NCBI GenBank assembly: GCA_018814355.1
Contig: JAHIZT010000061.1
Location: 1-52,657 of the forward strand
DNA from: Candidatus Thermoplasmatota archaeon
Lineage (GTDB): Archaea; Thermoplasmatota; Thermoplasmata; UBA10834
Direction of reading: 5' to 3'
Length of the DNA stretch: 52,657 nucleotides
This document shows, in pieces, positions 1 through 52,657 of this stretch. The translations under genes and the position numbers were made by a program. The notes under the pieces were generated by a model. It saw only the letters and a list, made by a program, of their open reading frames with translations, did not search any database and was not told where the DNA came from. Positions within the stretch are counted from its first letter, which is position 1. Every line of letters begins with the position of its first letter.

Positions 1-10
1 CGTCTACGTA

Positions 11-125
11 CATTCCCTTGTTATTCTCTTGTCGTTTCTCTTGTCGCCCTGTTATCGTTTTTCTTATCAATCTCTTGTTGCTTTTCTTGTGGTTTTCTTG
101 CCAAATCTCTTGTTATTTTCTTGAG
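11..125. repeat. Degenerate pyrimidine-rich CTCTTGTT-type microrepeat
   Basis: On the plus strand this stretch is almost all C and T, interrupted by G in a recurring CTTGT or TCTCTTGTT element seen about eight times with irregular 8-14 base spacing. Units vary, so it is not a clean tandem array. No convincing gene lies in it: the only open frame (18-215) is a Cys/Leu/Phe-rich translation of the repeat. It could be an unstructured downstream region of a gene to the left or a relic repeat. Function unknown. Confidence 0.5.
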
Positions 126-256
126 CCAGTGTTTTCGCATGACAAGGTGTTTTGCACAGTGACCGCCTATTTCAATCGGCATTGGAGCCTAATCGAGCGA
201 AAAAAGAGGTTCTGACGAAGCGGGGGAGAGTTTCTTCAACAAAGAGACCAAAATTC

Positions 257-277
257 GAGTAGGACCGACACCTACTC
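257..277 (-). terminator. Hairpin terminator overlapping the stop codon of the wHTH gene
   Basis: Read on the minus strand, GAGTAGG and CCTACTC form a perfect 7-bp stem around a 7-base loop, followed by a T-rich run (GAATTTTGG, then TCTCTTTG). The TAG stop of the small winged-helix gene (272-274) lies inside the 5' arm. The position and T-rich tail fit a transcription end. Archaeal termination does not strictly need a hairpin, so the stem may instead protect the mRNA 3' end. Confidence 0.45.
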
Positions 278-490
278 TTTCACCCTTCTCTTCCCCTCAT
301 CTGTTATCATCCACTGGTTCTGTCTGCCAACTCGCTTGCCCTTAATCAATCGCTCGACGAGCAACTTGTACAGATGGACCTGAGCGGTGTTCCAAGAGCA
401 GCGGAGAGCCTTTGCTACCATCTCGGTTGTCACTGGCCAATCTTCCATGCGGAGGAACTTGAGGATCTTAAGGTCCGTCTGTTCTTTCAT
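272..490 (-). CDS. Small winged-helix DNA-binding protein
   Basis: This 72-residue protein is a single winged helix-turn-helix unit: a first helix with DLKILKFLRME, a recognition-helix region around VAKALRCSWNTAQVHLYKLL, and a wing with a Gly/Arg-rich strand (KGKRVGRQNQW) ending in ITDEG. Such stand-alone domains are common archaeal regulators of the ArsR/MarR-like type, but the target cannot be told. The ATG is preceded by AGGAG with 8-base spacing and by a TATA box about 55 bases upstream, so the start is well supported. It is transcribed divergently from the secreted-protein gene at 668 and may regulate it (inference). Confidence 0.75.
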   Translation of the reverse strand: MKEQTDLKILKFLRMEDWPVTTEMVAKALRCSWNTAQVHLYKLLVERLIKGKRVGRQNQWMITDEGKRRVKE

Positions 491-538
491 CTGTGATATC
501 TCCTAGCAGTGTCTCTTGAGCATATGACGTATAGTGAA

Positions 539-552
539 GGGAAATTTAATAC
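539..552 (-). promoter_or_regulatory. TATA box for the wHTH gene
   Basis: On the minus strand the sequence reads GTATTAAATTTCCC. The AT core is centred near 546, placing transcription start near 521 and giving a leader of about 30 bases that contains the AGGAG ribosome site. Confidence 0.5.
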
Positions 553-667
553 TTGGTCTTATGATTACTCATATGTTTGGACATAATCAAGTGTCGGAGT
601 CGCAGAGAGAGCCCGGGGATAACACTATCCCCCTGGCACATCAGGCGCGGAGGAAGAGGCGAGCAAG

Positions 668-1537
668 ATGGACGTGACAGACAGAGCAACTAGAGGAAGA
701 CCTCTCTCGCAGACAGATTTACGCGAAGGTGGGAGCAGGAATCGTTCGAAGAACATAGCATTCGCCCACAACCGGGCCATGATTCTGGCAGTCCTCATGT
801 CTCTTGTGTTCCCAATGATATCAATTCCTGCAGAGGTGGTGTCAGCAGCACAGACTACCGTGAACTACATCATGACAACAGAGGATCTCTTTCCGGAAAT
901 TCCGCGATTAGATGTCATAGTCCGGACCGACTGGAGCGTGCAGTATACCGCCAACGATGGATCAGGGGCACCAGGGACCTCTGTTTCCTATCCCGTTACG
1001 GCAACGGCCGGACCGGGTTCGATCACCGTCTGGTGGTGGTATAATGGTACGCTTATCCAGTACAGCAACAGTCGAACCATACCTCACAACGCCCCTATAG
1101 GTGACGAAGCAGACATTCCGCTTTACTCTGACGGCACCGTGACGATCTTGCTCACCATCCACGCTTCTATCGATGGCGTAATCACAAACACGGGTCCCGG
1201 ATCGGTTTCCCCGACTTACGTTAGCTGGACTTCGTGGGGCACACAGACATCTCAAGTATCGATCAATTCGGACGCACAGGATGGCCAGACCATAGCTCTC
1301 TCCACAGTTACGTCGTATGCACAGACTCTGACCGTCACTGTCACAATCACCTTTCCATCCGAAAGTTTCACGAGTTCCCCGGTCAGCAAGATGGCTGCTG
1401 GTGATGCACCAATAATGAATAGTGTGACTGTGACCGGATCAATGATTCCGGAGTTCAACGTGGTACTGCCAGTAGCGTTTGTTGCAATGCTGGTACTACT
1501 TCTCTGCAATAGAGAGCGGAGGAAGGTATCTGGGTAA
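668..1537 (+). CDS. Secreted or cell-surface protein with PEF-type C-terminal sorting tail
   Basis: No enzyme family is recognised. Residues 38-62 form a hydrophobic signal segment (MILAVLMSLVF...) ending near VVSAAQ. The rest, to about residue 255, is rich in Thr, Ser and Val with alternating strand-like patterns (VTVTVTITFPSE), typical of beta-sandwich surface proteins. The end has the tripartite layout IPEF (residues 260-263), about 18 hydrophobic residues, then an Arg/Lys cluster (RERRK), as in archaeosortase substrates. The same layout ends the proteins at 35477-37243 and 48073-51492. ATG 668 has GGAGG at a rather long spacing; ATG 779 (residue 38) would give a conventional signal peptide and may be the true start. 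Confidence 0.65.
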   Translation: MDVTDRATRGRPLSQTDLREGGSRNRSKNIAFAHNRAMILAVLMSLVFPMISIPAEVVSAAQTTVNYIMTTEDLFPEIPRLDVIVRTDWSVQYTANDGSGAPGTSVSYPVTATAGPGSITVWWWYNGTLIQYSNSRTIPHNAPIGDEADIPLYSDGTVTILLTIHASIDGVITNTGPGSVSPTYVSWTSWGTQTSQVSINSDAQDGQTIALSTVTSYAQTLTVTVTITFPSESFTSSPVSKMAAGDAPIMNSVTVTGSMIPEFNVVLPVAFVAMLVLLLCNRERRKVSG

Positions 1538-2215
1538 TACCGTCCAATTCACGAAGTTGACCTCTTCATTGATAATGCGTATCTGGGCAAGACTTTGAAC
1601 AGAGTATGTAAAGGATTTCGACTGCCTAACTCCGACTCCACCTAATTCCCCGACCTTCTCTTCCCTCCGTATATGCGGGTCTACGCCCGGCCTCAAGCCC
1701 ACTGGATTCTTCCGACCAATAGTGAAGATCCGCAATTCGTTGCAGGAACGAATCTTTCGCAAAGAGAGTAACGGAAGACGTTTGGGCACGTTCTCTTACA
1801 AAACTCAGAACCTCATTGTTAGAATTAGACCAGTATCGGGAATTCAAATCCCACGGTGCCCGCCTTCAGTTCAAATTGACTGAAAGGGCTTTCTGACATT
1901 TCTGGCTCTTGATGGGTTCGAGTCCCTTCGGGCCCAACACCGCAGTCTAGGAGCCAGCCTGTATCATCCTGCGGCCAATCTCACTAACATCCAGCCGGTA
2001 TTCCAGATTCAAACACGGCTCACTATGCCGCCGACTGCGGTCTGATCCCCTAGATTTGTTGATCAGCAACCAAGACTGGGGCAGAAGGCGACCCAATCGG
2101 GGTAGGTCATAAACAAAAGGGAAGAGGCGGGACACGCCTCTTCAATCTAGAGGTTTGGTGCATTCTCCTCGAAATCCAATCCTCGCTGATTAGAAATGAG
2201 CCAGAAGGTCAAAAG
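1538..2215. other. 678-bp gene-poor region with tRNA-like debris
   Basis: No open frame here looks like a gene; the short minus-strand frames are Arg/Ser-rich and lack start signals. Two stretches resemble tRNA ends. At 1914-1926 there is a near-perfect T-arm (GGG TTCGAGT CCC) followed by GGGCCCA. At 1856-1861 GTGCCC can pair with GGGCAC at 1784-1789 around a TTCAAAT loop. In neither case do the D and anticodon arms fold. An inverted repeat TTCAGT/ACTGAA lies at about 1865-1884. The region looks like decayed tRNA or integration-site material next to the intact tRNA-Pro. Confidence 0.4.
2109..2142 (-). terminator. Hairpin plus T-rich tract downstream of tRNA-Pro
   Basis: AAGAGGCG (2122-2129) and CGCCTCTT (2135-2142) form a perfect 8-bp stem with a 5-base loop. 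On the minus strand the stem is followed by CCCTTTTGTTTATG, a T-rich tract. It sits about 75 bases past the 3' end of the minus-strand tRNA, so it may end that transcript. Confidence 0.45.
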
Positions 2216-2289
2216 TGGGGTAGGCCGGATTTGAACCGACGGTCACGTGGTCCCGAACCACGGATCATACCAAGCTAGACCACTACCCC
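2216..2289 (-). tRNA. tRNA-Pro, anticodon CGG
   Basis: The minus strand folds as a complete 74-nt tRNA. The acceptor GGGGTAG pairs with CTACCCC (7 bp) and the discriminator base is A. The D-loop carries AGCTTGGTA with the GG pair. The anticodon stem CGTGG/CCACG encloses the loop TTCGGGA, giving anticodon CGG, which reads CCG proline codons. The T-stem GTCGG/CCGGC encloses TTCAAAT. No intron is seen, and CCA is not fully encoded (the tail reads A then CTTTT). Confidence 0.93.
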
Positions 2290-2322
2290 ATGATGTCAGG
2301 ACTCTTGGGGATAGAAGGGCCT

Positions 2323-2334
2323 CCTTATTAATCC
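2323..2334 (-). promoter_or_regulatory. TATA box for tRNA-Pro
   Basis: The minus strand reads GGATTAATAAGG about 39 bases before the first tRNA base, which fits an archaeal TATA box with a short 5' leader removed by RNase P. Confidence 0.45.
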
Positions 2335-2477
2335 TAACTCGCTCGCCCGTGCTCCATCCAAGGTCATAGAATTGCTTTGCTCTCACATGATGTTAAATGG
2401 AGAAGGACGGTCCTGCTTGTCATGCGAAATCGTGGCCAAGAAAACACGCATCCTTACGAGCCAGATGTAATCGTCTT

Positions 2478-2516
2478 TTGTCGATAATCATGTACGACAA
2501 ATTTAAATATCGACAA
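2478..2516 (+). promoter_or_regulatory. Promoter and probable autoregulatory operator of the mevalonate-operon regulator
   Basis: TTGTCGATA (2478-2486) and TATCGACAA (2508-2516) are a perfect 9-bp inverted repeat. A third half-site, ACGACAA, lies at 2494-2500. The right-hand arm abuts and overlaps the TATA box AAATTTAAATAT (2499-2510). The box centre is about 28 bases before ATG 2532, implying a leaderless transcript. A symmetric site placed over the TATA box suggests repression, most simply by the HTH protein encoded next (inference). Confidence 0.6.
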
Positions 2517-2531
2517 TCTTCTCCTACGCTC

Positions 2532-3215
2532 ATGCGGGACCAAGTCCGAGAGAAGATCGCAGGGGAGATTTGCCTTTCCGACGAGCCCGGCAAGACCATC
2601 CGAAAGTGGAGAGAACAGTTCAACATTTCTCAACAGGAGCTTTCGAAGCACCTTGGCGTCTCTCCTTCTGTGATAAGCGACTACGAAGCGGGGAGGAGGA
2701 AGTCTCCCGGCATCGTGACCGTCAGGAAGATCGTAGACGCGTTGCTCGACATCGACGAGAAGACCGGCGGGAGCATTATCAAGCAGTATTCGCTCGCCGC
2801 CAAGACCGACTCCATTATCTCCATAAAGGAGTTCGCCGTCGAAGTCCTCGCATCCGACCTCGTCAACAAGATCGAAGGCGAGAACCTCACACCTGCAATA
2901 TCCTTGGACAAGCACATCCACGGCTACACTGTAATAGACAGTGTCAGGGCCATCACATCTCTTAGCTCGTTCGATTATCTCAAGATCTACGGCTGGAGTA
3001 GCCAGAGGGCGCTGGTGTTCACCGGCGTCCGGTTCGGCCGGTCGCCCATGATAGCCATCCGGGCGCACCCGCTCAAGCCAGCCATGGTCGTCTACCAGAA
3101 ACCTGAGCAGGTGGACGAGCTCGCCATACGCTTGGCGGAGCTCGAAGGCATACCGTTGATTAGGACTCAGCTCGCGGTGAGCGAACTCGTCGAGGATCTC
3201 CACTCGCTGGGCTGA
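2532..3215 (+). CDS. HTH transcriptional regulator heading the HMG-CoA synthase operon
   Basis: A Cro/C1-type helix-turn-helix spans about residues 20-60 of this 227-residue protein (ISQQELSKHLGVSPSVISDYEAGRR). It is followed by a roughly 150-residue C-terminal domain of the kind in COG1709-type archaeal regulators, which are often encoded beside HMG-CoA synthase (family knowledge). I chose ATG 2532 because the TATA box at 2499-2510 would lie inside a longer reading frame; upstream in-frame starts at 2397 and 2490 precede or overlap the promoter. HMG-CoA synthase starts 18 bases downstream, so the two are probably cotranscribed. The C-terminal domain may sense a pathway metabolite, but nothing in the sequence proves it. 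Confidence 0.82.
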   Translation: MRDQVREKIAGEICLSDEPGKTIRKWREQFNISQQELSKHLGVSPSVISDYEAGRRKSPGIVTVRKIVDALLDIDEKTGGSIIKQYSLAAKTDSIISIKEFAVEVLASDLVNKIEGENLTPAISLDKHIHGYTVIDSVRAITSLSSFDYLKIYGWSSQRALVFTGVRFGRSPMIAIRAHPLKPAMVVYQKPEQVDELAIRLAELEGIPLIRTQLAVSELVEDLHSLG

Positions 3216-3233
3216 CCTGAAGGGGACATCCGC

Positions 3234-4286
3234 ATGAAAGTCGGAATCGTTAGTTATGGAGCGTACATCCCGCGCTACAGGATAACGCCCGAGGAGATCG
3301 GCAAGGTCTGGGGCGTCGATGGGAAGTCCATGAGCAAGGGCCTGATGATAAACTGCAAGTCGGTCCCGTCGCCCGACGAGGACACGATAACCATCTCGGT
3401 CGAGGCGGCCAGGAACATGATGAAGAGGTGCAGCGTGAATCCGCAGGACATCGGAGCTATCTATGTTGGTTCCGAGTCACACCCGTACGCTGTCAAGCCG
3501 ACGGGGACGATCGTCGCCGAGGCGATAGACGCCGCGCCGCATCTGACCGTCGCGGACTTCGAGTTCGCGTGCAAGGCAGGGACCGCTGCCATCCAGGCAT
3601 GCATGGGTCTCGTCGGCTCGGGCATGGTGAAGTACGGGGTGGCCATTGGCGCTGACACGTCCCAGGGAGCCCCCGGGGACGCGCTCGAATACTCCGCGTC
3701 CGCTGGTGGGGCTGCATTCCTGATCGGTTCTGAGAAGATGATCGCCACGCTCGAGCACACATACTCGTACACCACCGATACACCCGACTTCTGGAGGCGA
3801 GAGGGCCAGATGTATCCGAGGCATGGCGGCCGGTTCACCGGCGAGCCGGCGTACTTCAAGCATGTCGTGAGCGGCGCCAAAGGACTCATGGAGAGGACCG
3901 GGACGACCGCAAAGGATTACACATATGCCGTCTTCCACCAGCCGAACGGCAAGTTCCCGACCAGAGTCGCGAAGCAGTTGGGGTTTGCTGATCCACAGAT
4001 CATGACCGGGCTGCTGGCCCCAATGATTGGCAACACCTACTCAGGCGCTGTGCCTCTAGGTCTGGCCGCAATCCTGGACGAGGCCAAGCCGGGCGACCGG
4101 ATATGCGCAGTCGCGTACGGTTCCGGAGCGGGCTCTGACGCCTTCGATATCAAGGTCACGGACGAGATCGAGCACTTCCAGCGCTCGAGAGCACCGACGG
4201 TCAAGCAGCTTAACGACAACCTGAAGTTCCTGGACTACGCGACCTACGCGAAGTTCAGGGGCAAGATCACCCTGGGGAGTGAGTGA
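3234..4286 (+). CDS. mvaS: Hydroxymethylglutaryl-CoA synthase (archaeal type)
   Basis: The enzyme condenses acetoacetyl-CoA with acetyl-CoA to HMG-CoA, the committed step towards mevalonate and the isoprenoid chains of archaeal lipids. It has 350 residues, the usual archaeal length. The catalytic residues are visible: Glu81 in YVGSESHP, nucleophile Cys113 in EFACKAGT and His235 in [12 protein letters not shown]. In characterised archaea it forms a complex with the thiolase and DUF35 protein, and all three genes follow here with overlaps or single-base gaps. Nothing is unusual in this gene. Confidence 0.93.
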
Positions 4287-4288
4287 AG

Positions 4289-5455
4289 ATGAGACGAGTC
4301 GCAGTCATAGGCATCGGGGCCACCGAGTTCGGCGAGCTCTGGGACGAGTCGTTCAGAGACATGGGTATACAGGCCGGTCTCGCAGCCGTCGCTGACGCTA
4401 ACATCTCCGCGGACAGGATCGACGCCCTGTACGTTGGCAACATGTCCGCCGGGAGGTTCATCGAGCAGGAGCACATAGGCGCCTTGATAGCAGACTACAC
4501 TGGCCTCGCGAGGGATCACATACCCGCCACGAGGGTCGAGGCCGCGGGCGCTTCTGGGGGCCTTGCGCTGAGGCAGGGTTTCATGGCCGTCGCATCCGGC
4601 CTCCATGACATAGTCGTCGTCGGAGGCGCCGAGAAGATGACCGATGTGAGCGACCTCGAATCGGCCATGATACAGTCCTCAGCAGCTGACCAGGAATGGG
4701 AGACCGTGCTCGGGGCAACATTCCCCGCTCTGCACGCGCTCATCGCCAAGAGGCATATGCACGAGTTCGGAACCACCAGAGAGCAGCTGGCGGATGTCGC
4801 TGTCAAGAACCACAAGCACGGTTCTCTGAACCCGAAGGCCCAGTTCCAGAGGGAGATCACCAGGGAGACCGTTCTCGGCTCGCCATTAGTGTCGTCTCCG
4901 CTAAGAGTCTTCGACTGCGCCCCGAGCTCGGACGGCGCTGCAGCCGTGGTCCTGTGTCCACTGGACATTGCCAAGAAGTTCACTGAGATCCCGGTCGAGA
5001 TCGTCGGCTCGGGCCAGGCGAGCGACACACTTTCTCTCCACGACCGGAAGGACATCTGCACGATGGAGGCTACAAAGGTGGCCGCAAAGCGCGCGTTCAC
5101 CATGGCCAACCTGACCACGAAGGATGTGGATGTTGCCGAGATCCACGATAACTTCACGATAAGCGAGATACTGGCTATCGAGGACCTCGGGTTCTTCAAG
5201 AAGGGCGAGGGCGGCAAGGCCACGGAGGCCGGACTAACGGGCCTCGAGGGCGAGATAGCCGTCAACACATCCGGTGGCTTGAAGGCCAGAGGCGACCCGA
5301 TCGGCGCGACCGGGCTCGCTCAGACGGTCGAGATAGTGGCCCAGCTCAGGGGCAAGGCGGACAAGAGACAGGTCAAGGATGCGATGGTAGGACTTGCTCA
5401 CAACGTGGGCGGGACCGGCGCGACCGTGGTCGTGCATCTCTTCAGGAGGGCTTGA
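4289..5455 (+). CDS. Acetoacetyl-CoA thiolase of the mevalonate complex, catalytic Cys replaced by Gly
   Basis: This thiolase-fold protein of 388 residues should make acetoacetyl-CoA from two acetyl-CoA and pass it to HMG-CoA synthase. Thiolase His motifs are present (EIHDNF and the C-terminal [14 protein letters not shown]). The usual nucleophile loop CASG reads GASG: the codon at 4547-4549 is GGC, not TGC. A single T-to-G change would explain it, so either the base call is wrong, the enzyme is a non-catalytic scaffold, or acetoacetyl-CoA comes from another thiolase. ATG 4289 is preferred (GGAG 9 bases upstream); GTG 4283 would overlap the HMG-CoA synthase stop by 4 bases. The DUF35 gene follows after one base. 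Confidence 0.88.
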
Positions 5456-5456
5456 G

Positions 5457-5873
5457 ATGGCGACGGCACCGAGGTTCTGGAGGGAGAACGAGAGCAGGTA
5501 CAACCTCATGGGCATCAAGTGCAACAGCTGCGGAAGGCACTTCTTCCCGCCGAGGGCGATATGCCCGGTCTGCCACAGGAAGAGCGTGGGTAAGATAGAA
5601 CGCGTGAAGCTGAAGGGAGAGGGCAAGATATTCTCCTTCACCGAGGTCCAGGATGGCCTCGAGGAACTCAATCTGCAGAAGCCGTACATAGTCGCCATGG
5701 TAGAGCTGGACGAGGGCGCGAGGGTCACGGGCCAGATCATCGACTGCGACGCGTGCGACATCAGCATAGGCACGCCCGTCAGGGCCACTCTGAGGAAGCT
5801 CAGCGAGGAGGGTCCGTCCGGAGTCATCCACTACGGCTACAAGTTCGTGCCTATAAGAGAGAAAGCTCCTTAA
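5457..5873 (+). CDS. DUF35 zinc-ribbon/OB-fold scaffold of the thiolase-HMGCS complex
   Basis: A 138-residue protein with a zinc ribbon (Cys22, Cys25, Cys36, Cys39) followed by an OB-fold-like region rich in beta strands (GKIFSFTEVQD, YIVAMVELDEGARVTGQI). In archaea, members of this family bridge thiolase and HMG-CoA synthase so that acetoacetyl-CoA is channelled between them. The ATG lies one base after the thiolase stop, with GGAGGG 7 bases upstream, so coexpression is certain on layout. The frame is also open upstream from 5394, but that overlaps the thiolase and lacks a better start signal. Confidence 0.9.
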   Translation: MATAPRFWRENESRYNLMGIKCNSCGRHFFPPRAICPVCHRKSVGKIERVKLKGEGKIFSFTEVQDGLEELNLQKPYIVAMVELDEGARVTGQIIDCDACDISIGTPVRATLRKLSEEGPSGVIHYGYKFVPIREKAP

Positions 5874-5937
5874 TAGCCGCCATCAACTTCAGGTATGACT
5901 AGGCGGATACGCGCTCCGAACAAGTTGGCGGTCTTGC

Positions 5938-7491
5938 ATGACGGATCCAGGTAATCGTTCAAAGGACGTCGTCAGATTGGATGGCGACAGCCTGACTGTG
6001 GAGAAGGTCGTTCGAGTTGCACGCGAGTTTGCCAAGGTGGAGCTCGCGCCTGCTGCCAGGGACCGGATGGCCAAGTCCAGGAAGGCGCTCGAGAAGCTTG
6101 TTGAGGACGGCAGGACCATCTATGCGATAAACACGGGCGTGGGCGAGCTCGTGGATGTCAGGATCCCGCCAGAAGAGCTGAAGAACCTCCAGGTCAACCT
6201 TATCAGAAGCCACGCCTGCGGCGTGGGAGAGCGATATCCAGTCGAGATAGCGAGGGCGATGATGCTCCTCCGGGCGAACGCGCTCGCGAAAGGGTATTCA
6301 GGCGTGAGGCCAGACATCGTCAGAATGCTCGTCGACATGCTCAACCGCAGAGTGCACCCGATGGTGCCAAGGCAAGGCTCTGTTGGCGCGAGCGGCGACC
6401 TGGTGATGCTCGCGCACCTCGGCCTTGTTATGATCGGCGAGGGTGAGGCGGACGCAGGCCACGGTCTGGAAGCCGGAGCAAGCGCGCTGAAGAGGAAGAA
6501 ACTATCCCCCGTTTCGCTCGAGCCCAAGGAGGCGATCTCGCTCATCAACGGAACGCAGGCCATGGGTGCTGTGGGCGTCCTGACAGTCAAGGATGCTGCA
6601 GTCATCGCAGACAACGCCCAGATAGCCGCCTCCATGTCCCTCGAGGCGTTGAAAGGGACATCCTCTGCCTTCGACCTGAGGATATCACAGGTCAGGCCTC
6701 ACAAGGGCCAGCTCCATGTTTCCAGGAACATGCTCTCGCTACTCCAAGGGAGCGAGATCATGGTCTCTCACCACGACTGCCCGAAGGTCCAGGACGCGTA
6801 TTCTCTGCGTTGTGTTCCTCAGGTCATCGGCGCCAGCATTGATGCCATCTGGTACGCTCATGACGTCCTTGGCGTCGAGATGAACTCCGCCACGGACAAT
6901 CCCCTCTTCTTCCCTGATGATGGCATGGTCATATCCGGCGGCAACTTCCACGGACAACCGCTGGCTCTTGCGATGGACTTCCTTGGACTTGCGGTCCACG
7001 AGCTCGGAAGCTTTTCCGAGAGAAGGACCGCCCGGATGGTGGACGACAAGCTGAGCGGTCTGCCGGCGTTTTTGACCAGGCATGGAGGAGTGAGTTCTGG
7101 CCTAATGGTGCCCCAGTACGTGGCGGCGTCCATAGTCTCCGAGAACAAGATCCTCGTGCATCCAGCCTCCGCAGATTCCATTCCCACGAGCGCCAACCAG
7201 GAGGACCACAATAGCATGGGCGCGACAGCTGCTTGGAAGGCCCGCATTATAGCCGAGAATGTCAGACGTGTGATCGCGATCGAGATGATCACGGCAGCAC
7301 AGGGCATCGATTTCATACATCTATCAAGCAGCCCCGCAATCGAGAAGGTAAAAGGGGCACTTCGCCGGGAAGTCCCACCTATCGAGGAGGACAGGTCTTT
7401 GACCAGGGAGATCGAGAAGGTTGCGGATATGATCTCGCAGGGCGTCTTCGTCCAGGCCGCCGAGAGCGCCTGTGGATTCCTGCGTGCGTGA
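5938..7491 (+). CDS. hutH: Histidine ammonia-lyase
   Basis: The enzyme converts histidine to urocanate and ammonia, the first step of histidine breakdown. It is 517 residues long, as usual for the family. The Ala-Ser-Gly triad that cyclises to the MIO cofactor is at residues 151-153 (GSVGASGDL), and the N-terminal Tyr motif is at YAINTGVGE (residues 62-70). FRRTA-like and NQEDHNSMG segments of the aromatic lyase fold are also present. Family members acting on other aromatic amino acids exist, so histidine specificity is an inference. It is supported by formimidoyltransferase and cyclodeaminase genes about 8 kb away. No urocanase or imidazolonepropionase gene is in the window. A TATA-like CCTTAATAG overlaps the end of the DUF35 gene. 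Confidence 0.88.
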   Translation: MTDPGNRSKDVVRLDGDSLTVEKVVRVAREFAKVELAPAARDRMAKSRKALEKLVEDGRTIYAINTGVGELVDVRIPPEELKNLQVNLIRSHACGVGERYPVEIARAMMLLRANALAKGYSGVRPDIVRMLVDMLNRRVHPMVPRQGSVGASGDLVMLAHLGLVMIGEGEADAGHGLEAGASALKRKKLSPVSLEPKEAISLINGTQAMGAVGVLTVKDAAVIADNAQIAASMSLEALKGTSSAFDLRISQVRPHKGQLHVSRNMLSLLQGSEIMVSHHDCPKVQDAYSLRCVPQVIGASIDAIWYAHDVLGVEMNSATDNPLFFPDDGMVISGGNFHGQPLALAMDFLGLAVHELGSFSERRTARMVDDKLSGLPAFLTRHGGVSSGLMVPQYVAASIVSENKILVHPASADSIPTSANQEDHNSMGATAAWKARIIAENVRRVIAIEMITAAQGIDFIHLSSSPAIEKVKGALRREVPPIEEDRSLTREIEKVADMISQGVFVQAAESACGFLRA

Positions 7492-7550
7492 GGCGATAGG
7501 TACTTGGAACCGATTGCTCTTGACTTGCTGAACTATCACTAGGTGGACAC

Positions 7551-8945
7551 ATGGAAGATCTCGCGGAAGCCACGATCGAACACGCGCTGAAGTTGGGCGC
7601 CGAGTTCGCCGACCTCAGGATGGAGTCTGCCACAGGCACGAACATCGTCGTCATGGACGGCAGGACGAAGACCCTCTCCGCCCAGCGCGAGTCTGGTTGC
7701 GGTCTGCGCGCATTCATTGGGGGCGCATGGGGCTTCGCATCGACCAATACTTTGACATCAGCTTCATTGAAGGCCGCGGCCGCCTCCGCCGTCAAGATGG
7801 CGAAGGTCGCCCGGGCCAAGGCAAAGATCAAGTTCGAAATAAAGCATGCGAGCGGCATCAGGAAGGGAGAGGAGTACAGGTGCAGGATCAGGCCGATGGA
7901 TGTCAGAATCGAAGACAAGATCTCGTTCGCTCTCTCCCAGGACAAGGCCATGCGTGGAATGGATCCGAGGATCTCGAGCACCAACGCGAGTTACGCCGAC
8001 CTCGAGGCTGACCGTATCGTGGCGAACTCCTTCGGGACGATGGCACGGATAACCGAACGCTGGCTCGTGGCCGCATGCTCGGCGTATGCGAAGTCGGAGG
8101 GCGTCGTTCAGCGTGGCCACTCAGCGTCGGGAAATGTTGGCGGATATGAGCTCATGAAGAAGGAGGAGTCAGTTAACATGGGGCTCGAAGCAGCCGCTCA
8201 GGCGTTGCGTCTTTTGGAGTCTAAGCCCGTCCCTGCGGGCAAGTTCACGGTAGTCCTGGACAACAAGATGACCGGACTGGTGGCCCACGAGGCCTTCGGC
8301 CACGCGTGCGAGGCGGACGCGGTCCTGGCGGGCGCCTCGGTGCTTGAGGGAAAGGTCGGTCGGAAGGTCGCCAATGAAGGCGTCAGCCTTATCGATGATC
8401 CAACCATCAAGGACACCTTCGGCTACTTCTCCATAGACTGGGAAGGAGTCAAGGCAAAGAAGCATGTGCTCATAGAGAACGGTGTACTGAAGGGTTTCAT
8501 GCACAACCTCGAATCGAGTAGCCGGATGGATGAGGAGCCGAACGGCGCAGCACGCGCTCAGGCCTTCAACAACACCCCCATCATCCGCATGAGCAACACG
8601 TACATCGAGGGCGGAGACTGGAAAAAGGACGAGCTGTTTGAGGGCATCAAACGCGGCATGCTGATCCAGGGAAGCCAGTACGGCTATGTAGAGCCCGCCA
8701 AGGGCCAGTTCATGTTCAAGGGCGACGAGGCATATGAGATAAAGAACGGAGAGATAGGACAGCGGCACAGAGATGCGTCCATCTCCGGCGTGATCATGGA
8801 TGTCCTCCGCAATGTCGAGGGCATCGGGAACGATTTCATGCTAGGTGATCCGGGCTACTGCGGCAAGTCGGGCCAGTCGGCGAGGACCACGGATGGCGGG
8901 CCTCACCTGCGAATCGCCAACATGGTCGTGGGAGGCCTCGCCTGA
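7551..8945 (+). CDS. tldD: TldD metalloprotease subunit
   Basis: TldD is the zinc-bearing half of the TldD/TldE peptidase, which degrades unfolded peptides and, in bacteria, matures some modified peptides. The protein has 464 residues. The HExxxH zinc motif is intact as HEAFGH (His246, Glu247, His251), and the conserved C-terminal region with HRDASISG and a GYCGKSGQ segment is present. The ATG follows an AGGTG ribosome site. tldE starts 8 bases after the stop, as expected for a heterodimer. No obvious peptide-substrate gene lies beside it, so a general protease role is most likely. Confidence 0.92.
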   Translation: MEDLAEATIEHALKLGAEFADLRMESATGTNIVVMDGRTKTLSAQRESGCGLRAFIGGAWGFASTNTLTSASLKAAAASAVKMAKVARAKAKIKFEIKHASGIRKGEEYRCRIRPMDVRIEDKISFALSQDKAMRGMDPRISSTNASYADLEADRIVANSFGTMARITERWLVAACSAYAKSEGVVQRGHSASGNVGGYELMKKEESVNMGLEAAAQALRLLESKPVPAGKFTVVLDNKMTGLVAHEAFGHACEADAVLAGASVLEGKVGRKVANEGVSLIDDPTIKDTFGYFSIDWEGVKAKKHVLIENGVLKGFMHNLESSSRMDEEPNGAARAQAFNNTPIIRMSNTYIEGGDWKKDELFEGIKRGMLIQGSQYGYVEPAKGQFMFKGDEAYEIKNGEIGQRHRDASISGVIMDVLRNVEGIGNDFMLGDPGYCGKSGQSARTTDGGPHLRIANMVVGGLA

Positions 8946-8953
8946 GGAGTGAT

Positions 8954-10309
8954 ATGATGGTCGACATGGTAGATCTTGCTGAGAAGGTGGTTCGATACGT
9001 CATGAGGCTCGGGCCGTCCGATTGCGACGTCCTGGTGGCGGATTCCAAGCACGTGTCTGCGGAGATAGAGAAGAGCTCGATGAAACAGGCGAACACGATG
9101 ACCGACCCGGGTGTGGCTGTGAGGGCGTTCAAGGAAGGATGCCCCGGATTCTCCCATTGCACTGGCCATGATTGGCCTTCAGTCAAGAAGGCAGCAGACC
9201 TGGCAGTCTCTCAAGCCAAAGCTGGTACGCCTGATCCGGACTTCCACGGACTCCCGGAGAAGAAGAGACAGTCAAAAGTCAAGGGCCTGTTCGATTCGAA
9301 GGTATCACAGCTCGAGCCGGACGAGATAGTCGGCATGGCCATAACACTGGCGGATTGGGCGGGAGACGACAAGAGGATCTCGTCGGTGAACGCGAGCGTG
9401 GGCGCCGGGTACGGCACGCTCGCATTCGCGAATAGCCGCGGCATCACGGGTTCTCAGAAGTTCTCATCCTTCGATATGAGCTCAGAAGCCGTTGCCAGGT
9501 CAGGTTCCAGAATGTTCTCTGGGGTGGACATGGGGTGGACCCGACAGCTCGATAGGACCCTGTTCGAGAAAGTAGGGAGGAGCGCGATGGAGCACGCCAT
9601 CAGGGGCCTCAAGCAGACGAAGATCGATACTGGCGACCTCCCGGTTGTCTGGGATCCGTTGGCTATCGGTTTCGTCCTCTCGACGGCGATAGGTGGAGGA
9701 GCGAACGCCGAGAGCGTGCAGCGCAAGAGGAGCTATCTTTCCGGCCGCCTTGGAGAGAAGATCGGCTCGGAGTCGCTCACGATCGTCGATGACCCGACTG
9801 TCGATTGGGCCGTCGGAAGCTATGCTTTTGACGGCGAGGGTACTCCCGCCTTCGCCAAGCAATTGGTCGAGAAGGGCGAGCTCAAGTCCTATCTACATGA
9901 CAGTTATACCGCAGGCAAAGACTCGGTCGAGAGCACAGGCAATTCCTCGAGAGGAGGCATCATGTGGAGCTTCAGGAGGCCGCCGTCGATCTCCAGCTCG
10001 AACCTGGTAGTTGCAGAAGGCGACTCCAGCATACAGGAGATGCTTGATGAGACAAGGAAGGGAGTCTATCTGCGCCTGACCTACGACTATCCGAACCTTG
10101 CGACGGGCGAGTTCTCAGGACTCATGATGGAGAGCTTCAGGATCGACAAGGGCGAGCTGGGCGAATCCATCCAACAGGCCACGATTGGAGTCGGCCTGCT
10201 GGAGCTGTTCTCGCGAATAGACATGGTGGGTGACGAATCGAGGGATGTCTTCGGGGTCAAGACGCCTGCCATCAGGATTTCGAAGGCGAAGGTCGCGGGT
10301 TCCCGCTAG
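8954..10309 (+). CDS. tldE: TldE/PmbA subunit of the TldD/TldE protease
   Basis: A 451-residue partner of TldD. It has the same overall fold but no HExxxH zinc motif, as expected for TldE, and closes the active site of the heterodimer. Family features include the GIDMGW-like and TGNSSRG regions and a C-terminal segment with GEFSGLMMESFRID. ATG 8954 has GAGG 6 bases upstream. The TAG stop overlaps head-on with the stop of the minus-strand coiled-coil gene through a shared CTAG at 10306-10309. Confidence 0.9.
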   Translation: MMVDMVDLAEKVVRYVMRLGPSDCDVLVADSKHVSAEIEKSSMKQANTMTDPGVAVRAFKEGCPGFSHCTGHDWPSVKKAADLAVSQAKAGTPDPDFHGLPEKKRQSKVKGLFDSKVSQLEPDEIVGMAITLADWAGDDKRISSVNASVGAGYGTLAFANSRGITGSQKFSSFDMSSEAVARSGSRMFSGVDMGWTRQLDRTLFEKVGRSAMEHAIRGLKQTKIDTGDLPVVWDPLAIGFVLSTAIGGGANAESVQRKRSYLSGRLGEKIGSESLTIVDDPTVDWAVGSYAFDGEGTPAFAKQLVEKGELKSYLHDSYTAGKDSVESTGNSSRGGIMWSFRRPPSISSSNLVVAEGDSSIQEMLDETRKGVYLRLTYDYPNLATGEFSGLMMESFRIDKGELGESIQQATIGVGLLELFSRIDMVGDESRDVFGVKTPAIRISKAKVAGSR

Positions 10310-13300
10310 AATGAGTACTTCTGCCCGCATACCGGGCACTCGCTGGTCCTCTTGGCGCATGAAAGGTGCAGCTGGCCGCCGCATCTGCAGGTGACGATGT
10401 CGAAGCCGGGTTTTATCCTGCCCTGGCATGAGATGCATCTCGTTGTCTCCGATGCTCTGCCGAGCTTGAAAGGCGGGCCCGCGGGGAACACATTGACGCT
10501 GTCCTCTATCTCGAAGGTCTGTGGTCTGCCGTCGAACTGCCTCTTGCTCGTCAGCATCACCTTGATGGGCACGTTGCCGCTCGACTTCGGCACGATCTTG
10601 ACCTTCAGCTGGTGCTCGGCGCTCGGTTTGAGATTAGCGACCATTCCTGCATCGACGACCTCGAAATCCCCGATGACCTCCACCGAGATGTCCTTGGCGA
10701 GGGCCTTCCCTGTGTTCTTGATGTCGATCTTGAGCTCGCTCTCGACCGCCTCCTGAAGGCCTGTCGCCGAAACGCTACCCGTGATGTCTGCCGAGTATGC
10801 CTCCATTAGCTCCTTTGCCGTGTCCAGAGCCTCTGCGACGAGCTCTATCGCGGAGTCGTAATCCTTCTCCTTCTCGATCTCGGCCATCGCGATCAGCCGC
10901 TCGGGCTCCCTTTTGGAGAACCCGTATCTTCCAAGGTTCTCCATGGCGCTCTCAGCGGCTATGGATATGTCCAGGTACTTCTTGTAAGAGTCTTCTAGGC
11001 CCATCGTCTTGCGGTCAGCGTCCATCAGGAGCTGGAACGCCCCCTCGATGTCCTCCTTCTCATGTGCCTTCCTCGCATCTCCCACAATCTTCTCCACCAT
11101 TGTGACCGATGCCCCGAACTTCCTAAGTCCCTCGGTCTTGCCCTGGACATCGTCTATCAGGCTCGAGATCTTCTTGGATATCAGCGAGATGCTGTTGTCC
11201 TTGCATGCGAGTGCCTGCTGGTACGCGAAATCCCAGAGCTTCTCCGAAAACGAAGTGTTCGCCACCTCGAGCAGGTCCTCGGCGGACTTGGTGTTTATCC
11301 CCATGGACTTGGCCTTCGCGATCATCAGCCTGTTCTGCTCCATGATGTTCTTTATGGAGTCCTCGAAGATCGACTCGGCTTTGGCCGTCGCCCGCTTGAG
11401 CGCGTCCCTGCTCTTGGCGAACTCGTGGGCCGTCAGGTAGTCCTGGGCCATGTCAAGCATCTCATCGCACTCTGATGTGTCGATCCGGACCCTCTTGAGC
11501 CTCTCGATGCGTTCCCTCGCCGCGCTCAGTTCGATCCTGCAGCTGTCTAGGTTCTCTCCGATAAGCTGCAGTTCATCGCCGCTCTCTATGGCTGCGGTCA
11601 TCGCATCGACATACTTGCCCTCCGAGAGCAACCTCTCGGCCTTCTCCACGGATTCGGTCAGACGGTCGGTCTTCCTGCCTTCGTCCGCTGCGTCCGAGAG
11701 CTTCCTGCGGGCCATCTCGACCGCTCTGGTGCTGATGTCGCGCTGCAGCTCCGCGCGCTCCATCTCGGTCTCGCACTTCATGGCGAGCTTCAGTGAATCT
11801 TGGTATCTGGTTTCATTGTACGCCTGGGTGCCCTCTGCTACATATCTCTCCGCCATCCCGAGCTGGAGCCCCTGTGAAGCGGACTTCTCGATCCGTTCCT
11901 TCAGTTTCTCGAGCGTTCCCCAGATCCTCGACTTGGTAACCTCGGAGGATGCCTCTGAGGACTTCCTCGCGAGCTCCAGGGCGATGGCGTACTGGTGCCT
12001 CGTGAGCGCCTCGACGGCATGCTCGAGGAATTCGCGTGCGCGTCCGACATCCATGTCCAGGGTCTCGGCATCCTTCAGGTTGTTCCTGGCGACCCTGATC
12101 TCGAGCGCAGCCTGGGAGCTCAGGTTCTTGACATGGTTGATGTCCTCTTTCGCGGAGGCTATGCATCTGAGCGCCTCCACATAGTCTCCTGTCCTTGCGA
12201 GTTCGCCTGCCTTTTCGCTGAGTTTCTCAGGTCCCAGCGTGTCTACTCCAACGTTCCTCGCATCGGTGAGCAGCCTCTGGAGGCTCCTAGTCATTTCGGA
12301 TATGGAGGTGGAGATTGTCCGTCTGGCGAGATCGTCGCATTCCTTGGCCGTGGCGAGGGCTTGGTCGTAGTTCTTCGTTTTCATGAAATCCTTTGCCTTG
12401 CCCAGGAGCTTCGACGCGGCCTCGGCTTCTATCCCGTGCATCTGCGCCAGATCTATGTTCTCCTTCGAGCTCAAGATGAGCCTCGCGGCCAGGTACATTT
12501 CGAGGCTCTTCTCCGTTTCTGCCATCACCTCGTCCAAAAGATTCTCCGCATCGTCGATCCTGCCCTCCGAGAACTTGCTCCGGGCTTGGTCGAGCCTGCG
12601 CACCAGGGAGGTCACGTCAGCCCTGGTCTTGCCGGCCTCGGAGATCAGCTCCTCAGTTCTGCGGATCTTGTCCTTGACCTGGTCGAATCTCCCTATCTCC
12701 TTCTGGAGGGACAGCTTGGTGCCCCGTATGGATTTGAAAGCCTCGCCGAAGTCATGCTCCTCGGCCTTGTGGATGGCCTCTTTGAGCTGTGACTTCGCCT
12801 CGTCTATGTCAATACCGACGGTCTTGGCCTCCTCGAGCGAATCCTTGATCGCCGAGAACTCCGTCTGGACCAGCTTGCTCATCATGTCGTCTGAGCTCTG
12901 GATGATCTCCCTTGCGTGGGCCATAGCGTCCTCATAGACCCTCTTCGAGAGAGCATCATTGGCACGCGTGAGGAGTATCTCGACATCCGAGGGGTCGCCT
13001 TCCATCGACCGAATCATCTCGATCTTCGAGGTCGCGGTCGCGATCAGCTTGTCGCACTCTACCTGGCCTATAGTCTCGATCCTGCGGGTTACCTGTTTCA
13101 GGAGGGCCTGCGCCTTGTCGAACTCCGAAGAGGCGATGTGCTGCCTGGCTTGCGTGATGGTCTCGCTCAGCTCCGAGAGCGCATCATCGCTTGTGTATCC
13201 CTTCACGAACTGGTCGATGTTCTGGAGTCGGTCGCTCATGACCCTTGTCATGGCGGCATTCGCGGCCTCCTTGCTCGATTTCGCCAGGTTGACACTCTCC

Positions 13301-14817
13301 ATCATGTCGTCCTTGGACATGCTGTCGAGCGCCCTCTGTAGGATTCCCTCTGCCTCGGCGATGTCGGCTCCGATCTCCTTTGAGAGTTTCAGGGCCTTGT
13401 CTGCGATGTCGATCTCCTTCATGGTCCTGTCGTATGTCAGCTTCTTTGTTACGGTGAGACCGTTCGAGGTGGCCTCTGCGGTCTTATCGTAGTTCTTGTC
13501 CTCGAAGTTTTTCCTGGCATCCATCAGGATTACTTTGACCTTCGTTGTGTCCGCGCCGAGGTCAGATGCGAACTTCACCGCCTTTGCGAGCTCGACGACA
13601 TCGTCCCTGGCCTCGTAGAACATCTCCAGTGCGGTGTCCACCTCCTTCCAGCTCTGCTCGGCATAGCTCATTGCATCCTCGAACTTCCCGAGCTTCAGGT
13701 TGTCCCTCGCAGTGTTGAGTAGCAGGATGGCCTTGGTCATATCCACGCCGACCTTCTTGGCCAGCACGAACCTGTCTCTGGCTTTCGAGATGACCTCCAG
13801 GACCGAATCGAACTCCGCTCTGTGCATCTTCTCGTGTGCAGTGTTCAGAGCGTGGAGCGCCTCGATGTACTTCTTATCCTTGAGCGCGTTGACTGCCTGG
13901 TCGAGGAGCTGCTGGGGGACTGTGACGTCCTCCTTCGCGTTCTTCATCTTCTTGATCGCTTCCCTCGTTTCCCTGGCGAGATCCTGGAATCTGGTAGTGA
14001 TGGCGCTCTCCCCGTCAGTCTCGGCCTTCTTGGCGTACGAGAGAGATTCCTTGAACTTGAGCGCTGCAAGTGCGGATTTGGATTTGTCAGTGTGTGACTT
14101 GACCCGAGACATGTCCGCCCCTAGCTCTTCCCCGGCCGAGATCAGCTCCTCGGCCTTCGATACGGCGGAATTGACCTGCGACTTCAGGTCCTCCCCAGCG
14201 CCTTCGAGGACCTCCTTGATATCCGTCATGCAGGCTTCGTATTCCTGGGATTCGAGAGCACTCTTCGCCCTGGCCAGCTGGTCGTCGAAGATCGTCACAT
14301 CGTTTCCGAATTCCTTGGCCTGCATGATCGTCTCCTGGGCCTGCGAGAACAACTTGGAGAAGACCTCGTGGAAAGTCCGTTCGGAAGCGTCGTAGGCGCT
14401 CTTGGCGAGCTTCATCGCCCCCTCGAGGTCGTCGGCGACTACTCTCTCCTTGCTCTTCTCGAGCATGTCGTGAGCCGCCTTCGACTCGTTGCCAGTTCCT
14501 TGGACGAGGTTTATGAGTCCATCAACAGAATCAGCGACATCGCCTATCCTTCGCAGGTAGGCTCCCTTGGCCAGCTCCATCCCCTTCCTGGAATGTGCGA
14601 TCGCGGACTGGTAGTCTTTAGAAGCGATCGCCGCCTCGAAATCCCTCTGCGGTTTCTCGACCTCGCTGAGATTGACATCGCTGTCCTTGCATCTCTCCAA
14701 GAACTTCTGAAGAGAGTCATGCTCTTTCTCTGCGACCTCTTTGTTCTTGGTCGCCTCCTTAGCTCTCTCCTCTAGCTGCTTTGCTAATTGGAGGCTCTTC
14801 AGGTAGTTTCCCGCCAA
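10306..14817 (-). CDS. Giant helical-repeat (coiled-coil) protein with CARDB-like domain and C-terminal zinc finger
   Basis: The 1503-residue protein is nearly all helical from residue 1 to about 1345. A unit of about 64 residues recurs roughly 21 times, with a core like LLxxAxxxLxxxxYxxALxxAxxA (examples: LLNTARDNLKLGKFEDAMSY, FLEHAVEALTRHQYAIALEL). These resemble TPR-like hairpins joined by longer helices. Residues about 1360-1450 look like a CARDB-type beta domain (LKIDIKNTGKALAKDISVEV). The last 43 residues hold a RING-like or treble-clef finger: CxxC 1461/1464, CxC 1477/1479, HxxC 1484/1487, CxxC 1494/1497. No signal peptide or membrane segment is seen, so it is probably cytoplasmic. The start is TTG; no in-frame ATG lies before an upstream stop. 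Function unknown. Confidence 0.82.
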   Translation of the reverse strand: MAGNYLKSLQLAKQLEERAKEATKNKEVAEKEHDSLQKFLERCKDSDVNLSEVEKPQRDFEAAIASKDYQSAIAHSRKGMELAKGAYLRRIGDVADSVDGLINLVQGTGNESKAAHDMLEKSKERVVADDLEGAMKLAKSAYDASERTFHEVFSKLFSQAQETIMQAKEFGNDVTIFDDQLARAKSALESQEYEACMTDIKEVLEGAGEDLKSQVNSAVSKAEELISAGEELGADMSRVKSHTDKSKSALAALKFKESLSYAKKAETDGESAITTRFQDLARETREAIKKMKNAKEDVTVPQQLLDQAVNALKDKKYIEALHALNTAHEKMHRAEFDSVLEVISKARDRFVLAKKVGVDMTKAILLLNTARDNLKLGKFEDAMSYAEQSWKEVDTALEMFYEARDDVVELAKAVKFASDLGADTTKVKVILMDARKNFEDKNYDKTAEATSNGLTVTKKLTYDRTMKEIDIADKALKLSKEIGADIAEAEGILQRALDSMSKDDMMESVNLAKSSKEAANAAMTRVMSDRLQNIDQFVKGYTSDDALSELSETITQARQHIASSEFDKAQALLKQVTRRIETIGQVECDKLIATATSKIEMIRSMEGDPSDVEILLTRANDALSKRVYEDAMAHAREIIQSSDDMMSKLVQTEFSAIKDSLEEAKTVGIDIDEAKSQLKEAIHKAEEHDFGEAFKSIRGTKLSLQKEIGRFDQVKDKIRRTEELISEAGKTRADVTSLVRRLDQARSKFSEGRIDDAENLLDEVMAETEKSLEMYLAARLILSSKENIDLAQMHGIEAEAASKLLGKAKDFMKTKNYDQALATAKECDDLARRTISTSISEMTRSLQRLLTDARNVGVDTLGPEKLSEKAGELARTGDYVEALRCIASAKEDINHVKNLSSQAALEIRVARNNLKDAETLDMDVGRAREFLEHAVEALTRHQYAIALELARKSSEASSEVTKSRIWGTLEKLKERIEKSASQGLQLGMAERYVAEGTQAYNETRYQDSLKLAMKCETEMERAELQRDISTRAVEMARRKLSDAADEGRKTDRLTESVEKAERLLSEGKYVDAMTAAIESGDELQLIGENLDSCRIELSAARERIERLKRVRIDTSECDEMLDMAQDYLTAHEFAKSRDALKRATAKAESIFEDSIKNIMEQNRLMIAKAKSMGINTKSAEDLLEVANTSFSEKLWDFAYQQALACKDNSISLISKKISSLIDDVQGKTEGLRKFGASVTMVEKIVGDARKAHEKEDIEGAFQLLMDADRKTMGLEDSYKKYLDISIAAESAMENLGRYGFSKREPERLIAMAEIEKEKDYDSAIELVAEALDTAKELMEAYSADITGSVSATGLQEAVESELKIDIKNTGKALAKDISVEVIGDFEVVDAGMVANLKPSAEHQLKVKIVPKSSGNVPIKVMLTSKRQFDGRPQTFEIEDSVNVFPAGPPFKLGRASETTRCISCQGRIKPGFDIVTCRCGGQLHLSCAKRTSECPVCGQKYSF

Positions 14818-14900
14818 GGTACACCAAGCTCCGTGCGCCAGTGCCTAGAATCCCATTAGGTCACTGACAGGCTGTATGCGTGTTATCATTTTTCTGGCTT

Positions 14901-14910
14901 CATATAAAAG
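14901..14910 (-). promoter_or_regulatory. TATA box of the giant coiled-coil gene
   Basis: The minus strand reads CTTTTATATG, predicting transcription start near 14876 and a leader of about 60 bases before TTG 14817. It separates this gene from the upstream cyclodeaminase gene. Confidence 0.5.
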
Positions 14911-14965
14911 TATCGTTGAGTCTATCAATACTGATACGTATCCTGGCTGAAGCGATGTGTCGGGG

Positions 14966-15595
14966 TCAGTTTCCACCAATTCCAGTTAACCTGGAGAGCG
15001 CATCCCTGACATGGTCCTTGGCTCTCTTTTCGTCCTTCTTGAGCATCTCCCTTGCATGTCTTGCGAAGGGTGCGTCTGAGATGCCGGCCAGATTGATGTT
15101 TACATTCATCGCGGCCCCCTTGAAACCAGTTTCGGCCAAGAGCACAGCCACGCCGACGTCTGACGATGCGCTTACGGTCCCGAGCTCAGCGACTCGTGCG
15201 GACTTCTCGAGGACATCGGCACATGCCGAGGCCGTTTCCAGAGGCACGCTGCAAGCGTGCCTCAAGGCCCTCTGGAAATCCTCGACGGTCTTCGGGTTCT
15301 CATCCTTCCTCCTCGCTCTGGACGCCAGGACCACCTTGTCGTATGAGTCAGCATCCTCTCTGGCTTGAGAAATCAGGTCATCTCTCAACGCCACTAGCGA
15401 TGCCTGGAGCCTCTCAAGCTCCGGTTTCCTAGCCTCGTGCTTCTTGTTCTTCGCCGTGATCGCGCACACCATAGCCAGAAGCGAAGCGGCCATTCCGCCA
15501 GCGGCTGCGGCTGCTGTGCCTCCGCCGGGAGAAGGCATATCGGACGACAGTTCGAGGCAGAACTTTCGCAATGCCTCGAAGTCCTTCAACCCCAA
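14966..15595 (-). CDS. Formimidoyltetrahydrofolate cyclodeaminase (FTCD C-domain family)
   Basis: The protein matches the cyclodeaminase/cyclohydrolase family, which turns formimino-tetrahydrofolate into methenyl-tetrahydrofolate and ammonia. The hallmark PSPGGGTAAA loop is near the N-terminus, followed by an all-helical domain (LLAMVCAITAKNKKHE). In animals this domain is fused to the formimidoyltransferase; here it is separate but directly downstream. Of the possible starts I prefer TTG 15595 or TTG 15589, both preceded by GGAGAGGAG. The second would overlap the transferase stop by 4 bases (TTGA). A longer frame to 15664 would overlap by 79 bases and adds residues foreign to the family. Use of tetrahydrofolate or an archaeal pterin is unresolved. 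Confidence 0.85.
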   Translation of the reverse strand: MGLKDFEALRKFCLELSSDMPSPGGGTAAAAAGGMAASLLAMVCAITAKNKKHEARKPELERLQASLVALRDDLISQAREDADSYDKVVLASRARRKDENPKTVEDFQRALRHACSVPLETASACADVLEKSARVAELGTVSASSDVGVAVLLAETGFKGAAMNVNINLAGISDAPFARHAREMLKKDEKRAKDHVRDALSRLTGIGGN

Positions 15596-16485
15596 ATTCT
15601 CCTCTCCAGAACCTGATCGCTCGAGAACTGGCGGATTCCAAGGAACTTCGCTGCGAGGTCGCACACTGCTTCCAAGGGTATGAGGCCGACTATCTCACTC
15701 TCAGCAATCTCGACTCCTCGTTCCTCGGCCTCCTTCCTCACAGCCTCGAACACCGTCGAGATGTGAGTGACCGTGTAGTCTGTCAGGTTCATCGAGACCT
15801 GGACCGTGCCCCTGGCCTCCAGTGCGAACCCAAGAGCTTTGACCTTCGGCAGGCCTCCGCTGCTAGCCCTGATCTTCTTGGCGATCTCCCTGGCTATGTT
15901 CACATCAGTGGATTTCAGATCCACGTTGAACGCAATCAGAGGCATCCTAACACCGACTGCCACTGCTCCCGCAGTCGGATGGAGCATCCTGGGACCGAAG
16001 TCTGGATACCTGGACTCGTCCGTCAGGATTGCCTGTTTGAGCCCCTCGAACTCACCCCTCCGCACATTCTCTAAGTTGACTCTCTCGGGCTTCTTCGCCG
16101 CCGACTCGTAAAGGTAGACGGGGATCTTGAGCTCCTTCCCGATTCTCGCGCCGACCTTGTGCGCGATCTCGATACAGTCATCTATCGTGACGCCTGATAT
16201 CGGCACGAAGGGAAGGACATCGAGCGCCCCCATGCGCGGGTGCTGTCCCTTGTGCTTGTTGAGGTCTATCAGCTCAGACGCCGCCCTCGCCCCTCTGAAC
16301 GCCCCTTCTTGTACGGTGTCCTTGCCTCCGGTGAACGTGACGACGGACCTGTTGTGGTCGAGGTCAGATTCGACGTCGAGTATCTTGATCCCAGGGACGG
16401 CCCTGATGGAGTAGACGATCTTGTCTATCACATCCTTTCGCCGCCCCTCGCTGAAATTGGGTACGCATTCGACTATCGTGGGCAT
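15586..16485 (-). CDS. ftcD: Glutamate formimidoyltransferase
   Basis: This 299-residue enzyme moves the formimino group from formiminoglutamate, a histidine breakdown product, to tetrahydrofolate, releasing glutamate. The N-terminal VECVPNFSEG motif and catalytic His82 in QHPRMGALDV are present, as is the ferredoxin-like second half ending in GLIPLEAV. It is directly followed by the cyclodeaminase, so the pair does what the fused animal FTCD does. hutH lies 8 kb away on the other strand; the two middle pathway enzymes are outside the window. ATG 16485 is unambiguous. Confidence 0.92.
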   Translation of the reverse strand: MPTIVECVPNFSEGRRKDVIDKIVYSIRAVPGIKILDVESDLDHNRSVVTFTGGKDTVQEGAFRGARAASELIDLNKHKGQHPRMGALDVLPFVPISGVTIDDCIEIAHKVGARIGKELKIPVYLYESAAKKPERVNLENVRRGEFEGLKQAILTDESRYPDFGPRMLHPTAGAVAVGVRMPLIAFNVDLKSTDVNIAREIAKKIRASSGGLPKVKALGFALEARGTVQVSMNLTDYTVTHISTVFEAVRKEAEERGVEIAESEIVGLIPLEAVCDLAAKFLGIRQFSSDQVLERRIWG

Positions 16486-16561
16486 TCTCTCGGACCGGCC
16501 ATCGGCATCGCATTAGATGGTAATTAAGCACGTCGAGCATGTGGTTCGGCACGAGGGCGCG

Positions 16562-17122
16562 TCACTTCTTGATGATATCCACTGCCGCGACCCTCTCGAG
16601 CACGAGGTTTCTCGGATCGCTCTTGCCAATGGTGTCGAGTTCCTGTCGGGTGATGCCGAACCTCTTGAGCCTGTCGACCGAGAGGTCCTGAGGCCTATCA
16701 TCTAGAATCCGCCATGAGCTGTCGACCTCGAGGTCCCCTCCTGACAGCCGGGCGACCACGACCTCTTCTGTCGTCTGGTCGACTGACATCTTCTTGATCG
16801 CGCTCGAAAGCTGCTTCTCACCCGAGGCGTACAGGAGCGTCTCCATCGAGAGCGAATCCGAAGAGTTGCGTCGTCCGTCTATGGCCTTCTTCGCATGAAA
16901 CAGAGCGCTCCGTACGTGGTCTAGACCAAAGACCATGTCTGACCTCATCAAGAGGATCTGCACCCCCGAGCTGAAGGCTGGGTTCACCGTCCTTTCCAGA
17001 AACGCCGGAGCACACCCTCGATCGACCTTGACAACCCACGCCTTCAGGTCCTTGGTCGCTTCTTCCACTATGTCAGGCATCGTGCTCGGCCCTACGTCTA
17101 TCTGTATTATATCAATTTTCAC
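16562..17122 (-). CDS. cgi121: KEOPS complex subunit Cgi121
   Basis: Cgi121 belongs to the KEOPS complex, which makes t6A37 in ANN-decoding tRNAs; it helps dock tRNA for Bud32/Kae1. The 186-residue protein shows the family pattern: an early strand VKIDIIQIDVG, then IQILLMRSDMVFGLDHVRSA with the conserved His-Ala helix, and the C-terminal GITRQELDTIG region. I chose GTG 17122, which begins the core domain; the frame extends to 17155 without a better start. In many archaea cgi121 neighbours hel308; here one gene (DUF4382) stands between them. The formimidoyltransferase follows after 76 bases. Confidence 0.85.
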   Translation of the reverse strand: MKIDIIQIDVGPSTMPDIVEEATKDLKAWVVKVDRGCAPAFLERTVNPAFSSGVQILLMRSDMVFGLDHVRSALFHAKKAIDGRRNSSDSLSMETLLYASGEKQLSSAIKKMSVDQTTEEVVVARLSGGDLEVDSSWRILDDRPQDLSVDRLKRFGITRQELDTIGKSDPRNLVLERVAAVDIIKK

Positions 17123-17257
17123 GCCGCATGAGCAGGATCGACCCTGAGCATTCACTCAGATGGTTTAGAAACATGGGGAATATGATTGTTCGCAGCATGG
17201 TCTCGTGCTCGACCATTGCTGCGAGTTGGGGTTTGCAGGGTCGGAATGAATGCTCGG

Positions 17258-17821
17258 TCAGCCCTGGACAATGGAGCCCAGGACGGGCTTGAACGTCCAA
17301 CCATCCTTGTTCTGGACCATCGACTTCGACAGGTCGATGTCCACGGTCAGAGTCGTGGTGTCATCTTCCACGATCGTGAACGGTTTGTTTATCTTCAGCT
17401 CCCCCGAAGGTACCCTGAAGTTGACCAGTGTTCCGTTCTCGAGGGTCCCGGTCACGTTCACCACTGCAATACGTATCTGCGTGTACTTGCCAACGCTCAC
17501 GTTGCCCGATGCGAGCAGTCCTGATACATTGACAAGGGCTGCGAGATCCAGCGTCTGGTCATCCAGTTGGAGAACATGCCATCCGCTGTTGTCCTCTGCG
17601 GTGTCGTTCTGGTCGGTTTCATTGTCGAGTCCTGCCTGGTGTATCTTGACAGTTGAGAATGTTACGTTGATGTGAGCCCATCCCGCGGGCGCGTCCTTCA
17701 CGTTGATGACTACCCTTCCTGTGGCGGCATCTTCCCGCGTGAGTAGATATGCCCCCGCTCCCCCGAGTATCACGATGGCTGATACTCCCAGAGCTAGCAA
17801 TGCAATCCCTTTTGATGTCAT
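17258..17821 (-). CDS. DUF4382 membrane-anchored extracellular protein
   Basis: The 187-residue protein begins with one membrane segment (residues 4-27, rich in Ala, Gly, Leu, Val) followed by an outside domain. Its VVINVKDAPAGWAHINVTFSTVKIH start and the LDLAALVN...LASGNVSVGKYTQIRI pattern match DUF4382, a beta-sandwich domain of unknown role found in archaeal and bacterial surface proteins. There is no lipobox Cys, so it is anchored by the uncleaved segment. The domain is rich in N-x-T/S sites that could be glycosylated. A TATA box 27 bases before the ATG makes it an independent, leaderless gene inserted between hel308 and cgi121. Confidence 0.82.
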   Translation of the reverse strand: MTSKGIALLALGVSAIVILGGAGAYLLTREDAATGRVVINVKDAPAGWAHINVTFSTVKIHQAGLDNETDQNDTAEDNSGWHVLQLDDQTLDLAALVNVSGLLASGNVSVGKYTQIRIAVVNVTGTLENGTLVNFRVPSGELKINKPFTIVEDDTTTLTVDIDLSKSMVQNKDGWTFKPVLGSIVQG

Positions 17822-17843
17822 GGCGGCTCCATTGTGGGCAATC

Positions 17844-17853
17844 TGATATAAAC
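17844..17853 (-). promoter_or_regulatory. TATA box of the DUF4382 gene
   Basis: The minus strand reads GTTTATATCA with its centre about 27 bases before ATG 17821. The transcript would start at or next to the start codon (leaderless). Confidence 0.6.
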
Positions 17854-18098
17854 ATTTCCGCAGGAAAAAGCAACGTCAGTATTGATTTCGGACTACGTGC
17901 TAGAAACGGCTCGACGATCGCTGAAAATTCGTTGCTCGACGGCATTTGCCTCGCTCCAATTCCCGTACATTAGGTCATGGCATGCGAGTCGGGGAAAATC
18001 GTCAACCTGCACGGATCGAGCCCCGAGCGGTGCCCCTCTCCACTTCCCGTGGCCCCCAGGCCGTATTGTCTCTACCATCTCCTTCGACATGTTGTCAA

Positions 18099-20270
18099 TT
18101 ATCTGTAATCCTTCAGCGACCGCTGCTCGTCCTCGATCTCGACAGGCATCCCCGGTTCGGACTGACCGAGCTGGTCCTTGATGGACCTTGCGACCGCTTC
18201 TCCTATCGTCGGTATCTGCTTCAGCCTGTCATAGCTGGTGTTCCTGAGATCCTCGATGGTCCTGATGCTCCTGTCGTACAACGCCCTTGCTCTCACCCTG
18301 CCGACACCCTTCATCTTGACCAGCTCCAGCAGCTCGCTCTTGATGCCGTAGCGCATCCGCGTGCGCATTTCCCTGACCTCGTCCAAGGCGTCCTTGTTGA
18401 ACAGCTCGGCCAGTCGGGCCATTGCATGCACCAGCCACTCCGCGCGCTCCATCTTGTTCCTGATATCTCCAGGGCCTATGTTGAACCCGTGCGCGATGTC
18501 GTTCTCGTGAACCTCGGACATCCAATCGCTCAAGAGCTTGGCCGTCTTGACCTCGGATAGGAATATCTCGTACTTGCCCAGGTCCGACGGCGGCTCTATC
18601 AGCAGCTGCTCGTTCACCTCGCTCTCGAACTCCTCTATCCATGAGTAGTCCGATTGGCGCAGGTACAGGAGGCCCATGTCCGGGACCGCGCATATCGTGT
18701 GGAGTATCCCGAAGCTCTTGCCGGAACCATATTTCGTGAGAGCCTCTCTCATGATGACGGCTGACTGCGGGTCTACGTAGAGGTCGCTGACGCACTTGCC
18801 GAACAGTGTTGCCCTGAGAGGTTCGTCGGGATGTACCATGCCCTGTCCCTGGAGGAAGTCAACCACCTTCTCGATCGTCTCGGTCAGATAGGTCACTTCG
18901 GTCTGATGTGCGAGGAAGGTCTTTCCGAAAAAGGAGTTCAAGTCGTCAATCGATGAAGCCGCCTTCGTGGCGATAAGGGCCAGAACATGCGATCTGATGG
19001 CTGGCTCCGTCCCGAGCTTCGAGTAGATGTTCTCGTTTTCGCCCAGGAGGTAGGTCTCAAGGAGCATGTCCTTCTCCTCCTCGTTCCTCGCAATCAGTAT
19101 TGCCTCTCCGTACTTGTCGAACCTTGGCCTCCCGGCCCTGCCGCACATCTGCTTGATCTCGAGCACTGGTATGGTCGTGTAACCGATGTTCGAATCGAAT
19201 CGCTTGACGTCCCGGACCAAGACCGTGCGTGCCGGCAGGTTGATTCCCGCTGCAAGCGTGGGTGTGGCGACTATACATCTGACAAGTCCGTTCTTGAAGT
19301 TCGATTCCACGAGCTTCCTCTGTGGACCAGTCAGGCCAGCATGATGGAACGCGCAGCCGTTCCTGAGGCATTTCCCGAGCTTGCTCCCCATCGTGGTCGG
19401 CTCGTCCTGCTCCCCAATGAGCTTCTTCGCGACCTTGCCCAGCTCTGCAGAGTTGTATCCGCCTGCGGTCTTGACGACCTTTCCGAGCTCTCCCGCGAGC
19501 GATTCGCTCGCCTTCCGCGTATTGACGAACACCAGACACTGTCCTCCAGATCCGAGGGCGCTCTTGACCAGTCCCTGAACCGGTTCATCATCGTCCAGGA
19601 GGACGCGCTTCGAGTTGTCCGTGAAAAAAACCTTGCCGTCCGCATACACCCCTTCCTTCAGAGGCACGGGCCTCCAGTCGCTCTCGATCAGCTCGGCACC
19701 GAGCCATTCTGCCAGCTCCGAAGCGTTCCTGATCGTCGCGGAGAGGGCGATGATCTGCGCTGTGGGGTTGAATGTCCTGAACTTGACCAGAGTGACCTCG
19801 AGCGTGGGTCCCCTCTCGGGGTCGTTGATCAGATGGACCTCGTCTGCTACCACGACGGACAACTGGTCCAGCCATTTGGATCTGTGCCTCAGAAGCGAGT
19901 CCGCCTTCTCGGAGGTAGCGATGACGATGTCGAATAGGTGGAGCTTCGGGTCTACATCATCGTAGTCGCCTGTTGATTCCCCCACTCTTATCCCGAGGTC
20001 CTGGAACTTCGCGAGGTCGTCGAATTTCTCGGACGCGAGGGCCTTCAAAGGCACTATGTACAGTGCCTTCCCGCCTCGCAGGACCGCCTGGAGGATGGCA
20101 AGATAGGCCACCAAGCTCTTCCCAGAAGCTGTTGGGATCGCCAGGACGATATTCTTCCTATCGAGGGTCGGTCCTATGGCCTCCTCCTGGGGTGGATACA
20201 GGGTATCGATGCCCTCATCCTTGAGCTTCTTGACAATCCTGGGATCCAGGCCCAACTCGTCGATCCTCAT
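18099..20270 (-). CDS. hel308: Hel308-type superfamily 2 DNA helicase
   Basis: Hel308 is an archaeal 3'-5' DNA helicase acting at stalled replication forks. The 723-residue protein has a Q-motif (YPPQEEAIG, 25-33), Walker A with Lys51 (PTASGKS), the DEVH box at 143-146, ALSATI (motif III), a QMCGRAGRP motif VI and a C-terminal helix-hairpin-helix (MKGVGRVRARALYDRSI). The start is taken as ATG 20270 (MRIDELGLDP), which begins the family core; the frame extends 43 codons upstream without family similarity and crosses a likely promoter (AAATATTA). lonB is transcribed divergently. A short coupling to cgi121, common in archaea, is interrupted here by the DUF4382 gene. Confidence 0.92.
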   Translation of the reverse strand: MRIDELGLDPRIVKKLKDEGIDTLYPPQEEAIGPTLDRKNIVLAIPTASGKSLVAYLAILQAVLRGGKALYIVPLKALASEKFDDLAKFQDLGIRVGESTGDYDDVDPKLHLFDIVIATSEKADSLLRHRSKWLDQLSVVVADEVHLINDPERGPTLEVTLVKFRTFNPTAQIIALSATIRNASELAEWLGAELIESDWRPVPLKEGVYADGKVFFTDNSKRVLLDDDEPVQGLVKSALGSGGQCLVFVNTRKASESLAGELGKVVKTAGGYNSAELGKVAKKLIGEQDEPTTMGSKLGKCLRNGCAFHHAGLTGPQRKLVESNFKNGLVRCIVATPTLAAGINLPARTVLVRDVKRFDSNIGYTTIPVLEIKQMCGRAGRPRFDKYGEAILIARNEEEKDMLLETYLLGENENIYSKLGTEPAIRSHVLALIATKAASSIDDLNSFFGKTFLAHQTEVTYLTETIEKVVDFLQGQGMVHPDEPLRATLFGKCVSDLYVDPQSAVIMREALTKYGSGKSFGILHTICAVPDMGLLYLRQSDYSWIEEFESEVNEQLLIEPPSDLGKYEIFLSEVKTAKLLSDWMSEVHENDIAHGFNIGPGDIRNKMERAEWLVHAMARLAELFNKDALDEVREMRTRMRYGIKSELLELVKMKGVGRVRARALYDRSIRTIEDLRNTSYDRLKQIPTIGEAVARSIKDQLGQSEPGMPVEIEDEQRSLKDYR

Positions 20271-20419
20271 TCCTGCCCTCTCAGCATGGTGACGCTCGTT
20301 ATGGATGGCGGTCCCCCTAATATTTGTTCGCGGGAGGCGAAGTGAGTGCAGAACCATGATTCCATCGCAATACCGTCGGATGACTGGCCCTACCAACAAG
20401 TGAGCCCCCTCACGGCAAA

Positions 20420-20469
20420 AGCCTTATTTAGCACGAGGGTTAATAGCTTGAACAGTCACGGTTGTGACT
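20420..20469 (+). promoter_or_regulatory. lonB promoter with palindrome at the transcription start
   Basis: The TATA-like GCCTTATTTAGC (20420-20431) predicts a start near 20451. Immediately there lies a perfect palindrome, AGTCAC-GGTT-GTGACT (20454-20469). It could be an operator overlapping the start or a hairpin at the mRNA 5' end. The start codon of lonB follows 16 bases later. Confidence 0.45.
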
Positions 20470-20485
20470 AATACTGGTGCAGTTA

Positions 20486-22465
20486 ATGGCAACGAGTGAT
20501 TCTTGGGGGTCGACGCTGGGCCTTTCGGACCTCGAGGATTGGATCAAATCCAAGTCCTTCGAGACAACGGCCGATGTGAAGATACCCCCGCAACTGGTGG
20601 ACCAGGTCATAGGCCAAGACGAGGCCGTGACGGTGATCCGCAAGGCCGCTGAGCAGAAGAGGCACATCATTCTCATAGGAGACCCGGGCACTGGGAAATC
20701 CATGCTCGCGAGATCCATGACCGACTTCCTCCCCAAGGGCGAGATGCAGGACGTCATCGCCTACAACAACCCCGAGGACCAGAACGAGCCGAAGATCAGG
20801 ATCGTTCCAGCGGGCAAGGGCAGGGAGATCGTCCAGGCGCAGAAGCGGGAGGTGGAGCAGAAAAAGGCTCAGAAAAACTCCTCCTGGCTCATGCTCATCA
20901 TGATGTTTGTCGCACTGGGCGCTATGGTCTCTTGGATTCAGAAGGATTTCACACCGCTCCTCATAGTGGTCGTGGGCGGTCTGGTCCTGTACTGGCTCGG
21001 ACGGTCGTTCGGGCAGAAGCGCGAGGCGATGTTGATCCCGAAGCTGCTCGTCACTCACAAGCCCGATGAACTGGCACCGTTTATAGACGCCACGGGCGCA
21101 CACGCAGGAGCATTGCTGGGCGATGTGAAGCACGATCCGTTCCAGAGCGGTGGGCTTGAGACCCCAGCTCACGAGAGACTTGAGCCTGGGGCGATCCACA
21201 AGGCGAACAGGGGCGTCCTGTTCATCGACGAGATCAACTTGCTCCGGATCGAAAGCCAACAGAGCCTCCTTACTGCGCTCCAAGAGGGCGAGTTCAGCAT
21301 CCTGGGGCAGAGCGAGAGGAGCTCAGGCGCTATGGTCAAGAGCGAGCCTGTTCCGTGCGGTTTCATACTCGTCGCGGCTGGCAACCTGGACGCGGTCTCG
21401 GGGATGCACCCGGCACTAAGGTCCAGGATCAGAGGTTACGGTTATGAGATCTACATGCGGAGCACGATGCCCGACACCGAGCAGAACAGGGACAAGCTGA
21501 TCAAGTTCGTGGCTCAGGAGGTGTCGAAGGACAAGAAGATACCTCACTTCGACAAGGGCGCGGTGGCCGAGATCATCCGCGAAGCCCAGAGAAGAGCTGG
21601 ACGGAGGGGGATGCTCACACTCAGGCTGCGCGAGCTTGGCGGATTGGTGAGGGTCGCAGGCGACATAGCGACCGAGAGGAATGCGTCCGTTGTCGAGTCG
21701 AAGCACGTCCTCGAGGCAAAGAAGATTGCTAGATCGCTCGAGCAGCAGGTGACGGACAGGGCGGTCGAGCGAAGGAAGGATTACAGCATATCATTGACCG
21801 AGGGCGCGGTCGTCGGCATAGTCAATGGACTTGCAGTGCTCAATGCCGAGTCCTCAATGTCGGAGTTCTCAGGGATAGTGACGCCGATAGTCGCCGAGGT
21901 CACACCGCCTCAGAACAGGGAGGGCGGCAAGATCATTGCGACTGGCAAGCTCGGCGAGATCGCGAGGGAGTCGGTGCAGAACGTCTCCGCGCTCATCAAG
22001 AAGTACACGGGGGAGGACATCAGCAACCACGACATACATGTGCAATTCATCGGGACCTACGATGGTATTGAGGGGGACAGCGCCTCGATAGCCGTCGCGA
22101 CAGCGGTCATATCGGCCTTCGAGGAGATCGAGGTGGATCAGAGCTGTGCTATGACCGGGAGCTTGAGCGTGAGGGGCCAGGTTCTGCCGGTCGGAGGCGT
22201 CACGGCCAAGATAGAGGCGGCCGCGGAGATAGGCCTGAAGAAGGTTCTCATTCCGGAGGAGAACATGAAGGACGTTCTCCTTGAGGACAAGTACATCGGC
22301 AAGATCGAGGTCATACCTGTCCGCACCCTCAACGATGTTCTTGTGCACGCCCTTGTGGGCTCTCGTAAGGAAGGGCTCCTGAAGAAGCTCGCAGCCCTCG
22401 TTGCCGCGAAGCGCCCGTCGTCTCCAAGCCCGCTTCCGGTGACCGACAGAGCGGCGGCCCATTGA
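20486..22465 (+). CDS. lonB: Archaeal membrane-bound Lon protease (LonB)
   Basis: LonB is the ATP-dependent, membrane-anchored protease that removes damaged and regulatory proteins in archaea. The 659-residue protein has Walker A GDPGTGKS (65-72), the archaeal insertion of two membrane helices (about 133-149 and 157-172), Walker B LFIDEIN (245-251) and a C-terminal protease domain with the Ser532-Lys575 dyad (EGDSAS and [10 protein letters not shown]). All catalytic residues are present and the length is typical. ATG 20486 is preferred over GTG 20477. nadM begins 15 bases after the stop, so the plus-strand genes to 25.1 kb may share transcripts. Confidence 0.95.
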
Positions 22466-22480
22466 AGTTGAGGTGTTCTC

Positions 22481-23017
22481 GTGCGCGGCCTGATTGTCGG
22501 AAGGTTTCAACCGTTGCACAAGGGACACCTTTCGGTCATCCGAGAAGTCCTCAGGCAATGCGATGAGCTGATCATAGTCATAGGCAGCGCTGAGGAATCT
22601 CATACTGATAAGAACCCGTTCACTGCCGGTGAGAGATACCAGATGATCCTGTCCTCGTTGACAGACGGGGAGAGGCGTCGCGTCCTCATTGTACCTATCA
22701 GAGACGTCAACAGGTACTCAGTTTGGGTGAACCATGTCGAATCATACGTACCTCCTTTCGACGAGATCTACTCCAACAGCGACCTCACAAGGTCTCTGTT
22801 CAAGCAGGCAGGATATGAGGTTCACAAGACGAAGGCATACAACCCGAAGGAGTACTCTGCGACCGAGGTGAGGCGACGCATTGTTGACGGCGAGAGATGG
22901 GAGAATCTCGTGCCTCGGCCGGTTGCTGGATTCCTGGATGGTCTGGATGCGAGACAGAGACTGCTGGACTCAGGCATGAGTCCTGCAAAGAAGCAGGGTG
23001 AATGCCGTGCTCGCTGA
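22481..23017 (+). CDS. nadM: Nicotinamide-nucleotide adenylyltransferase (archaeal NadM type)
   Basis: The enzyme joins NMN and ATP to NAD. The 178-residue protein has the nucleotidyltransferase HxGH motif (GRFQPLHKGHL, His13 and His16) and the C-terminal SATEVRRRI signature. The start is GTG 22481, with GAGGTG 5 bases upstream. The NMN deamidase pncC overlaps its 3' end by 20 bases, so the two NMN enzymes are translated together. The C-terminus after residue 165 (KKQGECRAR) is slightly longer than usual. Confidence 0.92.
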   Translation: MRGLIVGRFQPLHKGHLSVIREVLRQCDELIIVIGSAEESHTDKNPFTAGERYQMILSSLTDGERRRVLIVPIRDVNRYSVWVNHVESYVPPFDEIYSNSDLTRSLFKQAGYEVHKTKAYNPKEYSATEVRRRIVDGERWENLVPRPVAGFLDGLDARQRLLDSGMSPAKKQGECRAR

Positions 23018-23480
23018 AGAGGTCGGCGAGCTGCTCAAGTCTAAGGGACAGACGATTGCCTTAGCTGAATCATGCACTGGTGGCAAGCTTGGTGACATGA
23101 TCACGGAGGCCTCTGGGAGCAGCGACTATTTCCTCGGAGGAGTTGTCTCGTACAGCAATCAGGCAAAGATGGAGCTTCTGGGCGTTGACAAGAGCACGCT
23201 CGATGTCAAGGGTTCGGTGAGCAAGGAGGTCGCTCTCCAGATGGCTGCCGGTGCCCGGAAGAAGCTGCATGCAGACATTGGCGTCGGAACAACGGGGATC
23301 GCTGGACCGACCGGCGGGACTAAAACGAAGCCTGTTGGGCTCGTCTACATCGCGGTGAGCTCGGACAAGACCGCTGTCTGCACCAGAAACCTGTTCAAGG
23401 GTTCCAGACATGACGTGAAGATGCATTCTGCTGTCAAGGCGCTCGAAATGGTCAGAGAATTCCTGCTCAAGAGCGGCTGA
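22998..23480 (+). CDS. pncC: CinA-type nicotinamide-nucleotide amidohydrolase (PncC)
   Basis: PncC removes the amide from NMN to give nicotinate mononucleotide, recycling pyridine nucleotides. The 160-residue protein is the stand-alone CinA C-terminal domain: AESCTGGKLGDMI (with the conserved Ser-Cys-Thr-Gly-Gly), SYSNQAKMELLGV, and GTTGIAGPTGGTKTKPVG. It overlaps nadM. The start could be GTG 22998 or GTG 23007. The N-terminal MoaB-like CinA domain is absent, as is common. Confidence 0.92.
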   Translation: MNAVLAEEVGELLKSKGQTIALAESCTGGKLGDMITEASGSSDYFLGGVVSYSNQAKMELLGVDKSTLDVKGSVSKEVALQMAAGARKKLHADIGVGTTGIAGPTGGTKTKPVGLVYIAVSSDKTAVCTRNLFKGSRHDVKMHSAVKALEMVREFLLKSG

Positions 23481-23518
23481 ATGAGTGGTCGCGCCCCGCA
23501 TTTTCCAGAAATTACCAA

Positions 23519-23570
23519 AATATTTATACTCACACCCCGATTTTATAACGCGCGTCGCATGCGCGCGAGG
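23519..23570 (+). promoter_or_regulatory. Tandem TATA boxes and a GC hairpin before the KaiC-like gene
   Basis: Two AT boxes are present: AATATTTATAC (23519-23529) and GATTTTATAAC (23540-23549). CGCGCG (23549-23554) and CGCGCG (23562-23567) can form a 6-bp stem whose end touches the GAGG ribosome site (23567-23570), 8 bases before ATG 23579. A transcript from the first box would start at about this hairpin; one from the second would lack most of it. Confidence 0.45.
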
Positions 23571-23578
23571 ACTTTCTA

Positions 23579-24427
23579 ATGTCAGAAGGGGATGTGCAGA
23601 GGATACCTACTGGGGTCGCCGACTTCGATTCCATCATGCAGGGCGGACTTCCAGCAGGCTCGGTCGTCCTTCTTCTGGGCGATGTCGGAGGCGGCGGGCA
23701 CGAGTTCGCATTGACCTCAGCGGCGAAGATCGGCATCGTCAAGGAATTCCCGGATACGCGGACTTTCATGCTCGGGGACGCGGGGAAGCACGGGGTTTTG
23801 CCGGAGAAGATGTGCTACATAACCTTCTCTCGGTCCAGGAACGATATCCTTCAGGACGTCAAGCTGTCCTTCAACCGGGACTTCTATGAGTCTCTGAAGA
23901 CGAACCTGCTCTTCAAGGATTTCTCGAGGAACTACTTCATGCACACCGTCGTCCCGACGGCATGGCTGGATTCGGACCAGTCAGGCGACCTGTTCTCGGA
24001 CAAGAAGCAAGACGGACTCCTCGAGTCGCTCGTTGATTTCCTCGACGGCAACGCCCCGAAGAGCATGGTCATAATGGATTCGCTCACAGACCTTGTGGTA
24101 TCCGAGACGATCGACTTTCAGGACGTAATCGCGCTCCTGAAAGGCATCCAGCGGATGGCGAAGAAGTGGGATGCGATCTTCTATCTCATACTAACGGACG
24201 AGATCCTGGACCGGAAGCGCCAGCAGATGATCATAGACAGCGTAGACGGCGTGTTCAAGTTCGAGTGGGCGAAGTTCCACCATACGTCCAAGAGACAACG
24301 GTATCTCTATGTCGAGAAGTTCATGAGCGTGCTCCCTCACCTGGACCAGGAGAGGATCGCGCGCTTCGCCACACTGATAACCTCTCAGAGCGGATTTGTC
24401 GTGATCAACACGGAACGGGTGGGATGA
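23579..24427 (+). CDS. KaiC/RAD55-like protein with degenerate Walker A (HTR-like family)
   Basis: The 282-residue protein has the KaiC/RecA fold: RIPTGVADFDSIMQGGLPAGS at the start and a Walker B-like MVIMDSLTDLV. The P-loop reads GDVGGGGHE (residues 34-42), lacking the Lys and Ser/Thr that bind ATP phosphates. Haloarchaeal HTR-like proteins, related to GvpD, share such a Lys-less loop (recalled, not searched), so the loss is probably old rather than a recent mutation. It is followed 4 bases later by an intact KaiC-like ATPase; a regulatory pair is a reasonable inference. The substrate or target is unknown. Confidence 0.75.
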   Translation: MSEGDVQRIPTGVADFDSIMQGGLPAGSVVLLLGDVGGGGHEFALTSAAKIGIVKEFPDTRTFMLGDAGKHGVLPEKMCYITFSRSRNDILQDVKLSFNRDFYESLKTNLLFKDFSRNYFMHTVVPTAWLDSDQSGDLFSDKKQDGLLESLVDFLDGNAPKSMVIMDSLTDLVVSETIDFQDVIALLKGIQRMAKKWDAIFYLILTDEILDRKRQQMIIDSVDGVFKFEWAKFHHTSKRQRYLYVEKFMSVLPHLDQERIARFATLITSQSGFVVINTERVG

Positions 24428-24431
24428 GCAC

Positions 24432-25133
24432 ATGGCTGTAAGCAGGGTCAAGACGGGTGTCGATGGATTGGATGAGATGCTTCAAGGCGGCCTGCCGGAG
24501 AATCATATTGTCGCCGTCATGGGGTCGTTCGGGACGGGCAAGACGACCCTCGGTCTACAGTTCCTGGTGGAAGGCCTGAAGAAGAACGAGCCGTGCATAT
24601 TCATCTCGCTCGAAGAGGACAAGGATTCGATTCTGAAGAACGCCGCAGCCTTCGGATGGGACTTGTCTGGGGCGCTGGACAGCAAGAAGCTCGGCCTGTT
24701 CAAGCTCGAACCGTCTGATGCGAAGACCACGATCACGAGGATCAAGAGCGAGCTCCCGAAATTCATCAAGTCCTTCGGCGCGAAGAGGGTGGTGCTGGAT
24801 TCCGTGTCATTGCTCAACATGATGTTCTCGGACGAGAACGATCGCAGGTCGAACCTGTTCAACCTCTGCCAACTGTTGAGGAGCACGGGTGCCACGGCCC
24901 TCCTGACGGCGGAGGTCAAGGACGAGAATCCGCGCTCCTCCAGGGACGGCCTAGCGGAGTACACCGCGGACGGCGTGCTCCTGCTCCAGTCGGACGAGAG
25001 CAAAGAAGGAGGCGAGGTCCAGCTGACGATAAGGATTCTCAAGATGCGCCGAACCTCTCACTCGAGAAGGGTGAAGCCGTACTCGATAACGGACAAGGGG
25101 ATCGTGGTGCACGCGGGCGCCGACGTGTTCTAG
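24432..25133 (+). CDS. RAD55/KaiC-like RecA-superfamily ATPase
   Basis: This single-domain 233-residue ATPase has an intact Walker A (GSFGTGKTT, residues 31-39), Walker B (KRVVLDSVSLL) and the KaiC-type glutamates in ISLEEDKDS. It ends with basic strands (RTSHSRRVKPYSI) typical of the family. Such archaeal proteins are often signalling or motility-associated ATPases, but no flagellar or chemotaxis gene is near. It is almost fused to the upstream degenerate paralogue (4-base gap), suggesting joint function. Its TAG stop shares CTAG with the stop of the convergent aminotransferase. Confidence 0.82.
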   Translation: MAVSRVKTGVDGLDEMLQGGLPENHIVAVMGSFGTGKTTLGLQFLVEGLKKNEPCIFISLEEDKDSILKNAAAFGWDLSGALDSKKLGLFKLEPSDAKTTITRIKSELPKFIKSFGAKRVVLDSVSLLNMMFSDENDRRSNLFNLCQLLRSTGATALLTAEVKDENPRSSRDGLAEYTADGVLLLQSDESKEGGEVQLTIRILKMRRTSHSRRVKPYSITDKGIVVHAGADVF

Positions 25134-26419
25134 GACTTCCCTATCAGGGTGCCCTTGAGGGCATCCTCCATCTTGGACTCGTCGCTCCCCTTCGACTTGT
25201 CCCATCTCGAGACGAGCTCCTGGTTGATGACCGAGCCCAGCCTCCGGAGCCCTTCTGTTATCATCTGGTCCGACGGGTGGGTGAAGTTCAGCCTAAGTGT
25301 GCTCAGGCCGTCCTTCGGGTCCGCGAAGAACGCCCTGCCGGACACGAACGCCACTCTCTTCTTCAGCGCTTTCTTGAGCAGCTCCCCGGAATCCATGCCC
25401 TCTGGGAGCGTGACCCAGAGAAACATCCCGCCCTCGGGCTTCGTCCAGTGCAGTCCCTTCGGCATGAACTCGTTCATCCCGCTGAGCATGATGCTCATCT
25501 TCCTGCTGTAGACTTCCTTTATCTTCTCTATCTGCTGGTCCATGTGCCCTTTGGCGACGTACTCGTGCGCGATTCTCTGCCCCAGAACGTTGGTGCACAC
25601 ATCGGCCGATTGCTTTGCAATGATCATCTTCCTCAGTACGTCCGGCTCCGCAACTACCCAGCCGACCCTGAAGCCCGGCGCAAGCACCTTCGAGAAGGTG
25701 CTCATGTAGATCACCCTTCCCTCGTCGTCGAAGTGCTTTATGGGCACGATGTGCTCCCCGACATACCGTAGCTCGCCATACGGGTCGTCCTCGAGTACGA
25801 GGAAGTCGTATTCAGATGCGAGGTCGACCAACTTCCTCCTGCTTTTCTCAGGCATCGTCACGCCCGCAGGGTTCTGGAAGTTCGGCAGAGCGTATACTAT
25901 CTTCGGGGGGTTGGACCTCTTCGCGAGCTTCTTCATCCGCTCCTCGAAGATGTCCATGCGCATGTTGTTGTCATCGATCGGTATGGATTCGAAGGTGGTC
26001 TGGTAGACTGCCCATCCAGTCAATGCCGTCAGGTAGGTGGGCGCGGAGACGACGACCGTGTCCTTCGGGTCGAGGAAGACCTTCCCCACGAGGTCTATGA
26101 CCTGCTGGGACCCGCTCACGATGAGGAAGTTCTCCATCCCTGCATCCATGCCTTTCTTCTTCATCCGTTCAGCGAGTACCTCCCTCAACGGCGCATAACC
26201 CTCGGTGATGCCGTATTGGAGAGTCTGAGCGCCGTCGTTCTTCAGGACGTCGTTCGCTATCTCTCGGATGAGCTCTGTCGGAAATGTCTCGGGGTTCGGG
26301 AAGCCTCCAGCGAAAGAGATCATGTCGGGAACCTGGAGAAGCTTCAACAGCTCCCTTACCTCGGACGCCTTCATCTCCTTTGAGCGCTCAGAAAAATGCC
26401 GTGTCAGATTGAGGGCCAT
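25130..26419 (-). CDS. PLP-dependent aminotransferase, class I (2-aminoadipate/aromatic type)
   Basis: The 429-residue enzyme is a fold-type I aminotransferase. The Schiff-base lysine is Lys244 (STFSKVLAPGFRVGW), with NPAGVTMP and EDDPYGELRY upstream and a C-terminal LRLNFTHPSD motif. It resembles the LysN/MocR-like branch (starting MALNLTRHFSERSKEMKASEVREL), which handles 2-aminoadipate, aromatic or branched-chain amino acids; the exact substrate is not decidable here. It is a single-gene unit ending head-on with the KaiC-like gene through a shared CTAG. Confidence 0.87.
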   Translation of the reverse strand: MALNLTRHFSERSKEMKASEVRELLKLLQVPDMISFAGGFPNPETFPTELIREIANDVLKNDGAQTLQYGITEGYAPLREVLAERMKKKGMDAGMENFLIVSGSQQVIDLVGKVFLDPKDTVVVSAPTYLTALTGWAVYQTTFESIPIDDNNMRMDIFEERMKKLAKRSNPPKIVYALPNFQNPAGVTMPEKSRRKLVDLASEYDFLVLEDDPYGELRYVGEHIVPIKHFDDEGRVIYMSTFSKVLAPGFRVGWVVAEPDVLRKMIIAKQSADVCTNVLGQRIAHEYVAKGHMDQQIEKIKEVYSRKMSIMLSGMNEFMPKGLHWTKPEGGMFLWVTLPEGMDSGELLKKALKKRVAFVSGRAFFADPKDGLSTLRLNFTHPSDQMITEGLRRLGSVINQELVSRWDKSKGSDESKMEDALKGTLIGKS

Positions 26420-26585
26420 GCCACAATCTCCTGCCTACGACGATTAGGGGTCACTCGCACTTTAATGGTTTTGAGGATACCAGACCTCAACATCTATTTC
26501 ATTGCATCGAGTCGGCGCGAGTCAGTATTCCTCGACAACACCAAAACCCTTAAGGCCAACTATTGCCTACAACGCAACCGTGGCC

Positions 26586-27488
26586 ATGAAACTGACTCGC
26601 CAAGGCAAGGTGAAAGACGTATACGAGGTGGATCAGCGCACACTCGAGTTCGTCTTCACAGACAAGATATCCGTCTTCGACAAGACCATTCCATCTCTCA
26701 TACCGCACAAGGGCGAGACCCTGTGCAGATCGAGTGCGTTCTGGTTCCAGGTGGCGCGCTCGTGCGGCATCAAGACCCATTTCAGGGAGCTCGTACCTCC
26801 GAACAGGATGCGCGTTGCCAAGGTCCAGGTGCTCGAGTATCCCAAGATAAACAAGAAAACCAATAACTATCTCATTCCGCTCGAGGTCATATGCAGGCAC
26901 TATGTTGCCGGCTCCCTCTGGGATGGGATCCAGAACGGCCAGGTGAAGCCCGCGAAGCTCGGGTTCAAGGCGAAAAAGGAGGTCAAGTACGGCGACAAGC
27001 TCCCGGAACCGTACGTCGAGTTCACGACCAAGCTGGAGAAGGTCGACCGATTGGTCACGAAGAAGGAGGCCCAGAAGATAGCGTGCCTCACTAATGACGA
27101 GTACAACGATATCATAGGGGCAGTCCTGAAGATAGACGAGCAGATTGCCGAGGAAGTCGAGAAGAGAGACCTCATTCATGTGGACGGGAAGAAGGAGTAC
27201 GCGTTCGATGAGGATCGCGAGCTCATGATAGTCGATACGTTCGGGACTGCTGACGAGGATCGCTGGTGGGACTGGGAGAGCTACTCGAAGGGCCAGTTCG
27301 TGGAGCTCAGCAAGGAGAATGTGAGGCAGTACTACAGGCAGCTGGGCTACTACGACAAGCTCATGGAGGCCAGGAAGATGGGCAAGGTCGAGCCCAAGAT
27401 CCCGTCCCTGCCTGAAGCGAAGATCAAGGAGATCTCCGAGCTGTACATCGATATGTTCGAGCGCATCACGGGCGAGAGCTACAAGTGA
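26586..27488 (+). CDS. purC: SAICAR synthetase (phosphoribosylaminoimidazole-succinocarboxamide synthase)
   Basis: PurC ligates aspartate to CAIR with ATP in purine synthesis. The 300-residue protein has the family start RQGKVKDVYEV (glycine-rich ATP site), KISVFDKTIPSLIPHKG, the substrate motif EVICRHYVAGSLW, and ELMIVDTFGTADEDRWW. The start is ATG 26586; upstream codons open to 26502 have no similarity. No other purine gene is near. The protein is longer than the roughly 240-residue bacterial form, matching the yeast-like/archaeal subgroup. Confidence 0.9.
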   Translation: MKLTRQGKVKDVYEVDQRTLEFVFTDKISVFDKTIPSLIPHKGETLCRSSAFWFQVARSCGIKTHFRELVPPNRMRVAKVQVLEYPKINKKTNNYLIPLEVICRHYVAGSLWDGIQNGQVKPAKLGFKAKKEVKYGDKLPEPYVEFTTKLEKVDRLVTKKEAQKIACLTNDEYNDIIGAVLKIDEQIAEEVEKRDLIHVDGKKEYAFDEDRELMIVDTFGTADEDRWWDWESYSKGQFVELSKENVRQYYRQLGYYDKLMEARKMGKVEPKIPSLPEAKIKEISELYIDMFERITGESYK

Positions 27489-27507
27489 CCGCACGTTTCT
27501 TGGGAAG

Positions 27508-27516
27508 GTTTAATTG
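27508..27516 (+). promoter_or_regulatory. TATA box of the 27543 gene
   Basis: GTTTAATTG is centred about 31 bases before ATG 27543, predicting a leader of only a few bases. Confidence 0.45.
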
Positions 27517-27542
27517 GCGGCTCCGTCTAATGTGAGTCTAAG

Positions 27543-28028
27543 ATGGAGTTCCACGGCATAGACGACTTCATGATGTACCTCAAGGGCAGGTTCGACCTCA
27601 GCTCGCGGAAGCAGGATTGGCGCGCGCTCACCGGCAGGAACCATGTCGATTCTACATATGACACGTTCATCTTCACCGACCAGAAGGTCTTCCAGATCAA
27701 GTCCCTTGAGGTTGCGCCAACGAAGATGGCCGCAGTCGCATCCGAGGTCGGAGGACCTTCCCCGGATCTGCTCGAGGCGATCAAGGGCGGCTCGCCGATA
27801 CCGCTGAATGTCGTCTCGCGGTCCCCGTCTGCATACTCGGTCATCATGTTCGGCATGCAGCAGTACTCCTCAGACATCTCCGACCTTCTGAGGCGAGAGT
27901 ACTACTCCTCGAGACAGGACAAGCTGGACAGTGATCTGGAGAGAAATGCAAAAGTGCTCCTGGAGCGGCCGGAGTTCAAGGCCGCGTACAGGAGTCTCAA
28001 AGAGAGAGAGGAAGGGTATTTCGCCTAG
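27543..28028 (+). CDS. Uncharacterised 161-residue protein
   Basis: I do not recognise the family. The protein has no signal peptide or membrane segment. The first half is mixed ([21 protein letters not shown] suggests beta strands), and the last third is a charged helix ([20 protein letters not shown]). Codon use and G+C-rich third positions match the neighbours and there is a TATA box, so it is a real gene. Its TAG stop overlaps the trpB2 stop head-on by CTAG. No context assigns a function. Confidence 0.7.
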
Positions 28029-29332
28029 GTTATCTTCCCGTCGAGGTACTGCTGGTAGCCTCCGAGGTCCAGGAGCCCGTGGCCCGAGAAGTTCAGTGCG
28101 ATGATCTTCTTCTCGTTCTTCTTCTTGGCCTCGAGCGCGAGGTCCACGGCCGCCTTGATCGCGTGGCTCGTCTCCGGAGCAGGGATTATGCCCTCGGCTC
28201 TCGCGAACATCATCGCCGCACTGAAGACCTCCTTCTGCTCGAACGCGACCGGCTTGACCACTTTCTTGTTCACGAGAAGGCTCACAGTCGGCGCAGCACC
28301 GTGGTACCTCAGTCCGCCCGCGTGGATGGGAGAAGGCACGAAGTTGTGGCCCAGCGTGTACATCAGGAGTAGGGGAGTCATGCCGGCAGTGTCTCCGAAG
28401 TCGTATTCGTACTTCCCGCCTGTCAAGCTCGGGACCACAGTGGGTTCGACGGCGATGAACTCCGTGTTCATCATCTTCTTCTTCTTCAATTTCTGGCCTA
28501 TGGCAGGGAACGTGAACCCTGCGAAGTTAGAACCGCCACCTACGCAACCAATCATGTAGTCGGGCTCCTCGTCGAGCTTCTTGAACTGCAGTAGTGTCTC
28601 CTCACCTATGATCGTCTGGTGCAGCATGACGTGGTTGAGGACGCTCCCCAGGCTGTAATGAGTCTTGCCGTCCTTGAGCGCCATCTCCATTGCCTCGCTG
28701 ATGGCGATACCCAGCGAGCCCGGGTGCTTCGGGTCCTTCGCGAGCATCTTCCTGCCGAACTCCGTGAGGTTGCTCGGGGACGGGTTGACCTCCGCACCGT
28801 AGACGCGCATCATCTCGCGCCTGTACGGCTTCTGGTCGTATGATACGCGGACCATGAAGACCTTGCAGCTGAGCCCGAAGTGACTGCATGCAAGGCTGAG
28901 CGCGGTGCCCCACTGGCCCGCCCCTGTCTCTGTCGTCAGGTGCTCGACGCCCTCTTTCATGTTGTAGTACGCCTGAGCGAGCGATGTGTTCGTCTTGTGG
29001 CTCCCCGCCGGGCTCAGGTCCTCACGCTTGAAGTATATCTTCGCCGGCGTCTTGAGGGCCTTCTCCAGTCCGACCGCTCTCTGCAGCGGGCTCGGCCTGT
29101 TGACCATCATGTATCCCTGGAGCACTTCGTCGGGGATGTCTATGTAGTTGTCCGAGGACATCTCCTGTGCGATCAGCGCCTTAGGGAACAGAACCTCAAG
29201 GTCGGTCGGCGAGATCGGCTTCTTCGTCGCCGGGTTCAATGGAGGAGCTAGAGGCTCCGGAAGGTCAGGCAGTATGTTGTACCATCTCTTGGGCATCTCT
29301 TCGGGTGTCAGGTCCGTTCGTACGGGCTTCAC
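28025..29332 (-). CDS. trpB2: Tryptophan synthase beta chain, TrpB2 type
   Basis: TrpB2 condenses indole or related precursors with serine using PLP, without needing TrpA in some lineages. The PLP lysine sits in [11 protein letters not shown] (Lys113 from this start), with a phosphate-binding glycine loop CVGGGSNF and a SAGLRYHG-like substrate region. I start at GTG 29332: a strong TATA box (29368-29378) lies inside the longer frame to 29389, and the GTG has GAGGG 6 bases upstream; the protein then begins at the usual TrpB2 N-terminus. Length is 435 residues. No trp operon genes are nearby, as often for trpB2. Confidence 0.92.
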
Positions 29333-29367
29333 TTGTATCCCTCTTGAGAATCCATGACTATCCGTAC

Positions 29368-29378
29368 AATATATATCT
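29368..29378 (-). promoter_or_regulatory. TATA box of trpB2
   Basis: The minus strand reads AGATATATATTG, predicting a start near 29347 and a 15-base leader with a GAGGG ribosome site. It lies within the longer in-frame ORF and so decides the start codon. Confidence 0.65.
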
Positions 29379-29454
29379 CTTTCGAGCAATGATGTACAAA
29401 TTTGTTGCTAGCATGGCCATCCAGAGACCATTGGTGAGCATCGGGAGCGGTTCG

Positions 29455-30423
29455 TCACTTGAGGTAGATCAGCCGGCCGTGCCTCGCGTCCCAGATCCAA
29501 TCGTCTTCGGTCACGGCCTCTTCCCTCTTCGTGATCATGTTGTCGAGCTTGGCGTCGATGTCGTCGGCTTCGTGGACGGCGAGTGCCTCAGGGAACATCG
29601 GCTCCACTGGAGAACCCCACTCCTTCTTGCCGTGGTGCGATAGAAGTATGTGCCTGATCTTCGAGCTGAGCAGCTCAGGGAAACCATCGATTCCCGCGAT
29701 CCGGGCCATGAGCTCCTGGTCGCCGAGTATGATGTGCCCGAGCAGGTTCCCTTCCTTGGTCTGGTTGATGTTGCTAGTGACCTTGAAGCTCTGGACCTTG
29801 CCTATGTCGTGTAGGAGCGCCCCGGTCATCAGGAGATCTCTGTCAAGCTCAGCGTGCAGCTCGGCGATTCGCTCGCACATTGCCGCCACGTTCAGCGTGT
29901 GGTGGATGAGCCCTCCGACGGCTGCTGAATGTAGCTGTATGGAAGCGGGCGATGTCGCGAACGCTTCCATGAACTCCTTGTCCTTGAAGAACGCCTCCAG
30001 GAGCCTCTTCATGTCTGCGTCCTTGACCGTGCCTATGATGTCCGACAGCCGGGACCTCATCTCGCCGATGTTCTCATAAGTCTTGATCAGTTCTCTGATG
30101 TCGTACAATCCCTCATCGAGCCTCGTGACTGACCCGCCGTTCTTGTCATTGATCGATATCTCGAGCAGGCCTCTGTACTCAGCGACCTCGCCCTTGATCC
30201 TCACGACCTCCTCACGGTCGAAGGAGTCGTGCAGCCTCTCGACGGCCGCCTTGTCGGAGCCACCCCAGTACTTGACCGTTATCTGGCCGGACCTGTCCGC
30301 CACCCTGAATTCGAACATCGACCCGTACTTGTAGTCCACGACGGGTTTCTTGTAGTTCACAGAGAAGTAGCTGTCGACCCTGTCCCCCGGCTTGAGTTCG
30401 CCTACGATCTGCTTGGATGCCAT
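29455..30423 (-). CDS. OB-fold/HD-domain protein, YhaM-like 3'-5' exonuclease family
   Basis: Residues about 1-110 form an OB-like nucleic-acid domain (ASKQIVGELKPGDRVDSYF, QITVKYWGG). Residues about 150-300 form an HD domain with GGLIHHTLNVAAMC, LLMTGALLHDIGKV and HILLSHHG supplying metal ligands. This order is that of YhaM-type 3'-5' exonucleases, so a role in RNA or DNA 3'-end trimming is likely. The start is ATG 30423 with GGGAG upstream; the open frame to 30615 adds residues with no such similarity and crosses a TATA-like GCATATACG. Confidence 0.85.
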   Translation of the reverse strand: MASKQIVGELKPGDRVDSYFSVNYKKPVVDYKYGSMFEFRVADRSGQITVKYWGGSDKAAVERLHDSFDREEVVRIKGEVAEYRGLLEISINDKNGGSVTRLDEGLYDIRELIKTYENIGEMRSRLSDIIGTVKDADMKRLLEAFFKDKEFMEAFATSPASIQLHSAAVGGLIHHTLNVAAMCERIAELHAELDRDLLMTGALLHDIGKVQSFKVTSNINQTKEGNLLGHIILGDQELMARIAGIDGFPELLSSKIRHILLSHHGKKEWGSPVEPMFPEALAVHEADDIDAKLDNMITKREEAVTEDDWIWDARHGRLIYLK

Positions 30424-30648
30424 GCGCTTCTGCTCCCTTGTCACTCCGTTTCTTGACCGGGTTATGGGCAACGGCACGTATATGCTCTTTGTCAGATGTG
30501 GGCCGAAAGTCGCTTCCCTCAGCTGTCGGATCTCGGTATGCTCAATCGCCGTCGCCGCATCTGTCTCCGGAGTCGAGCGGTACGACGTTCGGCCGCACAC
30601 GACCTCCGATAGCACGGGGACTTGACATCCTCTCGTACTGCATGCACG

Positions 30649-30885
30649 CTACTTCGAACGCACCCAAGCGAATCTCTTCTTCAGGTTCCGCTCGAGCACG
30701 GCCTTCTTCTTGGGGTCTGCAAGCCACAGCTTGGTCTCCTTCCATATCTCCGGGCATCGCTTCCCCTCCAGCCCCACGGTCCTCGCGATCTCGTGTTCGA
30801 TGTCCTTCGCGTTCTCCCTGGTGACATTGATACCGAGGGGTTCGAAGAATCCCTTCTTGTTCATGTGCGCCACGAAACATGTCAA
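30649..30885 (-). CDS. Small conserved-looking protein coupled to the flavoprotein gene
   Basis: The 78-residue protein is basic and helical at its C-terminus (KKKAVLERNLKKRFAWVR) with no recognised domain. It starts at TTG 30885, six bases after the flavoprotein stop. GAGGTGAG, which overlaps that stop, serves as its ribosome site, so the two are probably translated in sequence. GTG 30873 and ATG 30864 are alternatives. Function unknown. Confidence 0.6.
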   Translation of the reverse strand: MTCFVAHMNKKGFFEPLGINVTRENAKDIEHEIARTVGLEGKRCPEIWKETKLWLADPKKKAVLERNLKKRFAWVRSK

Positions 30886-30891
30886 GCGCTC

Positions 30892-31461
30892 TCACCTCTT
30901 GAGCAGTTCAGCCATGCGTTTTCCGAGTTCCCTCGCGCTCTGAAGGCCGTCCTTGTCCTTTCTCGCGTCGCCTTTGTCGCCGGCAGTGCTCATCGCCCCT
31001 GGCATGCCGCCGCCGGGACCGGCGACGATCATGTCCTGCATTGCGAAAGTAGAGACCAGCTGGAGCACTGCCAGCTCCTGCCCGCCATGGGACCCGGCGC
31101 CGACGCAGATCGCTCCTCCCACCTTGTCCTTGAGGTCCTTGTTCTGGTACGCTATGACCGACCTGTCCATGATTGCCTTCAGTTGTGCGGTGACACCTCC
31201 GCAGTAGATTGGCGACGCCAGGATGATTCCGTCCGCGCCGACCATCTTCTCTATCAGCCTGAGTCCGTCATCCTTGATCGGGCAGTGCCAGGATCCGTCG
31301 AAGCATACCTCGCATCCTGTGCACGGCCTGACATCTAGATCCCTGATCGAAAGTGACTCGACCTCTATCCCCGCCTTCCTCAGAACCTTGGCCGCCTCAT
31401 CGATCATGGTTTGTGTGTTCCCGCCCTTCCTGGGGCTGCCGTTGATCGCCAGCACTTTCAT
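30892..31461 (-). CDS. Flavodoxin-like NADPH-dependent FMN reductase / iron-sulfur flavoprotein
   Basis: The 189-residue protein has the FMN phosphate loop NGSPRKGGNT at its N-terminus, a ASPIYCGGVTAQLKAIMDR motif, and a GxGSHGGQE loop. A Cys cluster (PCTGCEVCFDG...CPI) matches the compact 4Fe-4S binding site of archaeal iron-sulfur flavoproteins, so it likely transfers electrons in redox or oxygen-stress metabolism. The start is ATG 31461 (MKVLAING); the frame runs to 31491 without similarity. Confidence 0.88.
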   Translation of the reverse strand: MKVLAINGSPRKGGNTQTMIDEAAKVLRKAGIEVESLSIRDLDVRPCTGCEVCFDGSWHCPIKDDGLRLIEKMVGADGIILASPIYCGGVTAQLKAIMDRSVIAYQNKDLKDKVGGAICVGAGSHGGQELAVLQLVSTFAMQDMIVAGPGGGMPGAMSTAGDKGDARKDKDGLQSARELGKRMAELLKR

Positions 31462-31599
31462 GGTATCACCGCTCTGCATCTGAGCGCACATGTACGGTCG
31501 TCTGCAAACAAAACCCTTCCTGATGAGAAAGATGAAAACCTGCCTCGGCCCAGCACCCCAGGGGCCGAGAGCATCGTATCTTCCCTCTTCTTGTTCCCA

Positions 31600-34500
31600 T
31601 CACCAGCACTTCGAGAACCCGCAGGTCCTGCAGACCACGCAGCCCTCGACGTATTCCACCATGCTTCCGCACTCCGGACACTCGGGGCACACATCTCCCT
31701 TGTCGACATAGTTCTGCTTCTGGATGCCGCCTTCGTCTTTCGGAGCCGCTGAGGCCGCCGCCTCCGGCGCCTCGCTCGCAACGCCTCTGTCCTTCGTGAA
31801 ACGTTCCAACGCTTTTGCGACTGCGTCGCTGCACGAGAGCACCATCCCCCCGGGCTGCCAAAGCGGCGTAGGGCATCTGATGCCCTTCAGCTGCTTCACG
31901 ATCGCCTCCGGCTCGATGCCGGACCTTAGGGCGAGCGATATCAACCTTCCGACCGCTTCGGCCTGGGAGGCCGTGCACCCGCCGGACTTACCCATCTGCG
32001 TGAACACCTCGCAGAGTCCCCTTTCGTCCATGTTGATTGTGACGTAGAGATGCCCGCAGCCCGTCTCCAGCCTCTGGGTGGACCCGCGCGTCACATATGG
32101 CCGTGCGCGCGGCAGCCTCGAGGCCTCCTCGTCTTCGGGCGACACGTCCTTCTTGGGTCTCTCCCCCACGCTCAGGACCTGGTCCTCCCTGCTGCCGTAT
32201 CTGTATACGGTGACGCCCTTGCACCCGAGGTCGTGGGCGAGCTTGTAGACGTTCTCGACATCCTTGGGCGTCGCCTCGTTCGGGAAGTTGACGGTCTTGG
32301 ACACTGCGTTGTCCGTGTATCCCTGGAACGATGCCTGCATGCGTATGTGCCATTCGGGCGAGATGTCGAGGGCAGTCACGAACAGCCGCCTGATGTCCTC
32401 CGGGACCATCTTGAGGTCCTTGAGCGAGCCCTTTGTGGCGATCTCCTTCATCAGGTCGTCCGTGAAGAACTCCCGGTCGTGCGCGACCTCAGCGAAGATC
32501 GGATTGACCTCAGGCAGGATGTCCTTGTCCATAACGTTGCGGACATAAGCAACGGCGAAGATCGGCTCGACCCCGCTCGATACCCCCGATATGATGCTGA
32601 TCGTTCCCGTCGGGGCGATGGTCGTGACCGTGGCGTTCCTTATCTTCGCGAACCGCTTGGCCAAGGTGCTCTCGGGGAAGTTCGGGAAGCTCCCGCGCTC
32701 CTCCGCGAGGACGACGGACTCCTTGTGCCCCTCGTCGTTGATGAACTTCATAAGCTCCCCCCCGAGCTTGAGCGCCTCCTCGGAATCGTACGGGATTCCG
32801 AGCCTCAGGAGCATGTCCGCGAAGCCCATCACGCCCAAGCCGATCTTCCTGTTGGCACGTGTCATCTCTCCGATCTGCTTCAGCGGATACTTGTTGACAT
32901 CGATGACGTTGTCCAGAAACCTCACGGACAATCGAACCGTCTCGCCCAGCTTGATCCAGTCAAGCGCCAATCGTCCGTCCTTGAACGTGAGCGTCTTCGC
33001 GAGGTTGATAGAGCCTAGGTTGCAAGCCTCGTAGGGAAGGAGAGGCTGCTCGCCGCACGGGTTCGTGCTTTCGATCTCCCCGACCTTGGGCGTCGGATTG
33101 TCCCTGTTGATCCTGTCCAAGAAAACGATGCCCGGTTCCCCGTTCCTCCAGGCCATGTTGACGATCATCTCGAAGACCTTCCTGGCAGGCATCTTCCTGA
33201 ACGGCTGCTTCGTGCGGGGATTGATCAGCTCGTACTCCCTGTCCTCCTCCAGGGCTTCCATGAATTTGTCGGTCAACGCCACGGATATGTTGAAGTTGGT
33301 GAGCTTGGTCGAGTCCCTCTTGGACGTGATGAACTCGATTATGTCAGGATGGTCCACTCGCAGGATGCCCATGTTTGCCCCGCGCCTTGTGCCGCCCTGC
33401 TTGATTGTCTCAGTCGCGGCATTGAACACCTCCATGAAAGATATCGGGCCGCTGGACACGCCCGCAGTGCTCTTGACCGAGTCGCTGGCGGGCCTGAGTC
33501 TCGAGAAGCTGAACCCGGTGCCTCCGCCGCTGTTGTGAGACACGAAGCCGTTCGCCAAGTAGGCGTGCCTTTGAGGGACGGTGAGGTCGACCACTTCGCG
33601 CTTCCCAGCTGGCAGGACCGCCCTAACGGTCACGAAATAACATCCCTCATCGTCCGGCTCCTCACGCAGGCACCCCATCGCCTCGAGTTCCTCCGCCATC
33701 AGGTCGAGGTCTACCGAGTCCAGGCGCTTGGTGAGGATCATCGAGTCGAACCCCACCTTCTCCTTGAAAACCAGGAACCCTGAACGCGTGCATATGGTAA
33801 GCCTGAACCCCTCTCTCGCCGTCGGGACCCCGAGGTAGAACATCACCGTCTGAATGTCGGATGCTAGTCTCTCAGACCCACATTCCGCGCTTATGACCCC
33901 GGTCGGCGAGATCCAACCACGGTCGCTGAAAGCCTTCCTCAGGAACGAGCACAGGGCGCGCTCGTCGGCATTGACGAGCCGCTCGTCGGCTCCGGACTCC
34001 GCGAACTCCCAGAGCTCGTGGTGCACGGCGGTCTCCGTGCCGCCCAGCCAGCCTCCCAGCTTCATCACCAGCTTGTCCTCGGGTCTGAGCTGGCCGATCT
34101 TACGCCATTCGAGGTCGCCCTCGCGCGTCCTGACCATCAGCTTGTGGAGCGCGGTGCCCAGGATCCTGTTGCCCTCGAGTGTCTCGACCGCGAATACCTC
34201 TTGAACGCCGTTCTTGTGCCTGGATTTGACGATGTCCATGCCTTCATGCGTCTCGATCCAGGTGCCTTCGTCTACGGATCCAAGCATCTTGCAGCCCGAG
34301 TCGGTCATCACGAACGTCTCGGGCACGAGGCACTTGTGTATCAAGGCGGTGTACTTGATGGCGTCGAAGATCTCCTCCATGGAGTCTCCGATAGGCAGGA
34401 CGAAGCAGGCAGAGAGCTGACCGAGCTCCTTGCCGGCGTTCATCAGCGTCGGGCTGTTCGGCATGAACTCCAGCCTGGCCATCATCTCGTAGAACCTCTC

Positions 34501-34755
34501 AGCGACCTCGTCTACCTCAGCATCTGATTTGCCATAGTTCTTCTCGGCCAGGGCTATGGCGCGTGCCACACGCTCGAAAAGTCCTCTGGGCGTCTCAACC
34601 GGCTTGCCGTCGTCGTCCTTCTTCAGGTATCTGCGTTCCAGTACAATCTTTGCGTTCGCGGTTATCTGAGGTTCGAGAGCCCATCCACGGCCATTCGCGG
34701 AGCTATTCCCGGCGGCGACAGTGCCTCCTCTTGTTTGATTCGATGCGGCCGACAT
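31600..34755 (-). CDS. nrdJ: Adenosylcobalamin-dependent (class II) ribonucleotide reductase with an intein
   Basis: NrdJ reduces ribonucleotides to deoxyribonucleotides using coenzyme B12. The precursor has 1051 residues; after removing the 267-residue intein (residues 142-408) the enzyme has 784. Host motifs include ACFVLPIGDSMEEIF, SGGGTGFSFSRLRP just after the insertion, the catalytic NPCGEQPLLPYEACNLGS, and PTGTISIISG. The C-terminus has a Cys-rich zinc site (CPECPECGSM...CRTCGFSKC), which supports redox exchange. ATG 34755 has GAGGGGGAG upstream. The gene is read divergently from the MoaD-like gene, with a 480-bp gap carrying an inverted repeat. Confidence 0.95.
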   Translation of the reverse strand: MSAASNQTRGGTVAAGNSSANGRGWALEPQITANAKIVLERRYLKKDDDGKPVETPRGLFERVARAIALAEKNYGKSDAEVDEVAERFYEMMARLEFMPNSPTLMNAGKELGQLSACFVLPIGDSMEEIFDAIKYTALIHKCLVPETFVMTDSGCKMLGSVDEGTWIETHEGMDIVKSRHKNGVQEVFAVETLEGNRILGTALHKLMVRTREGDLEWRKIGQLRPEDKLVMKLGGWLGGTETAVHHELWEFAESGADERLVNADERALCSFLRKAFSDRGWISPTGVISAECGSERLASDIQTVMFYLGVPTAREGFRLTICTRSGFLVFKEKVGFDSMILTKRLDSVDLDLMAEELEAMGCLREEPDDEGCYFVTVRAVLPAGKREVVDLTVPQRHAYLANGFVSHNSGGGTGFSFSRLRPASDSVKSTAGVSSGPISFMEVFNAATETIKQGGTRRGANMGILRVDHPDIIEFITSKRDSTKLTNFNISVALTDKFMEALEEDREYELINPRTKQPFRKMPARKVFEMIVNMAWRNGEPGIVFLDRINRDNPTPKVGEIESTNPCGEQPLLPYEACNLGSINLAKTLTFKDGRLALDWIKLGETVRLSVRFLDNVIDVNKYPLKQIGEMTRANRKIGLGVMGFADMLLRLGIPYDSEEALKLGGELMKFINDEGHKESVVLAEERGSFPNFPESTLAKRFAKIRNATVTTIAPTGTISIISGVSSGVEPIFAVAYVRNVMDKDILPEVNPIFAEVAHDREFFTDDLMKEIATKGSLKDLKMVPEDIRRLFVTALDISPEWHIRMQASFQGYTDNAVSKTVNFPNEATPKDVENVYKLAHDLGCKGVTVYRYGSREDQVLSVGERPKKDVSPEDEEASRLPRARPYVTRGSTQRLETGCGHLYVTINMDERGLCEVFTQMGKSGGCTASQAEAVGRLISLALRSGIEPEAIVKQLKGIRCPTPLWQPGGMVLSCSDAVAKALERFTKDRGVASEAPEAAASAAPKDEGGIQKQNYVDKGDVCPECPECGSMVEYVEGCVVCRTCGFSKCW
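33532..34332 (-). other. Mini-intein in NrdJ with eroded LAGLIDADG endonuclease
   Basis: The intein runs from Cys142 (CLVPETFVMTDSG, block A) to Asn408 (ending VSHN, block G), with Ser409 as the +1 residue. Block B is TALHKLMV with the conserved Thr-x-x-His, and block F is REVVDLTVPQRHAYLANGF. It interrupts the conserved IHK/SGGGTGFSFSR sequence. The middle of about 120 residues keeps remnants of a LAGLIDADG domain (WLGGTET; LASDIQTVMFYLGV) but lacks the acidic catalytic motifs, so it should splice but not home. Confidence 0.92.
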
Positions 34756-35234
34756 TTCTCCCCCTCTATTATCGGGCCAGTCCTTCTCGGGCTCCCCTGC
34801 TGTCCAACGCCTTCAGTGTCGTCGATAGCCTTGCCATTAGGTTCTCCGAGAGAAGACTATCTGTTGGCCTTCAACCTCCACTTGGCACTCTAGAGTTGAA
34901 AAGCCTTGCTATTGCGTGCAGTCCGCGAACGCGCTACTCCGCATAAGTAGGTTTTCGAACACGACCTGATAATAAACTTTCACTGGAAACTGAGGTTCCA
35001 TCGGAAATCGATGTCACATATGTTATCAGATTTATTATCAGTTGATACTGCCAGATTGAGTAACTGTTCACATTTGACCACGTCATGCAACGAATGACCT
35101 CTTGTCCGAAACCCGGATTGGGAGAAGCTTCTGTCGTGTCAGCATTCCTCCTTTCCAACGAGTCGCATTATTTGAATAGCGGCAGAACATCTACCATCTT
35201 GCGACTGTACCGTGCAGGGCGCGGAGGATGTGCA
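34756..35234. promoter_or_regulatory. 479-bp divergent control region with an 11-bp inverted repeat
   Basis: Between nrdJ and the MoaD-like gene I see no gene. CTGATAATAAA (34966-34976) and TTTATTATCAG (35031-35041) are perfect inverted copies, so each can act as a TATA-like box facing outwards. A further TTATCAG sits at 35023-35029. The distances to the start codons are about 200 bases on each side, leaving long leaders or extra promoters; CATTATTTGAATAG near 35166 is a second candidate for the plus-strand gene. Confidence 0.4.
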
Positions 35235-35480
35235 ATGAGGGTCAAGGTGAAGCTGTTCGCAGCTTTCAGGGACATTGTGGGAACGAAGGAGGAGGATCTT
35301 GAGCTGAGGGAAGGATCAACCGTCCAAAGCCTGCTCGAGGACTACATTCTCAGGTTCCCGCAGATGGGTCGCTTCAGAGAACACATAATCCTATCCGTGA
35401 ACAAGGAATACGGGGCTCCCAGCAAACTGCTCAAGGATGGAGACGAGGTTTCCTTCTTGCCTCCGGTCAGCGGGGGATGA
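35235..35480 (+). CDS. MoaD/ThiS-like beta-grasp protein (SAMP candidate)
   Basis: This 81-residue ubiquitin-like protein has the MoaD/ThiS pattern (KVKLFAAFRDIVG start, DGDEVSFLPPVSGG end). The C-terminal Gly-Gly is the active tail, adenylated by an E1-like enzyme to carry sulfur for molybdopterin synthesis or tRNA thiolation, or conjugated to proteins as a SAMP. No moaE, thiF or moa gene is nearby, so the role cannot be fixed. ATG 35235 has GGAGGA 6 bases upstream. It overlaps the M14 carboxypeptidase start by ATGA. Confidence 0.88.
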   Translation: MRVKVKLFAAFRDIVGTKEEDLELREGSTVQSLLEDYILRFPQMGRFREHIILSVNKEYGAPSKLLKDGDEVSFLPPVSGG

Positions 35481-37243
35481 ATCCTGCATCGGTGGTGGGC
35501 GACCTGAGAATCGCGGGGTTGTTCTCATGCGTGTTCTGCCTATCCTTGTTGGCCACAGGCATCCAGGTCGCTGCCAGCCCATCAGAATCTCCAGATCCAG
35601 GTCTAACCGACGCAGTGTCGCACGCGCCCGAGGTGCAGGCGACCAACTACGTGTATCTCAACTACACGGAAATCAAGAATCATCTTCTGGCTATCCAATC
35701 AAAGTATCCGGACATATCGAAGGTCTACGATATCGGGAATTCCTGGGAGAAGAACCAAGGGACTGCTGACCGAGACATCTTGGCGATCAAGATATCGGAC
35801 AATGTGGCTGTGGATGAGAACGAGCCGGAGGTGCTGATCGTCGGCTTGCACCACGCCAGGGAGTGGACCACCTCGGAGCTCGCTCTCGCCATCGCGGAGA
35901 ACTTGACTGCTAAGTATCAGAACGATTCGAGATTGAGCTGGCTCGTGGACAACAGGGAGATTTGGATCGTCCCGATCGTCAATCCAGACGGGTTGGACTA
36001 CGCGCTTGAGACTGACCAGTGGTGGCGGAAGAACCGACATTTGAACGGTGATGGGTCCTACGGGGTCGACCTTAACCGGAACTACGGCGGCTCGATGAAC
36101 GGCGATTCTGCCGGGGCATGGGGTGGGGCTGGCTCTTCTCATGTTCCGAGCAACGAAGTCTACTGCGGCCTCGGACCCTTCTCGGAGCCGGAGACGCAAG
36201 CCGTCAGGGACCTGGTCCTGGCGCGCAATTTCACCCTAATGTTGGACTACCACAGCTTCGGTGATTTGGTCATGTGGCCGTGGGGATACAATGCCAACAA
36301 GACCGCGGACGATGCCGATCTTGTGAGGATCGGGAACGAGTTCGCCGCGCTGAACGGATACATCCCCGAGCAGTCCGTTGGGCTGTATCCGACCACGGGT
36401 GACTCCATTGACTGGATGTACGGAGCAGAGGATGTGTACCCGTTCTGTTTCGAAGTGGGCCAGTTGTTCCACCCGACGAGTACGGCCGATGTCTTGGGCA
36501 TAATCGGGGAGAATCTGCCGCCCGCGTATCTCGGGATCGAGATCGCTGGAGACCGGCAGGAGAGGCCCTTCCAGATTGAACACGCTACCGTGTCCGCGCG
36601 GGACTACTCATCGTCCGGCTTCCTAGTGGACGCCAACATAACTGCGGCTAGAGGCGTCGATGTTGTCGCCCTGAGTGTCTTCTATAGCGTCGATGGTGGC
36701 GCCTGGTCCGATGTGGGTATGGCTCGATTGGCTGGAAACGATTCCTACGAGGCAATGATTCCCGCTCAGTCCATCGGCAGCATCGTCGACTACTACATCG
36801 TCGCACACGATGTATCCGGCGTGGAGCTGATGTCTCCGAGGTACGCCCCGTATGAGCTTCACTCATTTCTTGTGACTGCGGGCTCCACACCACCGATAGC
36901 CGAAGCAGGAGACGACCGATCAGTGCTAGTAGGAGAAACAGTCGTACTCGACGGGAGCGGGTCAACGGATGACATCGGCATCGAGAACTACACCTGGACA
37001 TTCACATACAATGGTTCTCCGGTCTCGCTCTACGGTCCGACACCTTCCTTCGAGTTCTGGGTTCCAGGTGTGTACGAGATTGTCCTCAACGTCTCGGACG
37101 CCGCCGGTTTGCACGGTATCGATATGGTGAATGTGACGGTTTCGGGCGAACCGATCCCGGAGTTCGGCTCCTTGCTGGTGCCGACCGTGCTGCTCCTGAT
37201 TCTGGCGGTCGGCCTACGGCGCAGGACGAGCAAAGGTTCTTGA
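35477..37243 (+). CDS. Secreted M14 zinc carboxypeptidase with PKD domain and PEF-type tail
   Basis: The 588-residue exported enzyme removes C-terminal amino acids from peptides. A signal segment spans residues 10-32. The M14 site is complete: zinc ligands His126 and Glu129 (HHAREW), His259 (LDYHSFGD), the DLNRNYGG substrate loop and catalytic Glu326 (CFEVGQLF). A PKD-type beta domain follows (about 475-555; VVLDGSGSTDDIGIENYTW). The end, IPEF at 560-563, then a hydrophobic stretch and RRR, fits archaeosortase processing and surface anchoring. The gene overlaps the MoaD-like gene by 4 bases, an unusual operon partner. It likely feeds peptide-scavenging metabolism (inference). Confidence 0.93.
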   Translation: MNPASVVGDLRIAGLFSCVFCLSLLATGIQVAASPSESPDPGLTDAVSHAPEVQATNYVYLNYTEIKNHLLAIQSKYPDISKVYDIGNSWEKNQGTADRDILAIKISDNVAVDENEPEVLIVGLHHAREWTTSELALAIAENLTAKYQNDSRLSWLVDNREIWIVPIVNPDGLDYALETDQWWRKNRHLNGDGSYGVDLNRNYGGSMNGDSAGAWGGAGSSHVPSNEVYCGLGPFSEPETQAVRDLVLARNFTLMLDYHSFGDLVMWPWGYNANKTADDADLVRIGNEFAALNGYIPEQSVGLYPTTGDSIDWMYGAEDVYPFCFEVGQLFHPTSTADVLGIIGENLPPAYLGIEIAGDRQERPFQIEHATVSARDYSSSGFLVDANITAARGVDVVALSVFYSVDGGAWSDVGMARLAGNDSYEAMIPAQSIGSIVDYYIVAHDVSGVELMSPRYAPYELHSFLVTAGSTPPIAEAGDDRSVLVGETVVLDGSGSTDDIGIENYTWTFTYNGSPVSLYGPTPSFEFWVPGVYEIVLNVSDAAGLHGIDMVNVTVSGEPIPEFGSLLVPTVLLLILAVGLRRRTSKGS

Positions 37244-37255
37244 TCTCTTAGGAGG

Positions 37256-37681
37256 TCAATCGAGCAGGACGAGCTTCAGATTCAAGCCCTTTGGGCACTC
37301 GATTGCAAGGTCTTCCACGGAAGTGATCTTGAACCTTGTGCCTTCCGCTCCCATGGGCCTGCAGAGCCTCCGGTTAGGGCAGCCTTGCTTGTTGCAGTCC
37401 GCTTCTTCGAACGTGATCATGGACCCTTCGACTGCTTGAGAGTTCGGGATCGCGGCCCTGGTCGGGACGCGCTCGACCTCGACGACCCTCACGCCGCCCT
37501 CGTGGATTCTGCACTCGTGATGCACATCCCTTACATCGGTCACCTTGTACCATCTGTTCTGCTCGAGGTGGAAGCAGACGTTCTTCACCTTGCACTCCCT
37601 GCAATCCGCTATCGGACCACCGAAAACGAACTCGAACCCCTTCTTGCACTGAGACTCGCCGACGACCGTCACCAATACCAT
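37256..37681 (-). CDS. UPF0179 family protein
   Basis: The 141-residue protein belongs to UPF0179, a euryarchaeal family of unknown function. It is Cys-rich: SQCKKGFEF, DCRECKVKNVC, HECRIHEGGV, DCNKQGCPNRRLC and IECPKG suggest metal or iron-sulfur binding. It lies 17 bases after the glycerol-1-phosphate dehydrogenase gene on the same strand and is probably cotranscribed with it. Nothing in the sequence shows its target. Confidence 0.85.
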   Translation of the reverse strand: MVLVTVVGESQCKKGFEFVFGGPIADCRECKVKNVCFHLEQNRWYKVTDVRDVHHECRIHEGGVRVVEVERVPTRAAIPNSQAVEGSMITFEEADCNKQGCPNRRLCRPMGAEGTRFKITSVEDLAIECPKGLNLKLVLLD

Positions 37682-37698
37682 CCTGAAACACCCCTTGC

Positions 37699-38763
37699 TC
37701 AGACCACTTTCGTAATCCTGGCCAGGCGTTCAGCGGCGTCCGGAGTCAGCCCTCTATCCCCGAGCACGGTGTATCGGTCCTTCCTGATCTCGTGCGCGTG
37801 CACGAGTGCCTCTATCAGCTGTTCTTCGGACACACCGAGCTCCTTGGAGCTCGTAGGCGCACCTATCATCTGGAGGGCGTCCCGCATACGTTGCCAGTTT
37901 CCTCCATGTAGGTACATCATCATGATTGACCCGACGCCGCACTGCTCTCCGTGGAGAGCCTTGCCTGGCGCGATCTTATCGAGAAGGTGAGAGAACATGT
38001 GTTCAGAGCCGCTCGTGGGCCTGGATGAACCCGCAACGGCCATTGAGATCCCCGAGATGATTATGGGCCTTATCGCCACCCATACGCTCTCCTCGAGGTT
38101 GGGCTTGATCCCGGCCGCGTTCTCAATGATGGATTCCGCGGCGTACTTGGCCAGGTTCGCCGCGCTTGAGCTGAAGTCCTCCGTCCTGAGTCTCACGGCG
38201 AGCTCCCAGTCGAGGACGGCCGTCGTGTTGGAGATGACATCGGCGCACCCTGATGCCAGCAGACGATACGGAGCTTTGACTATCAGGGCGGTATCGGCAA
38301 TGACGCCCAAAGGGACGCTCGCAATGAGGGAGAGCGAGTTGCCGCCGTCCTTGATGGATGCGCGCGGGCTCGCGAGTCCGTCGTGCGATGCGGATGTGGG
38401 CACGCTGATGAACGGCATCTTGAGGTTCGCTGAGGCGAGCTTCGCCAGGTCGATCTTGCTTCCGCCTCCGACGCCCAGGAGGAACGAGGCCTTGACATCC
38501 TTCGCTATCTCCTCGACCTTGACCAGGTTCTGCTGGGTAGCAACGCCGACCTCGACCTGCTGCACATCGTACTTCTTCTGCAAGAGGGCGTCCTTGACCT
38601 GGTGGGCAGCGAGCGCGCCCGTCGTGGGCCCGGTGACTATGAGTGCGGTGCCTCTGAGCTCGAAGCCCTCGCACATATCACCGATCTGACTTATGCAGCC
38701 GTGCCCGGCGAGGACCTGTCTAGGAAAATTCATGGCCCGGGTCTTCGTGAAGCCATCCAACAT
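37699..38763 (-). CDS. egsA: sn-Glycerol-1-phosphate dehydrogenase
   Basis: EgsA reduces dihydroxyacetone phosphate to sn-glycerol-1-phosphate, the stereochemical hallmark of archaeal membrane lipids. The 354-residue protein has the NAD-binding GVGGGSKIDLAKLAS loop, the zinc/substrate region SVPTSASHDGLASPRASI, and C-terminal His-containing motifs (SGSEHMFSHLL, HGEQCGVGSIMMM) that supply metal ligands. ATG 38763 (MLDGFTKTRAMNFPRQ) matches related N-termini and has a TATA box about 24 bases upstream, so a leaderless start is likely. UPF0179 follows. Confidence 0.93.
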   Translation of the reverse strand: MLDGFTKTRAMNFPRQVLAGHGCISQIGDMCEGFELRGTALIVTGPTTGALAAHQVKDALLQKKYDVQQVEVGVATQQNLVKVEEIAKDVKASFLLGVGGGSKIDLAKLASANLKMPFISVPTSASHDGLASPRASIKDGGNSLSLIASVPLGVIADTALIVKAPYRLLASGCADVISNTTAVLDWELAVRLRTEDFSSSAANLAKYAAESIIENAAGIKPNLEESVWVAIRPIIISGISMAVAGSSRPTSGSEHMFSHLLDKIAPGKALHGEQCGVGSIMMMYLHGGNWQRMRDALQMIGAPTSSKELGVSEEQLIEALVHAHEIRKDRYTVLGDRGLTPDAAERLARITKVV

Positions 38764-38780
38764 CTTTCAGCACTACCTCG

Positions 38781-38791
38781 GTACAATATGT
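38781..38791 (-). promoter_or_regulatory. TATA box of egsA
   Basis: The minus strand reads ACATATTGTAC with its centre about 24 bases before ATG 38763, supporting a leaderless transcript. A second AT element (GTTAAAGAA) lies about 15 bases further upstream. Confidence 0.45.
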
Positions 38792-38871
38792 CCCTTTGGT
38801 TCTTTAACTTATCGGTTTGTATTCGGATGCAGACATATATATGCCAGCAGCCAAAGAACACGACGGATTCG

Positions 38872-39237
38872 TCACCTTGGGTTCGAGATCTTCTCCATCT
38901 TCTCTATGAGGTCGTCCATCCGGAACGGCTTAGGCAGGAACTCGACCGCGCCCGCTTCCCGGGCCTCCTTCTCCACCAGGACATCCGCACTCACGAAGAT
39001 CACCTTCTGGTTAGGATTCAACTTGATGATCTCCTTGGTGGCGTCCACCCCGTTCATGACGGGCATCCTGTGGTCCATGATGATCACATCAGGCTTGTCT
39101 ACCGAATTGCCATACTTCCTGAGCGCTTCCTCGCCGTCGAACGCAGTGCCGACCACCCTGTAGCCTCTGAGCTGAAGGATGTCGCGGTATAGCTCGACTA
39201 TGAAGAGCTCGTCGTCGACTATCAGAACGCTCGTCAT
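38872..39237 (-). CDS. Single-domain response regulator
   Basis: The 121-residue receiver domain has the acidic pocket Asp8-Asp9, phosphorylation site Asp55 (IIMDHRMP), Ser/Thr switch (FVSADV) and Lys in FLPKPF. There is no output domain, so it probably signals by protein contact, as CheY does. The ATG overlaps the stop of the kinase-like gene by 4 bases (ATGA). The longer frame to 39471 is antisense-like noise of the overlapping kinase gene. Confidence 0.9.
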   Translation of the reverse strand: MTSVLIVDDELFIVELYRDILQLRGYRVVGTAFDGEEALRKYGNSVDKPDVIIMDHRMPVMNGVDATKEIIKLNPNQKVIFVSADVLVEKEAREAGAVEFLPKPFRMDDLIEKMEKISNPR

Positions 39238-39959
39238 GGTTTCCCCGCCTTCCTGAGGACCAATACGAAGGCCGAGCCTTCGTCCTCGGTCTTTCCTAGC
39301 TGGTGGGCATCGAAGTCTCCGCCGAGGCTGACCGCCATCATCTTGGCGAACAGCAGCCCAGCCATCTTCACCGCCGTAGAGCTGTCCTGCTGGTAGACCG
39401 CATCGATGCTCTTGTCCTTCATTGCGGGCGGCAGTCTGGCATTCTGGTCCTCGACCGTCATGCTCCAGCACATCCTGCCACCGCAGTCGATCTCTCTGAG
39501 TATCAGGGAGAGTTCGATCTCCTCGTTCCTATCCAGTCCTACGATGCTGACCATCAGGTTGAGGATAAGGTTCTCCGCGAAGCTGTCGCCCAGCACGTAG
39601 GCTTCGTCGATCCTCGGGCTTATGCTCAGCCTGACCTTCTTATCGGGGAAATGTCTCCTTAGCTCCCTCTCGGAGTGCAGTATCGCGGCCATAAGGTCCG
39701 CAGGTTTGAAGGAGTTCGGGTCGGCTTCTCTTGCGGCCATCAGTCTCTTGATGTTCTCTATGAGAATCGTTGAAGTGCGGATATGCGAGACCGCCTTCTC
39801 CACGTACTTCCTGACGGCCTTGTCCGTGCTCGAGGTCGAGAGGATCAGCTCGAGGTATCCGAGGACGGCCTGGTTGCTGTTCAGTATGTCGTGGCCTAAC
39901 ATGTCCATGTAGAATGCTAGCTGCTTCTGCTGTTCGATGTCAACCTGCATCTCGGCCAC
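39234..39959 (-). CDS. Cytoplasmic histidine-kinase-like protein with degenerate ATPase domain
   Basis: The 241-residue protein pairs with the response regulator. A DHp-like helix pair carries His23 in LGHDILNSNQAVLGYLEL, and a HATPase-like part has an N-box (ENLILNLMVSI). The DxGxG and GxGLGL boxes needed for ATP binding are not evident (VEDQNARLPP replaces the G1 box). There is no sensor or membrane segment. It may be a phosphatase, adaptor or ATP-independent phosphotransfer protein. GTG 39959 has a TATA-like GACAATAATCG about 29 bases upstream, fitting a leaderless start. Confidence 0.75.
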   Translation of the reverse strand: MAEMQVDIEQQKQLAFYMDMLGHDILNSNQAVLGYLELILSTSSTDKAVRKYVEKAVSHIRTSTILIENIKRLMAAREADPNSFKPADLMAAILHSERELRRHFPDKKVRLSISPRIDEAYVLGDSFAENLILNLMVSIVGLDRNEEIELSLILREIDCGGRMCWSMTVEDQNARLPPAMKDKSIDAVYQQDSSTAVKMAGLLFAKMMAVSLGGDFDAHQLGKTEDEGSAFVLVLRKAGKP

Positions 39960-40092
39960 AGATACCGTATCCTAGATGATGCCCGATTATTGTCATGCGG
40001 TCGTGCGCATATCAATCTTGTGGGGGCTATCTAGATTTGGTTCGTCGAGGCCATGTCGTTCCACGACCGTCGAGCGCCATGAATGCCCGGTT

Positions 40093-40881
40093 CTACGCAG
40101 GGAAATCGTCCAATGTAACCTTGGGGACGGTCCCGTAGACCTGCGCGCCGTCGCACACCCACTTCCAGTAGTTCTTCGGCAGCGCCCCGCCGTAGTAGCT
40201 CGGATCCTTCTTGGACTCAATATGCGTGAGGTCCGTCAAGAGCATCCAGTATCTGCTCGAGTCCCTTCTGCCGGGCCTCTCAGGGAACTTCTTTCTGGAG
40301 TCCACCAGGATCTCGTCCTTGTAGCATATGTGCGCATGTTCCTCGTTAAGGACGACCACTGAGAACCCCGGATGCCGCTTGGCATAGTGCCTCAGGACGA
40401 GGTCCACGATCCTGTGCTCGAAGCTGCCCCTGCCTATGACCGCCTTGTTCTGCGTGTCCTCCACGAAGGTGATGTATTGCTTCGCCCGTCTGAACTCGCC
40501 CGTGACGCGCCTCACGCGGTCCTTCATCTCCTTGGCATCCGGCGACTGCTGGGCCAGATACGCCTTCGTCCCCGTCCTTTCGATCTGCGATAGGACAGTG
40601 AATATCAGCTGGAACCTGTCGGGGGAGTTGAACCTGGACGCCCAGAAGATCTCGTCCTCCAGGATCTCCCACAGCTTCTCGTCCTCGAGGAAATCCAGGC
40701 CTCCATGCTCCTCCTTGTATTGGGAGTACAGCGTGTCATAGTCAAGGGATTCGGAGTCCACAACGTCCTCGAAGTAGAACTTCTTGCTCTCCATGTCCTC
40801 AACGGGCTTCGCCTTGTACACCCTGCCTGCCATGTACGCCTTGATGACTGACCTCGGAGAGGGCTTGAACAGCACCAGCAT
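40093..40881 (-). CDS. Uncharacterised 262-residue protein
   Basis: I do not recognise the family. From ATG 40881 the protein begins MLVLFKPSPRSVIKAYMAGR, followed by an acidic stretch (VVDSESLDYDTLYSQYKEEHGG), a mixed central domain (RRAKQYITFVEDTQNKAVIGR) and a C-terminal part ending WKWVCDGAQVYGTVPKVTLD. No membrane segment is seen. The start is set by a TATA box at 40901-40911 lying 25 bases upstream; the frame stays open to 41010 but would include the promoter. It is divergent from the TPR gene. Confidence 0.7.
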   Translation of the reverse strand: MLVLFKPSPRSVIKAYMAGRVYKAKPVEDMESKKFYFEDVVDSESLDYDTLYSQYKEEHGGLDFLEDEKLWEILEDEIFWASRFNSPDRFQLIFTVLSQIERTGTKAYLAQQSPDAKEMKDRVRRVTGEFRRAKQYITFVEDTQNKAVIGRGSFEHRIVDLVLRHYAKRHPGFSVVVLNEEHAHICYKDEILVDSRKKFPERPGRRDSSRYWMLLTDLTHIESKKDPSYYGGALPKNYWKWVCDGAQVYGTVPKVTLDDFPA

Positions 40882-40900
40882 TGGAGGACCTTTCCCTTCT

Positions 40901-40926
40901 GAATTATATGCTCGTGTGGATATAAG
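40901..40926. promoter_or_regulatory. Back-to-back TATA boxes of the 40881 gene and TPR gene
   Basis: The minus strand has GCATATAATTC (40901-40911) for the leftward gene. The plus strand has ATATAAG (40920-40926) for the TPR gene. The boxes are about 12 bases apart, so the two promoters probably compete or are regulated jointly. Confidence 0.5.
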
Positions 40927-40982
40927 CTTTGGCCACGGATGCTCAAAAAGACTATCTATGTATTCGGACATGGTAATCCCGC

Positions 40983-43118
40983 TTGAACCAGCAATCCGAT
41001 AAGCCGGCAAATGACATCAAGTCCGAGGGTGTCGAGCTGTTCGACAGGGCGAACTCGGAATACGATGCGGGCAACTACGCTAGCGCATTGGAACTCTTTG
41101 AGCGGGCGATCGAGCACGGCCTGGTTAGCGAGGTAGTGCTGAACAACAAAGGAGCCGCGCTGGACGCCGTCGGCAGGTACTCCGAGGCCAGCGAGTGCTA
41201 CCGGAGGGCCACATCGATTTCGTCTTCATACGAGCTTGCCTGGCACAACCTCGGCAACTCGCTCTATTCCCAGGAGTTGTTCGAAATCGCAGCTGCTGCG
41301 TACGCCAGGGCCGCCTCTCTCAAGCCCGATCGGAAGGAGAACTGGTCCGGCTTGGCAGCCTCGTACTCGAAGCTCGAGCGGTTCAAGAAGGCCAAGGTCG
41401 CCATCGACAAGCTGTCGAAGTTCGCGACTGAGGACGACTCCCTCCTTCTGCTTCAGGCGGACATGTACACTGATGCAGGCTATCTCGAATTAGCGATCAA
41501 ATGCAGCGATTCGTACATATCCAGACATCCCGACTCGCCCGAGGGATACTCTCGGGGGGGCAACGCGGAACACGAGGCGGGCGACTACGGCAAGGCAATC
41601 GACAGCTACGAGAAGGCGCTCAATCTCACACAAGGGGACAAGGAACTCTGGAACAATCTCGGATACACGTGCTTCGTCGCGAGACAGTTTCAGAAGGCGC
41701 TCGAGTGCTTCGACAAGGCCATCGCGATCGATCCTCTCTACAAACCTGCCTGGTACAACAAAGGATACGCATACCACGGCGCTGACATGCTCGAGGAAGC
41801 CGTCGACTGCTACGGCAAGGCGATCGCAATCGACTCGAAAGACCGGGTCCTGTGGAACAACCTCGGAAACGCGCTTTACAACCTCGGGAAGTACGCGGAG
41901 TCCGTCCCGAAGTTCGTGGAGGCGATCGAGGTCGACCCTGACTACGAGATTGCATGGAACAACATAGGGAACGCGCTTGAGAAGATGGGCGGATACAGGG
42001 AGGCGCTCCCTTTCCACGACCGGTCCCTTGAGATCGCGCCCGACTTCGACTACGCCATCTATGCCAAGGGCGTATGCAAGTCCATGACGGGGGATCTTGA
42101 AGGCGGCTACGACCTCATCCTGGAATCGCTCGAGCTCAACCCTACTTACGACGAGGCGTGGAAGGCACGGTCATGGGCTGCGGGCCAGATGGGCAGGATG
42201 GATGATGCTCTCTTGTCGATAGAGGAGGCGTTGTCCCTCAACCCCGAGTTCGACCAGGGCTGGGTCGAGCGCGGTGAGATCATGCTGAAGGTGGGCAATC
42301 CCGAGGCTTCCCAGGCTTCGTTCGAGATGGCCCTGAGGTGTCTGGAGAGCGCGAGAACGGATACTGTCGGAGGCCTTGCGACAATCCTCAGGAGGGGCGA
42401 GGTGCTCCTCCGCCTCGGGAGATTCGAGGAAGCCCTCGCGAACGTCGAGTCCGTGGTGCTGACCAATAAGCTCGGCCACTCGAGCATCCCGAAAGCGCTG
42501 GAGCTCAGGAGGTCCCTGCACCGGATGGATCTCCCGACGGCCGTCAAGGAGGCCATCGAGAGCAGTCCTGATGCCAAGGTGAAGAAAGCATATGCCCGCT
42601 TCCTGCTGGATGCGGGAGACTGGCAGACCGCAGGGAGGGTCATCGCGGGGATAGATCCATCATCCAACGATGGTTCCGAGGTCAAGTTCTTGATGGCTCG
42701 CATTTCGGCCTTGGGAGGGGATGCCGATAATGCTCTCAAGCTCGTGGAGGGTGCACATGCGGACCCGTCGCAAGCCGTCGAGCGGTTCGATGGAGAGACA
42801 AGGGAGGCCAAGGGGGACTTGGAAGGAGCTGCGAGGGCGTACAAGGATGCTCTGTCCCTCAGGCCGAATGATGCATCCATTGCGACGGCGTTGGCTAGAG
42901 TCCACTTGAAGAGGCGAGACCTCAAATCGGCGTTAAGGGCTGCGGACATCGCGATTGGCATAGACGCCCGCGAGTGGGAGCCGTACAAGATCAAGTCAGA
43001 GGCATATGCCGCAATGGGTGACAAGGACAAGGCGGAGGCGGAGCTGGCTAAGTCCACCTCGAGGTTGGCGAAGGCCGGCCTGAAACAGGAAACGTTGCCC
43101 GAGGGTGTTGCTTCATGA
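40983..43118 (+). CDS. Long TPR-repeat protein
   Basis: The 711-residue protein is almost wholly TPR: 34-residue units such as ALDAVGRYSEASECYRRATS and LGNALYNLGKYAESVPKFVE recur about 15 times. It likely acts as a protein-binding scaffold in the cytoplasm; no enzyme domain, signal or membrane helix is seen. The start is TTG 40983: an in-frame stop (TAA at 40974) precedes it, and no in-frame ATG lies before the first repeat. The next gene, a PUA protein, overlaps its stop by 4 bases (ATGA). Partners are unknown. Confidence 0.87.
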   Translation: MNQQSDKPANDIKSEGVELFDRANSEYDAGNYASALELFERAIEHGLVSEVVLNNKGAALDAVGRYSEASECYRRATSISSSYELAWHNLGNSLYSQELFEIAAAAYARAASLKPDRKENWSGLAASYSKLERFKKAKVAIDKLSKFATEDDSLLLLQADMYTDAGYLELAIKCSDSYISRHPDSPEGYSRGGNAEHEAGDYGKAIDSYEKALNLTQGDKELWNNLGYTCFVARQFQKALECFDKAIAIDPLYKPAWYNKGYAYHGADMLEEAVDCYGKAIAIDSKDRVLWNNLGNALYNLGKYAESVPKFVEAIEVDPDYEIAWNNIGNALEKMGGYREALPFHDRSLEIAPDFDYAIYAKGVCKSMTGDLEGGYDLILESLELNPTYDEAWKARSWAAGQMGRMDDALLSIEEALSLNPEFDQGWVERGEIMLKVGNPEASQASFEMALRCLESARTDTVGGLATILRRGEVLLRLGRFEEALANVESVVLTNKLGHSSIPKALELRRSLHRMDLPTAVKEAIESSPDAKVKKAYARFLLDAGDWQTAGRVIAGIDPSSNDGSEVKFLMARISALGGDADNALKLVEGAHADPSQAVERFDGETREAKGDLEGAARAYKDALSLRPNDASIATALARVHLKRRDLKSALRAADIAIGIDAREWEPYKIKSEAYAAMGDKDKAEAELAKSTSRLAKAGLKQETLPEGVAS

Positions 43119-43642
43119 CCGACCTGAGGCTGAGGAAACGCCACAGGCTGATGCAGAAAGAGATAGCTGCACTGTCTCATCAGATCGACAATTCTCTAGG
43201 CACCAAGAGCTTCTCGGAACTGGACGCCGTCGACATGGCCGAAGGGCCGGAGTACGACGTCGTGTTTGTTGACGGGAAGATACTGGCATTCATGCCCGGC
43301 GGGACCCCGTTCCTCACAATCAGAGGACTTCTGAGGTACGATGCGACCAAGAGGTTCGTCACCGTGGACATGGGCGCGGTGAAGTTCGTCTACAACGGGG
43401 CGGATGTGATGGGACCAGGGATCGTCGCCACAGACTCTGAGATCAAAGAAGGGGACCTGGTCTGGATACGCGACGTGAAGAACCTGCGCCCTCTCGCGGT
43501 CGGGCGCGCGCTCGTGCCCGCGGAGACCATGGTCCGCAAGGAAAAGGGGAAGGCCGTGGCATCGGTGCATCACGTGGGCGACAAGCTGTGGCTTGTCGAC
43601 GAGGAGAAAGAGCCCGAGAAGGAAGAGCCCGCCCGAGACTAG
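43115..43642 (+). CDS. PUA-domain RNA-binding protein (MCT-1/DUF1947-like)
   Basis: The 175-residue protein has a basic N-terminus (RLRKRHRLMQKEI) and a C-terminal PUA domain (FVTVDMGAVKFVYNGADVMGPGIV, RPLAVGRALVPAE). This arrangement matches archaeal relatives of eukaryotic MCTS1/Tma20, which bind the ribosome and tRNA during initiation or recycling. It overlaps the TPR gene by 4 bases and ends 30 bases before sepF. The acidic/Lys tail (EEKEPEKEEPARD) is probably disordered. Confidence 0.85.
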   Translation: MTDLRLRKRHRLMQKEIAALSHQIDNSLGTKSFSELDAVDMAEGPEYDVVFVDGKILAFMPGGTPFLTIRGLLRYDATKRFVTVDMGAVKFVYNGADVMGPGIVATDSEIKEGDLVWIRDVKNLRPLAVGRALVPAETMVRKEKGKAVASVHHVGDKLWLVDEEKEPEKEEPARD

Positions 43643-43644
43643 TA

Positions 43645-43654
43645 CATTTTATAT
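43645..43654 (+). promoter_or_regulatory. TATA box of sepF
   Basis: CATTTTATATC is centred about 23 bases before GTG 43673, so the transcript should be leaderless or nearly so. Confidence 0.6.
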
Positions 43655-43672
43655 CCGGACACGATTATTACT

Positions 43673-44086
43673 GTGGCTGAGGGATGCACAGTGACGATTC
43701 TCAAAAAGAAGCCGTACCCCACTTCAGATGAGTCGGGGTCCAAGGAGACCATGGGAGCAGAGCAATACATCGACCTCACCGAGATGGTGTTCGATGATGA
43801 GGATATGGCCGGAGTCGATGGCGCAAAGACCGTGGTCCGGGTCGGAGAGCTGTTCAGGTACGAGGACCTGTCCGCGCTGACGAAGGAAGTCTATGACGAC
43901 AATCTCGTGATAGTGGACTACACCTCGATCGCGAACGACGACCTGACCATGAAGAGGGTCACCGCGGAGCTGAAGAACGTCGCCAGGGACATCGACGGCG
44001 ATGTTGCAGGGGTCGGCAAGAACCTGTTGATGATCACTCCACGCGGCGTCAAGATCGACAGGAACAAGATCAAGGGCGGCTTCTGA
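43673..44086 (+). CDS. sepF: Archaeal SepF-like cell-division protein
   Basis: SepF anchors FtsZ to the membrane in archaea that divide with FtsZ. The 137-residue protein has the SepF core: AEQYIDLTEM, the KTVVRVGELFRYEDLSALTKEVY strand-helix, and the C-terminal VAGVGKNLLMITPRGVKID. The N-terminal residues (CTVTILKKKP) may form the membrane-binding part. GTG 43673 fits the TATA box; GTG 43691 is a less likely alternative. FtsZ is not in the window. Confidence 0.85.
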   Translation: MAEGCTVTILKKKPYPTSDESGSKETMGAEQYIDLTEMVFDDEDMAGVDGAKTVVRVGELFRYEDLSALTKEVYDDNLVIVDYTSIANDDLTMKRVTAELKNVARDIDGDVAGVGKNLLMITPRGVKIDRNKIKGGF

Positions 44087-44148
44087 AGAGCGCTTCTGCT
44101 GTCGGCAGTACAGTCATTCATTCAGCCTATGCGCTGTTCCAGGTCCGT

Positions 44149-44874
44149 TCACTCTGCTATCGGCGTCGTAGCCATGAACTGCCCGTCCCTGAAGATCAGG
44201 GTGAGGTAGCCGTGGTGGATCTTCGAATGTCTCATCTTGACAGCGCGTATGCGCAGCTGGACATCCGTCTCTCCCACATCCACGAACTTGAGCAGGATGG
44301 TCCCGTCCGCGAGGAAGTCCTCGTGATACGGTCCGAAGGCGCCACCATTGACCTGCGTCTCCGAGATCAGGAAGGTGGTCACACCCAGCCTTTTCAGGAA
44401 CCCGAAGAAGTGGAACAGCTCCTGCCTGGGGTTCGTGATGCTCGCGAGCGCGTAGATTGCGGTCAGAGAATCGATGACGACTATCTCGACCCCTTCGTTC
44501 TCCACCTTCTTGCGCAGGTATTCCTTGAGGATCTTGAACCAGTCTCGTCCGACATCGGCATCCGTGTGCTCGAGCCGCAGCCGTCCTATGTCCACGATGA
44601 AGAACTTGCTCTCGTCGATGCCTCCGAACCCGAGCATGCCCATGGCCATCAGTAGACTCTCTTTGCTCTCCTCTATGCTGACGTAGAGGACGTTCACACC
44701 CTTCTTCTTGACATTGTTGAGGAGTAAGCTGAGGGCGATCGAGGACTTCATCGTACCCGGAGTCCCGGCGAGCAGGACCACATGCCCTTTCTTGATGCCT
44801 CCGCCTATCTTGCTGTCAAAACCGTCTATGTACGTCCGTATCCTGTCAGATTGGTCGTTCGCACCGGACTCCAT
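44149..44874 (-). CDS. RAD55/KaiC-like ATPase
   Basis: A 241-residue single-domain RecA-like ATPase with Walker A GTPGTMKSS (37-45), the YVSIEESKES glutamate motif and Walker B IVVIDSLTAIY. It resembles the intact KaiC-like protein at 24432 and is the third member of this superfamily in the window. KaiC-like paralogues are commonly multiplied in archaea for signalling. The ATG has GAGGAGG upstream and a TATA box about 50 bases away. No partner gene is obvious. Confidence 0.85.
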   Translation of the reverse strand: MESGANDQSDRIRTYIDGFDSKIGGGIKKGHVVLLAGTPGTMKSSIALSLLLNNVKKKGVNVLYVSIEESKESLLMAMGMLGFGGIDESKFFIVDIGRLRLEHTDADVGRDWFKILKEYLRKKVENEGVEIVVIDSLTAIYALASITNPRQELFHFFGFLKRLGVTTFLISETQVNGGAFGPYHEDFLADGTILLKFVDVGETDVQLRIRAVKMRHSKIHHGYLTLIFRDGQFMATTPIAE

Positions 44875-44916
44875 CAGAAGTCCTCCTCAGGCTATCGTTG
44901 AGTGGAAATGTACATG

Positions 44917-44930
44917 GGTTTTTAAAAGTG
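44917..44930 (-). promoter_or_regulatory. TATA box of the 44874 KaiC-like gene
   Basis: The minus strand reads CACTTTTAAAAACC, predicting a start near 44897 and a leader of about 23 bases that contains the GAGGAGG site. Confidence 0.55.
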
Positions 44931-45050
44931 TTTGTCTATTGTTATCAAAATCTGGAATGAGGCACTGCAAGGGTTATTCTAGTAGTAGCGCTCGGCTACT
45001 GGCCGCACCTACTCAATACAGTTATTAGGCCAAAAGCAGTGTAACGGCCG

Positions 45051-46361
45051 TTGACAGACCACAAGATCGTCCACGACTCCGTCCATGGGAGCATCAGGGT
45101 TGAGGGCGTTTCGCAGTCGTTGCTGGAGGTCCCGGAACTTCAGAGGCTGCACAGCATACACCAGCTCGGTCTTGCATATCTCGTGTATCCAGGTGCGAAC
45201 CACACGAGGTTCGAACACTCGATCGGCACGTTCTCCGTCGCCAGCAGGATATGCTCGTCCCTCGGCATCCAGCGGGAGGAGGCGCTCTTGGTCCAGTGCG
45301 CCGCCCTGTTGCACGATGTCGGCCACCTACCGTATTCGCACACGCTCGAGTTCGTGCTTCACGACCGGTTCAAGATAGACCACGCAGAGATATCCCGACG
45401 GCTTATTAGGGGCGAAGACACGGTCCTGAACGACTCTGACAGGCGAATCCTCGGGAAGTACTCCACCATCCCGGAGACGCTCGAAAGGCACGACATCGAC
45501 CCGAAGGACGTCTCGCGCCTTCTCGAAGGAGGCTCACCTGGTCCCCTGCCGCAGAAGACTCTCGCGAGGGAGAAGGACCAGGCGCACTTCAACTCGAAGA
45601 GGTACTTGTCGCAGATAGTCAGCGGGCCCGTGGACGCCGACCAGCTGGACTACCTCAAGAGGGACGCTCACTACACCGGCGTTGCCTACGGCGTGATAGA
45701 TCTCGACAGGCTCTTCCAGACGATGCAGGTGTTCAACGGCGACCTAGTGGTCGATCGTGGTGGCCTTAGCGCCGTCGAGGGGATGTTGGTGGCGAGGGCG
45801 CTGATGTTCTCATCCGTGTACTTCCACAAGACCGTCAGGATTTCAGAGCTCATGCTGGCCAAAGCGGTCGAGCAGCTGGGCAGGAATGAGATAGACACCA
45901 TACACAGCATGACCGACTACAGCCTGCTGGCCTACATGGTCTCCAAGGGCGGGTACTTCGAGGAGATGGCCACCCTGATCAAGTACCGGAAGCTGTTCAA
46001 GAAGGCCTATGCGGTGCGCACGAGCGAAGTCGACGAGGACGGATGGCGACGCGTGGGAGAACTCGGGATCGTTGGCAAGCGCCGGGTCATCGAGGAGGAC
46101 ATAGCTCGGAGAGCAGGCGTCGACCCGGGTAGCGTGATTATCGATGTCCCTTCAAGCGAGCTGGAGGTGTCCGAACCCAGGATCTCGCTGACCGATGTGA
46201 GGATATTGGACGACGGCCATGTGAAGATGCTGCCGAGGATAAGCTCCATCGCGGCGTCATTGCAGATCCGTAAGGTCCATGAGTGGGCGCTCATGGTCGC
46301 ATGTCCCGCTAAGGAAAAGGACAAGGTGGCGAAAGCCGCTGCGAAGATCCTTGGACCCTAG
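45051..46361 (+). CDS. HD-superfamily phosphohydrolase (SAMHD1/dGTPase-like)
   Basis: The 436-residue protein starts with the family hallmark KIVHDSVHGSIRV, then HTRFEHSIGTFS (His56) and ALLHDVGHLPYSH (His88-Asp89), the metal-binding HD residues, with a third Asp in DADQLDYLKRD. Relatives hydrolyse dNTPs or act on other nucleotides; substrate is not settled. The start is TTG 45051; a TATA-like CAGTTATTAGG about 27 bases before suggests a leaderless gene. The TAG stop overlaps the rtcB stop by CTAG. Confidence 0.88.
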   Translation: MTDHKIVHDSVHGSIRVEGVSQSLLEVPELQRLHSIHQLGLAYLVYPGANHTRFEHSIGTFSVASRICSSLGIQREEALLVQCAALLHDVGHLPYSHTLEFVLHDRFKIDHAEISRRLIRGEDTVLNDSDRRILGKYSTIPETLERHDIDPKDVSRLLEGGSPGPLPQKTLAREKDQAHFNSKRYLSQIVSGPVDADQLDYLKRDAHYTGVAYGVIDLDRLFQTMQVFNGDLVVDRGGLSAVEGMLVARALMFSSVYFHKTVRISELMLAKAVEQLGRNEIDTIHSMTDYSLLAYMVSKGGYFEEMATLIKYRKLFKKAYAVRTSEVDEDGWRRVGELGIVGKRRVIEEDIARRAGVDPGSVIIDVPSSELEVSEPRISLTDVRILDDGHVKMLPRISSIAASLQIRKVHEWALMVACPAKEKDKVAKAAAKILGP

Positions 46362-47794
46362 CCTTTCATGACGCCGAGCGGTTTCAGGCGCGCGACCATC
46401 TTGGATATTCCTGCGCCGTGAGCTATCCTGACGACATCGTCTATGTTCTTGTAGGCACCAGGAGCCTCCTCTACGATACCGTCCTTGGAGGCGGCCTTGA
46501 TGTAGATCCCCCTCCCCTGGAGCATCGATACCACCTCGTTCACGGAGAACTTGCGTGTCGCTGAAGTCCTGGACATCAGCCTGCCCGCCCCGTGGCAGGT
46601 CGACCCGAAGGTCTCCTTCATCGCGTGCGCAGTTCCGACAAGCACGTAGCTCGCCGAACCCATGTCTCCAGGTATCAGGACAGGCTGGCCGACTTCCCTG
46701 TATTTCGCAGGGACCTCTGGACGGCTGCCGTCGAATGCGCGGGTCGCTCCTTTCCTGTGGACGTAGAGCTTCCTCCGCTTGCCCTCGAACTCGTGCTCCT
46801 CCAGCTTGCATATGTTGTGCGCGACGTCGTACACGCAGCTCATGCCCATTTCCTCGGCCTTCCTGCCAAGCGCGCTCTCAAAGGATTCCCGAACCCAGTG
46901 GAGTATCAGCTGCCTGTTCGCCCAGGCGTAGTTCGCCGCCGCGCTCATCGCCTTGAAGCAATCCTGGCCCTCGTTCGAGTTCACAGGGGCACAAGCAAGC
47001 TGCCTGTCCGGGACCGAGATGTTGTACTTCCTTATTGCCTGCTCCATGGTCCTGATGTAGTCGCTCGCTATCTGGTGCCCGCATCCTCTCGAGCCGGAAT
47101 GTATGCTCACCATGATCTGATCCACTGAATGTATCCCCAACGCCTTCGCCGCCTCGAGGTCGAGGATCTTCTCCACCCTCTGAAGCTCAAGAAAGTGATT
47201 GCCTCCTCCGAGCGTGCCGAGCTGAGGTGCACCTCTCTGCTTCGCCTTCGTGTCGACCTTGGAGGGGTCCGCCGTGCTCATCCGCCCGTTCTCCTCGCTC
47301 GAGGCTAGGTCGTCCTCCCAACCATAGCCCTGCTCGACGGCCCATCGGGCCCCGCCTTCCAGAACATCGTCGATTTGGCTGATTGACAATCGGAGCTTGC
47401 CCTTCTCGCCCACTCCAGATGGGACGTTGTTGAAGATAGTATCTATCAGTTTCTTGATGTCCCGCCCGACATCATGGACAGTGAGGTCAGTCCTGACGAG
47501 CTTGACGCCGCAATTGACGTCGTAGCCAATCCCTCCAGGGGATATGATGCCATTGTCCGCATCGAAGGCGGCAACACCTCCTATCGGGAAGCCGTACCCC
47601 CAATGGATGTCGGGCATGGCAAGCGATTTGCCAACGATCCCCGGCAAGCATGCGACATTCGCGGCCTGCTCAGGCGCGTTGTCGCCCTTGACAGACTGGA
47701 TCATCTTGTCGTCGGCGAATATGACGGCTGAAGTCGACATGCAGGGTTTGAACGATCTCGGTATCTCGTACCTGAACTCGTCGATCTTGTTCAT
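46358..47794 (-). CDS. rtcB: RNA-splicing ligase RtcB
   Basis: RtcB joins RNA 2',3'-cyclic phosphate ends to 5'-OH, mainly to seal split tRNA exons in archaea. The 478-residue protein has the metal site Cys95 (YDVNCGVKL), HWGYGFPIGG, and the guanylated His in TCHGAGRLMSR. All key residues are present and, unlike several archaeal RtcB proteins, no intein is inserted. ATG 47794 is preferred; TTG 47812 is possible. A TATA box lies about 50 bases upstream. Transcription is divergent from the zinc-ribbon gene. Confidence 0.95.
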   Translation of the reverse strand: MNKIDEFRYEIPRSFKPCMSTSAVIFADDKMIQSVKGDNAPEQAANVACLPGIVGKSLAMPDIHWGYGFPIGGVAAFDADNGIISPGGIGYDVNCGVKLVRTDLTVHDVGRDIKKLIDTIFNNVPSGVGEKGKLRLSISQIDDVLEGGARWAVEQGYGWEDDLASSEENGRMSTADPSKVDTKAKQRGAPQLGTLGGGNHFLELQRVEKILDLEAAKALGIHSVDQIMVSIHSGSRGCGHQIASDYIRTMEQAIRKYNISVPDRQLACAPVNSNEGQDCFKAMSAAANYAWANRQLILHWVRESFESALGRKAEEMGMSCVYDVAHNICKLEEHEFEGKRRKLYVHRKGATRAFDGSRPEVPAKYREVGQPVLIPGDMGSASYVLVGTAHAMKETFGSTCHGAGRLMSRTSATRKFSVNEVVSMLQGRGIYIKAASKDGIVEEAPGAYKNIDDVVRIAHGAGISKMVARLKPLGVMKG

Positions 47795-47840
47795 CGGCCC
47801 TGTCCATCCCAAGAATACTCACCAAACCGAGCCACATTGT

Positions 47841-47853
47841 TGGTTATATATTA
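47841..47853 (-). promoter_or_regulatory. TATA box of rtcB
   Basis: The minus strand reads TTTAATATATAACC, placing transcription start near 47823 and a leader of about 30 bases before ATG 47794. Confidence 0.6.
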
Positions 47854-47875
47854 AACTTGTGAGAATGGCCGCGTG

Positions 47876-47962
47876 CTGGCTAGTCGCGTCGTTATCTCGG
47901 CGCGCCACCCGGGCGCGCTCGTGCGCTCGCATTGACTCACTCAAAAGAATCGCACTAGCCAG
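47876..47962. other. 87-nt foldable element between rtcB and the zinc-ribbon gene
   Basis: CTGGCTAGT (47876-47884) pairs perfectly with ACTAGCCAG (47954-47962), closing an 87-nt element. Inside, GCGCGCC (47900-47906) and GGCGCGC (47912-47918) form a 7-bp GC hairpin with a 5-base loop. A smaller GCGC/GCGC hairpin follows. It sits exactly between two divergent TATA boxes and contains no gene. It is either a small structured RNA or an operator-like site. It does not fold as a tRNA. Confidence 0.4.
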
Positions 47963-47973
47963 ACTATATATAT
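47963..47973 (+). promoter_or_regulatory. TATA box of the large zinc-ribbon gene
   Basis: ACTATATATATAGG on the plus strand predicts a start near 47995 and a leader of about 78 bases to TTG 48073. Confidence 0.55.
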
Positions 47974-48072
47974 AGGACCAAACCAATAGCAATACTCAAG
48001 CGACTCCAGTGGCTGGCATCACTAAGGATGGGGCCTGGACTGCTTCGAGATCTCCCCCGAGGTGTTCAGAGT

Positions 48073-51000
48073 TTGACCGAAGAACCTGCGATATACTGCC
48101 CACTATGTGGCAACAAAGTGCCTCCTGGAGTGACCAAGTGTCTTGTCTGCGCGACGGAGCTCCAGAAGGTCATTTCGAGGCGGTCGTTGGACAAGGCTGA
48201 GGCTTCTAAGCCACTTGCCGATTACATCAGGAAGGAGCTTCCAAAGACCGAGTTGCATGCCGCGAAGGTCACATGCCCTCAGTGTGCTCTGGAGCTTCAC
48301 GGGGGCGAGGCGAAGTGCCCGAGATGCGGGATCCCCCTGAAGAGCGAGCAGGACATGCTTGAATGTCCGGAGTGTGGAGCTCTAACTCCTGAGGACGCGA
48401 AGGCATGTCCGAACTGTGGAGTCGGCTTTGAGGATCAGGAGGAAGAAGAAGTCCCTGTACCTGCCCCGCCGCTCCCGGTCAAAGTGGGACCGCCAGAACT
48501 CCTCGAGCCAAAGATACTTCCTCAGGCGCCTACAGAACCCAGACCAGAGGTAGTCACATCGTTGCCGGAGAGAGTCTCTACCACTAGCGGTCTGGGTGCG
48601 GTCAATGGAAGAGGCGCCATCAATGGGACTGGACTGATCAACGGTACCGGTCTGGTGAATGGCACCGGGATGACTAACGGCACCCAAGTCGGGGGGCGAA
48701 TGACGCCCGCCACGAGCAGGCGCGGGTCGTTCCTCACAAGATGGCAGTTCCTCGCGGTCGTTGTAGCTATTGTCATCGTGATCCCCACATTCATATTCCT
48801 TTCCTATTCGGGGCCCTCTGAGGGCCCCACCATTGACGGAAACTTCGGAGATTGGTCCCATACAGACAAGCTAGGGATATATTCGGTCGCCGGTTCCGCC
48901 CCCGTCGACATAGATGAGTGGGCGACTCAGGTGAAAGGTCAGCAGCTCTTCCTGTATTTCCGCGTGCAAGAAGCGCTCATGGGCTCCACAAACGTCGACT
49001 CATTCTACCTGTTCGTCGATTCCGACAACTCACCCAGCACGGGTTATGCCATATCAGGTATCGGTGCGGACTATCTCATGGAGGTGAGCGGCTGGAACGG
49101 CAGCGTTCAGTCGACCTCACTGAGCAGATACGAATCAACTACGGACCAATATCAATATGACTGGAACGCCTGGGTGAAGCTGAATTCGTTCAGCGCGTCC
49201 CTGGGGACGAACCAATTGGAGGCGATGGCCGAAATGCCGGTCGCCCTGAACGGGAATGCCAAGTTCGTTCTGATGTCACAGGACTACCTCTACAGGAACT
49301 CCGTGAGCTATGCAGTCCCGACCGTCGGAGGCGTCCTCGTTGTCGAGCAGTTCATGGGTACGGGGGTTCCGGCCGATGGCATAGTGGCTCGGGCCTCGGG
49401 AGTTGTCATGCTCCGACTTGTTTTCTCCTGCCAGGGCGGTGGCGGCACTGTCCAGAACGTAGCACCGTCGGTATCGGGCGCCGAATTCACTGCCTCCTTC
49501 GAGCAGTTCACGCTAAGACCGGGAGATGAGCACATCTTGGATTTACAGTTCAACACCCTCGCATCCACAGTAGAATCGATGGTCTCGGTATCAGTCGCAC
49601 CAGGCGGTATCACATCAACATTTTCCAGCGTTCAGGTGTTCGGATTCCCTGTCAGGGCGTATGTCGCCTCGGCCCCCGCAGACATCCACGTAGATGGGGC
49701 GTTCGGGGATTGGACGGGCAGGACGAGCATGGACGCTGATTCGACGTCCGTAGGGAACGCTAACATCAACATCAATTCCGTGGGCGCGGTGAACACGACC
49801 AGCTCATCCAGTTTCTACGTGAGCGTGGTTGGAGACATGTGCAGCGGGTCCTATGTACCGTTCATCTTCAGCAAGCCCTCCGGCCCAGGCGGGGGTGGCG
49901 GGGGCATCGTGATCCCTCAGCGGAACACGGGAGAGGACATCCTCAGGGTGTACATCGACAGTGATATGTCGGCTGCAACTGGATATCCCATGTCGCTCTC
50001 CTCCAAGACCATAGGAGCGGATTTCAAGATTGAGGTCATGGGCATCTACGGCAAGATCACATCCAAATCTCTGATGAGCTGCTCTGGAGGCTCATGGGAC
50101 TTGGTTTCTAGCGCCCTTGTCAGCGCAGCTAGCGACGCTCAGCGGCTAGAGCTTCAGGTCTCCTCAGATGCCATTTCCAGTAGTGTATCAATCGACTACG
50201 TCATCGAAACTACCGATTGGAGGGGCAGATCGGATCTCTCGACTTCTGCGCCGCAGGGCACGAGGGCATGGACAATAGACGGCACAACTACCTCGACGGC
50301 TGCGACTGCAATGTCATATCAGAGGAAGCTCTTCTACGACGGCACGAACTTCTGGAGCTTCTACTGGGACGGGACCAACACCGTGTACAAGTACAGCACT
50401 GACTCAGGCGTCACATGGGCCGCCGGGGGGACTGTGTTCAAGGCGGCCGGAGTGAATGAGGCATCGATATGGTGGGATGCATCCAACAGTACAGTCTACG
50501 TCGTCGGAGACACTTCGACAGCCACTGTGACCGTCCGTCTTCAAAAGGGGACCGTCTCGCCCGCGACCCGCGCTATTTCATGGGCCATCTCCGACCAGAC
50601 TCTTGCAGTGTCCTCAAACATCATAGCTGGGAAGAACGCATTCATATCAAGGGATGCATCTGGCTACATCTGGGTCATGTCCTCCAACTTGACCGCTCCA
50701 GCTCCAACTAGGTACGACCTCTCTACCTTCAGGAGTTCTGCGACGGACAGCATAACGAGCTGGCTGTTCGGCGGGAACATGCTGGACACGGATAGCTCCC
50801 AGCCGACGGTCAAGGGCAGCGTGCTGCCTGCGGGCACGGGCACAGACGTATGGGCCGTGTATGGCTACAACGGTATAGTCGCCGCGAGGAAACTGACATC
50901 GGGCGTATGGTCAGCGCAGACGACGATCTATACTGGAGCAACTAATACCAACACAGAAATTGCGCCGCCGTGCGCTGTCGTTGACGGCAACGGCGTCATC

Positions 51001-51492
51001 CATGTCGTGTACGGAAACGACCACGAGCAACCTATCGGAACGTCAAAGCCGTACATCTACTACGTCTACAACACGGGCTCTGGATGGTCGGTCCCTTACA
51101 GGCTTGAGAGTGTTGCGAACAACCTCGGGAACGTTTATCCGACTATATCGGTGGACTCCTCCACAGGAACGGTCTATGCATTCTGGATAGAGACTGATAC
51201 CAACGGAGTCGGCATCACGGTGACGGGCAAGAAGAACACTAGCGGTGCCTGGACGGCCTTGACGCTGTCGGGTCAGACGGCGGGCGCAAAGCAATACCTC
51301 AATTCGATCTACTCCGCCTCGGGAGAACAGTACATCTGCTGGCAGTGGACCCAGAACACTACAAGTCCGATCCAGGTCCTGTTCGACAAGCTACCTGAGT
51401 TCAAGAGCGTCATCATGCCCGTGCTGTTCCTGACGCTGATAGTCGTGGTCGGGATGCATCGGAGGAGAGGCAAGACCCGCAGAGACGTATGA
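48073..51492 (+). CDS. Very large zinc-ribbon, NG-repeat, membrane and surface protein with PEF-type tail
   Basis: A 1139-residue protein built in layers. Three zinc ribbons (CPLCGNK...CLVC; CPQC...CPRCG; CPECG...CPNCG, about residues 8-115) precede a Pro-rich linker and five NG hexads (about 176-204). A membrane helix follows (about 224-245). Beyond it lie two CBM9-like units that start DGNFGDW and DGAFGDW, then long beta-rich stretches resembling sialidase-type repeats. The end is LPEF, a hydrophobic stretch and RRR. So the ribbons would be inside the cell and the bulk outside, both ends anchored. I chose TTG 48073 (GAGGTG 7 bases upstream; MTEEP resembles the start at 51582) over ATG 48028, which lacks a ribosome site. 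Function unknown. Confidence 0.82.
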   Translation: MTEEPAIYCPLCGNKVPPGVTKCLVCATELQKVISRRSLDKAEASKPLADYIRKELPKTELHAAKVTCPQCALELHGGEAKCPRCGIPLKSEQDMLECPECGALTPEDAKACPNCGVGFEDQEEEEVPVPAPPLPVKVGPPELLEPKILPQAPTEPRPEVVTSLPERVSTTSGLGAVNGRGAINGTGLINGTGLVNGTGMTNGTQVGGRMTPATSRRGSFLTRWQFLAVVVAIVIVIPTFIFLSYSGPSEGPTIDGNFGDWSHTDKLGIYSVAGSAPVDIDEWATQVKGQQLFLYFRVQEALMGSTNVDSFYLFVDSDNSPSTGYAISGIGADYLMEVSGWNGSVQSTSLSRYESTTDQYQYDWNAWVKLNSFSASLGTNQLEAMAEMPVALNGNAKFVLMSQDYLYRNSVSYAVPTVGGVLVVEQFMGTGVPADGIVARASGVVMLRLVFSCQGGGGTVQNVAPSVSGAEFTASFEQFTLRPGDEHILDLQFNTLASTVESMVSVSVAPGGITSTFSSVQVFGFPVRAYVASAPADIHVDGAFGDWTGRTSMDADSTSVGNANININSVGAVNTTSSSSFYVSVVGDMCSGSYVPFIFSKPSGPGGGGGGIVIPQRNTGEDILRVYIDSDMSAATGYPMSLSSKTIGADFKIEVMGIYGKITSKSLMSCSGGSWDLVSSALVSAASDAQRLELQVSSDAISSSVSIDYVIETTDWRGRSDLSTSAPQGTRAWTIDGTTTSTAATAMSYQRKLFYDGTNFWSFYWDGTNTVYKYSTDSGVTWAAGGTVFKAAGVNEASIWWDASNSTVYVVGDTSTATVTVRLQKGTVSPATRAISWAISDQTLAVSSNIIAGKNAFISRDASGYIWVMSSNLTAPAPTRYDLSTFRSSATDSITSWLFGGNMLDTDSSQPTVKGSVLPAGTGTDVWAVYGYNGIVAARKLTSGVWSAQTTIYTGATNTNTEIAPPCAVVDGNGVIHVVYGNDHEQPIGTSKPYIYYVYNTGSGWSVPYRLESVANNLGNVYPTISVDSSTGTVYAFWIETDTNGVGITVTGKKNTSGAWTALTLSGQTAGAKQYLNSIYSASGEQYICWQWTQNTTSPIQVLFDKLPEFKSVIMPVLFLTLIVVVGMHRRRGKTRRDV
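48598..48684 (+). repeat. Five NG-rich hexapeptide coding repeats
   Basis: The protein sequence here repeats xNGTGx units: VNGRGA, INGTGL, INGTGL, VNGTGM, TNGTQV. The codons differ between units (AAT/AAC, GGA/GGG/GGC/GGT, ACT/ACC), so the repeat is kept as protein, not as DNA. It joins the cytoplasmic ribbons to the membrane helix. Similar NG-rich linkers occur in zinc-ribbon proteins of some Thermoplasmata (recalled, not searched). Confidence 0.7.
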
Positions 51493-51529
51493 GGTGCCTG
51501 TTATCGCCAGACACGTCTGAGTTCGATTA

Positions 51530-51539
51530 CTTATATAAT
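51530..51539 (+). promoter_or_regulatory. TATA box of the 51582 zinc-ribbon gene
   Basis: CTTATATAAT lies about 48 bases before ATG 51582, giving a leader of about 20 bases with a GGAAGG site. Confidence 0.5.
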
Positions 51540-51581
51540 GGGTAAAACTATTCCTAAGCGATGGAAAGGTAGCGGAAGGAT

Positions 51582-52187
51582 ATGACCGAAGAACCGCACA
51601 AGGATATATTTCTCAGCTGTTTCAAGTGTGGCCGCATAGTCCGCTCGAACGACACTGAATGCCCTAGGTGCGGCCTTCAGTTCGGTCCTGGGACACTGTT
51701 CGAGTGCCCGTTCTGCTGCGGCCTAATCTGGCGCAATGCCACGACATGCACCACGTGCGGCATCGATCTAACCAAATTCTCCGAGAACGTGGAGAAGTCG
51801 AGCTCCGGATTCGATATGGACGAATTCGTGGACAGCATCATCAACACGGAGCTCAAGGAGATGAAGGATTCCATTCGGAGGGTCGCATGCCCTGGCTGCG
51901 GCCTGATGATAAGGGGCGACGAGGACAGGTGCCCAAGATGCGACCTCCCGCTGGAGGAGGCCCAAGTGGATTGCCCTGTCTGCGGAGAGAAGCTGCCGCT
52001 CTCGGCAACCGCGTGCTCCAACTGCCAGGCGGTCTTCGTCGTCACGCCCGGAGGCGCAGACGATGAGGAAGAGGTCGAGGAGGCCATTCTGATAACCGAG
52101 GGTGAACCTAGGCGGAGATCCTCCAAGAAGCCTTCAACCACGAAGAAGAAACCCGCCAAGAAGGCGAAGCCCAAGAAGGCCAAGTAG
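51582..52187 (+). CDS. Multi-zinc-ribbon protein with Lys-rich tail
   Basis: The 201-residue protein has about four CxxC pairs per half: SCFKCG...CPRCG, CPFCCG...CTTCG, then CPGCG...CPRC and CPVCG...CSNC. Each pair of CxxC makes a rubredoxin-like zinc ribbon. An acidic stretch precedes a Lys/Pro-rich tail (KKPSTTKKKPAKKAKPKKAK), which could bind nucleic acid or membrane lipid. It has no signal or membrane segment. The N-terminus MTEEP resembles that of the upstream large protein, and the next gene is a related ribbon protein. Confidence 0.8.
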   Translation: MTEEPHKDIFLSCFKCGRIVRSNDTECPRCGLQFGPGTLFECPFCCGLIWRNATTCTTCGIDLTKFSENVEKSSSGFDMDEFVDSIINTELKEMKDSIRRVACPGCGLMIRGDEDRCPRCDLPLEEAQVDCPVCGEKLPLSATACSNCQAVFVVTPGGADDEEEVEEAILITEGEPRRRSSKKPSTTKKKPAKKAKPKKAK

Positions 52188-52237
52188 AAATAGTCTGGCT
52201 TCTCGTAATAATCGTTTTCTAATGCTGTGCGACAATG

Positions 52238-52247
52238 ATTTAAATAA
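52238..52247 (+). promoter_or_regulatory. TATA box of the 52269 zinc-ribbon gene
   Basis: ATTTAAATAA is centred about 27 bases before ATG 52269, so the transcript is leaderless. This supports ATG 52269 over the in-frame ATG 52254. Confidence 0.6.
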
Positions 52248-52268
52248 CCGTAGTTGCATCTTTGTATC

Positions 52269-52655
52269 ATGGACAAGGAGCCACTGCCAGTCTTCGTTTT
52301 CGGATGCGTCACTTGCGGAAAGACCGTGGCTGGGACAGAGAAGAGTTGCCCAAGGTGTGGCGCTTCGTTCGAGGACGTGAAGTTCGAGTGCCCCTTCTGC
52401 GGGGAGTTGATTTCGCCCATGCAGCGCAGGTGCGAATCCTGCGGAACTGAGTTCTCTGACTTCGCGGAGGGAGTTTCTGAGATGTCGACGGTCGATCTCG
52501 ACAGGGCCGAGACCGTCACTGTTCCGGAATCGGCCGTTGCCGATTCCAAGTCAGCCGACCCTCCCGAAGTCCTGGAGTTCGAGTGCCCGAGCTGCGGGAA
52601 GCCGGTGTCGGAGAACGACACTGAATGCCCCAACTGCGGGGCCAGGTTCGCCTGA
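52269..52655 (+). CDS. Small multi-zinc-ribbon protein
   Basis: The 128-residue protein repeats the CxxC pairs: CVTCGKT...CPRCG, CPFCGE...CESCG and CPSCGK...CPNCG. An acidic linker (EGVSEMSTVDLDRAETVTV) separates the second and third ribbons. It ends at 52655, two bases before the window edge, and is complete. With the two upstream genes it forms a run of three zinc-ribbon genes. No partner or function is evident. Confidence 0.8.
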   Translation: MDKEPLPVFVFGCVTCGKTVAGTEKSCPRCGASFEDVKFECPFCGELISPMQRRCESCGTEFSDFAEGVSEMSTVDLDRAETVTVPESAVADSKSADPPEVLEFECPSCGKPVSENDTECPNCGARFA

Positions 52656-52657
52656 AC

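Follow-up and report, generated by a model that had tools for sequence, protein, structure and literature searches.

A candidate family of modular surface proteins in Thermoplasmatota with cytoplasmic zinc ribbons and an Asn-Gly linker

We analyzed a window of 52,657 nt, contig JAHIZT010000061.1 (GCA_018814355.1) of a Candidatus Thermoplasmatota archaeon from UBA10834, in which an initial annotation had described a run of three zinc-ribbon genes at 48073-52655, the first encoding a giant surface protein. Open reading frames and homologs bore out this run, and all three genes were confirmed in place on the plus strand in the order giant, ZR2, ZR3. The locus comprises the following features.

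45051..46361, plus strand: HD-domain hydrolase, a conserved neighbor (Pfam HD and HD_assoc_2)
46358..47812, minus strand: RtcB RNA ligase, a divergent neighbor (Pfam RtcB, 2.4e-178)
47963..47976, plus strand: putative TATA-like element about 100 nt 5′ of the giant's TTG
48073..51492, plus strand: giant, 1139 aa, TTG start, predicted single-pass surface protein (ORF, orthologs, conserved start)
51530..51539, plus strand: putative TATA-like element of ZR2
51582..52187, plus strand: ZR2, 201 aa, four ribbons, lysine-rich tail (ORF, Pfam, orthologs)
52238..52246, plus strand: putative TATA-like element of ZR3
52269..52655, plus strand: ZR3, 128 aa, three ribbons (ORF, Pfam)

We assigned the start of the giant to the TTG at 48073 because a GGTG-type purine run followed by TTG is kept, as judged by eye, in 13/13 orthologous loci, and a longer ATG frame from 48028 was set aside. 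One ortholog (G007) carries an in-frame TAG; pyrrolysine at this codon was rejected, as no PylS match over the cut-off was present in 6/6 genomes. The earlier proposal that ZR2 and ZR3 have their own promoters agrees with the TATA-like elements, which were found by eye in 15/15 loci for both ZR2 and ZR3 and at a similar position in the 13 loci inspected for the giant.

The N-terminal part of the giant contains three CxxC-x10-CxxC units, followed by the spacer of NG hexads and the single helix that had been noted between ribbons and ectodomain, both of which were recovered from the sequence and the structural model.

48097..48150, plus strand: ribbon 1 (C9-C26), cysteines invariant in 13/13 orthologs
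48274..48327, plus strand: ribbon 2 (C68-C85), Pfam DZR, cysteines invariant
48364..48417, plus strand: ribbon 3 (C98-C115), Pfam DZR / Zn_Ribbon_1, cysteines invariant
48604..48681, plus strand: NG-hexad linker, predicted cytoplasmic and disordered, pLDDT about 28-36
48748..48804, plus strand: membrane helix, residues 226-244, predicted N-terminus inside (model, hydropathy, charge rule)

All 12 ribbon cysteines are invariant in 13/13 orthologs, and the ribbons would presumably be occupied by zinc. The giant (39.8 bits), ZR2 (39.5 bits) and ZR3 (44.2 bits) all exceed the gathering score of 27.3 bits for the Pfam double zinc ribbon (PF12773).

To place these features we collected homologs from loci selected with two ectodomain peptide patterns, which yielded 83 ectodomain-matching ORFs in 76 loci; these ORFs are not independent, since many of them are orthologous to one another or are paralogs sharing a genome. 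A hydrophobic segment precedes the ectodomain in 82 of them, and the one ORF without it (L094:9354) was dropped, leaving 82 for the counts. In 82/82 homologs the residues before the helix carry a positive net charge, higher than that of the residues after it. The positive-inside rule, together with KaiC ATPase, TPR and SAP modules occupying the same N-terminal slot in other members, thus agrees with the topology proposed from the sequence, in which the ribbons are predicted to lie inside and the ectodomain outside. The opposite arrangement, with the ribbons outside and an extracellular, N-glycosylated NG linker, draws on the 96 of 233 NG units that are NG[ST] sequons in rows 1-34 of the alignment of N-termini (the window and its nearest relatives), but only 34 of 541 NG units are sequons in the other 48 rows, and against the charge rule and the intracellular-type modules upstream we consider it exceedingly improbable.

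The linker itself comprises five NG units in the giant. At least three NG dipeptides occur within the 160 residues upstream in 81/82 homologs, which places the linker next to the membrane helix on its predicted inner side, and in 78/82 the number exceeds that in all 200 shuffles; the pattern is present in 30/60 genomes. Between the hexads of the 13 orthologs, 323 of 581 codons that encode an identical residue are not the same; the repeat is therefore old and conserved as protein sequence. NG is the fastest-deamidating dipeptide, and retention of NG while the codons drift would fit a linker that acts as a timer, turning acidic with protein age and so altering docking or release. The repair methyltransferase family PF01135 occurs in 18/19 genomes of the source organism's family, but it is common in general (45/60 genomes, including many that lack the linker pattern), and NG also favors flexible turns. 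We set the timer aside as very improbable, the distribution of PF01135 being uninformative.

Beyond the helix, the ectodomain is predicted to fold as CBM9-Ig-CBM9-beta-propeller, mostly at pLDDT 80-96, and to end in a PEF-type tail.

48817..49329, plus strand: first CBM9-like domain, residues 249-419, model pLDDT 91.0 (CBM9, VIA-align Z 11.9, 145 aligned, rmsd 3.1-3.2 Å)
49333..49671, plus strand: Ig / alpha-2-macroglobulin-like domain, residues 421-533 (Z 9.0, 93 aligned, rmsd 2.5 Å)
49675..50250, plus strand: second CBM9-like domain, residues 535-726 (Sas6, Z 10.9, 155 aligned, rmsd 3.0 Å)
50251..51408, plus strand: beta-propeller, residues 727-1112 (Z up to 31.5, 338 aligned, rmsd 3.3 Å), one Asp-box-like motif
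51394..51489, plus strand: LPEF motif, second hydrophobic helix (1114-1128) and basic end, in 13/13 orthologs

The predicted folds agree with the CBM9-like and sialidase-like extracellular parts anticipated from the sequence. Sialidases, lectins and WD40s all match the propeller, in which a single Asp-box-like motif (S.D.G..W) is found in 12/13 orthologs; catalysis by GH33-type sialidases uses an Arg triad, Tyr/Glu and Asp. A search by sequence for solved relatives gave no credible hit (best E 0.52). Since a Pfam scan of the window's ectodomain alone gives no family at E ≤ 0.01, it is the fold that suggests glycan binding, and propellers and CBM9-like folds serve many roles.

The PEF tail described earlier is present as LPEF or IPEF in 13/13 orthologs. 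The Firmicu-CTERM model TIGR04145 scored 23.2 bits against its curated 50 and matches 22/31 members weakly. Co-occurrence with archaeosortase genes, which had been put forward as a check, was found in part: the source genome has two PF09721 matches, but only 11/19 genomes of its family have any, and 5 of the 13 aligned PEF-tailed orthologs sit in genomes without one.

Across the homologs, which come from Thermoplasmata-type MAGs, ribbons are found in 61 of the 82 ORFs. A Pfam scan of 82 N-termini (L144 left out, the window added) returned DZR in 53, TPR_2 in 11 and KaiC in 4, and SAP, helix-hairpin-helix and MEDS modules also occur in this slot. On a core tree of 80 rows including the window (without L144, L157:6288, L094:9354 and a further row whose core was short), four changes suffice to explain ribbon presence. 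The ectodomains vary as well, other members having FG-GAP, LTD or laminin-G type modules; here the Pfam scan covered 34 of the 82 relatives plus the window, and structure alignments covered 40 and 30 relatives, each with the window. A phylum-wide search detected the ectodomain in at least 18 of 243 genomes, at least 13 of those outside the class, both being lower bounds because the initial pass scored no more than 4 candidates per genome. No description of the family was found in the open-licence PMC papers searched, and it is not treated in the available portions of PMC4158269 and PMC9529153. The family of archaeal surface proteins to which the giant belongs is widespread and apparently undescribed.

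The initial annotation further raised the possibility of a sensing system made up of all three genes, with zinc modules inside reporting an outside state; spelled out, the giant would sense the outside and its ribbons would pass that state to ZR2 and ZR3. Conserved gene order speaks for this: giant-ZR2-ZR3 is kept in 14 of the 19 genomes of the family, that is, in all whose contigs permit the check, which rules out an arrangement unique to the source genome. Likewise, the giant and ZR3 are both missing from the site in the two sister-family genomes, and in paralogs within the family a single chain joins ZR2/ZR3-like arrays with an NG linker and an ectodomain. However, the flanking genes are conserved as well, so that the whole neighborhood is kept; each of the three genes has a separate TATA-like element; and both sister-family genomes (2/2) show HD-RtcB-ZR2 without the giant and ZR3. 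Among 60 other giant loci, a set from which the 15 hand-listed orthologs at the RtcB locus were excluded, just one contains an ORF for a soluble ribbon protein at 1.5 kb or less (1 near versus 4 far, p = 0.79), and this ORF (L122), which is similar to the N-terminus of giant L104, is probably itself a giant broken by a frameshift. A giant paired with a soluble ribbon gene is therefore not a general unit. Because the neighborhood is conserved as a whole, ZR2 occurs without the other two in the sister family and only 1/60 other loci shows such an ORF, we see no support for a three-gene system beyond adjacency and regard it as unlikely.

That two smaller ribbon proteins follow the giant was confirmed by their Pfam DZR/Zn_ribbon matches, with four ribbons in ZR2 and three in ZR3. 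The possibility raised beforehand that the ribbons are ordinary rubredoxin-like domains is not how we read them: the matches are double zinc ribbons, and no rubredoxin family is among the Pfam matches listed (for ZR3, 25 of 43), yet ZR3 does pass the NCBIfam model rubre_like_arch for an archaeal rubrerythrin-like domain (42.8 versus 32 bits). The three genes may also be unrelated neighbors, the giant being an adhesin whose ribbons simply cap its cytoplasmic end, ZR2 having an RNA- or DNA-related role with RtcB, and ZR3 being a ZR2-like duplicate. This is consistent with the adjacency of RtcB and ZR2 where no giant is present, with the higher identity of ZR2 within the family (60-78%, versus 44-58% for the giant over full-length matches), and with the 13-21 K/R among the last 40 residues of ZR2 in 15/15 loci. 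We infer that ZR2 is the older resident of the locus, to which the giant and ZR3 would have come later, and ZR2 may belong with RtcB and act on nucleic acid. A wider pairing of RtcB with ribbon genes was ruled out, as the 30 genomes searched (3 of them with no match) gave 27 RtcB loci, of which only 2, both in the sister family, have a ribbon gene within about 1.5 kb. The invariance of the giant's 12 ribbon cysteines is, however, more than a cap needs, and ZR3 occurs only in the family with the giant at the RtcB locus; unrelated neighbors seem a possible but somewhat doubtful account.

Taken together, these data lead us to give about even credence to the view that the giant belongs to a family, spread across Thermoplasmatota, of modular inside-out surface adhesins or receptors that cross the membrane once and whose cytoplasmic modules dock partners. 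Outside, a CBM9-Ig-CBM9 core with an exchangeable module, here the beta-propeller, would most likely bind glycans or a surface polymer. Inside, the flexible Asn-Gly linker would hold a cytoplasmic module, here the three zinc ribbons, off the membrane, where it could dock a cytoplasmic partner and perhaps convey a signal. At the RtcB locus the partner could be ZR3 and possibly also ZR2, or ZR2 may instead act on nucleic acid with the neighboring RtcB. A bolder version, which we think quite improbable, would make these proteins surface-to-cytoplasm tethers peculiar to Thermoplasmatota, joining a glycan-binding coat protein through the conserved, unstructured linker to nucleic-acid-related modules inside the cell (ribbons, SAP, helix-hairpin-helix), with ZR2, including its lysine-rich tail, as a local nucleic-acid adaptor; if true, the cell surface would be physically linked to the nucleoid or the RNA machinery.

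Under the family reading, a whole archaeal lineage appears to share one chassis with exchangeable modules at both ends, and the NG linker is the most constant cytoplasmic mark of the family, offering a sequence signature for locating surface proteins in archaea whose envelopes have hardly been studied. It also raises a testable question, namely what the inside end of the giant holds on to.

Several known systems share parts of this design. Both CBM9-like modules of the giant are alike in fold to CBM9 (Z 11.9 and 10.9), although the Pfam CBM9 profile does not match the whole giant at E ≤ 1. Its propeller has the fold of sialidase, PLL-lectin and CylK propellers (Z up to 31.5), with one Asp-box-like motif, but many propeller families match it. 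With PEF-CTERM proteins (TIGR03024) the giant shares the C-terminal PEF motif, hydrophobic helix and basic end, whereas the model itself leaves the window's full protein unmatched at E ≤ 1 and matches 3/31 family members at E ≤ 0.01. Proteins that join a ribbon, a membrane segment and an ectodomain have so far been known as single cases. One of them, Staphylococcus aureus TcaA (NCBIfam NF053815), agrees with the layout predicted for the giant in having an intracellular zinc finger, a single membrane span and its bulk outside; the available part of its description does not include an NG linker or a CBM9-propeller, both features of the giant (PMC10328498). Against the TcaA cut-off of 550 bits, the giant (9.4) and ZR3 (19.1) fall below. 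The Znf-heliorhodopsins of Thermoplasmatales differ from the giant in having a heliorhodopsin and one CxxC-17x-CxxC, with no large ectodomain described in the portion of the source available; like the giant, they have a zinc ribbon fused N-terminally to a membrane protein, in their case a membrane receptor, for which signaling or partner recruitment has been proposed (PMC8612252).

The window is a complete contig (G000:C61) of a 2.06-Mb genome in 135 contigs, and its named relatives are MAGs of uncultured Thermoplasmatota or Euryarchaeota. As the initial annotation accurately observed, three zinc-ribbon genes lie at its right end, the first encoding a giant that runs from ribbons through a linker and a helix to an ectodomain:

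48073-51492, + strand, ORF of the giant
51582-52187, + strand, ORF of ZR2, a small zinc-ribbon protein
52269-52655, + strand, ORF of ZR3, a second small zinc-ribbon protein

The giant starts with TTG in 13/13 orthologous loci (48059-48075 in the window), preceded by a purine-rich GGTG-type motif, and its leader of ∼75 to 100 nt is longer than those of ZR2 and ZR3. RtcB is its divergent neighbor, and an HD-domain hydrolase lies next beyond. Contig C38 of this genome begins with a sequence identical to the final 119 bases of the window (52539-52657) and carries genes other than the conserved downstream neighbors of the giant locus; this is probably an assembly-graph fork. Elsewhere, the window encodes an aromatic amino acid lyase family member (5938-7491, +; E = 5e-190), a 1,503-residue ORF with no Pfam match at E ≤ 1e-10 (10309-14817, −), and an M14 zinc carboxypeptidase that includes a PKD domain (35477-37243, +), probably a further surface protein.

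We fetched 17 stretches around giants of the RtcB locus from other genomes of the family. ZR2 and ZR3 followed in all 13 that extend beyond the giant, and RtcB and HD were present in all 15 that extend upstream; the remaining contigs end. The three-gene order is thus kept in 14/19 family genomes, including the window's, the other 5 having broken contigs. A minority reading, proposed in the initial annotation, is that the three proteins jointly form a sensing system. However, the flanking genes on either side are also conserved, so adjacency is by itself weak evidence, and both sister-family genomes carry HD-RtcB-ZR2 and then the shared downstream genes, without the giant or ZR3. ZR3 orthologs occurred in 18/19 family genomes; none was found in the sister family, where the sole matches were ZR2 ribbons. 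ZR2 was the most conserved (60 to 78% identity within the family), with four ribbons, a near-constant core, and a lysine-rich end (13 to 21 K/R in the last 40 residues, 15/15 loci) that is retained in the sister family and that resembles histone H1 tails. In giant paralogs, arrays that score against the profiles of ZR2 and ZR3 (in locus L072, for instance, at 115.7 and 98.2 bits) are fused to the linker-helix-ectodomain chassis, a fusion-type link that is partly explained by generic ribbon similarity.

All 13 aligned orthologs retain the giant's 12 ribbon cysteines without change, together with the PEF motif in its C-terminal tail and parts of its Asn-Gly (NG) linker. The ortholog in genome G007 (L048 6505-9951) is interrupted at codon 432 by a TAG, its only in-frame one; a search of that genome gave no pyrrolysine synthetase scoring above the cut-off. 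Archaeosortase matches (PF09721) occurred in 34/60 genomes and 11/19 family genomes, with two in the window's own; 5 of the 13 PEF-tailed orthologs come from genomes without a match, which are 65 to 86% complete. The AlphaFold2 model (mean pLDDT, 78.9) has visible ribbons, a disordered linker (pLDDT, about 28 to 36), a helix at residues 226 to 244, and a well-predicted ectodomain, for which a Pfam scan gave no match at E ≤ 0.01. Modeled alone (pLDDT, 91.0; pTM, 0.88), the ectodomain core comprises predicted CBM9-like (Z, 11.9), Ig/alpha-2-macroglobulin-like (Z, 9.0), and again CBM9-like (Z, 10.9) domains. For the C-terminal part, the model gives a beta-propeller that aligns with CylK, lectins, lyases, and glycosidases at Z up to 31.5 (top Foldseek matches, BT3686 and sialidases) and has a single Asp-box-like motif in 12/13 orthologs.

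Searching at the DNA level for three NGxGxx units gave matches in 30/60 relatives; the reversed control pattern gave 2, both within one genome. Three kinds of NG-bearing ORF inspected in these loci were not giants, all of them small secreted-looking proteins that contain NGNGNG runs, from genomes G000, G002, and G003. In the rest, the linker lies ahead of a helix, followed by an IDGxFxDW-type ectodomain start where the locus extends far enough. At least three NG in the 160 residues before the helix were found in 81/82 ectodomain homologs, and NG content exceeded all 200 shuffles in 78/82. Since spacing is mostly 4 (312/784) or 6 (217/784), the window's strict hexad represents just one version of this linker. 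Codons for the same residue differed between hexads in 323/581 cases in the 13 orthologs, some of which also hold recent identical copies. Ribbons precede the linker in 61 homologs and are absent from 21, and their presence requires four changes on a core tree (80 rows, quick method, 23/77 inner branches open). The ribbons are therefore less constant than the linker.

Net charge over the 25 residues preceding the helix was positive, and net charge was higher before than after the helix, in 82/82 homologs. In other family members, KaiC ATPase, TPR, MEDS, SAP, and helix-hairpin-helix domains, which are normally cytoplasmic, precede the linker. The ribbons are thus most likely cytoplasmic, as initially proposed. 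A KaiC/MEDS-type ATPase fills this slot in L200 (1684-7842) and L146 (3207-9170), possibly signaling members of the family.

Taken together, comparison across these genomes indicates that the giant belongs to a family of modular surface proteins that spans the lineage and conserves an NG linker, predicted to lie just inside the membrane. A search of open-licence papers found no description of such a family. The ribbon-helix-ectodomain architecture is already known from TcaA and also from Znf-heliorhodopsins, there with a rhodopsin.
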